Source: Deltaproteobacteria bacterium (lineage in GTDB: Bacteria > Desulfobacterota > Syntrophobacteria > Syntrophobacterales > Syntrophobacteraceae). Taken from it: DNA of 40,995 bases. The stretch covers positions 1-40,995 of the forward strand of contig JAJYTC010000018.1 of the NCBI GenBank assembly GCA_021793275.1, given 5' to 3'. Below, one piece after another: positions 1 to 40,995 of this stretch. The translations under genes were made by a program, and so were the position numbers. A model generated the notes under the pieces. That model was not told the origin of the DNA and ran no database searches. It was given only the letters and a program-made list of their open reading frames with translations. Numbering within the stretch: the stretch's first letter is position 1; every line of letters starts with the position of its first letter.

Positions 1-23
1 CATTCAACGCCCATAAAATGTCC

Positions 24-41
24 GGGCCGACGTCCCGGCCC
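24..41 (-). terminator. possible terminator hairpin after the ligase gene
   Basis: A 6-bp stem (GGGCCG with CGGCCC, 6-nt loop) lies just past the ligase stop codon on the minus strand. Only a weak T-containing tract (ACATTTTAT) follows, so intrinsic termination is possible but not strong. Confidence 0.35.
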
Positions 42-51
42 CCGCGTTCGA

Positions 52-1356
52 TCACAGTCTCACTATTCTTTTCGCTTTTCCTTCAAATCGAGTCAAGCTC
101 CCGGGGTTGACCACCTCTACCCGGGGGGTGATCCTGACATTGTAGACAACGTCGTCAATGAACCTGCCGACGGCGCTTTGCATGCTCTCGACGCTCATAT
201 CGTTCGTTGCGGGTTCCACTTGTATCAGCAACTTTTCCCCTGTTCCCGCGGGGGGAATCACCAACCGGTATTCGGTCGAAAATTCAGGAATACTCCTTAT
301 GAAATTTTCAATAGCGGACGGAAAGATATTGACCCCGCCGAAATGAAACATATCATCGGCCCTGCCGAGGACCCCTCCATCCATGCGTAAAAACGTCCTT
401 CCGCATTCACACTGCCCGTAGTCGAACCTGACAAGGTCCCCCGTTTTGTAGCGCAAGAGCGGCACACTTTCACAGCAAAGGTTGGAGAGAACCAGTTGGC
501 CGATTTCCCCCTGCCCCGCATGGTTGCCCGTTTCCAGGTCGAGAGACTCCGGCAGGAACATGCTTTCTATCATGTGAGTGCCTTTTTGCGTTACGCACTC
601 GAAGCCGAAATTAGAGATCTCGGTACTCCCTATATCATCGTAATTTTTAGCGCCCCAAAGCTTTTCAACAACACTTTTGGTAGCGGGAACCTGCGCGCCC
701 GGCTCTCCGGCCGTCACCACGATACGGACTTTGGAACCGGGCAGATCTATACCTATTTTCTGGGCCAGTTCTCCGAGGTAGATTATATAGGTAGGCGTCC
801 CGCACACAACCGTCGCCCCCCAGTCGATGATGCCTCGCAACCTGTTTTCCGAAGTCTGTCCGCCACCGGGAACTATGGTAACCTCATGGGCTTCCATGGT
901 AGCCTGCATGCCCCACCACGCAACGAAAAGGCCGTAGATGAAGGGGAAAAAGGCGATGTCGTCGGAATTTATCCCGTAGCCGTAGAGATAATAGCTGAAC
1001 TGGTCATGAAAATTTTCGAACCAGTCTTTTTTTGTCAACGGCACCCGCAGCGGAACCCCGGTTGTGCCTGAGGTCTGGAAGACTCGTGTAGCCTGATTGG
1101 GGCGGATACAGGCGAAATCGCCAAAGGGCGGATGTTCCTGCTGGGATTGCAACAGTTCCTGCTTGGTAGTGAAAGGAAGCCGCCTTACATCATCCATGGT
1201 CTTGATGTCGCCTGGACAGATGCCGGCAAACTTGCGCCTGTAAAAAGGGCTTTCTTCCATGACGTAGTGCATTTGTTGCCTGAAGAGCTTGAGCTGTCTT
1301 TGCTCCAGCTTCTCTCTTGGCAACGTTTCAAGCTCGGGTTTCCACATCCTTACCAC
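52..1356 (-). CDS. phenylacetate-CoA ligase-like aryl-CoA ligase (PaaK family)
   Basis: This is an ATP-dependent, AMP-forming acyl/aryl-CoA ligase of 434 residues, the usual PaaK length. The adenylate-binding loop TSGTTGVPLRVPLT is at residues 95-108, a YDDIGSTE segment lies near residue 237 and an RYKTGDL segment near 304. The enzyme should convert a carboxylic acid to its CoA thioester in the cytoplasm. The GTG start at 1356 is preferred because AGGAG sits 7 nt upstream; the in-frame ATG at 1347 has no usable ribosome site. It is the last gene of the reductase operon, 26 nt after the molybdenum subunit. This suggests that the ligase makes the aryl-CoA (possibly hydroxybenzoyl-CoA) used by the reductase. 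The true acid cannot be read from the sequence. Confidence 0.85.
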   Translation of the reverse strand: MVRMWKPELETLPREKLEQRQLKLFRQQMHYVMEESPFYRRKFAGICPGDIKTMDDVRRLPFTTKQELLQSQQEHPPFGDFACIRPNQATRVFQTSGTTGVPLRVPLTKKDWFENFHDQFSYYLYGYGINSDDIAFFPFIYGLFVAWWGMQATMEAHEVTIVPGGGQTSENRLRGIIDWGATVVCGTPTYIIYLGELAQKIGIDLPGSKVRIVVTAGEPGAQVPATKSVVEKLWGAKNYDDIGSTEISNFGFECVTQKGTHMIESMFLPESLDLETGNHAGQGEIGQLVLSNLCCESVPLLRYKTGDLVRFDYGQCECGRTFLRMDGGVLGRADDMFHFGGVNIFPSAIENFIRSIPEFSTEYRLVIPPAGTGEKLLIQVEPATNDMSVESMQSAVGRFIDDVVYNVRITPRVEVVNPGSLTRFEGKAKRIVRL

Positions 1357-1382
1357 GGCAGCTCTCCTTATTTTCAGGGTTT

Positions 1383-3749
1383 TTACGACCTTCCGCTTTT
1401 CTTTTCTTCCTTCGGCGTCCGAAGACGATCCAGCGCCGCAAGCATGTCGTGAGGATGAATAGGGGTTTTTCTCACGCGCACGCCCGTGGCGTTGAACACG
1501 GCATTGGCAACCGATACGACTGTCCCTGACACATACCCTTCGCCGACTTCCTTGGTGTTGTAATGATGCCCTCTTTTATATTGCTCAGTGATCACATCGA
1601 TGTAGTCCGTCTCCACCATATCGAGGGAACAGGGAATCTTGTATTCGAGGAAAGAGGGATTTATGACGCATCCGTTCTCCACCCTGATTTCCTCGGTAAG
1701 TATGTGCCCCTGCCCCATCGAGACCTGCCCGTCGATTTGTCCCTCGACGAGCGCCGGATTGACGGGAAACCCGCAGTCGTGAGCGGTTGTCACCTTCGCT
1801 ATTTTCACTACGCCCGTTTCCGTATCGACCTCCACTTCAGCCACCTGGGCATAGCTGGAGTAGTTTTCAGTCCACCGGCCTTTTGTGCTGGCAAGGCTCG
1901 GATGGAACGGCTCGTCTTTCATGGTGCGGAAGTGGCCTTCACCGATTATGGAGTCGCCCCGGTCCCTGGCTATGCTTGCCGCGACCGCCCCGGCATAGGA
2001 AATCGTCTTGTCAGGGCAGTGACTGACGAATATCTCCTTGTTGCGCGCGACAAGGTCATTGACATCGGCGCCCAGTTCCCTTGCGGCAGCCGCAAGAAGC
2101 TTTTTCATTGCCTGCTCGGCGGCTTTTTTGACCGCGTTTCCCGTCACATAAGTCAGACCGCTTATCCAGGAGCCGATATCCACCGGGGTGGTCTCCGTGT
2201 CGGCTGCGTAAATCTGAACTTCCTCGACAGGCACCCCCAGTTCTTCAGCCACGATCTGGCACAGAACGGTCTCGCAGCCCTGGCCGATGTCCAGTGCCCC
2301 GGTCAAAAGCGAAACACTGCCGTCGTCGTTCAGCCTGACAAGAGCCGAAGAGCTGTTCGGATAGATGAGAGAGCCGCCGAAGTATGCCGTTGTTCCAATA
2401 CCGATGCCGCGTTTGACTTTGGAGCCCGTTTCGCGCTCCCTTTTGGCCGCTTCGTGCCTGTTTTTGAAATCCGTACGTTCGGCAACGCGCTCGATACATT
2501 CGCGCAGGCCAAAATTTTTCACCGAATCGCCGTTGGGCAAAATATCGCCCGGTTTGCGGACATTGCGCAGACGGAACTCTACGGGATCGATGCCCAGTTC
2601 TTCAGCGATCATATCAAACTGGGACTCGGCGGCGAACCTCATTTTCGGCGCTCCATGCCCTCTTTGCGGGGCGCGCACAAGATTATTCGTGTAGACCGAA
2701 TACCCCTCATATTTGAGGCTGGGCACCCTGTAAGGGGCCATTGCAAAGCCCCAGGCCAGAAAGATCACTACGACCCCGCTGCCGTGATATGCCCCGCTGT
2801 CATTGATCGCGTGGATTTCCTGCCCCAGGATCGTACCGTCTTTGGCCACCCCGGTCTTGATCTGAACAATCAGCGGCTGTGCGGGGCGCGCGGCTTTGAA
2901 AACTTCCTCCCGGCTGTAGACGATCTTTACAGGCAGGTGACATTTCATGGAGAGAAGAGAAGCGATATATTCGTGGTGAAACAGGTCGATTTTACCGCCA
3001 AACGCCCCTCCGACATAAGTTTTCAAGACGCGAACACTGCCGTAGGGAAGCCCGAGCGTTTTCGCCAGTTTTGCCCGCTTGAGGAAAACGCCCATGCTCG
3101 AGGTCCACACGTTCAACTTTCCCGAATAGTCGAAATGGGCCAAGGTGGCCTGAGGCTCCATGTACCCGTGGGCGCGCATCTGACAGTAGAATTTGTCTTC
3201 ACGGACGAGGTAGGATTCCGCAAAGGCCTTCTCTACGTCTCCCCACGAGGTAGCCGTTTTTCCGCCTATATTCCGATAGGGCTCGTTAACCTTCGGGTGA
3301 GAGGGGTGAATCTCCGGCGCATCCGGCCTCATGGCCTCTTCAGGGTCAAAAACAGCGGCAAGCGGTTCGTATTCCACCTCGATAAGCGAAAGCGCTTCCT
3401 CTGCCGTATCCTCGTCTATCGCGGCAACCCCTGCTATGTCCTCGCCTACATGACGCACCCTGTCCACGGCAAGTGGATACTGGTCGGCGGGATAGCGGGG
3501 CGTATCAACGAAACCATGCTTGATCTTCAGGGAATCCGCGGCGGTAACCACGGCTTTCACACCCGGCAATCTCGTCGCTTTGGATGTATCTATGGAGAGA
3601 ATCCGCGCATGTGGATGGGGACTTCTCAATACCTTCCCCACAAGCATTCCCGGAAGAGTAACGTCAACCGTGTACTTCGCCCTTCCTGTCGCCTTTATGG
3701 GACCATCTTTTCTCGGGATTGACCTGCCCACGTACGAAAGGTCGTCCAT
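1383..3749 (-). CDS. hcrA: molybdopterin-binding subunit of a 4-hydroxybenzoyl-CoA reductase-like enzyme
   Basis: This 788-residue protein is a large subunit of the xanthine oxidase family, which carries the molybdenum cofactor. It shows the GGAFGGK cofactor-binding loop at residues 248-253, a QRGHG segment in the middle, and near the C-terminus a TKEVGEG motif (732-738) whose second Glu, E737, matches the family catalytic glutamate. Together with the FAD subunit that has an extra iron-sulfur loop, the best call is the alpha subunit of a reductase removing the phenolic hydroxyl from an aryl-CoA. Other xanthine-dehydrogenase-like substrates remain possible, because substrate residues cannot be assigned by eye. 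It begins 2 nt after the stop of the 2Fe-2S gene and is followed by the ligase gene, so co-transcription is very likely. Confidence 0.8.
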   Translation of the reverse strand: MDDLSYVGRSIPRKDGPIKATGRAKYTVDVTLPGMLVGKVLRSPHPHARILSIDTSKATRLPGVKAVVTAADSLKIKHGFVDTPRYPADQYPLAVDRVRHVGEDIAGVAAIDEDTAEEALSLIEVEYEPLAAVFDPEEAMRPDAPEIHPSHPKVNEPYRNIGGKTATSWGDVEKAFAESYLVREDKFYCQMRAHGYMEPQATLAHFDYSGKLNVWTSSMGVFLKRAKLAKTLGLPYGSVRVLKTYVGGAFGGKIDLFHHEYIASLLSMKCHLPVKIVYSREEVFKAARPAQPLIVQIKTGVAKDGTILGQEIHAINDSGAYHGSGVVVIFLAWGFAMAPYRVPSLKYEGYSVYTNNLVRAPQRGHGAPKMRFAAESQFDMIAEELGIDPVEFRLRNVRKPGDILPNGDSVKNFGLRECIERVAERTDFKNRHEAAKRERETGSKVKRGIGIGTTAYFGGSLIYPNSSSALVRLNDDGSVSLLTGALDIGQGCETVLCQIVAEELGVPVEEVQIYAADTETTPVDIGSWISGLTYVTGNAVKKAAEQAMKKLLAAAARELGADVNDLVARNKEIFVSHCPDKTISYAGAVAASIARDRGDSIIGEGHFRTMKDEPFHPSLASTKGRWTENYSSYAQVAEVEVDTETGVVKIAKVTTAHDCGFPVNPALVEGQIDGQVSMGQGHILTEEIRVENGCVINPSFLEYKIPCSLDMVETDYIDVITEQYKRGHHYNTKEVGEGYVSGTVVSVANAVFNATGVRVRKTPIHPHDMLAALDRLRTPKEEKKSGRS

Positions 3750-3751
3750 CT

Positions 3752-4240
3752 CTAGTCACCTTCCTTCCCATTCCGGCCCGCCGCTTTTATCGCAGTAACG
3801 ATCTTGTTGTAACCGGTGCACCTGCACAAATTTCCAGAGATAGCGTGTAATATATCCTGCTCGGAAGGCTCAGGATTTTCGTCGAGCAGGGCCTTTGCAG
3901 TGAGGATCATGCCGGGAGAGCAATATCCGCATTGTATGGCCCCGTGATCCACGAAGGCCTGCTGGATGGGATGCAGTTTCTCGTCTTCCGCAAGCCCTTC
4001 TATGGTCGTTACCTCCCTGTTTTCCGCTTCCACCGCAAGCAAGAGGCATGATCTTACCGGAGAACCATCCAGAAGCACGGTACAGGAGCCGCAAGACCCG
4101 TCGTCACAGCCTTCCTTAGTCCCTGTGAGCATGAGGTCTTCTCTTAGCACTTCAAGAAGGGTCCTGTTGGGGCGAACGGCCATCTCATATTCCATTCCGT
4201 TGATTTTTAACGAAATAAGCCGCTTTGCGGGTTTGTTCAT
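3752..4240 (-). CDS. hcrC: [2Fe-2S] subunit of the aryl-CoA reductase-like molybdoenzyme
   Basis: This 162-residue protein is the small subunit of the xanthine oxidase family and carries two [2Fe-2S] clusters. The plant-type cluster ligands are C45, C50, C53 and C65 (motif GCDDGSCGSC). The second cluster ligands are C104, C107, C139 and C141 (motifs CGYC and CRC). All eight cysteines are present and the length is normal. It passes electrons between the FAD subunit and the molybdenum subunit. Its start overlaps the end of the FAD-subunit gene by 4 nt (ATGA), which shows translational coupling in the operon. Confidence 0.88.
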   Translation of the reverse strand: MNKPAKRLISLKINGMEYEMAVRPNRTLLEVLREDLMLTGTKEGCDDGSCGSCTVLLDGSPVRSCLLLAVEAENREVTTIEGLAEDEKLHPIQQAFVDHGAIQCGYCSPGMILTAKALLDENPEPSEQDILHAISGNLCRCTGYNKIVTAIKAAGRNGKEGD

Positions 4241-5241
4241 TGCTTCTCCTTTCCCGCGCCAGGCCTTAAGGCGGCCCTTACAGCCTTTTCGGCGATTACG
4301 GACAGCATTGCCTTTCGGTAGGATCCGGGAAACGTCAGATTGTCCACCATTCGGGCGCCTTTTCCAATAATTTCGCTCAAAGCGTCGAAGTCTACCTCAT
4401 CGAGGGTCTTTCCCTCGAAAAAGCGCCCGACATCGCCAACGACCACCGGACTTGGCCCCACGGCCCCCAGAACGAGTCTTATCTTCTCGATTTTTCCGTT
4501 TCCGCCCCGAGTTGCGCAGGCGGCCGCAGACACAAGAGGATAGTCAATCGAAGGCCTTGCACGCATTTTCATATAGCTTGAATTGCTTGATTTTTCAGGC
4601 AGCAGAATCGCCACGCCGGTCACAAGCTCTTCTTTTCCGAGCGCGATCGGGTGAAGGCCGTTGCCGCTGAACAGCTCCTCGATCGATACGCTCCTCGATC
4701 GGCCCCTTTTTTCTACTGCCGCAACGGCGTCCAAAGCCACCAGGGCCGGCGCCAGGTCGCCCGAATAGACGCTGAAGCACTTGTTTCCCTTCGGGACGGC
4801 ATGGCAGACATTCCCGCCGGCCTTGAAGCACGCAGGTCTTTCGAGCCTCCAAGTTCGGGACTGGTTGTAGTAGAGGCAGCGGCTGTTCTGACAAATGTTA
4901 CCGCCGACGGTGGCGAGGTTCAATATCGGCGGAGCGCCAACAGCCCTTGCCGCCTGCAAAAGAGCGGGGAAATTGTCGGAAATGATGCTCGAAGACACCA
5001 GGTCCGCCAAGGGAGTCATTGCTCCTATGAATACACGGCCATCCTGAAGTGAAATGCCTTTCAAGCAATCCACTTTTTGCAGGCTGACGAGGGTCGAGGG
5101 GACCTCCAGGCGATATCTCATCAGCGGTATCAGGTCCGTTCCACCCGCAAGCGCAAGCGCACTCCCCCGGAACTCCTCCATCAGAGAAAGCGCCTCTTCA
5201 ACTGTCGAGGGCTGACGGAGATCGAAATGAGGCAATCTCAT
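4237..5241 (-). CDS. hcrB: FAD subunit with extra [4Fe-4S] loop, 4-hydroxybenzoyl-CoA reductase beta-like
   Basis: This 334-residue FAD-binding subunit belongs to the molybdenum hydroxylase family. The FAD-contacting motif LAGGTDLIP is at residues 31-39 and a TVGGN motif is near 111-115. Directly after it is an inserted Cys-rich stretch with C122, C138, C146 and C155 (spacing C-x15-C-x7-C-x8-C). That insertion is the known hallmark of the 4-hydroxybenzoyl-CoA reductase beta subunit, where it holds an additional [4Fe-4S] cluster used to drive electrons inward to the molybdenum site; ordinary xanthine dehydrogenases lack it. The start has a GGGAGG ribosome site and lies about 30 nt downstream of the predicted start of a sigma-54 transcript. 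It is the first gene of the operon. Confidence 0.85.
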   Translation of the reverse strand: MRLPHFDLRQPSTVEEALSLMEEFRGSALALAGGTDLIPLMRYRLEVPSTLVSLQKVDCLKGISLQDGRVFIGAMTPLADLVSSSIISDNFPALLQAARAVGAPPILNLATVGGNICQNSRCLYYNQSRTWRLERPACFKAGGNVCHAVPKGNKCFSVYSGDLAPALVALDAVAAVEKRGRSRSVSIEELFSGNGLHPIALGKEELVTGVAILLPEKSSNSSYMKMRARPSIDYPLVSAAACATRGGNGKIEKIRLVLGAVGPSPVVVGDVGRFFEGKTLDEVDFDALSEIIGKGARMVDNLTFPGSYRKAMLSVIAEKAVRAALRPGAGKEKQ

Positions 5242-5281
5242 TGTGGGCCTCCCAGAAATAGTTGTTGTAAGACATCTCTAA

Positions 5282-5297
5282 AGCAACAACTCGGCCA
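5282..5297 (-). promoter_or_regulatory. sigma-54 (-24/-12) promoter of the reductase operon
   Basis: Read on the minus strand, TGGCCGAGTTGTTGCT matches the -24 TGGC and -12 TTGCT elements with the required spacing between the GG and GC pairs. It lies 41 nt upstream of the first reductase gene, placing the transcript start near 5271. The adjacent upstream gene is a sigma-54 activator, which supports the call. No clear activator palindrome was found between 5300 and 5526; an imperfect CCACAAAG/CTTTGCGG repeat near 5342-5376 is the best candidate. Confidence 0.75.
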
Positions 5298-5526
5298 GGA
5301 ACTCACATGGGACATAATATGCCGGAATAACAAATAATCTTTACCACAAAGGTCTTGGCTGGTGCTACTTTGCGGAGGCTGGTAAAAGATGAGGAAACGG
5401 TGAGAAGCAAATGGGAAGGAGAATATCGTTTTGAAATTACTTGAAAAGAATCGCGTACCGGCAGAATTGTGCAAATCTCGCTCAGAAGCGGCAAATGCTT
5501 CTCCGGGGAAGCGGGAGGAGGCGAAA

Positions 5527-6924
5527 TCAGCTTGTTTCCACATCCGAGATGCACAACCGCTTGATCATTCTCTGAAGGGAGGACCGGGGGACGTTGATCT
5601 GCCTGGCCGTAGAGGATATGTTGCCCTTATTTTGGCGCATGGCGTTCACCAGGTACTGCCGGGTAAAGCTGTCCAGGTATCTTTTTCTTACACTGTTAAA
5701 GTCGCCCCCAGGAGGAAGAGCACCGTCGTCGGTGCGCTCACCGCGAATATCGATCATTTTTTCCGGCAGCGATTCGGCTTTGATTACAGGGCCGTCGGAG
5801 ACCACGACCAGATATTGCATCAGATTTTCCAATTCGCGCACATTTCCCGGCCACTCGTAGGCCTGGATCGAAGCGAGTACCTCCTGCCCCAGGGTCAAAT
5901 CCGTTTTTGCGAACTTTTTTTTGAATTTTTCAAGGAAAAAACACGCAAGGAAAACGATGTCTTCCTGCCTTTTCCTAAGAGGCGGGACATCGATCCTGAC
6001 CACGTTCAGACGAAAGAAAAGGTCCTCTCTGAAGCGGCCTTCCCGCACCAGTTCATCCAGGTCCCGATTCGTGGCGGCTATGATCCGGGTATCGATCTTA
6101 ACGGGTGTAGTGCTTCCAACCGGAACAATTTCATAGTCCTGGGCCATTCGCAGAAGCTTGCCCTGGAGGGGCATCGGCAGCTCGGCAATCTCGTCGAGGA
6201 AAATAGTCCCATGGTCAGCCACCTTGAAGAAGCCGTCCTTATTGGCATAAGCTCCCGTAAAGGCACCCTTGGCATACCCGAACAACTCGCTTTCGAGCAA
6301 CGCTTCGCTAAGAGACGCGCAGTCCACGACGACGAAATTGTTCGAACTCCTCGGGCTTGCTCTGTGGATCTTTTGGGCAATGAGGCTTTTACCGGTCCCG
6401 CTCTCTCCCTGGATGAGGACATTACAGTCTATCGGGGCAACCTTTTCGATGAGCTTGGAAACCCTCAGCATTTTGTCGCTTATGCTTACTATGTCACAAG
6501 AATCCGAGCGGGTGTTGAGCTTTTCCTTCAAAAGCTCGATTTCTTCTTTGAGCGAGAATTGCGTCGAGACGTTTTCCACTACTTTCAGCATCTTGTCCAT
6601 GTCGAACGGCTTGGTGAGATAGTCATAGGCGCCCAGCTTAATGGCCTTTACAGCGCTTTCCACCGTGCCGTAACCCGTAATGATGATCAGCTCCGTGCCG
6701 GGACTTATTTCCTTGATCTTCTCAAGCAGTTCTATGCCGTTAAGTCCGGGCATCCGGACGTCGGCAATAACCAGGGCGATGCGCCTGCTTTTGACCATGG
6801 AAAGGGCGGCAATTCCCGAACTTGCCCCTTTAACGGCGTACCCTTTCTTGTGGAGCAGTTGCACACACCTTTTGCGTATGCTCGGATCATCGTCAACGAC
6901 CAGTACCTCGAATCTTTCGTTCAC
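5527..6924 (-). CDS. sigma-54-dependent response regulator (NtrC/AtoC type)
   Basis: This 465-residue enhancer-binding protein has three domains. A receiver (1-120) carries the acidic pocket DDD at 11-13 and the phosphorylated Asp D55 in ADVRMPG. An AAA+ ATPase (about 145-380) has Walker A GESGTGKS, the sigma-54-contacting GAFTGA loop and Walker B-type FLDEIAE. A C-terminal Fis-type helix-turn-helix ends the protein. The start is GTG at 6924 with GGAG 8 nt upstream. It begins 17 nt after the histidine kinase gene, its presumed partner. Its most likely target is the sigma-54 promoter immediately downstream at 5282-5297, and so the aryl-CoA reductase operon. Confidence 0.92.
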   Translation of the reverse strand: MNERFEVLVVDDDPSIRKRCVQLLHKKGYAVKGASSGIAALSMVKSRRIALVIADVRMPGLNGIELLEKIKEISPGTELIIITGYGTVESAVKAIKLGAYDYLTKPFDMDKMLKVVENVSTQFSLKEEIELLKEKLNTRSDSCDIVSISDKMLRVSKLIEKVAPIDCNVLIQGESGTGKSLIAQKIHRASPRSSNNFVVVDCASLSEALLESELFGYAKGAFTGAYANKDGFFKVADHGTIFLDEIAELPMPLQGKLLRMAQDYEIVPVGSTTPVKIDTRIIAATNRDLDELVREGRFREDLFFRLNVVRIDVPPLRKRQEDIVFLACFFLEKFKKKFAKTDLTLGQEVLASIQAYEWPGNVRELENLMQYLVVVSDGPVIKAESLPEKMIDIRGERTDDGALPPGGDFNSVRKRYLDSFTRQYLVNAMRQNKGNISSTARQINVPRSSLQRMIKRLCISDVETS

Positions 6925-6940
6925 CTCGGCTCTCCACCGG

Positions 6941-8488
6941 CTATTCAGTCATTTTCCGCCGTTTGCGCGGCAGGGTGACTACAAAGGACGCTCCGTGACT
7001 TTGGAGGTTTGTCGCCGCAACCGTCCCGCCATGCTCCTCGATTATTTTCTTGCTGACCGACAGTCCCAAGCCTGTGCCTTTGGTTTTCGTCGTAAAGAAG
7101 GAATCGAAGATTCTGCCTATCATGGCGTCCGGGATTCCCTGCCCCGTGTCGCTGATTTCCAGGCAAACCCATTTCTTGCCCTTCGCAGCAACGGCCGAGG
7201 TCTTTATCGTGACCGTCCCGCCTGCCGGGAAGAGGGCGTCACGGGAGTTATTCACCATATTGATTATCACCTGCTGCAGCTGGTTGGAGTTGCCCCACAC
7301 ATGGAGCGGTTTAGCGGAAAAGGCCTTGACAATGGCTATATTGTCCAATTTGGCCTGTCTTTGTATGAGCGTTAAAGCATCTTCGACGGTATCGTTGATA
7401 TTCACCACGCTTTTTCCTTCGGGCACCATTCTGGAGAAGCCCAGGATTTTTTCTATGAACTTCTTGCAGCGAAGGGCGTCATTTTCGATGTCCTTAAGCT
7501 CCTTGAGCAGCTCTTTGCGGTCAATCTGTCCCGCCTTTGCGTCTTCAATCAGCATCTGGACGGCCAAAAGGAGTCCGCTCAGGGGATTATTGACTTCGTG
7601 CGCGATTTCTCCAGCCAGTGTTCCCAGGAGGGTAAGTTTCTCCGACTGATAGAGTTCCTCCTTAAGGACCTTTATCTCCGTCAAGTCGGTTACGGCATTG
7701 ATCATGCCGTCATAATTACCGTTTCTGTAGAGGTATGACGAGCTGATCAGTACAGGTGCTTCCTTATTGTCCTTTGTTACGTATGCGGCCTCGAAGGTCT
7801 TCTTGTCGGGTTCTTTGCCCGGTGTTTCCAGGGCGCTTTTGACCCTCTCCAGAACATTTCGATCCATGAAGCTTTGATAGTGTCTGCCTATAAGCTCGTC
7901 CCTGCTGCGTCCGACGATCTCCTCGAAGCGTCTGTTCGTAAAAGTTATGAGGCCGTCTTTATCGATTATCTGAATGCCGTCGTTTAACGATGTGATGATG
8001 TTTTCGTTAAATTCCCTGAGCCTGTTTACTTCTTTTTCCTCGGTCAGGTCGCGAGCTGCGCCGACCATTGCCATAGGCTCCCCTTTGCGGTCCCGCAGCG
8101 GGATACAGATGACGTAGGCCGGGAATATTTCACCGGATTTTCTTCTAAGCCGGACCTCTCCGCGAAAAGTGTTTCCTTTTCTCATCTCCGCCAAAACGTT
8201 CGGCTTCCTCACCCCCAGTTCGATAATGCTTCGTAGCATAATCTCTTCGGGCTTGTATTCGAAAAGTTCCTCGGAGCCTTTGTTGTAGTACACGATCTTT
8301 CCGTCCAGATCCGTAACGATGATGGATTCGCTCAGATTTCCGAGAACGGTTTCAAGAAAATCCTTCGTCGTCAGTTTAAAACCCAGTATGATGTTTTCCC
8401 AGTCCAAAGTCCCTGTCATACGCCCTGATCCTGCCACAGGCGGCATCCGGAGCGCCACCCGCAGAGCTTCTATAAAAAATGCGGTCAT
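6941..8488 (-). CDS. soluble PAS-domain sensor histidine kinase
   Basis: This kinase of about 515 residues has two or three N-terminal PAS domains, a phosphoacceptor helix with the H-box EIAHEVNNPLSG, and an ATPase domain with an N-box (NMVNNSRDAL), DTGQG and GTGLGLS motifs. No membrane segment is visible, so it should sense a cytoplasmic signal. The ATG at 8488 overlaps the metF stop (ATGA). An alternative ATG at 8419 has a possible AGGA ribosome site and would give about 492 residues; both keep every domain. Being coupled to metF and followed 17 nt later by the response regulator gene, it forms a two-component pair whose signal could be an aromatic acid, its CoA ester, or a redox state. Confidence 0.88.
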   Translation of the reverse strand: MTAFFIEALRVALRMPPVAGSGRMTGTLDWENIILGFKLTTKDFLETVLGNLSESIIVTDLDGKIVYYNKGSEELFEYKPEEIMLRSIIELGVRKPNVLAEMRKGNTFRGEVRLRRKSGEIFPAYVICIPLRDRKGEPMAMVGAARDLTEEKEVNRLREFNENIITSLNDGIQIIDKDGLITFTNRRFEEIVGRSRDELIGRHYQSFMDRNVLERVKSALETPGKEPDKKTFEAAYVTKDNKEAPVLISSSYLYRNGNYDGMINAVTDLTEIKVLKEELYQSEKLTLLGTLAGEIAHEVNNPLSGLLLAVQMLIEDAKAGQIDRKELLKELKDIENDALRCKKFIEKILGFSRMVPEGKSVVNINDTVEDALTLIQRQAKLDNIAIVKAFSAKPLHVWGNSNQLQQVIINMVNNSRDALFPAGGTVTIKTSAVAAKGKKWVCLEISDTGQGIPDAMIGRIFDSFFTTKTKGTGLGLSVSKKIIEEHGGTVAATNLQSHGASFVVTLPRKRRKMTE

Positions 8489-9426
8489 AGCTGTGGTCGG
8501 GGAAGAAGACCGGCCCTTTCCGTGATCTCTCTTACCTTTTCCTCCCATTCGATGGCCATTATATGCACGCCGGAAATACCGGGGATTTCACGCACTTCTT
8601 GTATTTGATCCAGAAGCAGGTTGATTCCCTCCTCAGCCTGGTCGGCCCCGGGAACGCCTCGGATGCGCTTTATGATATCATCGGGGATGGTTATCCCGGA
8701 AACGTTTTTGTTCATGTATGCCGCCATTCCGGCAGACTTTAGCGGCGTCAGTCCGGCAAGGATGTAGCAATGCCGGTCCAATCCCATATCGCACGCCATC
8801 TTCATGAATTCACGGAACCGCTTCATATCGTAGATGCACTGGGTTTGAATAAAATCGGCGCCTGCGTCGATTTTTTTAGCCAACCTGATCACTCTGAACT
8901 CGAAGGGGTCTGCAAAGGGATTGGCCGCCGCGCCCAAAAACATCCGGATGCCGCCCTGGACCGGATCGCCGCTGTTGACCGCGCCACGGTCCCTTATAGT
9001 GCGCACCACGTCGAGGAGTTGGATGGAATCGAGGTCGAAAACATTTTTGGCCATCGGATGATTTCCGAAGCTCTGATGATCGCCGGTAAGGCAGAGCATA
9101 TTGCGGATCCCGAGAGCGTAGGCGCCGAAAATGTCGCTTTGGGCCGCGATCCGGTTGCGGTCTCTTGTAACCATCTGCATGACCGGTTCCACACCGTTTT
9201 TCACCAGAATGGAACTCGCGGCGATGCTCGACATACGAACAACGGCCGTCTGGTTGTCCGTGACGTTGGCCGCATCCACACAGCCCCTGATGAGCCCTAT
9301 TTTCTTTTCGAGATATTCGACATCCGCGCCCTTGGGAGGGCCGCACTCGCATGTGACGGCAAAATGACCCGAGCTTAGCGCCCTCTCGAGATTACTGCCC
9401 GATTTTATAACGCTTTTGTCGCTCAT
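8485..9426 (-). CDS. metF: methylenetetrahydrofolate reductase, MetF
   Basis: This 313-residue FAD-dependent TIM-barrel enzyme interconverts 5,10-methylene- and 5-methyl-tetrahydrofolate. Family features seen include the N-terminal FAVTCECGPPKG strand with its catalytic Glu, a NVTDNQ segment near residue 55, a CLTGDH motif and a GADFIQTQ motif. A ribosome site AAGGAG precedes the ATG. It lies 47 nt after metV, an arrangement known for the acetogen-type MetFV complex of the methyl branch of the Wood-Ljungdahl pathway rather than for stand-alone biosynthetic MetF. The 3' end is coupled to a histidine kinase gene, which is unusual for this enzyme. Confidence 0.9.
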   Translation of the reverse strand: MSDKSVIKSGSNLERALSSGHFAVTCECGPPKGADVEYLEKKIGLIRGCVDAANVTDNQTAVVRMSSIAASSILVKNGVEPVMQMVTRDRNRIAAQSDIFGAYALGIRNMLCLTGDHQSFGNHPMAKNVFDLDSIQLLDVVRTIRDRGAVNSGDPVQGGIRMFLGAAANPFADPFEFRVIRLAKKIDAGADFIQTQCIYDMKRFREFMKMACDMGLDRHCYILAGLTPLKSAGMAAYMNKNVSGITIPDDIIKRIRGVPGADQAEEGINLLLDQIQEVREIPGISGVHIMAIEWEEKVREITERAGLLPRPQL

Positions 9427-9473
9427 AGGCCGTTCTCCTTGCGGATGGCGAAAGGAAGGTTTCCGGATGGTGT

Positions 9474-10157
9474 CTACTTAATATCGTAGAGTTGTTCCCG
9501 GATTGTGCGTCGAACCCCGCCGTCCGCAGCGGTCGACCAGTCTTTGGCGGGCAGAAGGTTCCTGAGGTCGTCCAGCCTTCCCAGCCTCTTTAGCCTGTCA
9601 TAGATGAGTTGCCATACGCACTCGATATTTGCAGGATCGACTTCACACCTGCCCTTTTCAGACCCTCCGCACGGGCCGTTCAAAAGGTGCTTGGAGCAGC
9701 GCGCGACAGGGCATATTCCGCCGGTGCAGGCGATAATACAACTGCCGCACCCTGCGCACATCTCGGCCCAAAGCCCCGGTTGCATTCCGGCCCCGTAGAA
9801 AGTTGTGTCCAGTCCCGGAAATATGGGGGTCTTTCCGAGCCGGTCGGCCAGAAAATTCACCCCCACTCCGCAGGCAAGCGACACGACGGCATCGATCCCC
9901 TCGGATTCCACACGGCTAAGGATCGGCAAGACAAATTCCACGTCGCATTGCCGCTGCACACAGTCTTCAAGGATGGTCTTAGGCCGGCCGTCTTTACCAA
10001 AAGCGATCCGCAAGCCCGATGCGAGGATCTGGACCTCGGCTTCTCCTCCCGAAAGGCAGACCGTAGTGCACGTGCCGCAGCCCACTACCAGGACTTTTTC
10101 GAAATCTTCAACATAGCCCTTAACCTGCAGGAACGGTTTAGGGTCCGCAACAATCAT
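9474..10157 (-). CDS. metV: MetV-type methylenetetrahydrofolate reductase partner subunit
   Basis: This 227-residue protein matches the MetV / MTHFR C-terminal-domain family. It is rich in cysteines. An N-terminal part has GCGTCTTVC near residues 26-34. A C-terminal part has a CAGCGSCIIACTGGICPVARC run and a GPCGG motif typical of the family. In acetogens MetV pairs with MetF and links it to electron carriers; a zinc or iron-sulfur role is expected from the cysteines. The ATG has a strong GAGGAG ribosome site. It sits between the MvhD-fusion flavoprotein and metF, so a three-protein complex is a reasonable inference. Confidence 0.85.
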   Translation of the reverse strand: MIVADPKPFLQVKGYVEDFEKVLVVGCGTCTTVCLSGGEAEVQILASGLRIAFGKDGRPKTILEDCVQRQCDVEFVLPILSRVESEGIDAVVSLACGVGVNFLADRLGKTPIFPGLDTTFYGAGMQPGLWAEMCAGCGSCIIACTGGICPVARCSKHLLNGPCGGSEKGRCEVDPANIECVWQLIYDRLKRLGRLDDLRNLLPAKDWSTAADGGVRRTIREQLYDIK

Positions 10158-10190
10158 AGCGAATCTCCTCGGTTTATCTGCAGTAACCCT

Positions 10191-12290
10191 TCAATTGGTA
10201 ACTGGTGTTTCCATGTTTACTGCTCGAAATTCTTCCCATATCCGGGGCCAGGATTCATCCCCGCCGCCATCCATTTTGAAAAGCTGCAGCTTGTCCGCTC
10301 CGACTCCGATTTGGTCCAGATATTTCCGCGTGCGCTTGATTCGCCTGCCAAGCCATTCTTCGACCCTCGGGTAGTAACAGCCGTCTTCAGGGCAGGAAAT
10401 CACGGCGACCCTGTCCGCTCCCAGTTCGAAAGGTCTGAGAAGATCCACCATGCTGAGCCGCCCCACGCATGGAACGATCACGCGAAGAACACCCGAATCC
10501 CGGATTTCCTCCCCGGGCTGCTCTCTCAGATACTTCCTGCCCGTCGTCCCGTTCAGGCAGCAAAAAGAAACCAAAAAGGGCCTGGCAACCTTCTCGAGGT
10601 CCAGCCCGGAGACAATCGCCCTGAGGGCCTTTTTGACGGCGCTGGTTGGAAACCTCCAAACATCTATTGCGAAGGCCGGGCATTCCGCCGCGCACAAGCC
10701 GCAGGTCTGGCATTGCCGGGCAGGCATAAACGCCATCCTTCTCACCTGCGCCACCCCGAACGGGCAGATACGCACACAGGTAAGACAACCGGCACAGTGG
10801 TTCGGAAACTCGAGATGCGCGCCTGTTGCACAGGCAAGGCAACGCCTGGATTCGGAGAGCGCTTCCTCTTCGCTGTATCCCGGCTCGATAGGAGAAAAAT
10901 CCTTGATTCGTTCGGCCGGGTCGGCCAGATCGACTCCAATCCGTTCGAAGCGCCTGGCCAGAGCGGCAGTCGCCGCCGGCAGCTCGCCTATGCTTTGGAT
11001 TTTTCTGTGGGGCAGCTTGAGGATCTCCCCCGTTTCGAGATAGTGAGATACGACCTTGGCGGCCTCATGCCCTGTCGCCACCGCCTGAATGGCCGAGCCG
11101 GGACCGCTCACGACCTCGCCGCACGCGAATACGCCGCGTTCGGATGTGGCCATCGATTCTCTATCGCATAGGAGCCGTCCGCCCGAAACGGCGACAGGCG
11201 TATGGGTAAGGAAATCCAGGTTCGCTTTCTGGCCGATTGCAAAAATGACGCTGTCGACTTCGATACGGGTAGTCACCGACTCGTCATAGACGGGACTAAA
11301 TCGGTGCTGATCGTCAAAAACGCTGCTGCAGCGTCTTAATGCAACGCCGGCGACCGCGCCGTCCTTTTCCACAATCGCCTTCGGGCCCCAAGAATTGAGG
11401 ATTTCAATCCCTTCCTCTTCGCCTTCTTCTATTTCCCATTTCCATGCGGGCATTTCTTCGCGGTTTTCCAGGCAGGCCATGGAAACCTTCTTGGATGGCC
11501 CCAACCGTTTTGCGGCCCTGGCGATATCGATTGCCACATTGCCGCCGCCAATCACAAGCACGCGCTCTCCCAGCTGGGGGTATAACCCGTTTGCAACGTC
11601 CCAAAGAAAGGTGACGCCAAGGAAAACTCCTTTGCTCCCCGTCCCTGGAATTGGCAGGGAATGGCTTTCGGAGAGGCCGACCGCTATGAGGATCGCGTCG
11701 TTTTCTTTCTTCAGCTCCTCGAATGAAATATCGACGCCCACGCAGCATCCGCTATGGACCTCGATGCCGGTGGCCAGAATGTCTTCGATGTCTTCGGCAA
11801 GGGCCTCGGCGGGAAGGCGGTATCGTGGGATGGCATGAGCGAGCATCCCCCCCAGCCTGGTGTCCTTTTCATAGACCCTCACCCGGTACCCTCGAAGCGC
11901 CAGATCCATGGCGGCAGTAAGCCCTGAGGGGCCTGCACCGATAACGGCCGCCGTCTTGTCGCTTTTCACCACGGCTTTCCTGCGGCGGGCAATACGGTAT
12001 TCTCTTGTATTCTCCACGACGAAGCGCTTGAGCATCCTGAGGCTTACCGCCTGATCGATCGCCGTTCTACGGCATTGGGATTCACACGGATGATGGCAGA
12101 TACGACCGCACACGGAGGGAAACGGATTTACCTCGAGCAAAACGTCAAGAGCGCCCTCGTAGTCGCCCCTGCTTATACGCTGCACATATTCGCGGGTGTC
12201 GGTGTGGACCGGACAGGCGGCCGAACATGTGGGAAGCGCGCCGGCGGTTAAAACCTGTAAAGAAGCCGGGGAACTTTTATCCATTGCCAT
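10191..12290 (-). CDS. GltD/NfnB-like flavoprotein fused to ferredoxin and MvhD domains
   Basis: This protein of about 699 residues has several parts in order. The N-terminal GltD-type iron-sulfur region has C22 and C26, then C61, C65, C69 and C73. The FAD fold shows VIGAGPSGLT near 117, and an inserted nucleotide-binding fold shows VIGGGNVAID. A 2x[4Fe-4S] ferredoxin segment with CAGCLTCVRICP and CQTCGLCAAECP is next. Last comes an MvhD-like domain (about 590-699) with FCCLN, PCVGR and CPEDGCYYP. MvhD normally passes electrons to heterodisulfide-reductase-like modules. With MetF and MetV next door, a role as NAD(P)H-linked electron donor, possibly bifurcating, is inferred. The start at 12290 is chosen for its AGAGGA ribosome site; a longer form from 12335 lacks one. 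Confidence 0.85.
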   Translation of the reverse strand: MAMDKSSPASLQVLTAGALPTCSAACPVHTDTREYVQRISRGDYEGALDVLLEVNPFPSVCGRICHHPCESQCRRTAIDQAVSLRMLKRFVVENTREYRIARRRKAVVKSDKTAAVIGAGPSGLTAAMDLALRGYRVRVYEKDTRLGGMLAHAIPRYRLPAEALAEDIEDILATGIEVHSGCCVGVDISFEELKKENDAILIAVGLSESHSLPIPGTGSKGVFLGVTFLWDVANGLYPQLGERVLVIGGGNVAIDIARAAKRLGPSKKVSMACLENREEMPAWKWEIEEGEEEGIEILNSWGPKAIVEKDGAVAGVALRRCSSVFDDQHRFSPVYDESVTTRIEVDSVIFAIGQKANLDFLTHTPVAVSGGRLLCDRESMATSERGVFACGEVVSGPGSAIQAVATGHEAAKVVSHYLETGEILKLPHRKIQSIGELPAATAALARRFERIGVDLADPAERIKDFSPIEPGYSEEEALSESRRCLACATGAHLEFPNHCAGCLTCVRICPFGVAQVRRMAFMPARQCQTCGLCAAECPAFAIDVWRFPTSAVKKALRAIVSGLDLEKVARPFLVSFCCLNGTTGRKYLREQPGEEIRDSGVLRVIVPCVGRLSMVDLLRPFELGADRVAVISCPEDGCYYPRVEEWLGRRIKRTRKYLDQIGVGADKLQLFKMDGGGDESWPRIWEEFRAVNMETPVTN

Positions 12291-12668
12291 ACAGTCCTCT
12301 TTCGAAACGGAATCGGAACCGATGCATGGTTGCAAAGAGCGGTTGAAGCGGGTCTTTATAAAAATGGAATCTCAAAGACAGCGTAAGCTCATAAAAATAT
12401 AACTCTTTTGAGGCGGGGGCCGGTATAATTATTTTAAAGGAAATTTGGGCTGGGATATGGGACCATTTTTTGATATAGTGGTTCGATTTAATTCAAAACG
12501 TCCCTAAACCAAGACAGTCGCAACGTGCGCGTGGAGTTATCTCCAGTCCGGAAAAAGGGGCATTTTTTTTGCTCGTCTCGCCGCATGAATCAACTCTGTC
12601 TGCCTCACAGTTGGAGTTCATCGCGCCGCGGGCACCAAGCGATCAATATAATCAAGAGGAAACCGGCA
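12291..12668. other. divergent intergenic region between the MvhD-fusion gene and nfnA
   Basis: About 380 nt without a convincing gene separate two divergent operons. It must hold promoters in both directions. It contains an AT-rich block around 12360-12500 with a TATAAT at 12424-12429, but no -35 element at proper spacing and no sigma-54 motif were found. The nfnA ribosome site AGAGGA is at its right end. Confidence 0.5.
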
Positions 12669-13538
12669 ATGTACACAATTTTGGAAAAACAGGTTTTGAG
12701 CGATGTGACCAAACTTATGGTCGTCGAGGCGCCGCAGGTAGCCCGCAAAGCCAGGGCGGGGCAGTTCATCATCGTGCTCATGCACGACCAGGGCGAGCGT
12801 GTTCCTCTAACCATTGCCGACTATGACAGGACGGCAGGCACGATCACACTCATTTTCCAGGAAGTGGGCAAATCGACGAAGGAAATGGGGACCATGAAGG
12901 TGGGGGACTCATTCAGTCATGTTGTCGGCCCGCTCGGACACCCGACCGACATAGAAAACTACGGCGAGGTCATCTGCGTAGGAGGCGGCGTGGGGATCGC
13001 TCCTGTCTATCCGATTGCGCGCGAACTCAAAGAGGCAGGAAATCACGTCATCTCGATCATAGGCGCAAGGACGAAGGAACTTCTGCTTTGGGAAGACAAG
13101 ATGCGCGCGGTCTCAGACGAACTCATCGTCACGACCGACGACGGATCGTACGGTCGAAAAGACCTTGTGACGGTGCCTCTCAAGGAAATTCTCGACAGCC
13201 GCCCCGGGAAGATAGCAAAGATATGGGCGATCGGACCGGCCATAATGATGAAGTTCGTCGCCGCAACGACAAAGCCGTATAATGTTCCGACAATCGTCAG
13301 CTTGAACACCATAATGATCGATGGGACGGGGATGTGCGGGGGCTGCAGGGTCGTTTTGGACGACGGCGCCAGGTTCGTGTGCGTCGACGGCCCCGAGTTC
13401 GACGCTCACAAGGTTGACTGGAACAATCTTTTGTCGCGCCTGGCCTTTTACCGCAACGAGGAACAGACGGCGGTTCAACGCTTCGAAAAGGACCACGAGT
13501 GCAATCTGGATCGCGCAATCTCGAATGGAGTAAGATAA
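12669..13538 (+). CDS. nfnA: NfnA: FAD/[2Fe-2S] subunit of NADH-dependent ferredoxin:NADP+ oxidoreductase
   Basis: This 289-residue protein belongs to the ferredoxin-NADP reductase-like family (also called SudB or DHOD electron-transfer-like). A FAD-binding barrel is followed by a nucleotide-binding domain with VGGGVGIAP at 104-112. The C-terminal [2Fe-2S] motif has C223, C226 and C238 plus D218, matching the unusual three-Cys-one-Asp ligation known in NfnA. The ATG at 12669 is preceded by AAGAGGA and begins exactly at the conserved N-terminus; an upstream in-frame extension to 12525 is not family-like. Its stop abuts the nfnB start. With NfnB it should couple NADH and reduced ferredoxin oxidation to NADP+ reduction by flavin bifurcation. 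Confidence 0.9.
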   Translation: MYTILEKQVLSDVTKLMVVEAPQVARKARAGQFIIVLMHDQGERVPLTIADYDRTAGTITLIFQEVGKSTKEMGTMKVGDSFSHVVGPLGHPTDIENYGEVICVGGGVGIAPVYPIARELKEAGNHVISIIGARTKELLLWEDKMRAVSDELIVTTDDGSYGRKDLVTVPLKEILDSRPGKIAKIWAIGPAIMMKFVAATTKPYNVPTIVSLNTIMIDGTGMCGGCRVVLDDGARFVCVDGPEFDAHKVDWNNLLSRLAFYRNEEQTAVQRFEKDHECNLDRAISNGVR

Positions 13539-14999
13539 ATGGCACAATTAAGCCCGAAAGAACGCATGAAGATACCCCGTCAGGAAATGCCTGTGCAGAC
13601 GCCCGAAGACAGGGTGCAAAACTTTCAGGAAGTGGCGCTGGGTTACACCTTGGAGCTTGCAAAACGGGAGGCTGAACGCTGCCTTCAGTGCAAAGAGCCC
13701 CATTGTATGGAAGGCTGTCCGGTCGAAGTCAGGATTCCCGAGTTTATCAAAGCCGTACGCGACGGCGACATGGCCGAAGCGGTAAAGATAATGAAAGACA
13801 AAAACAACCTGCCGGCCATTTGCGGCAGGGTCTGTCCCCAGGAAGTGCAGTGCGAGTCGCGTTGCATTCTGGGAAAGAAAGGCGAACCGGTCGCAATAGG
13901 CCGAATCGAGCGATTCGTGGGCGACTACGAGCTTTCGAACAAAACCTTCGAGTTAGCCAAGGGACCGGCAACAGGGAAAAAAGTCGCGATAATCGGCTCG
14001 GGGCCTGCGGGCATCACCTGTGCGGTAGACCTTGCCCGCATGGGTCATGAAGTCACCATCTTCGAGTCTTTGCATACTCCGGGCGGCGTGCTCGTCTACG
14101 GCATTCCCGAGTTCAGGCTCCCCAAGGAAAGCGTTATCAAGGCCGAAATTGAAACGGCGGCAAAGGCCCTCTCCATTCGCATACTCACCGATTATGTAAT
14201 AGGGCGCACTCTTACAATCGATGAACTGCAGGCCGAATACGACGCCATTTTCCTTGGCACCGGAGCAGGGCTTCCGATGTTCATGCGCATTCCGGGGATC
14301 AATTTGAACGGGGTCATGTCCGCAAATGAATTCCTCACCAGATCCAATTTGATGAAAGGCTACCGGTTCCCTGAATTCGACACCCCGCTCAAGGTGGGAA
14401 AAAGAGTCGCGGTCATCGGCGCGGGCAACGTCGCGATGGATGCTGCGCGCTCCGCCCTTCGGCTTCAGTCCTTAAAGGCCGGCAGAAACGGCGACCAGGC
14501 CGAACCCGGCTCGGAAGTCCATATAGTCTATCGCCGCTCCTCGGCGGAGGTGCCCGCCAGGCTTGAAGAAGTCCATCACGCCAAGGAGGAAGGGGTCATT
14601 TTCGACTTTTTGACCAATCCGGTCGAAATCCTGGGCGACGAAAAGAATGCTGTGCGCGCGATGCGCTGCATTCGAATGGAACTGGGGGAACCCGACCAGT
14701 CCGGCCGCCGCAGCCCTGTTCCAATCCAGGGATCGGAATTCGACATGGAGGTGGACGAGGTGATCTTTGCCCTCGGGACCAGCCCGAACCCGCTGGTTTT
14801 CACAAATGCCGGAGGCCTCGAGCGCTCCAAGCATGGAACGGTTGTAGCCGACCAGGAGCACGGGCGCACCACGATAAAGGGTATTTGGGCAGGCGGCGAC
14901 GTCGTAACGGGCGCCGCAACGGTCATAAGCGCAATGGGAGCTGGAAAGCGCGCCGCCGCAGATATCGACCGATATCTGAAAGGCGAATTCGACTGGTAG
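13539..14999 (+). CDS. nfnB: NfnB: FAD/[4Fe-4S] subunit of NADH-dependent ferredoxin:NADP+ oxidoreductase
   Basis: This 486-residue protein resembles the glutamate synthase small subunit. Cluster cysteines are C48, C51, C56, C60 and C95, C99, C105, C109. The FAD site is IIGSGPAGIT at 151-160, and the NADPH site VIGAGNVAMDAARS lies in an inserted Rossmann fold. GltD and NfnB share this fold, but the directly preceding nfnA (no gap; ribosome site GGAG inside the nfnA end) and the lack of a glutamate synthase large subunit favour NfnB. It is a clear paralog of the N-terminal half of the divergent MvhD-fusion protein. Confidence 0.9.
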   Translation: MAQLSPKERMKIPRQEMPVQTPEDRVQNFQEVALGYTLELAKREAERCLQCKEPHCMEGCPVEVRIPEFIKAVRDGDMAEAVKIMKDKNNLPAICGRVCPQEVQCESRCILGKKGEPVAIGRIERFVGDYELSNKTFELAKGPATGKKVAIIGSGPAGITCAVDLARMGHEVTIFESLHTPGGVLVYGIPEFRLPKESVIKAEIETAAKALSIRILTDYVIGRTLTIDELQAEYDAIFLGTGAGLPMFMRIPGINLNGVMSANEFLTRSNLMKGYRFPEFDTPLKVGKRVAVIGAGNVAMDAARSALRLQSLKAGRNGDQAEPGSEVHIVYRRSSAEVPARLEEVHHAKEEGVIFDFLTNPVEILGDEKNAVRAMRCIRMELGEPDQSGRRSPVPIQGSEFDMEVDEVIFALGTSPNPLVFTNAGGLERSKHGTVVADQEHGRTTIKGIWAGGDVVTGAATVISAMGAGKRAAADIDRYLKGEFDW

Positions 15000-15011
15000 T
15001 TTTGAGACAAA

Positions 15012-15040
15012 AAAAGCCGGGGGCAAAACCTCCGGCTTTT
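15012..15040. terminator. bidirectional intrinsic terminator
   Basis: A 12-bp stem with one mismatch (AAAAGCCGG arm and CCGGCTTTT arm, CAAAA loop) lies between two convergent genes. It is followed by T-rich sequence on the plus strand and by an A-run, i.e. T-run, on the minus strand, so it can end both nfnB and the metallo-beta-lactamase-fold transcript. Confidence 0.85.
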
Positions 15041-15047
15041 CTTACTT

Positions 15048-16178
15048 TCAGCGGATACCGTCTATAAGCGAGAGAAAATTTTGCGTCCCGGTAGACATTA
15101 TTTTTCCCTCTTCCCCAAAGACCACGTCGCCGCCGGCCTCCATGAGTTCGCAGTGGCTGGCCACCTCATCGGCTGCGAGATTAATTCCGTGGCCTTTCAG
15201 CAACTCGGGCCGGAAATGCTCCGCGGCCACTTCTTTTAGCGATTTCGGGCCGGTGCTGAGAATCCTGGCAAAATCACTGCATCGATCCCTATGATGCTGC
15301 ACCAGTTCCGCAATTCTATCCTTTAGACCCAAGAGGTTGAGCCGGTCGCGATAGTAGAGCCGATGGGCGGACAGCACCAGGATGTCTTCCGAGGCTCCAG
15401 CCAATTGCTCTATCCTTTTCAGGGAGCGGATATAAGCCCTCAGGCCGAAAAGCTGCTGGGCCTCCTTCCAGTTACCTGGCAGCGCGGGGCGCACGACGGT
15501 GAAAAAGCGTTCCTGAGAGGGGTGAGGCGAGATATCGGGCAGGATCGTATCTCCTGGCAGCAACGCCTCGCCGTCTATCAAAAGGGCCACCGCATCGGGG
15601 CTGTGCCCGGGAGTATGGAGCACCTCGATGCCGGCGCCCAATTCGCCGTTCATGCTCATGGGCTCGATATTCAACTGCGGGCGCTCTTCATGATATTCGA
15701 GGCAGTTGTGGCGGGCAAAAGACGCCGGCATCGGACAGCACCAGCATGAAACCGGAAATTGGGCTTTTTCGCTGGAGGGGGCGGATTTAGCGAGGGGCCG
15801 CACGAGACAGCCATAGATTTCATGAGCCTTAACCCGCGCCTGCGTTACCCCGGCGAGCTCTAAGATGCCGCCGTCATGGTCCTCGTGGCCGTGGGAGACT
15901 ACTATTGCATCGATATCACGGGGGCTGAAGCCGACGGATTCGATCATCCCGATAAGCTCCCGGCCCTTGCCCCTCCTTCCCGCATCGACCAGAAAGGGCC
16001 TGTCCGCGGTGACAAGATAATTCCAGGTCGGGCCAAGGTCCCAGTCCCAGTCGCCGCCGTAGAGGTTATCGGTGGCAAAACCATAGATAGTGCGCCCGGA
16101 AGAAAGTGTCGCGCGAACGATCATATTATTCCCAGAGCTATCACCGGGCCGGATTATCTCGATTCGGTCAAAACGCAT
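15048..16178 (-). CDS. metallo-beta-lactamase-fold hydrolase
   Basis: This protein of about 376 residues carries the family metal-binding motif SHGHEDHDGG and a later HTPGHSPD motif. Both are expected of a dinuclear-metal hydrolase or glyoxalase-II-like fold. The ATG at 16178 has a GAGGAG ribosome site; the upstream in-frame stretch to 16280 runs towards the previous gene and looks non-coding. Substrate is unknown. It follows a small secreted protein gene by 31 nt and may be the last gene of the metal-uptake operon, so the enzyme could depend on the imported metal, but that is only a contextual guess. Confidence 0.8.
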   Translation of the reverse strand: MRFDRIEIIRPGDSSGNNMIVRATLSSGRTIYGFATDNLYGGDWDWDLGPTWNYLVTADRPFLVDAGRRGKGRELIGMIESVGFSPRDIDAIVVSHGHEDHDGGILELAGVTQARVKAHEIYGCLVRPLAKSAPSSEKAQFPVSCWCCPMPASFARHNCLEYHEERPQLNIEPMSMNGELGAGIEVLHTPGHSPDAVALLIDGEALLPGDTILPDISPHPSQERFFTVVRPALPGNWKEAQQLFGLRAYIRSLKRIEQLAGASEDILVLSAHRLYYRDRLNLLGLKDRIAELVQHHRDRCSDFARILSTGPKSLKEVAAEHFRPELLKGHGINLAADEVASHCELMEAGGDVVFGEEGKIMSTGTQNFLSLIDGIR

Positions 16179-16209
16179 TGAAAGTCTCCTCACAGCCGCC
16201 GCGCTAATC

Positions 16210-16614
16210 TCACTCTTCCGGGATATGGTACTCGTCGCTCCCGTGTATTTTGAACCTGAACACGATCCGATTCGGATCACCGGGAACAGGGCTATACGGC
16301 TCCCGAACGTGGTATCTGCCCTTCGGGGCTATGTAGCCGATATCGATAGTCTTACTCCAAAAAACCCTGATTTCGTCTACATCCATCGTGTACATATCGA
16401 GCAGCAGGTTGCTGATGGGCCGGTCGGATTCGTTCACTATGTAGCCGGTGATATAACCGTTGCGAGTAATGTTGAAATGCTTGTAAAACAAGATATTGCT
16501 TCTCGTTCCGCAGGTGTTGTGCACGTGCCCGTTGCTGTAAAACGAATCAGCCCGGGCGTGAAGGGGAAAGAAAAGCAAAGCGGGCAGAACAAATACGAAA
16601 ATCCATTTGACCAT
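16210..16614 (-). CDS. secreted protein of unknown function
   Basis: This 134-residue protein has a clear signal peptide: MVKW, a hydrophobic core IFVFVLPALLFF, then LHARA as a cleavage site near residue 22. The mature part of about 110 residues is mostly beta-like, with one early Cys (NTCGT) and a stretch (GYIVNESDRPISNLLLDMY) that resembles FxLYD/DUF3426-type extracytoplasmic beta domains. A good AGAGGAG ribosome site precedes the ATG. It lies 40 nt after the Fur-family gene. I do not recognise the family; a periplasmic role linked to metal uptake is a guess from position. Confidence 0.65.
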   Translation of the reverse strand: MVKWIFVFVLPALLFFPLHARADSFYSNGHVHNTCGTRSNILFYKHFNITRNGYITGYIVNESDRPISNLLLDMYTMDVDEIRVFWSKTIDIGYIAPKGRYHVREPYSPVPGDPNRIVFRFKIHGSDEYHIPEE

Positions 16615-16654
16615 TTACGCACTCCTCTTTCTAAGCTTAAACCGACCTGTGGTG

Positions 16655-17167
16655 CTATTTTCCGCCGGATTTCAGGCAACGGTCGCACGTTCCATACACG
16701 GTCAATTTGTGATCTTTAACGGTGAAACCGTGCTGCCGTCCGATCTCCTCGAATTTCCGGGCGGAAAGACACTCCCGAAAGTCTACAACCCGATTGCACA
16801 TGGTGCATACAAGATGGTGATGGTGAGAGCCTCCGCATACCCGGTATCTGTGGGAACCGTCTGAAAGTTCGACACGGTCGAGCACCTTGCTTTCGACGAG
16901 CTGCTCGATGGACCGGAAGACCGTGGCGCGGCCGATCCTGCCATGGGCGGCCCGCAGTCCTTGCCAGAGGTCGTCTGTTGAAAACGCCTCCCCGGTGCGC
17001 GCAAGCTCCGCCAGTTTCTCCACGAGGATTCGCCTCGGCGCGGTGTTTGGACGGCTAAGATCGAAAAAGGCATTCTCAATCCGGCGAACCGCATCGAGCG
17101 CCTGATTATCGCCTTCCGCGGAGATCTGCCGCGGCGACCGGAAACGTGAGCGGGATTCATTCTTCAT
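16655..17167 (-). CDS. Fur-family transcriptional regulator, probably Zur-like
   Basis: This 170-residue protein has a winged-helix DNA-binding half (FSTDDLWQGL then GRATVFRSIEQL) and a dimerisation half with the metal-binding SHHHHLVC segment. The structural zinc pairs are CTMC and CDRC. An N-terminal extension of about 20 residues is longer than usual. It sits 37 nt after the second permease gene of a metal ABC transporter and very probably represses that operon through the palindrome at 20810-20836. Gene context favours a Zur role, but Mur or Fur specificity cannot be excluded from sequence. Confidence 0.85.
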   Translation of the reverse strand: MKNESRSRFRSPRQISAEGDNQALDAVRRIENAFFDLSRPNTAPRRILVEKLAELARTGEAFSTDDLWQGLRAAHGRIGRATVFRSIEQLVESKVLDRVELSDGSHRYRVCGGSHHHHLVCTMCNRVVDFRECLSARKFEEIGRQHGFTVKDHKLTVYGTCDRCLKSGGK

Positions 17168-17203
17168 ACGCCAGCCTTTTTATGAGCGACCTCACAAACG
17201 GTT

Positions 17204-18073
17204 TCATCCGGTTTCCCGGTCCGCATGAGGGTATTCGAAGGCCCGCATCGTGCGAAACCGCTTTCGAAGGACAAGTGAAGCGCCGTATGTCAACGCTGCA
17301 AGCGCCGAAATATAAAAGCCTGCCGGAAGATGGCGGATAGTCCCTGCGAAGGTGAGAACAAGCCCGAGCCATGTGACGCCGACCGCCGTAGCGACCGAAA
17401 GGGCGACGGCGCGAGCCGGGCGGTTCGTAAGGTTTACTGCCGCCGCTGCCGGAGCAATGAGCAAGGAAGCTGTCAGAAGGATGCCGACCAGGAGCACGCA
17501 GGCTGCGGTCGTAAGGGCGAGAATGGCCAAAAAGGCGGCTGAGAGTGCGCGCATGGGCACTCCGCGCGCTTCGGCGCCTGCCGGGTCAACCGATGCAAAG
17601 AGCAAAGGCCGGTGCACGATAGAAAGCGCCCCAACGGCGGTCGCGCAACTCGCAAACGCCAGCAGTATGTCCTTGGAATTTATGGTCAGCATCGATCCGA
17701 ACAGAATGTTTATGCCGCTAAGCGAATGCAATGCGCTCGTGCGCGAATAGATGCTCAGAAAAAGCACGCCAAGACCCAGGGCGAAACAGAGCACCATGCC
17801 GATTTCCACGTCCCGTCCTCGCACCCGGTTGCCAAGGATGCCCAGCCCTGCCGCGGCCAAAAGCGATAAAATTATCATTCCGGCCAGGGATTCAACACCG
17901 AGCAGCGCCGCGCCCGTTGCTCCGGCGAAGCCGATGTCGGTGAAGGCTTCCGCTGCGAAAGCCTGCGCCCGCAGGACGAGAAAGTAGCCGACGCATCCGG
18001 CGACAACCGCGACAATGGCGCCGCCTATAAACGCGTGCGCAATTATTTGTGAAGTGAGCAGCTCCTTCAGCAT
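17204..18073 (-). CDS. metal ABC transporter permease (ZnuB family), second copy
   Basis: This 289-residue integral membrane protein of the ABC-3 (ZnuB/TroC) family has 7-9 hydrophobic segments. It starts MLKELLTSQIIAHAFIGGAI and includes a conserved QAFAAEAFTDIGFAGATGAAL stretch plus LLFASVDPAGAEARGVP. The ATG at 18073 overlaps the end of the upstream permease gene by 7 nt; longer in-frame forms upstream run through that gene and are not real. It should form half of the membrane channel, with the preceding paralog as the other half. Confidence 0.88.
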   Translation of the reverse strand: MLKELLTSQIIAHAFIGGAIVAVVAGCVGYFLVLRAQAFAAEAFTDIGFAGATGAALLGVESLAGMIILSLLAAAGLGILGNRVRGRDVEIGMVLCFALGLGVLFLSIYSRTSALHSLSGINILFGSMLTINSKDILLAFASCATAVGALSIVHRPLLFASVDPAGAEARGVPMRALSAAFLAILALTTAACVLLVGILLTASLLIAPAAAAVNLTNRPARAVALSVATAVGVTWLGLVLTFAGTIRHLPAGFYISALAALTYGASLVLRKRFRTMRAFEYPHADRETG

Positions 18074-18978
18074 TGCACTTCCGTTTTTTTCCATTTGTCC
18101 CGGGTGTTCACAAGCCCCTGTGGCATGTGTCCATGAATTTCCCCGGGCGAGGCCACCCGACGCATCTGCTTCCCACGATAAAATATCCTCACCGGCATGT
18201 ACACGAGAAAAGAGATCGAGGCAATAAAGAAGCTTACCGGCCAGTCCCCGCTGAGCCCTGCCAGGGTAACTCCGGCGAACATGTAGGCGACCCCCAGCAG
18301 CGCGGCAAGAAGTATTGCGCGACCCGGCCTGTGCGTAAGGCGTGTCGCGGTCGCGCCGGGCCCCACCAGCATGGCGAACACCAGCAACGCCCCCACCACC
18401 TGCACTGCAAGCGATACGGTCAGGGCAACGACTACCATGAACAACAGGGTGATCAGCCCGACCGGAACGCCTTTGGCCTCGGCAACAAAGGGATCGAACG
18501 TGACGAAAAGAAGGGGCCGGAACATAAAGAGCACCAGGCAAACAGACGCCAGGCACATCAGACCGGTGAGAATCACATCGTTTCGCGATATGCCCAAAAC
18601 GGTCCCGAACAAGATGCTGTAGACACGCTCGGCATAGCCGCCGTAGAGCGCAAGGAACATGAGCCCCAGCCCCATAGCGAAAGACTTTACGACGCCAATG
18701 GAAACGTCGCGTTCGCGAAGCTCCCGGCCACCGATACTCATTGCCGCACCGGCCAGAATCGTTATGGCAAAAAGGCCGTAGACCGGTTTCACCCCGAAAA
18801 GCACCGCGCCGGCAGCGCCCGCAAAGCCTATGTTAGGAAGAGCATGACCTGCGAACGTGTACCCTCCCCCAATGAGAAAGTAGCCGACAACAGCGGCGTC
18901 CACGGCAATGAACATGCCGCTCAGCAGCGCGTTCTGGATGAACTGGAAATGATATAGGGCGATAATCGAATCGAGCAT
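18067..18978 (-). CDS. metal ABC transporter permease (ZnuB family), first copy
   Basis: This 303-residue ABC-3 family membrane protein starts at MLDSIIALYHFQFIQNALLS and shows YTFAGHALPNIGFAGAAGAVL and LLFVTFDPFVAEAKGVP, equivalent to segments in its neighbour. The ATG at 18978 overlaps the ATPase stop by one base, indicating coupling. The tandem of two divergent permeases suggests a heterodimeric pore rather than the single ZnuB of enterobacteria; paired permeases also occur in some Mn/Fe transporters such as SitCD. Confidence 0.88.
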   Translation of the reverse strand: MLDSIIALYHFQFIQNALLSGMFIAVDAAVVGYFLIGGGYTFAGHALPNIGFAGAAGAVLFGVKPVYGLFAITILAGAAMSIGGRELRERDVSIGVVKSFAMGLGLMFLALYGGYAERVYSILFGTVLGISRNDVILTGLMCLASVCLVLFMFRPLLFVTFDPFVAEAKGVPVGLITLLFMVVVALTVSLAVQVVGALLVFAMLVGPGATATRLTHRPGRAILLAALLGVAYMFAGVTLAGLSGDWPVSFFIASISFLVYMPVRIFYRGKQMRRVASPGEIHGHMPQGLVNTRDKWKKTEVQC

Positions 18979-19766
18979 CAGGTTTCGACTCCCAGGACAA
19001 ACTTTTTTCCCATCGCTTCGACCACATCGACCGGATGGTTGTAAAGCGAACTGAGTGTTTCCCTGGTTATCACCGTTTCCGGCGAGCCTATGGCGCACCT
19101 GCCGTTCGCCAGGTAAAGGACCCGATTCACATGCTGTAAAAGCGGGTTTATGTCATGGGTCACCAGCATGACCGCTACCTTGCGGGAAACACAGAGCCGG
19201 CCGACAAGGGATATGATCTCATGGGCGCTGGCGATATCAAGACTTGCCAGCGGCTCATCGAGAAGAACAAGCCCGGGATTGGCAATCAACACCTGCGCCA
19301 GCGAAAGCCTCTGCTTTTCCCCTCCGGAGAGTTCACCCACGGCCACATCGGCGTACTCGCTCGCACGCACCTCCTCGAGCACCTGGTCCACAAGCATCCT
19401 GCGCTTGCGGCTCGGAAAACCCGGCCCCCAACGATGCCCGTCGAGACCAAAACCGACCAGGTCGCGGGCGCGCACGGCAAAATTGGTATCGAGCGTTCGG
19501 AATTGCGGAGCATAGCCGATCTCGGGATTACCACGGCGCGGCTTACGGCCGAAAATCCGGACCTCTCCCGTTTCGGGCTGAACCAGGCCGAGAAGCAGCT
19601 TCAAAAGCGTTGTCTTTCCAGCGCCGTTTGGCCCCAGGACGGCTATGAATTCACCGTCTTCGATCGTAAAGGTCATCTCGTCCTGAATCGCCCGGCCACC
19701 GAAACCTATACGGACGTTACGCAAAAAGACGGGCAGCCGCTCCATACCGTCGGGTTCAGCCCTCAT
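18978..19766 (-). CDS. metal ABC transporter ATP-binding protein (ZnuC family)
   Basis: This 262-residue ATPase has Walker A GPNGAGKTT, the signature LSGGEKQR, Walker B LVLLDEP and a switch His in VMLVTHD. Its length and the downstream permeases fit the ZnuC/MntB group. The ATG overlaps the binding-protein stop codon by 4 nt (ATGA). It powers import of the metal delivered by the binding protein from the periplasm. Confidence 0.93.
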   Translation of the reverse strand: MRAEPDGMERLPVFLRNVRIGFGGRAIQDEMTFTIEDGEFIAVLGPNGAGKTTLLKLLLGLVQPETGEVRIFGRKPRRGNPEIGYAPQFRTLDTNFAVRARDLVGFGLDGHRWGPGFPSRKRRMLVDQVLEEVRASEYADVAVGELSGGEKQRLSLAQVLIANPGLVLLDEPLASLDIASAHEIISLVGRLCVSRKVAVMLVTHDINPLLQHVNRVLYLANGRCAIGSPETVITRETLSSLYNHPVDVVEAMGKKFVLGVET

Positions 19767-20782
19767 CGCACACCGCTCCCTGCCCCGTGGTTTGATCCGC
19801 GCAAGGCAGATTCAACTGCGGCAATCTGGTCGAGCATCCATGACTGGTAATGTTTACCCGGCGGCATCGTTTCCATTACCCCGACAACCGGGACCCCGGA
19901 GCTTTTCGCAAGGTCCTTGAGCCTGGCGGTGAACCGGTCGCCGGTCTGCCGGTTGTATACCAGGAGGCGCACCATTTTCTTCCTGATCTGATCCTGCGCG
20001 ATCAGCACCGTATTGGCCGGCGGATCGATCCCCTGGGCGACAGCTTTTTGCAATGCGAACGGGGTCAATACTTTCAGGCCCATTGGAACGGCCTGATACA
20101 GAAAGATCGGTTCGGTTAGCGCAATAGGAGTTCCCGAAAACCGTCTGGCAATCCCGCCGATTTTGGCTCGGATCCCGGCCAGGCTCCCGGTAAAAATTTT
20201 CAGGTTCTTGTCGAATACCGGCGCCCGCGACGGGCACAACTTCTTGAGATCTCCCGCCATGGCCGCCGCAACGGCTTTCATATCTTCCACGCTGTACCAG
20301 ACGTGTTCATTGTCGGGGAGCTTTAGAGGCGAAATATCCCAGGCATTTATTACGAGCCGGGCGGAGTTGGGCGAGGCCGACAGGAGCTTGTTCATCCAGT
20401 CGTCATACCCGCCGCCGCTTTCGATAACCAGGTTCGCAACGGCCACCTCCTTTGCATCGTTTACGGTCGGTTCGTATTCGTGCGGATCGATATTCGGATT
20501 GGAAAGCACGCTTTCGACCCTCGCGTATGGACCGGCAATCTGGCGGGCAATGTCTTGGTAAAAATTCTCGGCAGCTACAATATTCAGGCAGGGGGAAGCG
20601 GTGCGCGGAGCAACCGTTTGTGCTCGGGCCGCGGGAAAAAACATCGAGGCGGCCTCAACCAGGACGATCGCCGCAGCTATGGCCGTAAAGAAGGTCCCGC
20701 ACAGGCGCCGGCAGCAGGCAAGGCGCCTGGAACCAGCCCCGCGTCGCGAGGCAGGAGCTGGAAGGGTCCCTGATTTGACCAT
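19763..20782 (-). CDS. periplasmic metal-binding protein of the Zn/Mn ABC transporter
   Basis: This 339-residue cluster A-I solute-binding protein (ZnuA/TroA family) has an N-terminal hydrophobic signal around residues 29-50 preceded by a basic region. Predicted metal ligands are H101 (PHEYEPT), H160 (NEHVW), E224 (TEPIFLY) and E304 (GVMETMPPG). Third-site Glu rather than His is more like Mn/Fe binders than classical ZnuA, and the His-rich loop of enterobacterial ZnuA is missing, so the metal is left open. The ATG at 20782 is chosen over 20809 because GGAGGA lies 7 nt upstream and the longer form would begin directly beside the palindromic operator. Confidence 0.88.
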   Translation of the reverse strand: MVKSGTLPAPASRRGAGSRRLACCRRLCGTFFTAIAAAIVLVEAASMFFPAARAQTVAPRTASPCLNIVAAENFYQDIARQIAGPYARVESVLSNPNIDPHEYEPTVNDAKEVAVANLVIESGGGYDDWMNKLLSASPNSARLVINAWDISPLKLPDNEHVWYSVEDMKAVAAAMAGDLKKLCPSRAPVFDKNLKIFTGSLAGIRAKIGGIARRFSGTPIALTEPIFLYQAVPMGLKVLTPFALQKAVAQGIDPPANTVLIAQDQIRKKMVRLLVYNRQTGDRFTARLKDLAKSSGVPVVGVMETMPPGKHYQSWMLDQIAAVESALRGSNHGAGSGVR

Positions 20783-20809
20783 TACATATTCCTCCGGAGG
20801 CGGTTTCAT

Positions 20810-20836
20810 GGTTAATGATACTCGATATCATTAACC
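20810..20836. promoter_or_regulatory. Fur/Zur-type operator of the metal-uptake operon
   Basis: A perfect palindrome with 11-nt arms (GGTTAATGATA and TATCATTAACC) around the centre CTCGA lies 28 nt upstream of the binding-protein start. The AT-rich TAATGATA..TATCATTA pattern resembles Fur-superfamily boxes. The operon itself encodes a Fur-family protein, so autoregulated repression by metal is the expected mechanism. Confidence 0.85.
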
Positions 20837-21025
20837 AAGCCGATAATAACTACCCCAACAGGAAAGGTCAATGAGATTGAGCTTGTGTCTGAATTTATCG
20901 CATCAGGCCCGGCAGGGGCGTGGTAGAGTGAATGGAAAAGACTTAGTATCAGAGGATAAGCATTTGGGCCGGAGCGACAAGCCGTCCGGCGTAATCGAAT
21001 TTGTAACCTTATACGGAGTCAGAAC

Positions 21026-21511
21026 ATGAAAAAAATTGCCAGTCGGTCCACACATCCAACATCCCTTGTTTTTGCGGTGGCGCTCCTTGCATTGATGGTT
21101 TTCGGCGGACCGGGTCTATCCCGCGCTGCTACGGCCGAGCATAGTAAAGCGAAGGCTGCCAAGCCCAAAATCGACACCCACCTCGAGGCACGCATTAAAG
21201 CGCTTCACGCCAAACTCAAGATCACGCCGGCACAGGAACAGTTATGGAATAAGGTCGCTCAGACGATGCGGGAAAATGACAAAACGATGGATGCACTGGT
21301 CGAGGCAAGGGAAAAAAATGCGGGCACCATGAACGCCGTCCAGGATCTCCAATCCTACGCCAAGCTCGTCCAGGCGCATGCAAACTGCATCAATAGATTC
21401 ATCCCGCCTTTCGAGGCGCTTTATGCCAGCATGTCGGCATCCCAGAAGAAAAACGCCGATAAGCTGTTCCGCTATCACCCGCATCAGATGAAAAGAGAAA
21501 AGGCAAAATGA
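21026..21511 (+). CDS. Spy/CpxP-family (LTxxQ motif) periplasmic protein
   Basis: This 161-residue protein has a signal peptide (hydrophobic core about residues 12-32, SRAATA cleavage region) and an alpha-helical mature part. The segment LKITPAQEQLW at about 67-77 is an LTxxQ-type motif of the Spy/CpxP group of periplasmic chaperones and metal-stress proteins. The remaining sequence is charged and helical (KTMDALVEAREKN, YASMSASQKKNADKLF), consistent with the second LTxxQ-like repeat. A GGAG ribosome site precedes the ATG. Its position next to a metal-uptake operon hints at envelope or metal stress, without proof. Confidence 0.75.
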   Translation: MKKIASRSTHPTSLVFAVALLALMVFGGPGLSRAATAEHSKAKAAKPKIDTHLEARIKALHAKLKITPAQEQLWNKVAQTMRENDKTMDALVEAREKNAGTMNAVQDLQSYAKLVQAHANCINRFIPPFEALYASMSASQKKNADKLFRYHPHQMKREKAK

Positions 21512-21580
21512 TCACCGACACAATATTAATAGAGCAAATCCTGCTTTGCGACAGCAGCGGTTTCATAATGGAGGGGCACT

Positions 21581-21916
21581 GTGCGAACCTCGAATAAATT
21601 GACCGGAAAGCTTATTGCGAAAGTCGGCAAGATCGCGATCGCGCTCATCTTGGCCACAATCCTCGGGGGCATAACCGCCTCGCCGGCGTTCAGCAGAGAT
21701 TTCTACGGCAGGCATGAAGGACATTTCCGAGGACACGGACACTACAGACATTACGGGCACTACGGACACTACAGACACTACGGGTACCAAAGGCGCTGGC
21801 ATCACCACGGCTACTACTACGGACCATCTGTCTACGGGCCTCCACCGGTCGCCTATAACCCGGGCCCGTATCAATCGCCGGGTATCTCCATCCTCTTCCC
21901 CTTCATTTTTAGATGA
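21581..21916 (+). CDS. His/Tyr/Gly-rich secreted protein
   Basis: This 111-residue protein begins with GTG at 21581, which has a GGAGGGG ribosome site. A signal peptide covers about residues 1-39 (core IAIALILATILGGI, then ASPAFS). The mature part is low-complexity, rich in His, Tyr and Gly in GHYRHYG-type repeats (about residues 50-70), followed by a Pro-rich tail ending in an FPFIF hydrophobic patch. Such proteins are often annotated as hypothetical; metal binding is plausible from the histidines. It sits 69 nt after the Spy-like gene and may share its transcript. Confidence 0.65.
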   Translation: MRTSNKLTGKLIAKVGKIAIALILATILGGITASPAFSRDFYGRHEGHFRGHGHYRHYGHYGHYRHYGYQRRWHHHGYYYGPSVYGPPPVAYNPGPYQSPGISILFPFIFR

Positions 21917-22286
21917 GAAATCGTCAGCATGACTAAATCATGCGATCTATAATCCCTTTCGCCTGCATCCAGTAAGGGTGCAGGCGGGAGGGAGGTCTAA
22001 TTTGTGCAACTTGATCCGGTTGCCGGCAAGCGTTTTTCACAGTGCGGCCGCATGTGCTTACATCCCGTAATATTTGGCGAAGGTGCGACTTCCAACCTAA
22101 TTTCTTTGCAGGCCGTTTTTTTCGGGTCACGAAAAAGAATTTTTAAAGTTATAATGCTTACATTGGAACGGTAAAAAGGCAGGCTGCCGCTGGAACAAGC
22201 CGCTGTTGGAGTGTGGATCTTGGTCGTGACAAGGCCGGCCTCAAGGAATTTGCTTTTTATCTATTGAATGCCAATGGAGGCTAGTA
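21917..22286. other. intergenic region with a strong hairpin and possible promoter
   Basis: No credible gene is seen in these 370 nt. A hairpin at 21960-21986 has an 11-bp stem (arm CGCCTGCATCC, AGTAA loop) without a T-run on either side. A TATAAT at 22150-22155 could be the -10 element for the downstream gene, but the -35 match is poor. Confidence 0.4.
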
Positions 22287-22742
22287 ATGGAACCTAGCGA
22301 GTTTGTCGAGATCGGGGAGGTTTTCGTCAAAACCGACAGGACCCAGGGGAACATGGTCATCCTGAAGCGGTCGGCGGAAGACAGCCACTATTTCCTCATG
22401 TTCGTCGGCGACGCCGAGATCACTGCGATAGCCAAGGAAAAGGGGCTTGTCGAGCCAAAGCGGCCCCTCACTCACGACACGTACCTGACGATTCTCGGAC
22501 GCACCGGCGTGGCCTTCGAAAAGATCGAGATATTCGAAATGCGGGATAACACCTTTTACGCAAAAATCTACGCCCGCATCGACGGAGAAACATCGGTCTT
22601 CGATGCGCGCCCGAGCGATGCGGTCGCTCTGGCGCTGCACGAGAAGTGCCCCATCCTGGTCAGCAGGAAGCTTTTGCGGGTTGAATTGACCGCGGAAGAA
22701 GTCCAGGAATTCGAGATGATCGTAAAGACCGTAAAATTTTGA
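22287..22742 (+). CDS. bifunctional nuclease family protein (DUF151)
   Basis: This 151-residue protein matches the BFN/DUF151 family, seen by the conserved core DARPSDAVALAL near residues 109-120 and the preceding RPLTHDTYL and ARIDG segments. Members in plants show RNase and DNase activity; the bacterial role is unclear. The length is typical. A GGAGG ribosome site lies 7-8 nt before the ATG. It appears monocistronic, ending before a hairpin at 22855-22874. Confidence 0.85.
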   Translation: MEPSEFVEIGEVFVKTDRTQGNMVILKRSAEDSHYFLMFVGDAEITAIAKEKGLVEPKRPLTHDTYLTILGRTGVAFEKIEIFEMRDNTFYAKIYARIDGETSVFDARPSDAVALALHEKCPILVSRKLLRVELTAEEVQEFEMIVKTVKF

Positions 22743-22854
22743 TTTTCCTGGCTCATTAATCTTTATCAAACTATCGTTTGACTTGCGGCGCCGTTTTGGA
22801 TAGAGACTCAAGGATCCGATCCGGTCCTGCCCTGGCGTTGCCGCAGAAACGATT

Positions 22855-22874
22855 AAGCCGGCGCGGGCCGGCTT
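22855..22874 (+). terminator. probable terminator hairpin
   Basis: A perfect 8-bp stem (AAGCCGGC / GCCGGCTT, GCGG loop) followed by TGTTGTTT stands about 110 nt after the DUF151 gene. The T-tract is interrupted. The remaining intergenic sequence up to 23039 shows nothing else clear. Confidence 0.6.
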
Positions 22875-23039
22875 TGTTGTTTCGGGCCGAGCATCGGCCG
22901 GCGAGGCGACGGGAGAGGAAAACAACACTCTTGGGGTCTTCGCATTTTTATCCATCACACAAAGTCCTTCCGGACAGGGCTGTACCGCTTAGCCGCCCCG
23001 CACCGTCAGAGGGATTTTTCACTTTATCGAGGACATTTT

Positions 23040-24194
23040 ATGGCCATTTCTTCTTCATCAGCCACTTTTACCCGTTTTTTCGTCCCTGAACTCGAAGTTG
23101 GCGATTTCTGGAGCTTTGTGGATGAAAAGCTCCGGGCGGGCGCTTTCGCCGAACCCGACGATTCCCAGATCGAGGCGGCCGGTTTTGCGTCCTGGGAGGA
23201 TTTCTTCGATTCCTCTTTTGCCTACGGCTCTTACCGGAAAGCCGAATACGTGGCGTTCAATTTCCGGCTCGATCAAAAGAAGGTCCCCTCCGTAGTGCTA
23301 AAACAGTTCGTGCGCCAGTCGGTGCAGAAATACCGGGACGAGCACGAGGGGAAATGGCCGAGCCGGTCGGAAAAGCAAGAGATACAGGAAAACATGCAGG
23401 AGTATCTGCTTAGCCGCGCCTTTCCTCAGCCTTGTTCGTCGGAGGTGGTGTGGGCGCCGGCGCGCAACCTGATGATGCTCGGGACTTCGAGCACCAAGAT
23501 GATGGAGGCGTTCCTGGAGTTTTTCGAACGGCAGTTTCAAATCTACCCGGTCCCCCTCTATCATGCTCAGTGGGCGGCCAACATGCTTGCGCTTACGCCG
23601 GCGCAGAAGGACACTCTGGGCTCCATAGTTTCGCTCAAGTCTCCGACGGCCCTTAGCGACGGGCGGTTTCTCGGCTCTGAATTTCTTACCTGGGTGTGGT
23701 ACTATATCGAATGCCTGGGCGGATCGATCCAGGCGGGCGACAAGATAGCCGAGGTGCACATGGGCGAGCGCATGACGCTTGTACTGCCCAACGACGGGAA
23801 AGAACGGGTGGTATGCACCACTCAGGCCAACTTTCTCCACGAGGCGCGAACCGCGCTTCGCCAGGGCAAAGTGGTCGACGAGGTCCAACTCCTGATCATA
23901 ATCGGCGAAAACGAGTACATTCTGACACTGGACAGCTCTCTTTGGGCGGTAAAAGCGCTCAAGACTCCCAAGCAGCTTCCCGATTACGGCAGTGAAGATC
24001 CCGACGGTCGATTTCTTGAAAAGATGTACTTTTTAGAGGAAGTTTCCGCAGCCATGGACGCGCTCTATATGCGCTTTCTTACCGAAAGGCTCACGCCGGG
24101 GTGGCAGTCCGATACGCTCGTGGAACTTCAAAAATGGATCGACGAGGGCGGCTCGGCGCCTGAAACCGGGAAGAGCCCCGCCGCCATTGCTTAG
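23040..24194 (+). CDS. RdgC-like recombination-associated protein
   Basis: This 384-residue protein resembles the RdgC family by layout. An N-terminal beta-rich part has VAFNFRLDQKKVPSVVLKQF. A helical stretch with an EKQEIQEN segment leads into YLLSRAFP, matching the RdgC 'LLPRAF' region. Then come VVWAPARNLMMLGTSS and a FFERQF helix, matching the RdgC strand and helix that follow. RdgC forms a ring on double-stranded DNA and restrains RecA. This version is about 80 residues longer than the E. coli protein, mostly towards the C-terminus (about 190-370). The assignment is from memory of motifs, so moderate. The ATG has a GAGG site. The downstream gene starts 11 nt later. Confidence 0.55.
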   Translation: MAISSSSATFTRFFVPELEVGDFWSFVDEKLRAGAFAEPDDSQIEAAGFASWEDFFDSSFAYGSYRKAEYVAFNFRLDQKKVPSVVLKQFVRQSVQKYRDEHEGKWPSRSEKQEIQENMQEYLLSRAFPQPCSSEVVWAPARNLMMLGTSSTKMMEAFLEFFERQFQIYPVPLYHAQWAANMLALTPAQKDTLGSIVSLKSPTALSDGRFLGSEFLTWVWYYIECLGGSIQAGDKIAEVHMGERMTLVLPNDGKERVVCTTQANFLHEARTALRQGKVVDEVQLLIIIGENEYILTLDSSLWAVKALKTPKQLPDYGSEDPDGRFLEKMYFLEEVSAAMDALYMRFLTERLTPGWQSDTLVELQKWIDEGGSAPETGKSPAAIA

Positions 24195-24205
24195 TTGCGG
24201 GACAC

Positions 24206-25264
24206 ATGAACGAGATCGGCTTCGGCACAATCACCTACGTTATACACGAGCACTGGTTGAGCGCGTTTCTTTTGCTTGTATCGCTCACAACCATCTGCTT
24301 TGCCATGGTGCTGCGCTGGTACGTGAGGCGCCGCATCGGGGAAATGCTGCAAAGCGGCTTTGAAGAAGATCACGAACTGGACCTTCTGCCTGCGCCCGGC
24401 CCCCTCGAACAGCAATCCCTGGAATTTATCGCCAGGATGCGCGAGCAGATTTGGTCGCTGCCCGAGGCCGAGCTTCAGCTCGGCTTCGAGGCCTTCAACC
24501 AGCACGCTGTGAAAATTGTGCGTTCCATCGGCGCCATCTATCACCCCGAAGCGGCGCAGCCTGAATATGAAGCCTCGCTCTCCGACACCCTGGAACTGGT
24601 CACCCGGGTCTGCGCCAGGCTCGCAAGGCTCTCATCCACCATTCCCATCAAGTATGTCGGCAATCGGAAACTGAGCGATTTTCAGCGCTATTATCAGGTC
24701 TATATCAAGATCAACGAAAACCCCGTTTTGAAGCTGTTCAGGAAGAACCCTCACATTTATAAAGCCGCAAGGCTTGCCTTCAGCGTAAAAAACGCAGCCA
24801 ATCCGCTCTACTGGGCCGGCCGGGAGCTTACGCGCGAGGGTTACTTCATCATCCTCAGATGGTTTTACCTGACCTTCACCAGCGAAGTCGGCAAAGAAGC
24901 CATACGGCTCTACAGCGGCAAGCGCTTCCACCAGGAGGAAGAGCGCGATGCCGTGCTTGTTTGCTACCGCATGTTTCATACGATGCGAAAATGGAGCGGA
25001 CCGACGCCGGCAGAGTGGGCCGCCTTCGTGCAATTTGTGACAACCCTTTCGGCCCTCGATGCCGAGAGCAAGCTTCATATCCTGGCAAGATGTTCGGAAG
25101 ATCGTCTTCCAAAAGATTTGGAAGAGCGTACAATAGCCACCAAGTCGGGAATAAGATGGTATAAGAAGGGCCTGAAAGCTCTGATCGAGGCCGACCCCGG
25201 GACTTCCACGGCAAAAGTCAAGCTTGTCGAAAGGGAAACAGAGGCGCCGGAGCAGGCGGGGTAA
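24206..25264 (+). CDS. membrane-anchored protein of unknown function
   Basis: This 352-residue protein has one N-terminal membrane segment (about 17-37, LSAFLLLVSLTTICFAMVL) followed by a basic stop-transfer WYVRRR, leaving a large cytoplasmic, mostly helical domain. Notable conserved-looking stretches are an IPIKYVGNRKLSDFQRYYQ region near 150 and a WAGRELTREGYFIILRWFY region near 215 that may be amphipathic or membrane-associated. I do not recognise a family. It follows the RdgC-like gene by 11 nt, so the two products probably work together. Confidence 0.65.
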   Translation: MNEIGFGTITYVIHEHWLSAFLLLVSLTTICFAMVLRWYVRRRIGEMLQSGFEEDHELDLLPAPGPLEQQSLEFIARMREQIWSLPEAELQLGFEAFNQHAVKIVRSIGAIYHPEAAQPEYEASLSDTLELVTRVCARLARLSSTIPIKYVGNRKLSDFQRYYQVYIKINENPVLKLFRKNPHIYKAARLAFSVKNAANPLYWAGRELTREGYFIILRWFYLTFTSEVGKEAIRLYSGKRFHQEEERDAVLVCYRMFHTMRKWSGPTPAEWAAFVQFVTTLSALDAESKLHILARCSEDRLPKDLEERTIATKSGIRWYKKGLKALIEADPGTSTAKVKLVERETEAPEQAG

Positions 25265-25399
25265 GGCTGTAACGAGTGTCTTTCGTTTGGAAGTACTGGT
25301 GTGAACAAAATACTTTAAACGCCAATTCGTGTGATAGACCTCCATAAGCAGTCGAATAAGCCGGGTCGGCATTTGACCGGCCCGAAGAGAAAGGATTCC

Positions 25400-25888
25400 A
25401 TGAAATCAACCGGTATACGACCTTTTGGAATTTTAGGCCTCATGGCGGCAGCTTTTTTTGCGTTAACGCTTTATGGCTGCAGCAAGCCTGTACACCCCCC
25501 CGAGGGCTTTCGCGGCATCAAGTGGGGTGCAAAGACATCCTCGGTTCCCGGCCTGCACCAGGTTGCCGGCAAAGGCGACCTGCAACTGTATGAAAAAACC
25601 GGTGAAGTCCTTACAATGGGAGGCATCAAACTCAACCGGGTTATCTATGCTTTCTATAAAGACCAATTCTATATGGGCATGGCCTATTTTTCAGCCGACG
25701 ATTTCATGAGAATGGAGGCCGTTTTGACCGAAAGATTCGGCAAGCCCTCCGAAGTCGACAATAACCCCAACACCCTGATATGGGACAGCAATAATGTCTC
25801 CGTGCTGCTGACACCCGAAGGGCTGCATCAGACCCGCCTGGTCTACATGTACAAGCCCATTCAACTGGAGGTCGAACTGAAAAAATAG
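25400..25888 (+). CDS. small lipoprotein of unknown function
   Basis: This 162-residue protein has a lipoprotein signal peptide ending in LTLYGC, with the lipidated Cys at residue 27. The mature domain starts PPEGFRGIKWGAKTSSVPGL, a pattern seen in small lipoproteins whose domain begins with a 'FRGIKWG' strand, and includes FYKDQFYMGMAYFSADDFM and LTERFGKPSEV. The ATG at 25400 has AAGGA upstream; an in-frame extension to 25331 lacks a signal-like start. Function unknown; probably at the inner or outer membrane facing the periplasm. Confidence 0.7.
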   Translation: MKSTGIRPFGILGLMAAAFFALTLYGCSKPVHPPEGFRGIKWGAKTSSVPGLHQVAGKGDLQLYEKTGEVLTMGGIKLNRVIYAFYKDQFYMGMAYFSADDFMRMEAVLTERFGKPSEVDNNPNTLIWDSNNVSVLLTPEGLHQTRLVYMYKPIQLEVELKK

Positions 25889-25922
25889 TTCTCACGCCCG
25901 GGGCGACCGGGCCTTCGGGCCA

Positions 25923-27674
25923 ATGCGGAAGGGGGTACCCGTGTCCGTAGCATTGTCCATCCTCGATTCGCTGGTCAGTGGCGTGGTAGCCATAGACCGA
26001 GAGGTCAATATAACGGTCTGCAACGAGGCTGCCGCCGGCATGCTCGGTATTACCAAGAAACAGGCGGTCGGCCTGAACCTTTTGACCCTGGTTCCCAATG
26101 CCGGTCTGATAAACGTCCTGCGCACGGGCCAGCCGGAAGTTGGACGTCTGAGGGTCAAAGGAGGCAGGACGATTCTTGCCAGTCGTACCCCCATTCTGCA
26201 CAATGGCGTGATGATCGGCGCCGTTTCGGTTTTTCAGGACATTACCGAAATGGAAAAGATTTCGCGCGAACTCGATTCGACCAAGGTCCTGGTCCATACC
26301 CTCGAAGAAGTGCTGGCGGGCGCGGGCGAATGGATGGTCGTCGTGGATTCATACGGTTTCATAACAATGATGAGCGAGGATTATGCCGCGTTCAACGGCA
26401 TGAGTCTTTCCGAGGCGATAGGAAAGCATGTAACCGAGGTCATCGAGAACACCCGTATGCATATTGTGGCTCAAACCGGCGTGGCGGAAATGGGAGAGAG
26501 CCAGTCGATCCGGGGCACCAACGTGATAGTAAACCGTGTGCCGCTAAAGGACGGCGACCGTATTGTGGGCGCTTACGGACGGGTTGTTTTCAAGGATATG
26601 GAACAGCTTTGGGAACTGGCTGCAAAGCTCAAAGTGCTTGAATCCAAGGTGAGATATTATGAAAAGGAGCTCACCCATCTCAGGGGAGCGCGCTACACCT
26701 TTCGGAGCATTCTCGGGAGCGGACCGGCCATTACCGCCGCCAAGGGGGAGGCTCTCTGGGCGGCTAAGGGCGACTCGACTGTGCTGCTGAGCGGTGAAAC
26801 GGGCACAGGGAAAGAACTTTTCGCCCATTCCGTTCACGCTGCGGGCCGCCGTCGAAGCGGTCCGTTTATCAAGCTCAACTGCGCGGCCGTACCCGCCGAA
26901 CTGATCGAATCCGAGCTGTTCGGTTACGAAGAAGGCGCCTTTACCGGGGCCAAAAAGGGAGGCAAGCCCGGAAAGTTCGAGATGGCAGCGGGAGGAACGC
27001 TCTTTCTGGATGAAATAGGCGATATGCCTGCCTCGATGCAGGCAAAGCTGCTGCGCGTACTCCAGGAACGCGAAGTCGAACGGCTCGGCGGGACATCGGC
27101 AAGGCGGATCGACCTGAGAATTATAGCGGCTACCGCGCAAAAGCTCGAAGAGCTCGTGGGACAGGGAAAATTCCGGGCCGATCTCTATTACAGGATACAT
27201 GTCATTCCCATTCGCATTCCCGCTCTTCGCGAAAGAATCGAGGACATAGAACCGATCTCCACCAATTTTCTCGCCCGGTATGCCGTGGAGACCGGCGAAC
27301 CGGTGCGAAAAATATCCCTTGAGGCGCTCGATGTTTTGCGCTCCTACCACTGGCCGGGAAACGTTCGCGAACTTCAAAACGTCCTGGAGCGCTCGGTGGC
27401 TCTTTCGAGGGGGGATACGATCATGGCGGCCCATCTGCCTCCTCACCTGCTCGCAAAGGCCCCCACCCTCAACAAAGCCTCCGCGCCGGGCTCGCTTGCC
27501 CAGGTGCGTATCGAAGCCGAGCGCAACGCCATCCTGGCCGCGCTCCAGGCAACCGGGGGCAACAAGTCGCGGGCCGCCTCCCTTTTGCAGATCCACCGGG
27601 TAAAGCTGCATGAAAAAATCAGGCGTTACGGGATAAGGAATAGTGAGTTGAGGATAAGGGGGGATCAGTCGTAA
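25923..27674 (+). CDS. PAS-PAS sigma-54-dependent transcriptional activator
   Basis: This 583-residue enhancer-binding protein has two N-terminal PAS domains (about 5-110 and 125-235). A coiled linker follows (LAAKLKVLESKVRYYEKEL). The AAA+ domain (about 260-490) has Walker A GETGTGKE, the GAFTGA loop and FLDEIGD. A Fis-type helix-turn-helix lies near 545-575. There is no receiver, so it likely senses a small molecule or redox state directly. A GTG at 25941 has a better ribosome site (AAGGGGG) than the ATG at 25923 and would remove only 6 residues. The two palindromes and -24/-12 promoter just downstream are its presumed targets, making it the local activator of the hydratase-transporter-CoA-transferase operon. 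Confidence 0.92.
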   Translation: MRKGVPVSVALSILDSLVSGVVAIDREVNITVCNEAAAGMLGITKKQAVGLNLLTLVPNAGLINVLRTGQPEVGRLRVKGGRTILASRTPILHNGVMIGAVSVFQDITEMEKISRELDSTKVLVHTLEEVLAGAGEWMVVVDSYGFITMMSEDYAAFNGMSLSEAIGKHVTEVIENTRMHIVAQTGVAEMGESQSIRGTNVIVNRVPLKDGDRIVGAYGRVVFKDMEQLWELAAKLKVLESKVRYYEKELTHLRGARYTFRSILGSGPAITAAKGEALWAAKGDSTVLLSGETGTGKELFAHSVHAAGRRRSGPFIKLNCAAVPAELIESELFGYEEGAFTGAKKGGKPGKFEMAAGGTLFLDEIGDMPASMQAKLLRVLQEREVERLGGTSARRIDLRIIAATAQKLEELVGQGKFRADLYYRIHVIPIRIPALRERIEDIEPISTNFLARYAVETGEPVRKISLEALDVLRSYHWPGNVRELQNVLERSVALSRGDTIMAAHLPPHLLAKAPTLNKASAPGSLAQVRIEAERNAILAALQATGGNKSRAASLLQIHRVKLHEKIRRYGIRNSELRIRGDQS

Positions 27675-27688
27675 CCGATTGGCTACAG

Positions 27689-27704
27689 GTACCGATTCCG
27701 GTAC
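27689..27704. promoter_or_regulatory. activator-binding palindrome 1 (UAS candidate)
   Basis: The 16-bp inverted repeat GTACCG-ATTC-CGGTAC starts 15 nt after the activator gene. It has the same GTACC..GGTAC outline and 4-nt centre as the site at 27768-27793, whose centre is 84 bp away (about eight helical turns). This is the spacing expected for cooperative enhancer sites of a sigma-54 activator. Confidence 0.7.
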
Positions 27705-27767
27705 ACTCCTCCCCCGATCGGCACGAGATGCAGAACCCCGCGAAGGTGCGGCGCCTGTTTTCCAAAA

Positions 27768-27793
27768 GGGATGTACCCGAACGGGTACATCCC
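27768..27793. promoter_or_regulatory. activator-binding palindrome 2 (UAS candidate)
   Basis: A perfect inverted repeat with 11-nt arms (GGGATGTACCC and its complement) and a GAAC centre. It lies about 110 bp upstream of the -24/-12 promoter, a normal enhancer distance. No T-run follows, so it is unlikely to be a terminator for the preceding gene. Confidence 0.72.
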
Positions 27794-27891
27794 CAGAACC
27801 TCTCCCCTTCCCTGCCCCTCTGCTCTTTTTTTCCATTCCGCCCGCAGCCGGGGCTGTTTAAAAAAACCTCTCCACCCGGTTTTTTCTATCC

Positions 27892-27907
27892 TGGCGCAGA
27901 CGTTGCA
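27892..27907 (+). promoter_or_regulatory. sigma-54 (-24/-12) promoter of the uptake/CoA-transferase operon
   Basis: TGGCGCAGACGTTGCA matches both the TGGC (-24) and TTGCA (-12) elements with correct spacing. It would start a transcript near 27919, about 50 nt upstream of the MaoC-type gene. A sigma-54 activator gene and paired palindromes lie immediately upstream. Confidence 0.82.
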
Positions 27908-27968
27908 CCATGTCGCTCAGACCCGGGGCGCCCGTTTTTATCGGCAGCATCAGCTTTGGAGAGCGTGC

Positions 27969-28373
27969 ATGTACAAAGTCGGAGATTCCGCCGAAATATC
28001 CAAGCTCATCACTGAAGAAGACGTCTACCTCTTTGCCGGAATAACCGGAGACAGGAACCCGTTACACATTTCCAACGATTTCGCCTTGAAGACGAGGTTC
28101 GGCGAGCGGATTGCCCATGGCCTGCTGACCGCCGGCGTTGTCTCGGCCGCGTTGGGAATGAAACTGCCCGGTCCCGGCTCCATCCCTTTGTCGCAGACGC
28201 TCAGGTTCCTGGCGCCGGTCAAGATAGGCGACCAGATCACCGCCCGCGTTCAAATCGAAGAAATAACCGCCGACGGGCTTCGCTTCACGACCCGGTGTTT
28301 CAACCAGAATTCGGAGTTGGTCCTGGACGGGGAGGCGATTGTCGAGCCTCCCGCAAAGAACTCGAGGACCTGA
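27969..28373 (+). CDS. MaoC-like (R)-specific enoyl-CoA hydratase
   Basis: This 134-residue hot-dog-fold protein resembles PhaJ-type hydratases. The catalytic Asp/His pair is visible as D28 and H33 in the motif AGITGDRNPLH, followed by ARFG-like TRFGERIAHGLL. It should add water to a trans-2-enoyl-CoA or remove it from a 3-hydroxyacyl-CoA. The ATG at 27969 has GGAG 7-9 nt upstream; in-frame sequence from 27771 crosses the enhancer and promoter and is not coding. As first gene of the operon, it suggests that the acid imported and activated by the next genes is processed through an enoyl-CoA or hydroxyacyl-CoA. Confidence 0.87.
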   Translation: MYKVGDSAEISKLITEEDVYLFAGITGDRNPLHISNDFALKTRFGERIAHGLLTAGVVSAALGMKLPGPGSIPLSQTLRFLAPVKIGDQITARVQIEEITADGLRFTTRCFNQNSELVLDGEAIVEPPAKNSRT

Positions 28374-28404
28374 TGCGCAAACGGAATCAAGAGGAGGAAG
28401 GCAG

Positions 28405-29607
28405 ATGAGAAAGGGATTTTGGGTGGTTCTTTTGATGCTGGTGTTTGCTTCGACCGCCATGGCGGCCGAACCGATCAAGATCGGGGCAATGTATCCCTTG
28501 TCGGGCAGGGCGGCCGATCTGGGGATCACGTGCAACCAGGGAGCGCAACTGGCGGTAAATCAAATCAACGCGAAGGGGGGAGTACTGGGCAGAAAACTCG
28601 AATTGCTCTCGGCCGACAGCAAGGCCAATACCCAGGAAGCCGTGTCGCTTGCCAACATGTATATTCTGAAAGACAACGTCAATTTTCTTTTCGGTACGGT
28701 GAGTTCGGCAGCAGCCCCGGCGGTTGCGCAGGTGGCCAAAGAAAACAAGACTATCTTCATGGCCACGGTAGCTTCCACCGATACGCTCACCACGACGGAC
28801 TGGAACCGCTATACGTTCCGCGCGGGCACCTGCAATTCCCAGGAGGCCAATTCACTGGCCCTTTATACGCCGAAAAATCTGGTCACGTTTTACAACATCG
28901 GCCCCAACTACGAGTACGGAAGGACCATGTGGTCGCTCTACAAGGCTAAAATCGCCCAACTCAACCCGAAGGCCAAATTTATCGGCGAGCAGTGGCCGAA
29001 GCTTTTCGAACCCGATTACACTCCCTACATCAATGCGATCCTCGCCGCCAAACCGGATGCTGTTTTTTGCAGTCTGTGGGGCGGCGACCTCGTGGCCTTC
29101 ATAAAACAGGCAAAACCTTACGGACTGTTCAAGAAAATAAAATGGATCATCCCCACGGGGGCGGATGTAACTGTCACCCAGGCGCTCGGCAAAAGCATGC
29201 CTACCGGTCTCATCGTCGATCAGCGCTACTATTTCTACTGGCCCAAGACGGCTCGAAACGAAGAATTCGTAAAGGCCTACAGGGCCGCTTACAAGAACTA
29301 TCCCAGCGCATGGGCCGAAGAAGGCTATGACGGCGTCTACTTTCTGGCCGACGCCATGAAGAAGGCAAAATCGACGGATACCGACAAGGTTATCAAGGCG
29401 CTGGAAGGACTCACGATAAACGCCCCGAGAGGAAAGGCGACCATGCGCAAACAGGACCACCAGATGGTGTGCAATTACATGGTGGGAGAGACGACCTTCA
29501 CGAAGGCCTATCCGTTTGCAATTACCGGACATGACCGCGTCTTTCCGGCAAACGAAGTGATTTATCCGCTAAGCGTGTGGGAAAAGGCGCAGGCGGCGAA
29601 AAAGTAG
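28405..29607 (+). CDS. branched-chain amino acid-type ABC transporter substrate-binding protein
   Basis: This 400-residue periplasmic binding protein (LivK/ANF-receptor fold) has a signal peptide with cleavage after ASTAMA, giving a mature start of AEPIKIGAMYPLSG. Binding-fold segments include GRAADLG, QLAVNQINAKGGVLG and VSSAAAPAVAQVAKEN. The length fits the family. The ATG at 28405 has a strong AGGAGGA ribosome site and lies 31 nt after the hydratase gene. In catabolic clusters such proteins often bind organic acids, including aromatic ones, rather than amino acids; the CoA-transferase genes downstream favour an acid substrate. Confidence 0.9.
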   Translation: MRKGFWVVLLMLVFASTAMAAEPIKIGAMYPLSGRAADLGITCNQGAQLAVNQINAKGGVLGRKLELLSADSKANTQEAVSLANMYILKDNVNFLFGTVSSAAAPAVAQVAKENKTIFMATVASTDTLTTTDWNRYTFRAGTCNSQEANSLALYTPKNLVTFYNIGPNYEYGRTMWSLYKAKIAQLNPKAKFIGEQWPKLFEPDYTPYINAILAAKPDAVFCSLWGGDLVAFIKQAKPYGLFKKIKWIIPTGADVTVTQALGKSMPTGLIVDQRYYFYWPKTARNEEFVKAYRAAYKNYPSAWAEEGYDGVYFLADAMKKAKSTDTDKVIKALEGLTINAPRGKATMRKQDHQMVCNYMVGETTFTKAYPFAITGHDRVFPANEVIYPLSVWEKAQAAKK

Positions 29608-29614
29608 GGGAAAG

Positions 29615-29684
29615 GAAGCGAGAAGCGAGGAGCGGGGAGCTAACGGGTTGCTGCTTCCTGCTCCCTGCTTCAAGGGGTTTTTTT
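29615..29684 (+). terminator. intercistronic hairpin with T-run (possible attenuator)
   Basis: Two imperfectly complementary purine- and pyrimidine-rich arms (29615-29640 and 29650-29671) can form a long hairpin, followed by GGGG and seven T residues directly before the permease ATG. It could lower permease expression relative to the abundant binding protein, or protect the upstream mRNA end. Confidence 0.5.
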
Positions 29685-31649
29685 ATGCATCTTTCGTTTT
29701 TGACCATTCAAATTTTGAGTGCGTTGCGCGAGGCGGCCTTTCTATTTTTGATTTCCTCGGGTCTGACCCTGATTTTCGGAGTCCTTAACATTCTCAACTT
29801 CGCCCACGGTTCACTCTACATGCTGGGCGCCTATTTCATCTTCTGGCTCACCATACACTTCGCCGGCCCCACCGCATTCTTTTTTGCGCTCATCGCCGCC
29901 CCCCTGGGCGTGGGCCTGATAGCCATGCTTATCGAGATGGGGCTTCTGAGACGCATTTACGTCCAGGAAGAAATCTACCAACTGCTGCTCACCTATTCCC
30001 TTGTTCTGATACTCGACGATCTGGCAAAGATAGTCTTCGGCGCGGACTATAAATCGATTTCAAAACCCGCGTGCCTCTCGGGGGCGGTCCATTTTCTCGG
30101 CAGCACGGTGCCGGTCTACACTATTTTGGTCGTGACCGCGGCCCCGGTCATTGCGGTCCTCATGTGGCTTCTGCTCTACCGGACCCGGTTCGGCAAGGTG
30201 GTGCGGGCCACTTCCTCGGACCGCGAAATCGCCGACGCGCTCGGAATTAATATGACAAGGATCTTCACGCTCGTTTTCGGCATCGGAGCGGTATTGGGGG
30301 GTTTTGCGGGCGCGTTGGCCGGACCCGTCCGAACGGTTTTTCCGACCGCTGGAGACGAGGTCATAATCCAGTCATTCGTGGTTGTTGTGATCGGCGGGCT
30401 CGGGAGCCTGTGGGGGGCTGCGGTCGGCTCGCTTTTGATCGGCGCGCTCGAGACGGTGGGGATAATCCTTTTTCCCAATTTCGAAATGGCGCTGATCTAT
30501 CTGCTGATGGTGGCCGTTCTCATCGTAAGGCCGTGGGGTCTTTTTGGAAAGCCGATCAAAACAAGATCGCTCTCGGAGAAGAACCCGGGTATGGACGCCA
30601 GGGAGATTTCCCCGGTGCATTACTCGACCCATCCGGCCCTTCGCTATGCGCTGCTCGTCGGACTCCTGCTCCTGCCGCTTTTCGCCGGCCGTTACTACCA
30701 GTATCTTTTAAGCGAGGTTTTCATAGCGGCGCTTATGGCCGTGTCCTTCAATCTTCTCCTGGGCACAACGGGGCTTTTGTCTTTTGGCCAGGCGGCTTTC
30801 TACGGCGTTGGCGCCTACACCGTCGCCCTGTTTTTAACCAAAACGGGGATGGGAACCTTGCCCGCCCTTGCCCTCGGTGTTCTTGCATCTGCAATCGCGG
30901 CGGCAGTGATCGGAATTTTCTGCATCCGTCTCACCGGGGTCCATTTCGCCATGCTAACTCTAGCCTTCGGGCAGCTTCTCTACACCGTGGCCTTCAAGTG
31001 GTACGGTTTTACAGGGGGTGACAACGGCATCCAGGGCATTCCGGCAAAACCGATCTTCCTTGGCGGCCACCCGATAGATATCTGGTCCATAAAGGGAATG
31101 TATTATTTCATCCTGGTGATCGTCTGGGTTTCGGTGGCGCTTTTGCGCCGCGTGCGCTGCTCGCCCTTCGGGGCCACACTGAAAGCGATCCGCGAAAACG
31201 GGCAGCGCGCCGCCTACCTGGGTCTAAACGTGAAAATGCACCAGTTGGCGGCCTTCGTCATAGCGGGCGCATTCACCGGCCTGGCAGGGGGCCTTTATGC
31301 CGTCATGTCCCGGTCGATCACCCCCGACATTATCAACTGGACCATGTCCGCAGAGCCGGTGCTGATAACGATTATAGGCGGCATTTACTCCTTCGCCGGA
31401 CCGGCGGTCGGGGCGGCGGTATTCGTTATTCTAAACGAGTACATCGTAGCATGGACCGAAAACTGGTCGCTCGTGCTCGGTCTGGTGCTCCTGGGCCTCG
31501 TGCTGCTTCTTCCGGGTGGCATCGTGGGCGCGTTCAACGGCCAGGCCAGGGAATTGCTGGTCAAAATCAGGTGGATAAAACATTGGGCTTTCTCGAAGTC
31601 AACGGAATCAAAAAAACCTTTGGAGGACTTAGAGCCCTCCAGGACGTAA
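29685..31649 (+). CDS. fused branched-chain-type ABC permease (LivH-LivM)
   Basis: This 654-residue membrane protein joins both permeases in one chain. The LivH half (about 1-290) has the GLTLIFGVLNILNFAHGSLYML start and an EAA-like loop ADALGINMTRIFTLVFGIGA. The LivM half (about 330-620) has NLLLGTTGLLSFGQAAFYGVGAY and a second EAA-like loop RAAYLGLNVKMHQLAAFVI. A short hydrophilic linker (about 300-330) separates them. The ATG at 29685 follows AAGGGG. The C-terminus extends about 65 nt into the ATPase gene. LivHM fusions are known but less common than separate genes. Confidence 0.9.
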   Translation: MHLSFLTIQILSALREAAFLFLISSGLTLIFGVLNILNFAHGSLYMLGAYFIFWLTIHFAGPTAFFFALIAAPLGVGLIAMLIEMGLLRRIYVQEEIYQLLLTYSLVLILDDLAKIVFGADYKSISKPACLSGAVHFLGSTVPVYTILVVTAAPVIAVLMWLLLYRTRFGKVVRATSSDREIADALGINMTRIFTLVFGIGAVLGGFAGALAGPVRTVFPTAGDEVIIQSFVVVVIGGLGSLWGAAVGSLLIGALETVGIILFPNFEMALIYLLMVAVLIVRPWGLFGKPIKTRSLSEKNPGMDAREISPVHYSTHPALRYALLVGLLLLPLFAGRYYQYLLSEVFIAALMAVSFNLLLGTTGLLSFGQAAFYGVGAYTVALFLTKTGMGTLPALALGVLASAIAAAVIGIFCIRLTGVHFAMLTLAFGQLLYTVAFKWYGFTGGDNGIQGIPAKPIFLGGHPIDIWSIKGMYYFILVIVWVSVALLRRVRCSPFGATLKAIRENGQRAAYLGLNVKMHQLAAFVIAGAFTGLAGGLYAVMSRSITPDIINWTMSAEPVLITIIGGIYSFAGPAVGAAVFVILNEYIVAWTENWSLVLGLVLLGLVLLLPGGIVGAFNGQARELLVKIRWIKHWAFSKSTESKKPLEDLEPSRT

Positions 31650-32338
31650 GTTTTTCGGTGGCCAAAGGCGAGATCCGGGCGATCATCGGGCCCAACGGCG
31701 CAGGAAAGTCAACGCTCTTTAACGTGATGACCGGCCTGCTACCCCCCGATTGCGGCCAGGTGATCTTTAACGGGGCCAGGATTTCCGGCCTTCCGCCCCA
31801 CCGCATCATACGCAGGGGGATCGGCAGGTCTTTTCAGATCACCAACATCTTTCCGCGCATGTCGGTCTTCGAAAACGTGCAGGTGGCGCTTTTCGCCATG
31901 CACCGGAAAAACCGGGATTCCTTTTCGGCCGCGCGCAAGTTCGGGGGAATCGAAGAGGAAACCCTGTTCATCCTCGACGAGGTAGGCCTTGCCGACAAGA
32001 CGAATTCACCGGCGTCTGTTCTTTCCCACGGGGACCAAAAGAGGCTTGAGATCGCCATATCGCTTGCATCGCGGCCGATGCTTCTCATGCTTGACGAACC
32101 GACGGCCGGGATGTCCCGCTTCGAAAGCCGATCAACCGTGGAACTGCTAAAGAAAATCGCCGCAGCCCAAGGGCTGACCCTGATCTTCACCGAGCACGAC
32201 ATGGATATCGTTTTCGGCATTTCGCACAAGATCACCGTGCTGCAGCAGGGCACGGTCATAGCCGACGGAACGCCCGAAGAGATAAGGAACAACCCCGAGG
32301 TAAAACGCGCCTACCTTGGCGAGGAAATATTGGATTGA
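31583..32338 (+). CDS. livG: branched-chain-type ABC ATPase (LivG)
   Basis: This ATPase of about 251 residues has Walker A GPNGAGKST, a signature LSHGDQKRLEIA (the Gly-Gly of LSGG is replaced by His-Gly, common in LivG), Walker B LLMLDEP and switch TEHDM. No ATG fits the N-terminus: TTG at 31583 with AGGTGG upstream, or GTG at 31571, are the likely starts, both inside the end of the permease gene. The C-terminal PEVKRAYLGEE is a LivG hallmark. Confidence 0.88.
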   Translation: MGFLEVNGIKKTFGGLRALQDVSFSVAKGEIRAIIGPNGAGKSTLFNVMTGLLPPDCGQVIFNGARISGLPPHRIIRRGIGRSFQITNIFPRMSVFENVQVALFAMHRKNRDSFSAARKFGGIEEETLFILDEVGLADKTNSPASVLSHGDQKRLEIAISLASRPMLLMLDEPTAGMSRFESRSTVELLKKIAAAQGLTLIFTEHDMDIVFGISHKITVLQQGTVIADGTPEEIRNNPEVKRAYLGEEILD

Positions 32339-33051
32339 GCGTCATGGCCATGCTTGAACTGAAATCCGTAAATACTTTCTACGGGCGCAGCCACATACTC
32401 TTCGACGTATCGCTCTCGGTCGAAAAGGGCGAGGTGGTGAGCCTTATCGGCAGAAACGGGGCGGGCAAGAGCACCACCTTCCGGTCGATTATCGGCCTGA
32501 CCGCGCCGTTTTCGGGCGAAGTGACCTTCAAGGGCTCGCCCATAAAGGGGCTTAGACCTCATCAGATTTGCCGCAGGGGAGTGGGCTTTGTTCCGGAGGA
32601 CAGGCGCTGTTTTCCGGATCTCACGGTGCGGGAGAATCTCGAAGTGGTGGCAAGGAGGCAAAAAGAAACACCCTCGCCCTGGACGATAGAAAAGGTCTAC
32701 TCGATTTTTCCCCGTCTAAGGGAACGAGAAAAGAACCTTGGCTCCCAACTTTCGGGAGGCGAGCAGCAAATGCTGACGATCGGTCGCACCCTCATGACGA
32801 ACCCCGAGCTTCTTTTGCTCGACGAACCATCCGAAGGGCTTGCGCCGCTGGTCGTAAAGATGCTTGCGGAGATGATTATCGAGATCCGAAACGAGGGGGT
32901 CACGGTGCTATTGGCGGAACAAAACATCCATTTTTGCGCGAGGGTCTCGGACAGGGGCTACGTCATCGACAAAGGCGCTCTCCGGTACGGCGGGAAAATG
33001 TCCGACCTCATTTCGAACGAAGAAATAAAGGAAAAGTACCTGGCGGTTTAA
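32335..33051 (+). CDS. livF: branched-chain-type ABC ATPase (LivF)
   Basis: This ATPase of about 238 residues has Walker A GRNGAGKST, signature LSGGEQQM, Walker B LLLLDEP with the LivF-typical SEGLAP, and an AEQN switch region in place of the classical His loop. A TTG start at 32335 overlaps the livG stop by 4 nt and has GAGGA 10 nt upstream; ATG codons at 32344 and 32350 are alternatives. With LivG it forms the ATPase pair for the fused permease. Confidence 0.92.
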   Translation: MSVMAMLELKSVNTFYGRSHILFDVSLSVEKGEVVSLIGRNGAGKSTTFRSIIGLTAPFSGEVTFKGSPIKGLRPHQICRRGVGFVPEDRRCFPDLTVRENLEVVARRQKETPSPWTIEKVYSIFPRLREREKNLGSQLSGGEQQMLTIGRTLMTNPELLLLDEPSEGLAPLVVKMLAEMIIEIRNEGVTVLLAEQNIHFCARVSDRGYVIDKGALRYGGKMSDLISNEEIKEKYLAV

Positions 33052-33065
33052 AAATGGTGGGGACA

Positions 33066-34388
33066 ATGGAGAATCAGAACTATTTCGATTGGACCGAGGG
33101 TCTTTTTTGCAAATCGGACATATTCGGCAAACCCGAAGCGCTCAAAGGCGTTCGGGTGCTCGAGTTGTGCACTCGCGTTTTCGGGCCGATAACGGCCGAC
33201 CTTCTCGGGGATTTCGGGGCCGAGGTGATAAAAATAGAGCTTCCCGGAGTCGGAGACCTGATGCGCTATGTCGCCCCGCGCGGCTTTTTCTGGCAAAACA
33301 TGTCTCCTGCGTTCGCGCACATGAACCACAACAAGTACCATGTCGGCATAGACATTCGTAAACCCGAAGGCGGCGAGTTGCTAAGACGGCTGGTGCGAAG
33401 GTCGGACATCCTGGTCGAAAATTTTCGCCCCGGCACCATGGACAAATGGGGGGTGGGATACCGGGAGCTGAAGGAAGTCAACCCGGCCTTGATTTACCAG
33501 GCAAACAGCGGCTTTGGTCAATGGAGCAGCCAAAGGGACAGGCCCTCCTACGACGCTACATCCCAGGCCATGAGCGGCTTTTCGGCGACCACGGGGTTTG
33601 CGGGAAGAGCACCCCTCAAAACCGGGGTCTGGATAGGGGACTGCACGGGGGCGCTCTTTGCGGTTTTGGGCATCCTCAGCGCGCTCTATTACAGGAGAAA
33701 GACCGGAAAGGGACAGATCATCGACGTCTCACAGGGCGAAAGCCTGGTCCGGTGCCTCGACTGGACGTGGCTCTACCTGACGAGCTGCGGCAAGGAACGG
33801 GGCCTGCATGGAAACCGGGACATCGCCGTTTCTCCTTCGGCGGTTTTTCGCTGTAAGGACGGATTTATCGCCGTGGCCGCCATAAACGACCTCCAGTTCA
33901 AGGGGCTTTGCGCCGCGATAAACAGGCCCGAAATGGCGAGGGAGATGCGCTTTGCGACGTTCGAATCAAGGGTCGGCGAAGAAAATGCGAAAGCCCTGCA
34001 TGGTATTCTCTCCTCCTGGGCGCTCTCCAATACCATGGACGAAATCGAAAAGCTCGCCGAAGTCCACGGATTCGCCGCGCATCGGGTCAGCACCTCCCAA
34101 GATCACTACCATGACGAACACCTCAAAAGACGCGGGACTGTCTGGAATTTCGAAGACCCGCTCTATGGAGACGCCGTCGAGTACGGACCCGGACCGAAAC
34201 TTTCGGCCAGTCCGGGGCGCATGCGCTGGATGGCCAAGCCGGTAGGATTTCACAACGATTATGTATTTACGGACCTGCTCGGCCTTAGCGCGGAGAAGAT
34301 ACGGGAACTGGAAGAAAAAAAAGTCATAGGCCGATGGGACGACCGGGTCGGCGCCAAGCCCCCCGACGGCTGGAACGGCGGGTGTTGA
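33066..34388 (+). CDS. class III CoA-transferase, catalytic subunit (CaiB/BaiF family)
   Basis: This 440-residue family III CoA-transferase has GVRVLELCTRVFGP near 28-41, FGAEVIKIE at 50-58 and the SDILVENFRPG motif around 113-123. The catalytic Asp is D192 in the IGDCTG motif, aligning with Asp169 of formyl-CoA transferase. The enzyme moves CoA from a donor thioester to a free acid. ATG 33066 is preferred for its GGTGGGG site; ATG 33054 is also possible. It lies 14 nt after livF and 31 nt before a paralog that lacks the Asp, suggesting a heterodimer like benzylsuccinate CoA-transferase BbsEF. Confidence 0.88.
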   Translation: MENQNYFDWTEGLFCKSDIFGKPEALKGVRVLELCTRVFGPITADLLGDFGAEVIKIELPGVGDLMRYVAPRGFFWQNMSPAFAHMNHNKYHVGIDIRKPEGGELLRRLVRRSDILVENFRPGTMDKWGVGYRELKEVNPALIYQANSGFGQWSSQRDRPSYDATSQAMSGFSATTGFAGRAPLKTGVWIGDCTGALFAVLGILSALYYRRKTGKGQIIDVSQGESLVRCLDWTWLYLTSCGKERGLHGNRDIAVSPSAVFRCKDGFIAVAAINDLQFKGLCAAINRPEMAREMRFATFESRVGEENAKALHGILSSWALSNTMDEIEKLAEVHGFAAHRVSTSQDHYHDEHLKRRGTVWNFEDPLYGDAVEYGPGPKLSASPGRMRWMAKPVGFHNDYVFTDLLGLSAEKIRELEEKKVIGRWDDRVGAKPPDGWNGGC

Positions 34389-34419
34389 TTATCAGCTTAT
34401 GGGCAAGCAAGAGGAAATT

Positions 34420-35748
34420 ATGAGCGATTCCACGAAAACGACATGGTTCGAATGGGCGCGGGAAAACACCGACCCCAGCCGTGCCGCAGAAAAACCCGAA
34501 GCTCTGAGCAATCTACTGGTTCTGGATATCAGCCGGGAGAGCATGAGCGGCCCTGTGTGCTCTTCCATCCTTGCGGAGATGGGCGCAGAAGTAATACGGA
34601 TCGAACCGCCCGGGGGAGACCCGGCGAGGCGCTTCAGCCCGTTTGGCGTTCTTCACCGCGGCACGGGGCTGGGTTATCTGGTCGAGGGCAGAAACAAGAG
34701 CCACATCACCCTTAACCTCGAAGACCCCCAAGGCCGGCAGATGTTCAAGTCCCTTGCCGCACACGCCGACGTCGTCATCGAAACCTTCCGACCGGGTCTT
34801 CTGGACGACTGGGGCATCGGGTACAGGCAGCTCGAAAAGATGAACGAGCGCCTCATATACGCGGGCCTTTCGACCTACGGCCATTTCGGCCCCCTTGCCT
34901 CCTGCGGGCGGGCGGGCTCCGAGATCTCCAACCAGGCATATTCGGGCCTGGCACAGATAAACGGCGAAGCCGAAGGCGACGAGCAGACCGAATACGGTGT
35001 CCCGACAAAGGTCGGCGCCTGGTACGGCTGGTACGCAGAAGGGCTTTTCGGCGCATACGGCATACTGGTTGCCCTCAACTTTCGCGAAACATCCGGAAAG
35101 GGCCAGTTCGTGGACGTTTCCGGCGCCGAATGCATAATGAAATTCATCGATTACAACATCAACTGGTATCACATGGAAGGCAGGATCAAGGAGCGCATGG
35201 GCAACTACGATCAGGCCGTCTTCCCTTATACCTACATCAGGTGCAGCGACGGATACACCTTTATTGCCGCCTATAACGACGAGGCTTTTGCGACGCTCAT
35301 GGAAATAATCGGCGCCCCCGACCTCGCGGCGACCCCGCGGTTTTCATCCTTTATGAACAGGACTTCGATAGAAAATGAGCAGGCGCTGCAGCAGATCCTG
35401 GAAGAGTGGAGCGCGCAGTACACGGTCGATGAGGTGATCGCCCGCGTGCAGGAGGTCATATCGCGCAAAGAGGGCCGAGCGGCCGCGGTAGTCACCGGGA
35501 AGGTGCTAAGGCCCTCGGAGACCATCGAGCAGCAGGACTGGTGGGAGCGCGGCGTATTCAGGAAAATCGAGGACCCTTGCTACGGGGAACTGACTTTGCA
35601 GGGGCCGGTCTGGAACATGAGCGAGACCCCGCCCCGCCTCAAATGGGTCTGCCGTCCCGTCGGCGCCGACAACCGGTTCATTTACCTCAAATATCTCGGC
35701 CTGGGGCGCAGCGAATTGGAAAGGCTCGGCGAGCGGGGAGTTATTTAG
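34420..35748 (+). CDS. class III CoA-transferase-like subunit without catalytic Asp
   Basis: This 442-residue CaiB/BaiF-family protein is a diverged paralog of the preceding gene product. It keeps MGAEVIRIEPPGGD at 54-67, ADVVIETFRPG at 116-126 and the SGKGQFVDVS segment. At the place of the catalytic Asp it has W204 (motif WYGWYAEG); the flanking residues align without gaps. It therefore probably cannot form the CoA-enzyme intermediate alone and serves as the partner subunit of a heterodimer. The ATG at 34420 has a GAGGAA site; a start at 34399 would add 7 residues. It is the last gene of the operon. Confidence 0.88.
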   Translation: MSDSTKTTWFEWARENTDPSRAAEKPEALSNLLVLDISRESMSGPVCSSILAEMGAEVIRIEPPGGDPARRFSPFGVLHRGTGLGYLVEGRNKSHITLNLEDPQGRQMFKSLAAHADVVIETFRPGLLDDWGIGYRQLEKMNERLIYAGLSTYGHFGPLASCGRAGSEISNQAYSGLAQINGEAEGDEQTEYGVPTKVGAWYGWYAEGLFGAYGILVALNFRETSGKGQFVDVSGAECIMKFIDYNINWYHMEGRIKERMGNYDQAVFPYTYIRCSDGYTFIAAYNDEAFATLMEIIGAPDLAATPRFSSFMNRTSIENEQALQQILEEWSAQYTVDEVIARVQEVISRKEGRAAAVVTGKVLRPSETIEQQDWWERGVFRKIEDPCYGELTLQGPVWNMSETPPRLKWVCRPVGADNRFIYLKYLGLGRSELERLGERGVI

Positions 35749-35854
35749 TTCCAGTTTCCTCAGTTCCCGGGGTCTTGAATTCAGGGGGTCATCAGGTCCC
35801 GATCCGCTGCTCCATAAATCTTCCGGGCCCTTGATCTCTCGCCCTCTCAACCTA

Positions 35855-35883
35855 TTGACAAAATCGGGGCGCTCTGTTAAACA
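35855..35883 (+). promoter_or_regulatory. sigma-70 promoter of the tRNA-Asn gene
   Basis: TTGACA at 35855-35860, a 17-nt spacer and TAAACA at 35878-35883 lie just upstream of the tRNA. The transcript should start near 35890, a few bases before the mature 5' end. Confidence 0.75.
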
Positions 35884-35896
35884 GAATCTTCTTCAT

Positions 35897-35969
35897 TCCC
35901 CGGTAGCTCAACCGGCAGAGCGGGTGGCTGTTAACCACTAGGTTGGCGGTTCGAGTCCGTCCCGGGGAG
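35897..35969 (+). tRNA. tRNA-Asn (anticodon GTT)
   Basis: A 73-nt cloverleaf: acceptor TCCCCGG pairs with CCGGGGA, the D-arm is GCTC..GAGC, the anticodon stem GGTGG/CCACT encloses loop CTGTTAA with GTT at 35930-35932, the variable loop is AGGTT, and the T-arm has the TTCGAGT loop. CCA is not encoded. The last 27 nt are repeated at 36304-36331, typical of a tRNA used as an integration site. Confidence 0.95.
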
Positions 35970-35970
35970 C
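35943..35970 (+). repeat. direct repeat, copy 1 (3' end of tRNA-Asn)
   Basis: These 28 nt, the T-arm and 3' acceptor half of the tRNA, recur identically at 36304-36331. Such tRNA 3'-end duplications are the usual mark of site-specific insertion. Confidence 0.85.
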
Positions 35971-35978
35971 TTTCATAT

Positions 35979-36014
35979 AAAGGGCTGGGCCGCAAGGTCC
36001 GGCCCTTTTCTTTT
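35979..36014 (+). terminator. intrinsic terminator of tRNA-Asn
   Basis: A 13-bp stem with two G-T pairs (outer arms AAAGGGC / GCCCTTT) and a GCAA tetraloop is followed by TCTTTT. It ends 12 nt before the GIY-YIG gene. Confidence 0.85.
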
Positions 36015-36025
36015 CAGAGACTATC

Positions 36026-36286
36026 ATGCCATACTGGGTCTACGTACTGGAAAGCCAAACCTCTGGCCGTCTTTACTGCGGGCAAACCTCGGACCTGGAC
36101 AGACGCATTGCCCAGCACAATGACCCGGGGCACACATTCACTCGGACGACCAAAGTGTTTGATGGACCATGGCGCTTAAAATGGAGCCATCAGTGCACGT
36201 GCCGTACCGATGCTATCAAATTGGAACGTAGAATCAAGAAAAGGGGGGCCGCACGCTTCCTGGCAGACCAAGCGGGCGGCTGTTAA
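36026..36286 (+). CDS. small GIY-YIG endonuclease-domain protein
   Basis: This 86-residue protein is a single GIY-YIG nuclease domain of the UPF0213/YhbQ-like size. The motif appears as VYVLES..RLYCGQT at residues 5-21. Catalytic-type residues R27 and N32 (DRRIAQHN) and the metal-binding E67 (LERRIKKRG) are present. It lies between the tRNA-Asn gene and a partial tRNA-Asn copy. Its last codons, including the TAA stop, are made from the anticodon-arm-like sequence of that copy (36272-36286). No good ribosome site is seen. This arrangement suggests a small mobile or homing-type cassette; a DNA-repair role is the alternative. Confidence 0.8.
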   Translation: MPYWVYVLESQTSGRLYCGQTSDLDRRIAQHNDPGHTFTRTTKVFDGPWRLKWSHQCTCRTDAIKLERRIKKRGAARFLADQAGGC

Positions 36287-36331
36287 TCCCGCGAAGCGCG
36301 GGATTGGCGGTTCGAGTCCGTCCCGGGGAGC
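36272..36331 (+). repeat. partial, altered tRNA-Asn copy (insertion junction)
   Basis: Positions 36272-36286 match the anticodon arm of the tRNA at 14 of 15 positions, and 36304-36331 match its 3' end exactly. Between them, the 8 nt of the true tRNA are replaced by 17 nt that help form a perfect 8-bp hairpin (ATCCCGCG / CGCGGGAT). The acceptor 5' half and D-arm are missing, so it cannot be a functional tRNA. Confidence 0.85.
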
Positions 36332-36341
36332 CCAGAAAATC

Positions 36342-36377
36342 GAGAGGCTAGCCAAGTTGGCTGGCCTCTCTTTTTTT
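36342..36377 (+). terminator. strong intrinsic terminator
   Basis: Outer stem GAGAGGC / GCCTCTC and inner AGCCAA / TTGGCT are followed by seven T residues. It lies just past the partial tRNA copy and would stop transcription coming from the GIY-YIG gene. Confidence 0.85.
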
Positions 36378-36380
36378 GCG

Positions 36381-36399
36381 GTGTCAACATAGTGTCAAC
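36381..36399 (+). repeat. two GTGTCAAC direct repeats
   Basis: GTGTCAAC occurs at 36381-36388 and 36392-36399, 11 bp apart, directly after the terminator. Such short repeats beside a tRNA junction may be arm-type recombinase binding sites; this is a guess. Confidence 0.4.
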
Positions 36400-36436
36400 T
36401 CTATGCCAGTTTCACCTAATGAAAAGAGGGTCGCAT

Positions 36437-36791
36437 TCACGCGCGCCACCATTTCTTCAATATGTTCGCGGTCGGCAATACTACCCCAGCTAAGCTCGCG
36501 GTGCATGAAATGGCGGACATGTGGATTAGGCGGGAGCGGTCGGCAAACGCCATCTTTCCAAAAGGATTACCCTGCGGCAAAATCGGAAGCGGCTTGGGAA
36601 GCGAGAGTTCCACAAAAGTTGTGGGTCGCACCGACCCTGTCCTTTGATCTTCTTTTCCAGTAATAGGAACTTTTGATGTTGATTTTGTTTGATCGGCAGT
36701 ACTCAACCTGGTTCAGACCGCTTACTGCGCACCGCGCTATATGATCTTCCCAGAACTGCTGCCTGCCGGATTTGCTCAGATTCTTCCGCAT
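36437..36791 (-). pseudogene. frameshifted IS66-type transposase accessory gene fragment
   Basis: The first frame (from ATG 36791) encodes FWEDHIARCAVSGLNQVEYC and SSYYWKRR, the N-terminal helix-turn-helix pattern of IS66-family OrfA proteins. The match then continues in another frame with TTFVELSLP (ORF ending at 36437), showing a frameshift near 36650. No OrfB or large transposase is nearby, so this is a decayed insertion-sequence remnant. Confidence 0.55.
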
Positions 36792-36871
36792 GCTTGGCCA
36801 CCCGTCGTGTTTTCAGGAGATCGTGGCAGAACTATTATTCACGTACAAGGTGGGGTTTCCCGACCGCTTAC

Positions 36872-37287
36872 CTATTTCCGGATGGAAAGCAGCCGCAGCC
36901 CATCAATTCGTTCGAAGTGGTTGACGTTGTTGGTAAGAAGGGTCAGGTTGCGGCAAAGGCAGGTAGCGGCGATCAGGAGATCAAAATCTCCGATCATTCT
37001 TCCGGTTAACTGCCGGAATTTCACAATTTCCCGCGCTCCCGACCGAAGCATTGGCAAATATCCTGGTCCACTTCCATTACAGGGAATCGGGAGAGAAACA
37101 TGTCGAGGATGGTTTCATTTTTCTCCGGATCTCGGGAGTAAAATACTCCTTCGTAGAGTTCGGCTAAAGACATGACACTGAGGGCCACTCCTTTAGGCTC
37201 AAGTTCCAAAAGTTTCTCCGTGGTGGCCTGTATGTTGTTCAGATGATCGATAACCCAGTCCGTATCCACCAGATACCTGAGCTTCAT
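36872..37287 (-). pseudogene. VapC-type PIN-domain toxin, frameshifted
   Basis: The first part (37287 down to 37021) encodes the PIN N-terminal half, with LVDTDWVIDHL carrying the first acidic residue and SLAELYEGV the second. It stops at FGRERGKL. The C-terminal half lies in another frame (to 36872) as GDFDLLIAATCL and LTLLTNNVNHFERI, with the remaining acidic residues. Together they form a full PIN domain, so a single-base change near 37020-37030 broke the gene, or the read has an error there. The start overlaps the antitoxin stop by 4 nt. Confidence 0.8.
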
Positions 37288-37532
37288 AGTTTGACCTCCG
37301 GTCGAGTTGAAAGCAAACGATCTTCATAAATCCGCCGCTTGAGTTCTTCGCAATCGATAGTGTCTTTCCAGTCTCCGGCAGTGGCCATGAGGATATCCTT
37401 AGCCGTTACGGTTTCAGATTTGTTCCGACGGGGCCGTTTGGTCTTGGCCTTTTTTCTCAGCCGTTCGGCCAGGGACTCCAAGAGTTTAACGTCCTCGTCA
37501 TCCAAACCGTGGATTTCAATAAAATGTGCCAT
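37284..37532 (-). CDS. VapB-like antitoxin
   Basis: This 82-residue protein is charged and mostly helical, with a basic linker (LRKKAKTKRPRRNKS) and a C-terminal part (WKDTIDCEELKRRIYEDRLL) that could wrap the toxin. Its stop overlaps the PIN-domain start (ATGA), the normal toxin-antitoxin layout. The N-terminal part is short of clear AbrB or ribbon-helix-helix motifs, so the family is named from context. Confidence 0.7.
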   Translation of the reverse strand: MAHFIEIHGLDDEDVKLLESLAERLRKKAKTKRPRRNKSETVTAKDILMATAGDWKDTIDCEELKRRIYEDRLLSTRPEVKL

Positions 37533-37806
37533 CGGCCTCTCCTTTTCCGTGGTAAATTAAATAGAGAACTTGTCCGTAGTGGGCGTTCTAAGCCGCGATA
37601 CGGTTATTCTATGCCTTTTCAGACTGTTGTCAAACCACCTGAGTTGCAATTTAAATACATCCCTGGCCGGTGTTTATTCCGCCTCGTGAGGGTATTGCCG
37701 TCGAAGCATGAGGCCTTTTCGAAAGCCGGCCAGTGTCCGGCAGTTTGACTGCGAAAGCAAATTCCCTCATCTTTTTCGAGGAACAGCTATACCTTATCCT
37801 CAAAGC

Positions 37807-38763
37807 ATGGAAGAGGATAATCTAAAAATGGTAGAGGACTGTTTCCGGGAAGCCCGGATTACCGACGAACTGCGGCCGGGCTCCATCAAAAAATACGGGA
37901 GTTCGATCAAGAACTTCCTGGAACTGCTCGGGCCGAAAAATCTGACAGACTTAAACAACCGCGACTTTGGCCACTACATTCTCGAAATGAAAAGCCGGGG
38001 GGCCAGTAATGTCCGCATCGCCAATGTCATCGCCGCCATGAAGTGGCTGATTGCCCGCTTGTGGGAGAAGGGCGCCACATTTCCCTCTCTTGATCTCCTT
38101 GCCGTGAGGAAACCAAAAGCTGTAAAAAAAGAGACAAATTATCTCACCGAGCGCGAGGTAGCCCAATTCCTGGACACGGTCCAGGACGATACTTCGAGGC
38201 GGTCAACGGTTAAGGGGGGCCGCTTTATGGCGTTCACCATGCTTCTTTTGCAAACCGGCGCCCGGATCGGGGAAGCCCTGTCCATCAATCGGGCCAATAT
38301 CGACCGGGAGAACAAGGAAATCCAAATAGTCGGGAAAGGCGGCAAGCCCCGGACCCTGTTTTTGCGAGACGAGACCCTCCACTGGATCGATAGATATCTG
38401 GCCGTGAGGGAAGACGACGAACCAGCCCTTTTTGCCTGCCAGGACGGGACCGCCCGCTGGAAACAGACGGATGCTGGAAGGAGTTTTAAAAGATATAAGG
38501 ACAGGTCGGGAATCAAGAAGCATTTTGTCATTCACACGTTTCGGCACACTTTTGCGACGATGTATCTCATGAAAGGGGCCGGCATCAACGTGGTCCAGAC
38601 GGCCCTCGGCCACTCCGATCCGGTGACAACCCTCAAATACTATGCTGCCGCCGTGGAAAAAGCCAAAGTAAGGGAAACGATCAACGACCGGCATTTCGAC
38701 TTCATCCCAAGCTCCCTTCTAGCTTCAAGGTCACTACCGAATAACTGCCATCTGTCCCAATAA
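37807..38763 (+). CDS. tyrosine recombinase/integrase (Xer-like), plus strand
   Basis: This 318-residue recombinase has a SAM-like N-terminal DNA-binding domain (about 10-95) and a catalytic domain. Catalytic residues are all visible: R153 in TGARIGE, a Lys at K177 or K180 in the beta-hairpin (VGKGGK), H243 and R246 (HTFR), H269 in LGHS, and the nucleophile Y278 or Y279 in LKYY. The ATG at 37807 fits the N-terminus; longer in-frame forms from 37708 run through non-conserved sequence. A possible driver of the tRNA-linked accessory region, though it lies about 1.5 kb from the tRNA copy. Confidence 0.88.
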   Translation: MEEDNLKMVEDCFREARITDELRPGSIKKYGSSIKNFLELLGPKNLTDLNNRDFGHYILEMKSRGASNVRIANVIAAMKWLIARLWEKGATFPSLDLLAVRKPKAVKKETNYLTEREVAQFLDTVQDDTSRRSTVKGGRFMAFTMLLLQTGARIGEALSINRANIDRENKEIQIVGKGGKPRTLFLRDETLHWIDRYLAVREDDEPALFACQDGTARWKQTDAGRSFKRYKDRSGIKKHFVIHTFRHTFATMYLMKGAGINVVQTALGHSDPVTTLKYYAAAVEKAKVRETINDRHFDFIPSSLLASRSLPNNCHLSQ

Positions 38764-38792
38764 CGACGGCAATATCGCTGACCTGTGGTACA

Positions 38793-38817
38793 GTGCAGAG
38801 TGCAGAGTGCAGAGTGC
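38793..38817 (+). repeat. 7-bp tandem repeat (GTGCAGA), 3.5 copies
   Basis: Three and a half copies of GTGCAGA lie between the recombinase and the unknown gene. They are too short and spacer-free to be CRISPR. Similar short tandem repeats occur as replication-slippage tracts in many genomes. Confidence 0.8.
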
Positions 38818-38857
38818 CCGTAGCGCGCCGTCCTGAATACTGGCAGGGAGAAAACCG

Positions 38858-39682
38858 ATGAAGCAGATGGCCGATGAAGAAAAAATACGGGCGTATTATA
38901 CGCATATGGAACCTAGGAAACAGTATCAGCTTAAACCGAAAGCAATGAAGATAGTCACGACAAATATAGACAGGCTGGTCGAAAGCCAGCGCGAGCTTAT
39001 TATCGGCTCGTATGACCAGTTTTTGCGCTTCGGCGGACCCTGCGTGTATTTTCATCTCCAATGCCTGGCGGAAGGCAAGAGGGATTTCCTCTCTCCGAGG
39101 CATATTGAAATGCTGTATGCCACCCTTACCGCCTGGGGGATGCATCGCATGGGCGATTCGGAAAGAACAAAGACCAAATTATCTGAATGGGATCGCTTTT
39201 CTGAATCGTTCTACAGGAACAAAGAGGTCCTGGAAAAAATCCGAGAGAACAGCATGTCGGAAATGAGTTCGGACGAATATGCCCGCTCGCTCCAGGATTT
39301 AAAAGACCTTTATTTGCATCTCGATCTGACTGAAGCTGACTCGACGCTCGTGGTCAACTCGAAAGCGTTGTTCCACTTGTTTCCCGAATACATTCCGCCG
39401 ATTGACAGGAAGTACACCCTCCGTTTTCTCCTGAAAAGCCCGGACCAGTGGATGACACCGGATAAAAAGTTCAGGCCGATCATGCTTCCTCAAGGCAAAG
39501 CCAACCAATTTGCCTGGTTTGAAGAGACCTGCAACGTATTCAAGGACATGCTGGACCGCCTCGATACCGGTCATATCGCCGAAGAACGGCGGAGAAACCA
39601 GGTCACGCCCCCGAAGATCATCGACAATGCAATCGTCCATTACGTGAGAATAATATCCGGCAAAATCGAAGGCACGGACTAA
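38858..39682 (+). CDS. conserved protein of unknown function (PPIDRxYT motif)
   Basis: This 274-residue protein is soluble with no signal peptide or membrane segment. Its most conserved-looking part is VVNSKALFHLFPEYIPPIDR followed by KYTLRFLL near residues 166-195, a pattern I have seen in widespread uncharacterised proteins of accessory regions. The N-terminal part is helical (LVESQRELIIGSYDQFLRF). No nuclease, ATPase or DNA-binding motif is apparent. It lies between two convergent tyrosine recombinases, so it is probably cargo of that element. I do not assign a function. Confidence 0.7.
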   Translation: MKQMADEEKIRAYYTHMEPRKQYQLKPKAMKIVTTNIDRLVESQRELIIGSYDQFLRFGGPCVYFHLQCLAEGKRDFLSPRHIEMLYATLTAWGMHRMGDSERTKTKLSEWDRFSESFYRNKEVLEKIRENSMSEMSSDEYARSLQDLKDLYLHLDLTEADSTLVVNSKALFHLFPEYIPPIDRKYTLRFLLKSPDQWMTPDKKFRPIMLPQGKANQFAWFEETCNVFKDMLDRLDTGHIAEERRRNQVTPPKIIDNAIVHYVRIISGKIEGTD

Positions 39683-39706
39683 AATCGACGGGTCATCTTT
39701 CCCTCT

Positions 39707-40639
39707 TTACAGATCCAAATACTCCCGGTGTGCCTTCTTTGCCAGCTCCTTGTCTACGCCCAGGTAGTACTTACAGGTTGTATCCAACCGCTCATGGCCC
39801 AGGATTTCCTTGACGTGGACGATGGGGCAGCCGTTAAATATCAGATTGGTAGCCACCGAATGCTTGAGGATATGCGGAGTCAGCTTCTTGGTGATTTTGG
39901 CTTTCTCCCGATGACGTTTGAAGAACCGCCACATGTCCCCGGGAGTGAGCCGGCGCGGCTCGCCGTTCGTCACAAAGACGGCCTCGCACATGTCATGGCG
40001 CCTTTCCAGATACCGCCTGATCCATTCTAAGGCCCGGTCGGTGAAGAACACCCGCCGCTCCTTGTTGCCATTACCGACGATCTTGGCCTCTTTCTTTTTC
40101 CAGTTGATGTCTTTCCGATTGAGCGAAAGCACTTCGCTTATCCGCATCCCGGTCCCCAGGATCGTTTCCACTATCGCCCGGAACCGCAAGTCCTTCATCC
40201 GGGAGACATCGATTGTTCCGAGAAATGTCTCGATCTCTTCCTTGGTGAGAAAAAGGACCTCCCGCCGCGCCCTTTTGGGCGGCCGGATCTGTTTGGGATT
40301 CAAAACGGGAAGTTTTAGGAAATCCCGGCAGTAAGTGAGGAAGCTCCTCACAGCAAAGACCACGCTGCATATCCGGGCCTGGCCGACTCCCCGGTCCACC
40401 ATGAGTCTTTTTAACCGGACAAAATCCTCAACGGCAAGGGCAGAAACGTCCTTGTCCCCGATGTCCCGGATGAACCAGCCCAGGGAATCCCGGTACTTCG
40501 AAACGGTCCGGGGAGAGAAGTTAAGTTCGTAGCGGGCGTACTCCAAGAAGCCCTCGATGAGGCCGCTGATTTCCCTTCCGGAGCGTTGCGATTTGTCGTG
40601 GAAAGCAGCGCATTCCAGTGACTCTTTTGAGTTTTTCAT
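39707..40639 (-). CDS. tyrosine recombinase (Xer-like) with variant HxxK box, minus strand
   Basis: This 310-residue recombinase has an N-terminal SAM-like domain (about 25-110) and a catalytic domain with R166 (TGMRISE), K193 (GNGNKERR), H256, H282 (LGHERL) and Y291 or Y292 (CKYY). The second catalytic Arg of the HxxR box is Lys here (HILK, K259), an unusual but conservative change. It is related to, but clearly diverged from, the plus-strand recombinase. The ATG at 40639 lies close to a hairpin with a T-run (40649-40673), which may control its expression. Confidence 0.88.
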   Translation of the reverse strand: MKNSKESLECAAFHDKSQRSGREISGLIEGFLEYARYELNFSPRTVSKYRDSLGWFIRDIGDKDVSALAVEDFVRLKRLMVDRGVGQARICSVVFAVRSFLTYCRDFLKLPVLNPKQIRPPKRARREVLFLTKEEIETFLGTIDVSRMKDLRFRAIVETILGTGMRISEVLSLNRKDINWKKKEAKIVGNGNKERRVFFTDRALEWIRRYLERRHDMCEAVFVTNGEPRRLTPGDMWRFFKRHREKAKITKKLTPHILKHSVATNLIFNGCPIVHVKEILGHERLDTTCKYYLGVDKELAKKAHREYLDL

Positions 40640-40648
40640 AAACCAAAA

Positions 40649-40673
40649 AACCTGCCAAATACAATTGCAGGTT
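40649..40673 (-). terminator. hairpin with T-run upstream of the minus-strand recombinase
   Basis: A 7-bp stem (GCAGGTT arm downstream, AACCTGC arm upstream on the plus strand; 11-nt loop) read on the minus strand ends in TTTTTT about 10 nt before the recombinase ATG. It looks like a terminator or attenuator placed in the leader and may mask the ribosome site. Confidence 0.5.
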
Positions 40674-40995
40674 CCTTATGTTCACAACCTTTTGCGATTA
40701 GTCCGAGAGTCTACGCTAGCTGTACAAAACTAGCTACAGATTAAGGCTCTGTTAAGCCTGGCGTTTCTTATTGGCGAACCAATAAGATCGACCGCCGGAC
40801 AATGCCAATGCGTCTGTATTCCCAACAATGACGGAGGAAATATTATTGAGCCACATCTCTCGACAGTTGTCAATTTCTCCCTGGAAAGGAGGTGTTTCCG
40901 GGCGTGGGAAACCGCTTATTTCAGGCAAACAGTGGACAGTAGGATTGAAATTGTATAGGGAAGTTTTAAAAAAATTATTAGCGAACTGTTTTAAT
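40674..40995. other. window end: intergenic region with hairpin
   Basis: No credible gene is seen. A perfect 9-bp hairpin with a CGAA loop lies at 40766-40787 (TCTTATTGG / CCAATAAGA). A perfect ribosome-site sequence AAAGGAGGTG occurs at 40885-40894 but only a 12-codon ORF follows it. Confidence 0.45.

Follow-up and report, generated by a model that had tools for sequence, protein, structure and literature searches.

A GltD-ferredoxin-MvhD fusion encoded with MetV and MetF is a candidate NAD(H) input for methylene-THF reductase

Here, we describe a three-gene cluster that probably encodes, as we in part infer, an NAD(H):methylene-THF oxidoreductase that works in both directions without electron bifurcation, and with it a type of MetVF methylene-THF reductase (MTHFR) that would be new. 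The cluster lies in a stretch of 40,995 nucleotides from a deltaproteobacterium of the Syntrophobacteraceae (hereafter the window) and joins MetV and MetF to a GltD-ferredoxin-MvhD fusion protein. Judged from its sequence, this fusion most likely links methylene-THF reductase to the cellular NADH pool, and it would take the place of the large heterodisulfide-reductase complex on which some acetogens rely, in what is apparently an undescribed arrangement. The physiological electron donor of MetVF MTHFRs is a long-standing question in Wood-Ljungdahl energetics (PMC8760232).

The initial annotation placed a MetF-MetV pair with a GltD-MvhD fusion at 8485-12290; all three genes are found there, on the minus strand and in the transcription order fusion, MetV, MetF, and Pfam confirms their domains. 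The fusion (10191..12290; 699 residues from an ATG start, with an alternative longer reading from a TTG start that extends to 12335) carries Fer4_20, Pyr_redox_2, a Fer4 dicluster and FlpD. MetV, the Fe-S/Zn subunit (9474..10157, 227 residues; PF12225, 4.9e-35), adjoins MetF, the flavin subunit (8485..9426, 313 residues; PF02219, 7.9e-43), which is the pairing that marks a MetVF-type MTHFR. The genes are 33 and 47 nt apart, which suggests a single operon. A search for a sigma-54 promoter gave 19 matches against 17.8 expected, with nothing convincing 5' of the fusion gene. Directly 3' of MetF, and possibly in the same operon, Pfam identifies a PAS histidine kinase (6941..8419, minus strand), followed by a sigma-54 type response regulator (5527..6924, minus strand), hinting at dedicated regulation; among close relatives only L007 has the kinase in the equivalent position, and the regulator is likewise present there. 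Regulator genes 3' of MetF, at 5527-8419 in the window, also occur in L069 and at locus C190 of the source genome. On the other side, the divergent NfnAB genes (12669..14999, plus strand; 12669-13538 and 13539-14999; NCBIfam/Pfam) encode a separate enzyme, and are kept beside the triplet in L006, L007, L008 and L011.

HdrABC had been called absent, which holds around the triplet but not for the source genome, where HdrA-MvhD and HdrCBA-MvhD accompany other MetV genes. Its five MetV loci have four kinds of electron-input genes: MvhD-MetV-MetF (C184), HdrA-MvhD-MetV-MetF (C190), HdrC-HdrB-HdrA-MvhD-MetV-MetF with a 1461-residue HdrA that contains an internal GltD domain (C13), the fusion triplet studied here (C26) and a long MetF-MetV protein (C57). 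Another genome, G182, has three kinds of MetV electron-input genes.

Three parts make up the fusion: a GltD-like FAD/NAD(H) domain, permuted and with two [4Fe-4S] sites, a two-cluster ferredoxin and a C-terminal MvhD/FlpD domain with four cysteines. The permutation places the segment with the first two cluster cysteines behind the FAD domain, unlike in NfnB, and phmmer aligns fusion residues 457-488 to NfnI 15-46. Across 49 distinct fusion sequences, 16 cysteines in the GltD and ferredoxin parts never vary, among them those of residues 483-523 (10722..10844, minus strand), a segment that holds C484, C487 and the start of the ferredoxin dicluster. An AF2 model built from a 44-sequence alignment (pLDDT 87, pTM 0.88; a 14-row alignment gave a poor model, pLDDT 63) superposes on NfnABC and StnC across residues 16-589 (VIA Z 47); the VIA and Foldseek lists are filled by the GltD part, so these matches do not cover the MvhD part. 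The earlier label, NfnB/GltD-like, is right in that a GltD-like FAD and nucleotide-binding domain is combined with a ferredoxin dicluster, but the domain is of the permuted StnC/DsrL/NfnABC kind. Identity as a plain NfnB was rejected, as the cluster ligand, the YRR motif and the domain order all differ. With NCBIfam NF009410 (PRK12771) the fusion scores 449.8 bits, below the curated cut-off of 516.

The initial annotation had considered bifurcation; would the GltD flavin bifurcate? StnC, whose FAD does not bifurcate, has a lysine as ligand of the FAD-proximal cluster, whereas bifurcating NfnB has a glutamate at this position (PMC10482914). The window fusion has the lysine, K88 (codon 12027..12029, minus strand), a predicted ligand equivalent to StnC K170 and present in all 49 fusions; the window's own NfnB has the glutamate. 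This replacement speaks against bifurcation, and so does the absence from the locus of an HdrA flavin domain and of a HydBC-like partner. A bifurcating or confurcating enzyme, in which NADH would be linked to methylene-THF and ferredoxin alike, with ferredoxin docking at the dicluster and either the GltD FAD or the MetF flavin splitting electron pairs, is thus unlikely in our judgment, even though the fusion has two ferredoxin-type clusters, all 49 sequences keep Arg158 (its counterpart in NfnB contacts FAD N5), and the Moorella-type MetVF-HdrABC-MvhD complex has been proposed to bifurcate (PMC8760232).

The MvhD/FlpD domain starts at about residue 571 (10191..10580, minus strand; PF02662, 2.3e-14), and its cysteines 578, 608, 633 and 638 are kept in 47 of the 49 fusions. 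In the two exceptions, L050 and L051, the fusion adjoins MttB and RACo genes and MetV is elsewhere, behind HdrA and MvhD. In L066 (7716-9764) and L067 (7330-9372) the MvhD part of the fusion lacks three of the four cysteines, and genes for an MttB-type methyltransferase and RACo are adjacent. For the GltD-ferredoxin relatives that lack MvhD (L122-L125), the source genomes have MetV on another contig (two) or no MetV (two). In MetV itself most cysteines are invariant among 60 sequences.

Which nucleotide would feed the enzyme? NfnB binds the NADPH phosphate through a Y-R-R motif. In the alignment of 49 fusions its place is taken by CLE in 43, including the window's C273-L274-E275 (codons 11466..11474, minus strand), while YRR stands in six (L117-L121, L055). 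Kinetics of DsrL enzymes show strict dependence on NADP(H) where YRR is present, and use of, or preference for, NAD(H) where it is missing (PMC7596348), which predicts that the window fusion favours NAD(H) over NADP(H). The Rossmann motif of the fusion is GGGNVA, for which the GXGXXA rule used in PMC12054007 would assign NADP; we let the DsrL rule outweigh it because that rule was measured. Large GltD-containing proteins (L056-L064) mostly have CLE as well, so the motif marks a type of GltD, not the fusion family alone. The proposal of a compact, NAD(P)H-fed module coupled through MvhD thus survives in its outline, a NAD(P) site, a conserved triplet and MvhD as the probable coupler, and is refined to a predicted use of NAD(H) by CLE in place of YRR.

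The NADH couple has a standard potential of -320 mV. With that of methylene-THF/methyl-THF at about -200 mV (PMC9430772), NADH-driven reduction would be exergonic by ~23 kJ/mol under standard conditions and would need no second donor, whereas the reverse direction requires a pull by methylene-THF dehydrogenase, as in type III enzymes (PMC8760232). In the mechanism that we propose, NADH would reduce the non-bifurcating FAD of the GltD domain, from which single electrons would pass along four [4Fe-4S] clusters, two in the GltD part and two in the ferredoxin, to a [2Fe-2S] cluster in MvhD. The MvhD domain would dock onto MetV/MetF and hand electrons through the MetV clusters to the MetF flavin, which would reduce methylene-THF to methyl-THF in a reversible reaction. 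In Sporomusa pull-downs MvhD brings down MetF, and MetV brings down HdrA (PMC9430772); by analogy, MvhD may contact MetF in the triplet. The complex would serve the Wood-Ljungdahl pathway, reductive or oxidative, in bacteria with dissimilatory sulfite reductase.

How widely is the triplet conserved? A peptide-pattern scan of one genome per species (84,980 species) returned 28 full-length or near-full-length relatives of the fusion (L006-L033), a count that is a lower bound. They share 66-81% identity with the window fusion in Deltaproteobacteria, including Syntrophobacteraceae, and 41-46% in Nitrospirota. The order fusion-MetV-MetF is found in 25/28; L028 ends at a contig edge, and L012 and L017 lack MetV. 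A profile survey of 297 genomes of the window's phylum, Desulfobacterota, and 245 Nitrospirota genomes found a full-length fusion in eight of the former, with MetVF adjacent in five and the fusion away from MetV in G195, G240 and G006, and a fusion in 24 of the latter (the G371 copy being truncated by its contig). In 21 of these 24 Nitrospirota carriers MetV lies 3' of the fusion and in the same orientation, mostly within 1.5 kb and at 3.4 kb in G344; two others are cut by contig ends, and G297 lacks MetV. The triplet order is thus conserved in two phyla, and the concern that it might not recur in other genomes, raised with the initial annotation, does not apply. Chance co-location was rejected on the same counts. 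Spacers between fusion and MetV measure 3.0 kb in L030 (8997-12041) and 1.2 kb in L129 (13509-14668), and their common stretches are 82-88% identical.

These counts bear on two further readings. The fusion could be the NADH dehydrogenase of another pathway that merely sits beside a ferredoxin-fed MetVF of type II, which does reduce methylene-THF with reduced ferredoxin in vitro (PMC8760232); the gene order kept over two phyla and three fusion lineages, the single MetVF per genome in Nitrospirota and the tight operon spacing make this very improbable. The fusion could also be a general adapter from NADH to diverse acceptors, with MetVF one client besides methyltransferase activation, Hdr-like proteins or free ferredoxin. 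G297 and G298 (L012 and L017, Thermodesulfovibrionales) encode full-length fusions with all ligands and have no MetV or MetF in their assemblies, although G297 has acetyl-CoA synthase; together with the Desulfobacterota genomes in which the fusion lies away from MetV, they indicate that it can serve elsewhere, and the MttB and RACo neighbours in L066 and L067 fit such a role. We nevertheless give this reading little credence, since MetV is adjacent in nearly all Nitrospirota carriers and the loss of MvhD cysteines in L050 and L051 looks as if the domain were useless away from MetV. An NAD(H)-linked MTHFR remains our preferred reading.

The surroundings of the triplet in Nitrospirota point to the pathway that it may serve. 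There the gene order is cooC, 5-formyl-THF cyclo-ligase, folE, folD, fusion, metV, metF, panB, and on longer contigs (L128, L129) panB is followed by a cooC-like gene, acsE, acsD, acsC and acsB, with folD missing from L128 as called. MetV is single-copy in each of the 21 Nitrospirota carriers with adjacent MetV, and MetF in 20 of 22 carriers, with two copies in G366 and none in G379; G300 and G301, reached via other loci, have one of each. Acetyl-CoA synthase was found in 21 of the 22 Nitrospirota carriers searched. Given this gene context, the sole MetF and the acetyl-CoA synthase, the triplet is likely the MTHFR of the Wood-Ljungdahl pathway in Nitrospirota. In each of the 14 carriers tested, dsrA scores above cut-off, a count for which no base rate was taken, so respiration of sulfate or sulfite, or else sulfur oxidation, is probable in them. 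Ca. Sulfobium mesophilum Nbg-4 (L022) carries the triplet; the Wood-Ljungdahl pathway of Ca. Sulfobium mesophilum is expressed in rice paddy soil (PMC5812927).

A GltD tree, built with the NAD site left out, places MvhD fusions at three positions, with relatives that lack MvhD between them: L117-L121, L053-L055 and a 32-row clade that includes the window's fusion (support 99); the branches are long, so the number of lineages is uncertain. One lineage has YRR, one is mixed and the window's has CLE, and MetVF stands beside each. Either multiple origins of the fusion or repeated loss of MvhD may explain this pattern, and there is an even chance, in our estimate, that MetVF is a hub that repeatedly recruited GltD-ferredoxin-MvhD adapters. 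In the MetV tree, HdrA-linked and fusion-linked MetV are mostly apart; the separating branch has weak support (55/78) and C13, whose MetV is HdrCBA-linked, groups with Nitrospirota MetV, so we draw no conclusion on co-evolution. Several variants occur. In the YRR lineage a gene that by eye resembles purD lies between MetV and MetF (L126, 8057-10257; L127, 6729-8030), joined in L126 by a dehydrogenase-like gene. L130 (517-8633) and L131 (8022-15834) encode NuoG-like and NuoE-like proteins and a NuoF-GltD fusion (1023-1045 residues) directly 5' of MetV and MetF, a module that resembles the HydBC/Stn bifurcating modules and is a candidate for a truly bifurcating MTHFR. L045 has a second, divergent MetF-like gene without MetV (10799-11671) upstream of HdrA-MvhD-MetVF genes, and similar extra copies occur in G302, G303 and G182.

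The triplet shares features with several known systems. With the type IV (Hdr-type) HdrCBA-MvhD-MetVF enzymes of Moorella and Sporomusa it has MetV, MetF and an MvhD domain in common, and Moorella HdrA, which itself contains a GltD domain, oxidises NADH (PMC9430772, PMC8760232). However, the triplet lacks the HdrA flavin domain, HdrB and HdrC and has MvhD fused to a GltD-ferredoxin protein, and membership of type IV was rejected: MvhD accompanies MetVF, but the cluster has no HdrA, HdrB or HdrC. Type III, MetVF-RnfC2 of Acetobacterium woodii, likewise has a dedicated NADH module and is reported to be non-bifurcating (PMC8760232); that module is RnfC-like, unrelated to GltD and without MvhD, and no RnfC-like domain or gene was found in the fusion or among the neighbours scanned. 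The large subunit of StnC/NfnABC resembles the fusion in its permuted GltD, its lysine ligand (in StnC) and the ferredoxin clusters that follow, but StnC continues into NuoG/FdhF-like domains and has StnAB partners, all of which the triplet lacks, and is without MvhD or MetVF. DsrL combines a GltD core with a C-terminal two-cluster ferredoxin, and its YRR status tracks NADP(H) or NAD(H) use (PMC7596348); it differs in having DsrAB as partner and no domain after the dicluster, where MvhD follows in the fusion. In HdrL of Desulfobacterium autotrophicum, an HdrA-glutamate synthase fusion, GltD is joined to Hdr-type parts with MvhD encoded beside (PMC2702500), but HdrL is large and contains HdrA, and HdrL1 adjoins DsrABC genes. 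In the literature searched, which has MTHFR types I-IV, we found no description of a GltD-MvhD fusion with MetVF, an absence that is not proof of novelty; PMC9304861, on the Bfu family, mentions neither MetF nor methylene-THF.

In conclusion, the triplet would be a fifth MTHFR type and a fifth kind of electron input to MetVF. Its three genes would make an enzyme with a built-in predicted NAD(H) site, compact enough to express and assay, and in many Nitrospirota they contain the only MetVF. If our reading is true, it would fix the redox carrier, and hence the energy balance, of the methyl branch for the organisms that carry it.

Follow-up and report, generated by a model that had tools for sequence, protein, structure and literature searches.

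A conserved sigma-54-type operon of Desulfobacterota combining a LIV-type importer with a class III CoA-transferase pair and possibly serving the uptake of a short-chain hydroxy acid

The analyzed window, i.e., the whole 40,995-nt stretch of contig JAJYTC010000018.1 (GenBank assembly GCA_021793275.1, Syntrophobacteraceae), contains a genuine gene set preceded by a sigma-54 promoter, in which a regulator gene is followed by genes encoding a MaoC protein, a binding protein, a fused permease, two ATPases, and two class III CoA-transferase proteins, the second of which closes the operon at position 35748 (Table 1). Judging from its contents and relatives, it may be a transferable operon that serves the breakdown of a short-chain hydroxy acid, (R)-3-hydroxybutyrate, a building block of bioplastics, being the most probable one; to this reading we give slightly less than an even chance. 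In the host, a bacterium of the sulfate-reducer group, the acid appears to be taken up from outside, activated with CoA, and fed into the energy metabolism under a dedicated switch. The promoter, the MaoC gene, the ABC genes, and two CoA_transf_3 genes named in the preceding sequence-only reading were all found where it had placed them, but its list omitted the activator gene, two operator-like dyads, and the fact that the second transferase has lost its catalytic Asp.

Table 1. Features of the operon and of its upstream region (window coordinates)
Feature	Coordinates	Strand	Basis
PAS - AAA+ (Sigma54_activat) - Fis-type HTH activator; likely local regulator	25923..27674	+	Pfam
Operator-like dyad, first copy, GTACC-N6-GGTAC	27689..27704	.	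Counterpart conserved in congener L068
Operator-like dyad, second copy, TGTACC-N6-GGTACA	27772..27789	.	Genome search, shuffle control
Sigma-54-type -24/-12 element TGGCGCAGACGTTGC	27892..27906	+	Consensus scan and conservation
Putative (R)-specific enoyl-CoA hydratase of the MaoC/PhaJ type (134 aa)	27969..28373	+	Pfam MaoC_dehydratas
Periplasmic binding protein, LIV/HAAT type (Peripla_BP_6)	28405..29607	+	Pfam; structure comparison
LivH-LivM-type fused permease, 654 aa	29685..31649	+	Two BPD_transp_2 stretches (Pfam)
LivG-type ATPase, GTG start	31571..32338	+	Pfam, NCBIfam
LivF-type ATPase	32344..33051	+	Pfam, NCBIfam
Class III CoA-transferase, predicted catalytic subunit A, ..WIGDCTGAL..	33054..34388	+	Pfam; alternative start 33066
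Presumed non-catalytic subunit B, homologous to class III CoA-transferases, ..WYGWYAEGL..	34420..35748	+	Pfam; alternative start 34399

The sigma-54 promoter, already proposed from the sequence, is convincing because it is conserved: an 18-bp block at this site is identical in a congener, within intergenic DNA that has otherwise diverged, and a -24/-12 site scoring at least 13/15 (a value attained by at most 2.7% of shuffles at any single locus) lies upstream of the operon in 15/15 related loci. The consensus pattern alone, with two mismatches allowed, was not significant (6 matches in the window vs 13 expected by chance), and the sigma-70 promoter scan was uninformative (5 found vs 4.5 expected). 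The activator gene lies directly upstream of the MaoC gene in relatives too, and the best NCBIfam match of its product is PrdR, with a score under the cut-off. The sequence TGTACC-N6-GGTACA, whose single perfect match in the 4.65-Mb host genome is the second dyad copy, is likely the operator of this activator; dyads with at least 11 of the 12 positions were found in 12 of the 15 loci. When exact copies were sought across genomes as a sign of a wider regulon, one was found in the host and one in the congener G004, while 7 of the 12 genomes had none. The conserved element, together with an adjacent AAA+ activator and its operator-like site, is consistent with sigma-54-dependent expression of the operon.

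A Peripla_BP_6 protein, two BPD_transp_2 stretches, and two ATPases encoded in one operon define the transporter as a LIV/HAAT-type importer. The fused permease is a single ORF in relatives as well, and its end is overlapped by the LivG-type ATPase gene by 79 nt, likewise in L068. The binding protein (mean pLDDT of its AlphaFold model, 92.3) retains the carboxylate clamp, but the position of LivJ Glu226 (LivJ numbering), the residue holding the ammonium group of amino acids, is occupied by Thr in 11 and by Ala in one of the 12 orthologs, and therefore the ABC system is probably not an amino-acid transporter. An ordinary branched-chain amino-acid transporter, whose promoter would also drive unrelated genes by read-through, would agree with the LivH/M/G/F family names, which fit every ABC subunit; given the replaced Glu226, the conservation of the gene-set order across families, and the fact that none of the ABC proteins of the operon reaches the curated LIV cut-off, we consider it highly improbable.

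The pocket positions are identical or nearly identical in 12/12 orthologs, including that of the variant genome G329 described below, which implies one common ligand. An aromatic or phenylpropanoid acid, taken up and activated with CoA, its side chain then being hydrated by the MaoC protein, would be in line with the replacement of LivJ Tyr202 and Phe276 by Trp in 12/12 orthologs, with the existence of a class III transferase for benzylsuccinate (9fn0), and with the solved binding proteins nearest by fold, among which, besides urea binders, are 4ey3, 4eyg, and 4evq, titled as p-hydroxybenzoate, vanillate, and 4-hydroxybenzoate complexes. These neighbors fit the 3-hydroxybutyrate reading poorly. 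Nevertheless, no aromatic-pathway gene was recognised beside the 15 neighbourhoods, a minority of the flanking ORFs being searched against family libraries, and the dehydrogenase that stands in for the pair in G329 belongs to the 3-hydroxybutyrate type, with the substrate residues of that family kept; hence, an aromatic ligand seems rather unlikely.

Both transferase proteins carry a full-length CoA_transf_3 domain (373.0 bits for A and 319.5 bits for B; cut-off 23.3), and neither reaches an NCBIfam curated equivalog cut-off. The catalytic Asp is present in 40/40 readable rows of subunit A (identity of at least 40%) and in 0/41 of subunit B, which has Trp in 40 and Ala in one; in alignments with 10uh, 9br6, 4ed9, and 4hl6, this Trp falls at the position of their Asp. 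The major groups of the A and B trees correspond. Thus the two transferase genes, correctly noticed before, rather seem to encode a single heteromeric enzyme in which B is non-catalytic, and on its residues subunit B is a class III homologue that we do not count as an active transferase. Subunit A starts 2 nt past the end of the LivF-type ATPase (33051/33054 junction), and this placement of the pair behind the ATPases is seen in 10 of the 12 assessable neighbourhoods. A binding protein specific for branched-chain amino acids and transferases transcribed apart from the other genes, which the sequence-only reading had held to speak against it, are therefore the opposite of what the replaced Glu226, this junction, and the kept position of the pair indicate. 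The idea that the pair is a recent foreign insertion was unsupported, as its G+C and third-position G+C match the rest of the operon, and it is also countered by the same arrangement in distant genomes. Another transferase pair, on C147, was rejected as a duplicate of the operon, being 44-45% identical and lacking ABC partners over the 19.5 kb read. No paper on this operon, or on class III transferases of which one subunit is inactive, turned up in a search with slight coverage of subscription papers.

The solved matches of the subunits include benzylsuccinate transferase chains, outscored for both A and B by formyl-CoA, SUGCT-type, and YfdE-type enzymes. This ranking bears on the possibility that the pair is a BbsEF-like succinyl-CoA transferase serving entry of a dicarboxylate or an alkyl/benzylsuccinate-type acid into beta-oxidation. 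A two-gene class III transferase, followed in G360 by a thiolase and an SDR, does resemble the benzylsuccinate beta-oxidation set as described in PMC10818641, but no acyl-CoA dehydrogenase, which saturated acids need, was recognised beside the operon in the loci read (part of the flanking ORFs being family-searched), and we find such a role quite unlikely.

The gene order recurs in distant Desulfobacterota, across families, with MaoC ahead of the binding protein in 13 of 15 neighbourhoods. Close binding-protein orthologs were absent from nine other genomes of the genus searched, and a second phylum search with the binding-protein alignment, in what appear to be largely the same genomes as in the first, added none. 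In the congener G004, the regulator, MaoC, and ABC genes are kept and the transferase pair is absent at the locus, so the module is separable; this state may reflect loss of the transferases or a rearrangement.

The variant loci, with transporter orthologs 64-73% identical, carry the argument about the ligand. In G329 (L094; genome listed at 6% contamination), genes for an SDR and an acyl-CoA ligase take the place of the pair, the start of the acetate/ACSM-like ligase gene overlapping the SDR stop. This SDR clears the NCBIfam 3-hydroxybutyrate dehydrogenase cut-off (330.7 vs 307.05 bits), each of its 11 best solved matches bears the name of a hydroxybutyrate dehydrogenase, and it retains the substrate residues of this family. 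In G360 (L073/L088), genes for a thiolase and a FabG-like SDR come after the pair. In G433, a beta-hydroxyacid dehydrogenase-family gene scoring under the cut-offs lies between the ATPase and the pair. The window hydratase has 5cpg, 3ir3, and 1iq6 as its best solved matches and carries GDxNPxH...HG, the motif of (R)-specific hydratases, in agreement with a PhaJ-type function. The dehydrogenase and ligase of G329, the thiolase and FabG-like SDR of G360, and the PhaJ-like hydratase, present in the window and 12 other loci, point to a short (R)-3-hydroxy acid, and the acid, formerly left unnamed, need not stay wholly so. It should be stressed that the dehydrogenase-type and thiolase-type contexts come from one genome each, a 3-hydroxybutyrate dehydrogenase being linked to the transporter in one of the 15 neighbourhoods; such single-genome contexts, the contamination listed for G329, the state of G004, and the nine genomes of the genus are further points against the 3-hydroxybutyrate reading. 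In favor of this reading, the host has its own 3-hydroxybutyrate dehydrogenase over the cut-off, beside an acetoacetate decarboxylase gene on another contig. Against it, a search of 18 genomes, including eleven with the transporter, detected no member of the PHB-depolymerase family PF10503 (the search was positive in 2 of 14 control genomes), and therefore other organisms would have to supply the acid.

A different context was met in the Desulfacinum/Desulfosoma group, where close homologues of the pair (67-69%) follow GlcD/GlcF-like, GntR, and LrgB genes in 5/5 loci, none with an adjacent ABC transporter, and which fits (R)-3-hydroxybutyrate poorly. Substrates of GlcD-type enzymes are 2-hydroxy acids, and these neighbours suggest such an acid in the group. 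Accordingly, the pair might be a CoA-transferase for 2-hydroxy acids (lactate, glycolate, or 2-hydroxybutyrate type) or for short hydroxy acids in general, the ligand being one of these; we see this as unlikely, since the GlcD protein falls under the curated glcD cut-off and the transporter-linked variants carry enzymes of 3-hydroxy intermediates (3-hydroxybutyrate dehydrogenase, thiolase/FabG-like SDR, PhaJ-like hydratase).

If the ligand is (R)-3-hydroxybutyrate, the PAS-AAA+-Fis protein would be activated by it or by some signal arising from it; this protein would bind the TGTACC-N6-GGTACA dyads, recognised by their conservation, and open the promoter at 27892. The free acid would be imported by the ABC system, assigned by family and fold, and CoA would be moved onto it from, e.g., succinyl-CoA or acetyl-CoA by the presumed heteromer, in which family and residues make A catalytic and B structural. 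The hydratase could then interconvert (R)-3-hydroxyacyl-CoA and enoyl-CoA (crotonyl-CoA), which would open a way for the (R) substrate into the ordinary (S)-specific beta-oxidation encoded elsewhere. Carboxylic-acid import, CoA transfer, and hydration or dehydration, as proposed in the sequence-only reading, are well supported, its interpretation as a whole being partly supported. A more elaborate proposal, which we regard as possible but doubtful, is a mobile Desulfobacterota module joining a dedicated LIV-type importer for (R)-3-hydroxybutyrate or related PHA monomers, a single-target sigma-54 switch, a heteromeric class III CoA-transferase whose conserved Asp-to-Trp pseudoenzyme subunit is obligatory, and three interchangeable routes behind one transporter (transferase and hydratase; transferase, dehydrogenase, and thiolase; dehydrogenase and ligase).

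Anaerobes commonly carry LIV-type ABC systems and class III CoA-transferases, which are mostly annotated by default as amino-acid or carnitine genes. The operon offers a compact, testable case with a single binding protein, two-subunit transferase, hydratase, and operator. Were 3-hydroxybutyrate the ligand, it would show how relatives of sulfate reducers without a PF10503 depolymerase could use monomers freed from bacterial storage plastic, and the recurrent Asp-to-Trp partner would be well suited to studies of why an inactive half is retained in some class III transferases.

Compared with known systems, the transporter is similar to E. coli LivJ/K-HMGF in its subunit set, folds, and carboxylate-clamp positions, and differs in the fusion of the LivH and LivM parts in one ORF, the missing ammonium-binding Glu, the sigma-54 activator, and the linked CoA-activation genes. 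With the formyl-CoA:oxalate, SUGCT, YfdE, and succinyl-CoA:mesaconate class III enzymes, the operon shares the CoA_transf_3 family and the catalytic Asp of subunit A, whereas here a two-gene pair is present, with the Asp site of B altered as given above. BbsEF (9fn0) is likewise built of two distinct class III subunits, the assembly assumed here, and the order of the pair, thiolase, and SDR in G360 recalls the bbs operon; however, the window pair is nearer to other class III enzymes, its substrate would be imported, and no hydrocarbon-activation or acyl-CoA dehydrogenase gene was recognised nearby. The single 134-aa MaoC protein is like PhaJ-type hydratases (5cpg, 1iq6), but it is encoded within an uptake operon and not, as PhaJ, at a PHA-synthesis locus. 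Finally, the G329 variant, with a 3-hydroxybutyrate dehydrogenase and a CoA ligase behind an orthologous transporter, resembles D-3-hydroxybutyrate utilisation, from which the window operon would differ in that its acid would be activated with CoA first and dehydrogenated later.

All genes that the sequence-only reading had listed for this operon, i.e., a MaoC gene, an ABC transporter set and two CoA_transf_3 genes, were recovered by gene and family search in the window. The gene junctions are tight, since the permease and first ATPase genes overlap by 79 nt and a possible start of the first transferase gene lies 2 nt past the last ATPase gene. The predicted operon structure is clear at the sequence level, and co-transcription of its genes is probable. 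The region downstream (35897-40639), in which a tRNA-Asn gene is followed by a phage-type integrase, looks like an element integrated at tRNA-Asn.

Features of the operon and its surroundings in the window
Feature	Position	Strand	Remarks
PAS-AAA+-Fis sigma-54 activator	25923-27674	+	ORF and domain reading
Exact dyad	27772-27789
-24/-12 element	27892-27906	+	within intergenic region that also has two dyads
MaoC protein	after promoter	+	134 aa
Periplasmic binding protein	after MaoC	+	ORF and domain reading
Permease	after binding protein	+	LivH- and LivM-type domains both in one ORF
Two ABC ATPases, then two CoA_transf_3 proteins	3' part of operon	+	ORF and domain reading
tRNA-Asn	35897-35970		3' of operon
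Small GIY-YIG-like ORF	36026-36286		named by eye; between tRNA-Asn and 26-bp copy
26-bp copy of tRNA-Asn 3' end	36306
Phage-type integrase	37708-38763
Phage-type integrase	39707-40639

By itself, the promoter match is at chance level in the window (six -24/-12 consensus sites seen in a pattern scan, 13 expected). It is conservation that bears out the proposed sigma-54 promoter upstream of the operon. In the congener G004, whose regulator-MaoC-ABC block shares 81-89% protein identity with that of the window, an 18-bp stretch over the -24/-12 element is unchanged, while the surrounding intergenic DNA has diverged. The best upstream sites of 15 loci have scores from 13.0 to 14.5 (maximum 15), and when each locus was shuffled 300 times with dinucleotides preserved, no more than 2.7% of the shuffles reached its score. 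In 12 of the 15 loci, 11 or all 12 positions of the dyad TGTACC-N6-GGTACA are matched; L089 matches 10, and L088 (G360) and L094 (G329), where the regulators are only 45-51% identical, match 9 and 7. The exact dyad has a single copy each in the host genome and in G004, there at the equivalent locus; likewise, it is found only at the operon locus in G228 and G351, as one copy elsewhere in the genome in G439, and not at all in 7 of 12 genomes, a count that speaks of privacy and not of independent discovery, as the pattern was derived from these same loci. The putative promoter and dyads are thus conserved, and the activator presumably binds the predicted operator dyads.

Orthologs of the binding protein (89% identity in G004, 64-73% outside the genus) turned up in 2 of 55 genomes when the class was searched (G000 and G004), 12 further genomes having only matches of 39% or less, and in 10 of 395 genomes of the phylum sample, own genome counted. 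They were present in 12 of 26, 1 of 12 and 1 of 29 genomes in the classes of G368, G329 and G360, respectively. The class and phylum searches overlap and together gave 16 genomes with an ortholog. Such a patchy distribution within the phylum would fit horizontal transfer. Fifteen neighbourhoods were read (all but G438), in which flanking ORFs were mostly compared with our own query set alone, so that further partner genes may be missed. MaoC lies immediately 5' of the binding protein gene in 13 of them. The gene of the first transferase (A) follows the ABC genes in 10, including G433, where a dehydrogenase-family gene is inserted ahead of it; it is absent from this position in two (G004 and G329), and in L090, L092 and L100 the contig ends before any transferase position. 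Within family f33, the order regulator-MaoC-binding protein-permease-ATPases-A-B of the window recurs in loci long enough, with two exceptions: G433 has the extra gene, and in G228 the regulator is not adjacent. In G004 (L068, 13409-15442), the operon stops after the last ATPase gene and is followed, on the opposite strand, by a PAS-rich histidine kinase gene, and in L100 a long-chain acyl-CoA ligase-like gene (5236-6774) lies on the opposite strand between regulator and MaoC.

The two transferases differ at the catalytic site, where A has the motif WIGDCTGAL and the second protein, B, has WYGWYAEGL. Among distinct rows with 40% identity or more from all loci collected by then, the Asp, which we take to be the class III catalytic residue (FRC Asp169), is kept in 40 of 40 readable A subunits (one further row ended before the site), whereas B subunits have Trp in 40 of 41 and Ala in one (L102, 3995-5308). 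Six distant rows below 40%, left out of this count, all carry Asp (A-like from L002, L003, L004 and L047; B-like from L002 and L047). Moreover, in four solved homologues the residue aligned with this Trp of B is the Asp, and the major groups of the A tree are also those of the B tree. Taken together, these findings make a single enzyme with one inactive subunit the best reading of the pair; we regard the predicted catalytic/non-catalytic split as firm, and an A-B complex and a CoA donor for it may be supposed. In the B tree, one branch of 16 rows (99/99 support) holds the window's pair, all other transporter-linked pairs and the Desulfacinum-group pairs that lack a transporter. As f33 pairs are 50-53% identical to that of the window and f33 transporters about 70%, the pair would either have evolved faster than the transporter or have been exchanged. 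The own genome encodes a second pair (L001, contig C147, 14077-16782), which is 44-45% identical and likewise divided into an Asp and a Trp subunit; no ABC partners accompany it in the part of the locus that was read, and it is also kept in several other genomes of this family. In G036 (L046, 1205-9012), a more distant pair (49/47%) precedes another LIV-type ABC set, with a binding protein that shares only 24% identity with that of the window, which suggests that the link between pair and LIV-type transporter may have arisen more than once.

In the binding protein, the positions of LivJ Ser79 and Thr102, presumably the carboxylate clamp, are both Ser, and hydroxyl residues occur there in 12 of 12 orthologs. 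The LivJ Glu226 position holds Thr in 11 and Ala in one of the 12, and the Tyr202 and Phe276 positions are both Trp in all of them. The clamp hydroxyls being kept and Glu226 replaced, the ligand is likely a free acid that carries no amino group; loss of the predicted ligand of the amino-acid ammonium can be read directly from the alignment. Among solved structures, the best match to the model of the protein (mean pLDDT 92.3) is 3i45 (Z 50.6). It is followed by several organic-acid, amino-acid and urea binders, including p-hydroxybenzoate and vanillate complexes, a range that does not fix the ligand. Binding proteins 36-38% identical to that of the window are encoded in L070, L103, L106, L107 and L109, where an aldehyde:ferredoxin oxidoreductase homologue adjoins the ABC genes (in L070, an iron alcohol dehydrogenase is also nearby).

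The neighbouring genes point to a 3-hydroxy acid. Behind the transporter, G329 has an SDR and a CoA ligase resembling acetate and ACSM-type medium-chain ligases (under curated cut-offs). The SDR lies above the curated 3-hydroxybutyrate dehydrogenase cut-off, its 11 best solved matches all bear the name hydroxybutyrate dehydrogenase, and it carries what we take to be the substrate-binding residues of that family (Gln, His, Lys and Gln). A thiolase and a FabG-like SDR follow the pair in G360 (JAPLJC010000065.1), the protein inserted in G433 between ATPase and pair belongs to the beta-hydroxyacid dehydrogenase family (under family cut-offs), and the remaining loci have a hydratase of PhaJ type. 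These arrangements would convert an (R)-3-hydroxy acid to acetoacetyl-CoA or crotonyl-CoA; the dehydrogenase and thiolase variants are each a single case. The host genome encodes a 3-hydroxybutyrate dehydrogenase above cut-off beside an acetoacetate decarboxylase and a pyridine-nucleotide oxidoreductase-patatin fusion (L110, contig C213, 3661-7688). Less easily accommodated are the five Desulfacinum/Desulfosoma-group loci (L036-L040), in all of which the orthologous pair lies with GlcD-, GlcF-, GntR- and LrgB-like genes, hinting at 2-hydroxy acids as its substrate there, and none of which has ABC genes beside the pair (L036 adds DctP/DctM-type TRAP genes). Similarly, G004 retains the transporter with no transferase pair at the locus, and no PF10503 depolymerase was found in the 18 genomes searched.

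Weighing this evidence, we are highly confident that the operon serves to import an acid and activate it with CoA, under a switch of its own at the locus. A 3-hydroxy acid is slightly favoured as its substrate, and (R)-3-hydroxybutyrate itself, as in the best explanation, is a tentative candidate for the ligand, at nearly even chances. No published description of the operon was found in the literature searched. Every part comes from a known family, and novelty appears to lie in how the parts are combined, in the private operator and in the putatively inactive subunit, which is conserved.

Follow-up and report, generated by a model that had tools for sequence, protein, structure and literature searches.

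The locus examined here raises the question of how a small, free-standing nuclease gene came to lie between an intact tRNA gene and an imperfect copy of the same tRNA. It is located in a stretch of 40,995 nucleotides (hereafter the window) from a member of the Syntrophobacteraceae (contig JAJYTC010000018.1), and an original prediction made from the sequence of this stretch had suggested a homing-like cassette that inserts at tRNA genes, rebuilds their 3' end, and is carried by its nuclease instead of an integrase. With a probability of roughly 0.7, we favor a closely related view, according to which the locus would represent a minimal mobile cassette, which has a single tRNA gene as its insertion site and is formed by the gene for a free-standing GIY-YIG endonuclease of one domain, and a bacterial counterpart of the mobile ORFs (mORFs, endonuclease genes that replace 3' ends) found in fungal mitochondria. 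What we observe is a 361-bp insertion relative to an empty site, a fully retained tRNA, a displaced native flank, and a preference for the type of tRNA. The locus comprises the following features.

35855 to 35883, + strand: promoter-like region of the tRNA-Asn gene (TTGACA ... TTAAAC) in the native left flank, read from the sequence
35897 to 35970, + strand: intact tRNA-Asn (GTT), the presumed rebuilt target (ARAGORN; Rfam RF00005, 8e-14)
35971 to 36331, + strand: inserted unit of 361 bp, missing from the empty site L049 of a congener
35979 to 36016, + strand: element-borne terminator-like hairpin, AAGGGCTGGGCC-GCAA-GGTCCGGCCCTT plus a T run (RNA fold z = -4.7)
36026 to 36286, + strand: GIY-YIG nuclease ORF of 86 amino acids (PF01541, E 1.7e-16)
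36271 to 36286, + strand: displaced copy of tRNA positions 23 to 38 (the loop and 5' strand of the anticodon stem) that matches at 15/16 and contains the stop codon TAA
36287 to 36303, + strand: palindromic hairpin TCCCGCG-aag-CGCGGGA in place of tRNA positions 39 to 46 (copy compared with tRNA)
36304 to 36331, + strand: displaced 3' portion of the tRNA (T-arm and acceptor end), matching tRNA positions 47 to 74 at 28/28
36332 to 36405, + strand: native downstream flank of tRNA-Asn with its own terminator, now 3' of the displaced copy (59/73 versus L049; fold z = -6.3)

The tRNA-Asn(GTT) gene at 35897 to 35970 is the only tRNA that ARAGORN recognizes in the window and the sole full-length match of its kind in the genome; the flank preceding it, TATTGACAAA...GTTAAA, is kept in congeners. 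The nuclease gene is indeed framed, as had been claimed, by this tRNA and by an exact 28-nt copy of its 3' end, and the near-identical anticodon arm noticed earlier is present with a single mismatch. A chance origin of the repeat is excluded because its 19-nt core is confined to two sites in the 4.65-Mb genome, even with up to two mismatches allowed. The unit from 35971 to 36331, predicted to be about 360 bp long, measures 361 bp, with exact ends and a crossover that are ambiguous, being masked by the 28-nt repeat; the borne and the displaced 28-nt 3' ends are identical in the window and distinguishable by their flanks alone. Its only gene, in the sense of a single ORF with a family match, is that of the GIY-YIG endonuclease, whose last codons and stop were correctly recognized as tRNA-derived: GGC TGT TAA lies in the copied anticodon arm, and the C-terminus reads ...AGGC-stop. 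Our analysis added to the original prediction the 7-bp hairpin within the copy, two terminator-like hairpins, one 3' of the intact tRNA and another 3' of the copy, and the empty site in a congener. A group I intron within the tRNA was considered and rejected: ARAGORN reads tRNA-Asn as unsplit, and the tRNA is the only Rfam match above the gathering score between 35800 and 36450.

A search for relatives with a single, uninterrupted tRNA had been proposed, and such empty sites were found. A tRNA-Asn match is present in 10 of the 11 genomes of the genus, among which the distribution of the cassette is patchy. At L049 (genome G005), the tRNA-Asn is directly followed by sequence that matches the flank found behind the displaced copy in the window (59/73). 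No such match to L049 exists for the window sequence that adjoins the intact tRNA, and the hairpin at 35979 to 36016 has no homology to the native L049 flank. We compared the filled with the empty site by joining the window flanks across 35971 to 36331, which gave a match of 173/205. This alignment covers little more than the tRNA itself, reaching about 60 nt to its 5' side and about 73 nt to its 3' side, and the wider neighborhoods differ. The postulated rebuilding of the 3' end is supported by these flanks, with native downstream sequence situated 3' of the displaced copy and new sequence adjoining the intact tRNA. Three states are found among congeners at a second tRNA-Asn site, which has an EF-G gene upstream and 1.3 kb of upstream synteny at 78-85% identity: empty (L051), occupied by a window-type cassette (L036/L045), and occupied by another GIY-YIG gene (L052). 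In L052, this gene is accompanied by a remnant of greater age and by a palindrome of another sequence, GAGCTTGCCCTGAGC...GCGAAGGGAGTC, and the distal flank matches the native L049 flank at 40/48 positions; the distal flank of L036 has no clear match to that of L051.

Insertion of a cassette at a tRNA gene, supported by the empty L049 site, gains further support from its recurrence elsewhere. Related units adjoin many kinds of tRNA genes in at least three bacterial phyla, the targets being Asn, Asp, Pro, Arg, Ala, Val, Lys, Thr, Ser, and also Met, and those beside tRNA genes lie on the same strand every time. GIY-YIG genes with tRNA-coded C-termini or stops, the search for which had been recommended, adjoin a variety of tRNA genes in other genomes. 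We also sampled 90 PF01541 loci, ranked by protein score alone and hence not random; a same-strand tRNA ends no more than 160 nt upstream in nine cases, where about 0.1 would be expected on an assumed figure of 50 tRNAs per 3.5 Mb; a tRNA starts just downstream in four, and an opposite-strand tRNA is found on either side in none of the 90. Matches to our A1 profile (E 1e-12 or better) are present in 104 of 198 Bacteroidota genomes. Twenty of the 29 Bacteroidota loci that were fetched are tRNA-adjacent (16 with the tRNA up to 160 nt upstream and four with it just downstream; opposite-strand tRNAs in none of the 29), a fraction that describes this subfamily only and not GIY-YIG genes overall since the A1 profile was built from tRNA-associated proteins.

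The common form of these units runs from an intact tRNA through the nuclease gene to the displaced 3' part. In a rarer mirror form, represented by L028, L088, and L126 (Asn) and by L133 (Ser), a hairpin-interrupted displaced 5' part comes first and the intact tRNA follows. The start codon of the L028 gene lies at the anticodon-loop sequence, the ORFs of L028, L088, and L126 terminate within the intact tRNA, and both mirror forms flank a single tRNA at L088.

The 3' ends of tRNA genes are classical targets of integrases, and the 28-nt repeat could accordingly be regarded as the duplication left by a tyrosine integrase, with the GIY-YIG gene as incidental cargo or as the remnant of a larger island. 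Two integrase genes are present in the window, which lends this idea some substance. It is, in our judgment, highly improbable all the same: the 361-bp unit contains no integrase gene, units with a GIY-YIG gene only recur across phyla beside other tRNA genes, and neither a hairpin-bearing copy of the anticodon arm nor tRNA-coded C-termini would be expected for att sites. Furthermore, in the genomes G020, G046, G630, and G576, between about 49 kb and over 700 kb separate the cassette from the closest integrase gene. The part of the original prediction that dispenses with an integrase is supported by the complete or near-complete genomes that were checked, where the nearest tyrosine-recombinase gene is tens to hundreds of kb off. 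The two tyrosine-recombinase genes downstream in the window (37708 to 38763, + strand; about 39752 to 40252, - strand) probably belong to a separate island or remnant near tRNA-Asn. Between them and the cassette, ORFs at 36872 to 37532 (- strand) resemble a toxin-antitoxin pair whose PIN-type (VapC-like) toxin is split into two frames; the two ORFs scanned against Pfam (37021 to 37287 and 37284 to 37532) gave no match.

Tandem arrays of the cassette are common, with a unit length of 317-400 bp. Two identical 357-bp units follow each other in G020, four units with a spacing of 322 bp are present in G630, three units, two loci, in G576, and three units at 392 bp in G439. These arrays imply that the intact tRNA affords its locus no protection from further copies. 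At L128 (about 173 to 425, with the GIY-YIG gene on the + strand), five head-to-tail mini-units of 66 bp consist of the 3' part of tRNA-Asn and a hairpin; they contain no nuclease gene and resemble non-autonomous copies.

Perfect tandem copies such as those of L009/L035 might also be ascribed to unequal recombination that duplicated a tRNA together with a small neighboring gene, the repeats being debris and the nuclease not the mover, and a tandem duplication of this kind would yield an identical unit structure. We consider this very unlikely because it leaves unexplained the first gain at empty sites, the match between nuclease subfamily and tRNA type, the spread across phyla, and the regular presence of a hairpin in only one of the two tRNA copies. 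The three EF-G-linked states also argue for acquisition of a divergent cassette at an empty site, contrary to this reading.

The preference for particular tRNAs is apparent from the proteins themselves. When 111 GIY-YIG proteins were placed in a tree, a clade of 27 members proved tRNA-associated throughout (support 84), and 14 Asp-type rows constitute one of its branches (support 93) while stemming from several host families; tRNA preference thus travels with the protein lineage. Asn-type proteins group with the Pro and Arg types; as the tree was computed from 98 columns of a short protein, its deep forks are weakly supported. The window protein matches PF01541 with 60.7 bits (curated cut-off 22.6), and Y6, Y17, G19, R27, H31, N32, and E67, along with other residues, are invariant across 17 relatives. 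No separate DNA-binding domain is recognizable in its 86 amino acids, which counts against our preferred reading; it shares a single-domain GIY-YIG core with UPF0213 (YhbQ-like) proteins and SLX1. The closest solved structures by sequence profile are 1zg2 (1.9e-13) and 1ywl (3.2e-12), both UPF0213, and SLX1 4xlg (1.9e-9); the window protein aligns with UPF0213 and, in its N-terminal part, with SLX1, with the core Tyr, Arg, and Glu residues kept. SLX1 is a subunit of a eukaryotic structure-specific repair nuclease, and we know of no tie of either UPF0213 or SLX1 to tRNA genes. NCBIfam contains no family for the window protein, and its group I intron endonuclease model matches 12 of the 17 relatives weakly. 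An AlphaFold single-sequence model was of moderate quality (pLDDT 70.5) and added little.

GIY-YIG genes of other subfamilies were encountered as well. A second small GIY-YIG gene in the same genome (L002, 1501 to 1776; G000:C203) has no adjoining tRNA, is flanked by TTCCGGC palindromes, and is assigned by the tree to a different subfamily. At L023, L031, L033, L080, and L125, other-subfamily genes are positioned 103-268 nt 3' of tmRNA genes on the same strand.

The GIY-YIG ORF is under purifying selection, with dN/dS values of 0.06-0.15 in five pairs with unsaturated synonymous change. Together with the very wide distribution, this might be taken to indicate that the host keeps the gene for its own benefit, be it for defense (for instance, by cutting phage-borne tRNA genes) or for the dosage or processing of tRNAs; SegB, whose GIY-YIG gene lies beside a tRNA, can raise tRNA dosage (PMC13096335). 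We view such a role as decidedly improbable in light of the patchy occurrence among congeners, the tandem arrays, the decayed copies (e.g., L012, L037, L039, and L052), and the many different tRNA targets. Moreover, searches of 50,697 phage records and 72,556 plasmid records yielded nothing related to the window protein, and PHROGs contained no close relative; a search of viral contigs with a Pro-type protein produced no matches either.

The hairpin within the displaced copy sets this part of the locus apart from the intact tRNA, which keeps the presumed target. In the window (36287 to 36303), it takes the place of the variable loop and of part of the anticodon arm, and it has a perfect 7-bp stem that grows to 11 bp when flanking bases are included. 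A stem of at least 6 bp is present in the replaced segment of 30 of 35 displaced copies; among controls, the frequency was 3.9% for windows drawn at random from these loci and 2.0% for segments after shuffling. Most Asp cases and several of the Pro, Ala, and Lys type show an exact replacement of the anticodon arm, whereas the T-arm is affected in part of the Asp, Pro, Met, and Ser cases, including Asp, Pro, and Ser of the Bacteroidota. An outer TCCCG...CGGGA is common to the stems of many lineages, with variable inner pairs and loops. The displaced 3' block found its best or joint-best match in the tRNA of its own host in every case, a result that is biased and attests to consistency only because the blocks were picked by their match to the host's own tRNA. 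Hairpin-bearing copies are a source of false tRNA annotations: at L169 (1400 to 2263), ARAGORN assigned tRNA-Gly(CCC) to three copies of displaced tRNA-Asn that contain a TCCCG hairpin.

These data lend themselves to a model for the movement of the cassette. The nuclease would most likely cut an unoccupied tRNA-Asn gene in the region of its anticodon arm, and donor-templated repair could then copy the cassette in, with the donor tRNA as the left homology arm and the donor's displaced tRNA 3' part as the right one. In the resulting product, whose outcome is what we see at the locus, the resident 5' part and the element-borne 3' part with its terminator would together form a full tRNA, followed by the nuclease gene and by the resident 3' part and native terminator, both shifted downstream. 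The hairpin at the expected cut position in the anticodon arm probably renders the displaced copy uncuttable; as hairpins vary in position between the anticodon arm and the T-arm, this link to the cut site is indirect. Repeated cutting of the still-intact tRNA would yield tandem arrays, and expression of the nuclease gene probably relies on read-through from the tRNA promoter past the tRNA terminator.

In this organization, the cassette, judged by its sequence, works like an mORF. Fungal mitochondrial mORFs with a C-terminal duplication are found in atp6 of Allomyces macrogynus and in atp6, atp9, cox2, and nad3 of Glomus; their endonuclease ORF is of the LAGLIDADG type or, in atp9, of the GIY-YIG type, and their native 3' end resembles that of relatives more than the borne end does (PMC3630166). 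Common to both are an endonuclease ORF, a borne 3' end fused to the resident gene, a displaced native end, and empty alleles in relatives. In contrast to the bacterial tRNA target, the 361 bp, the 86-residue enzyme, and the hairpin in the displaced end of the cassette, mORFs target mitochondrial protein genes, and the inserts named are larger, with the displaced atp6 end about 1000 bp downstream (PMC3630166). Unlike classical homing elements, whose insertion destroys the target, the cassette leaves its presumed target in the intact tRNA, which counts against the preferred reading. SegB of T-even phages resembles the cassette in being a free-standing GIY-YIG homing endonuclease encoded in a tRNA region; it is implicated in breaks in tRNA-containing DNA, and tandem amplification is driven by microhomology that the nuclease gene shares with the tRNA (PMC13096335). 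SegB differs in being phage-borne, and the text consulted describes no displaced, hairpin-bearing tRNA fragment (PMC13096335). No link of bacterial GIY-YIG genes to displaced copies of tRNAs or to palindromes was found in the literature we searched, which largely excluded preprints and subscription papers, so that an earlier description may exist.

As in REP/RAYT systems, small palindromes are dispersed throughout the genome that harbors the window. Palindromes of the form TCCCG-N5..12-CGGGA exceed a reversed-pattern control in 11 of 12 genomes; the excess is modest in the window's genome (134 versus 74) and strong in Bacteroidota (e.g., 108 versus 10, 56 versus 2, and 78 versus 4). G010, with a tRNA-Asn site that lacks a GIY-YIG gene, has no excess of TCCCG palindromes. 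One might speculate, although we hold it to be rather unlikely, that SLX1/UPF0213-like GIY-YIG nucleases act on DNA stem-loops, tRNA arms and palindromes alike, and install or spread TCCCG...CGGGA-type palindromes as RAYTs do REPs, with the tRNA cassettes as one face of this activity. On this view, the nuclease itself would produce the replacements of anticodon arms and T-arms, which would be no bystander insertions.

Collectively, these units suggest that minimal selfish DNA of this kind is widespread. If our preferred reading as a mobile, mORF-like cassette is correct, it would rank among the smallest autonomous mobile elements, with a single nuclease gene of 86 codons, and essential tRNA genes would provide it with a harmless, universally conserved landing site that is left working. 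It would extend the mORF principle from fungal mitochondria to bacterial chromosomes and explain why many small GIY-YIG genes have C-termini coded in tRNA sequence. At the same time, it would connect GIY-YIG genes with dispersed palindromes in a testable way.
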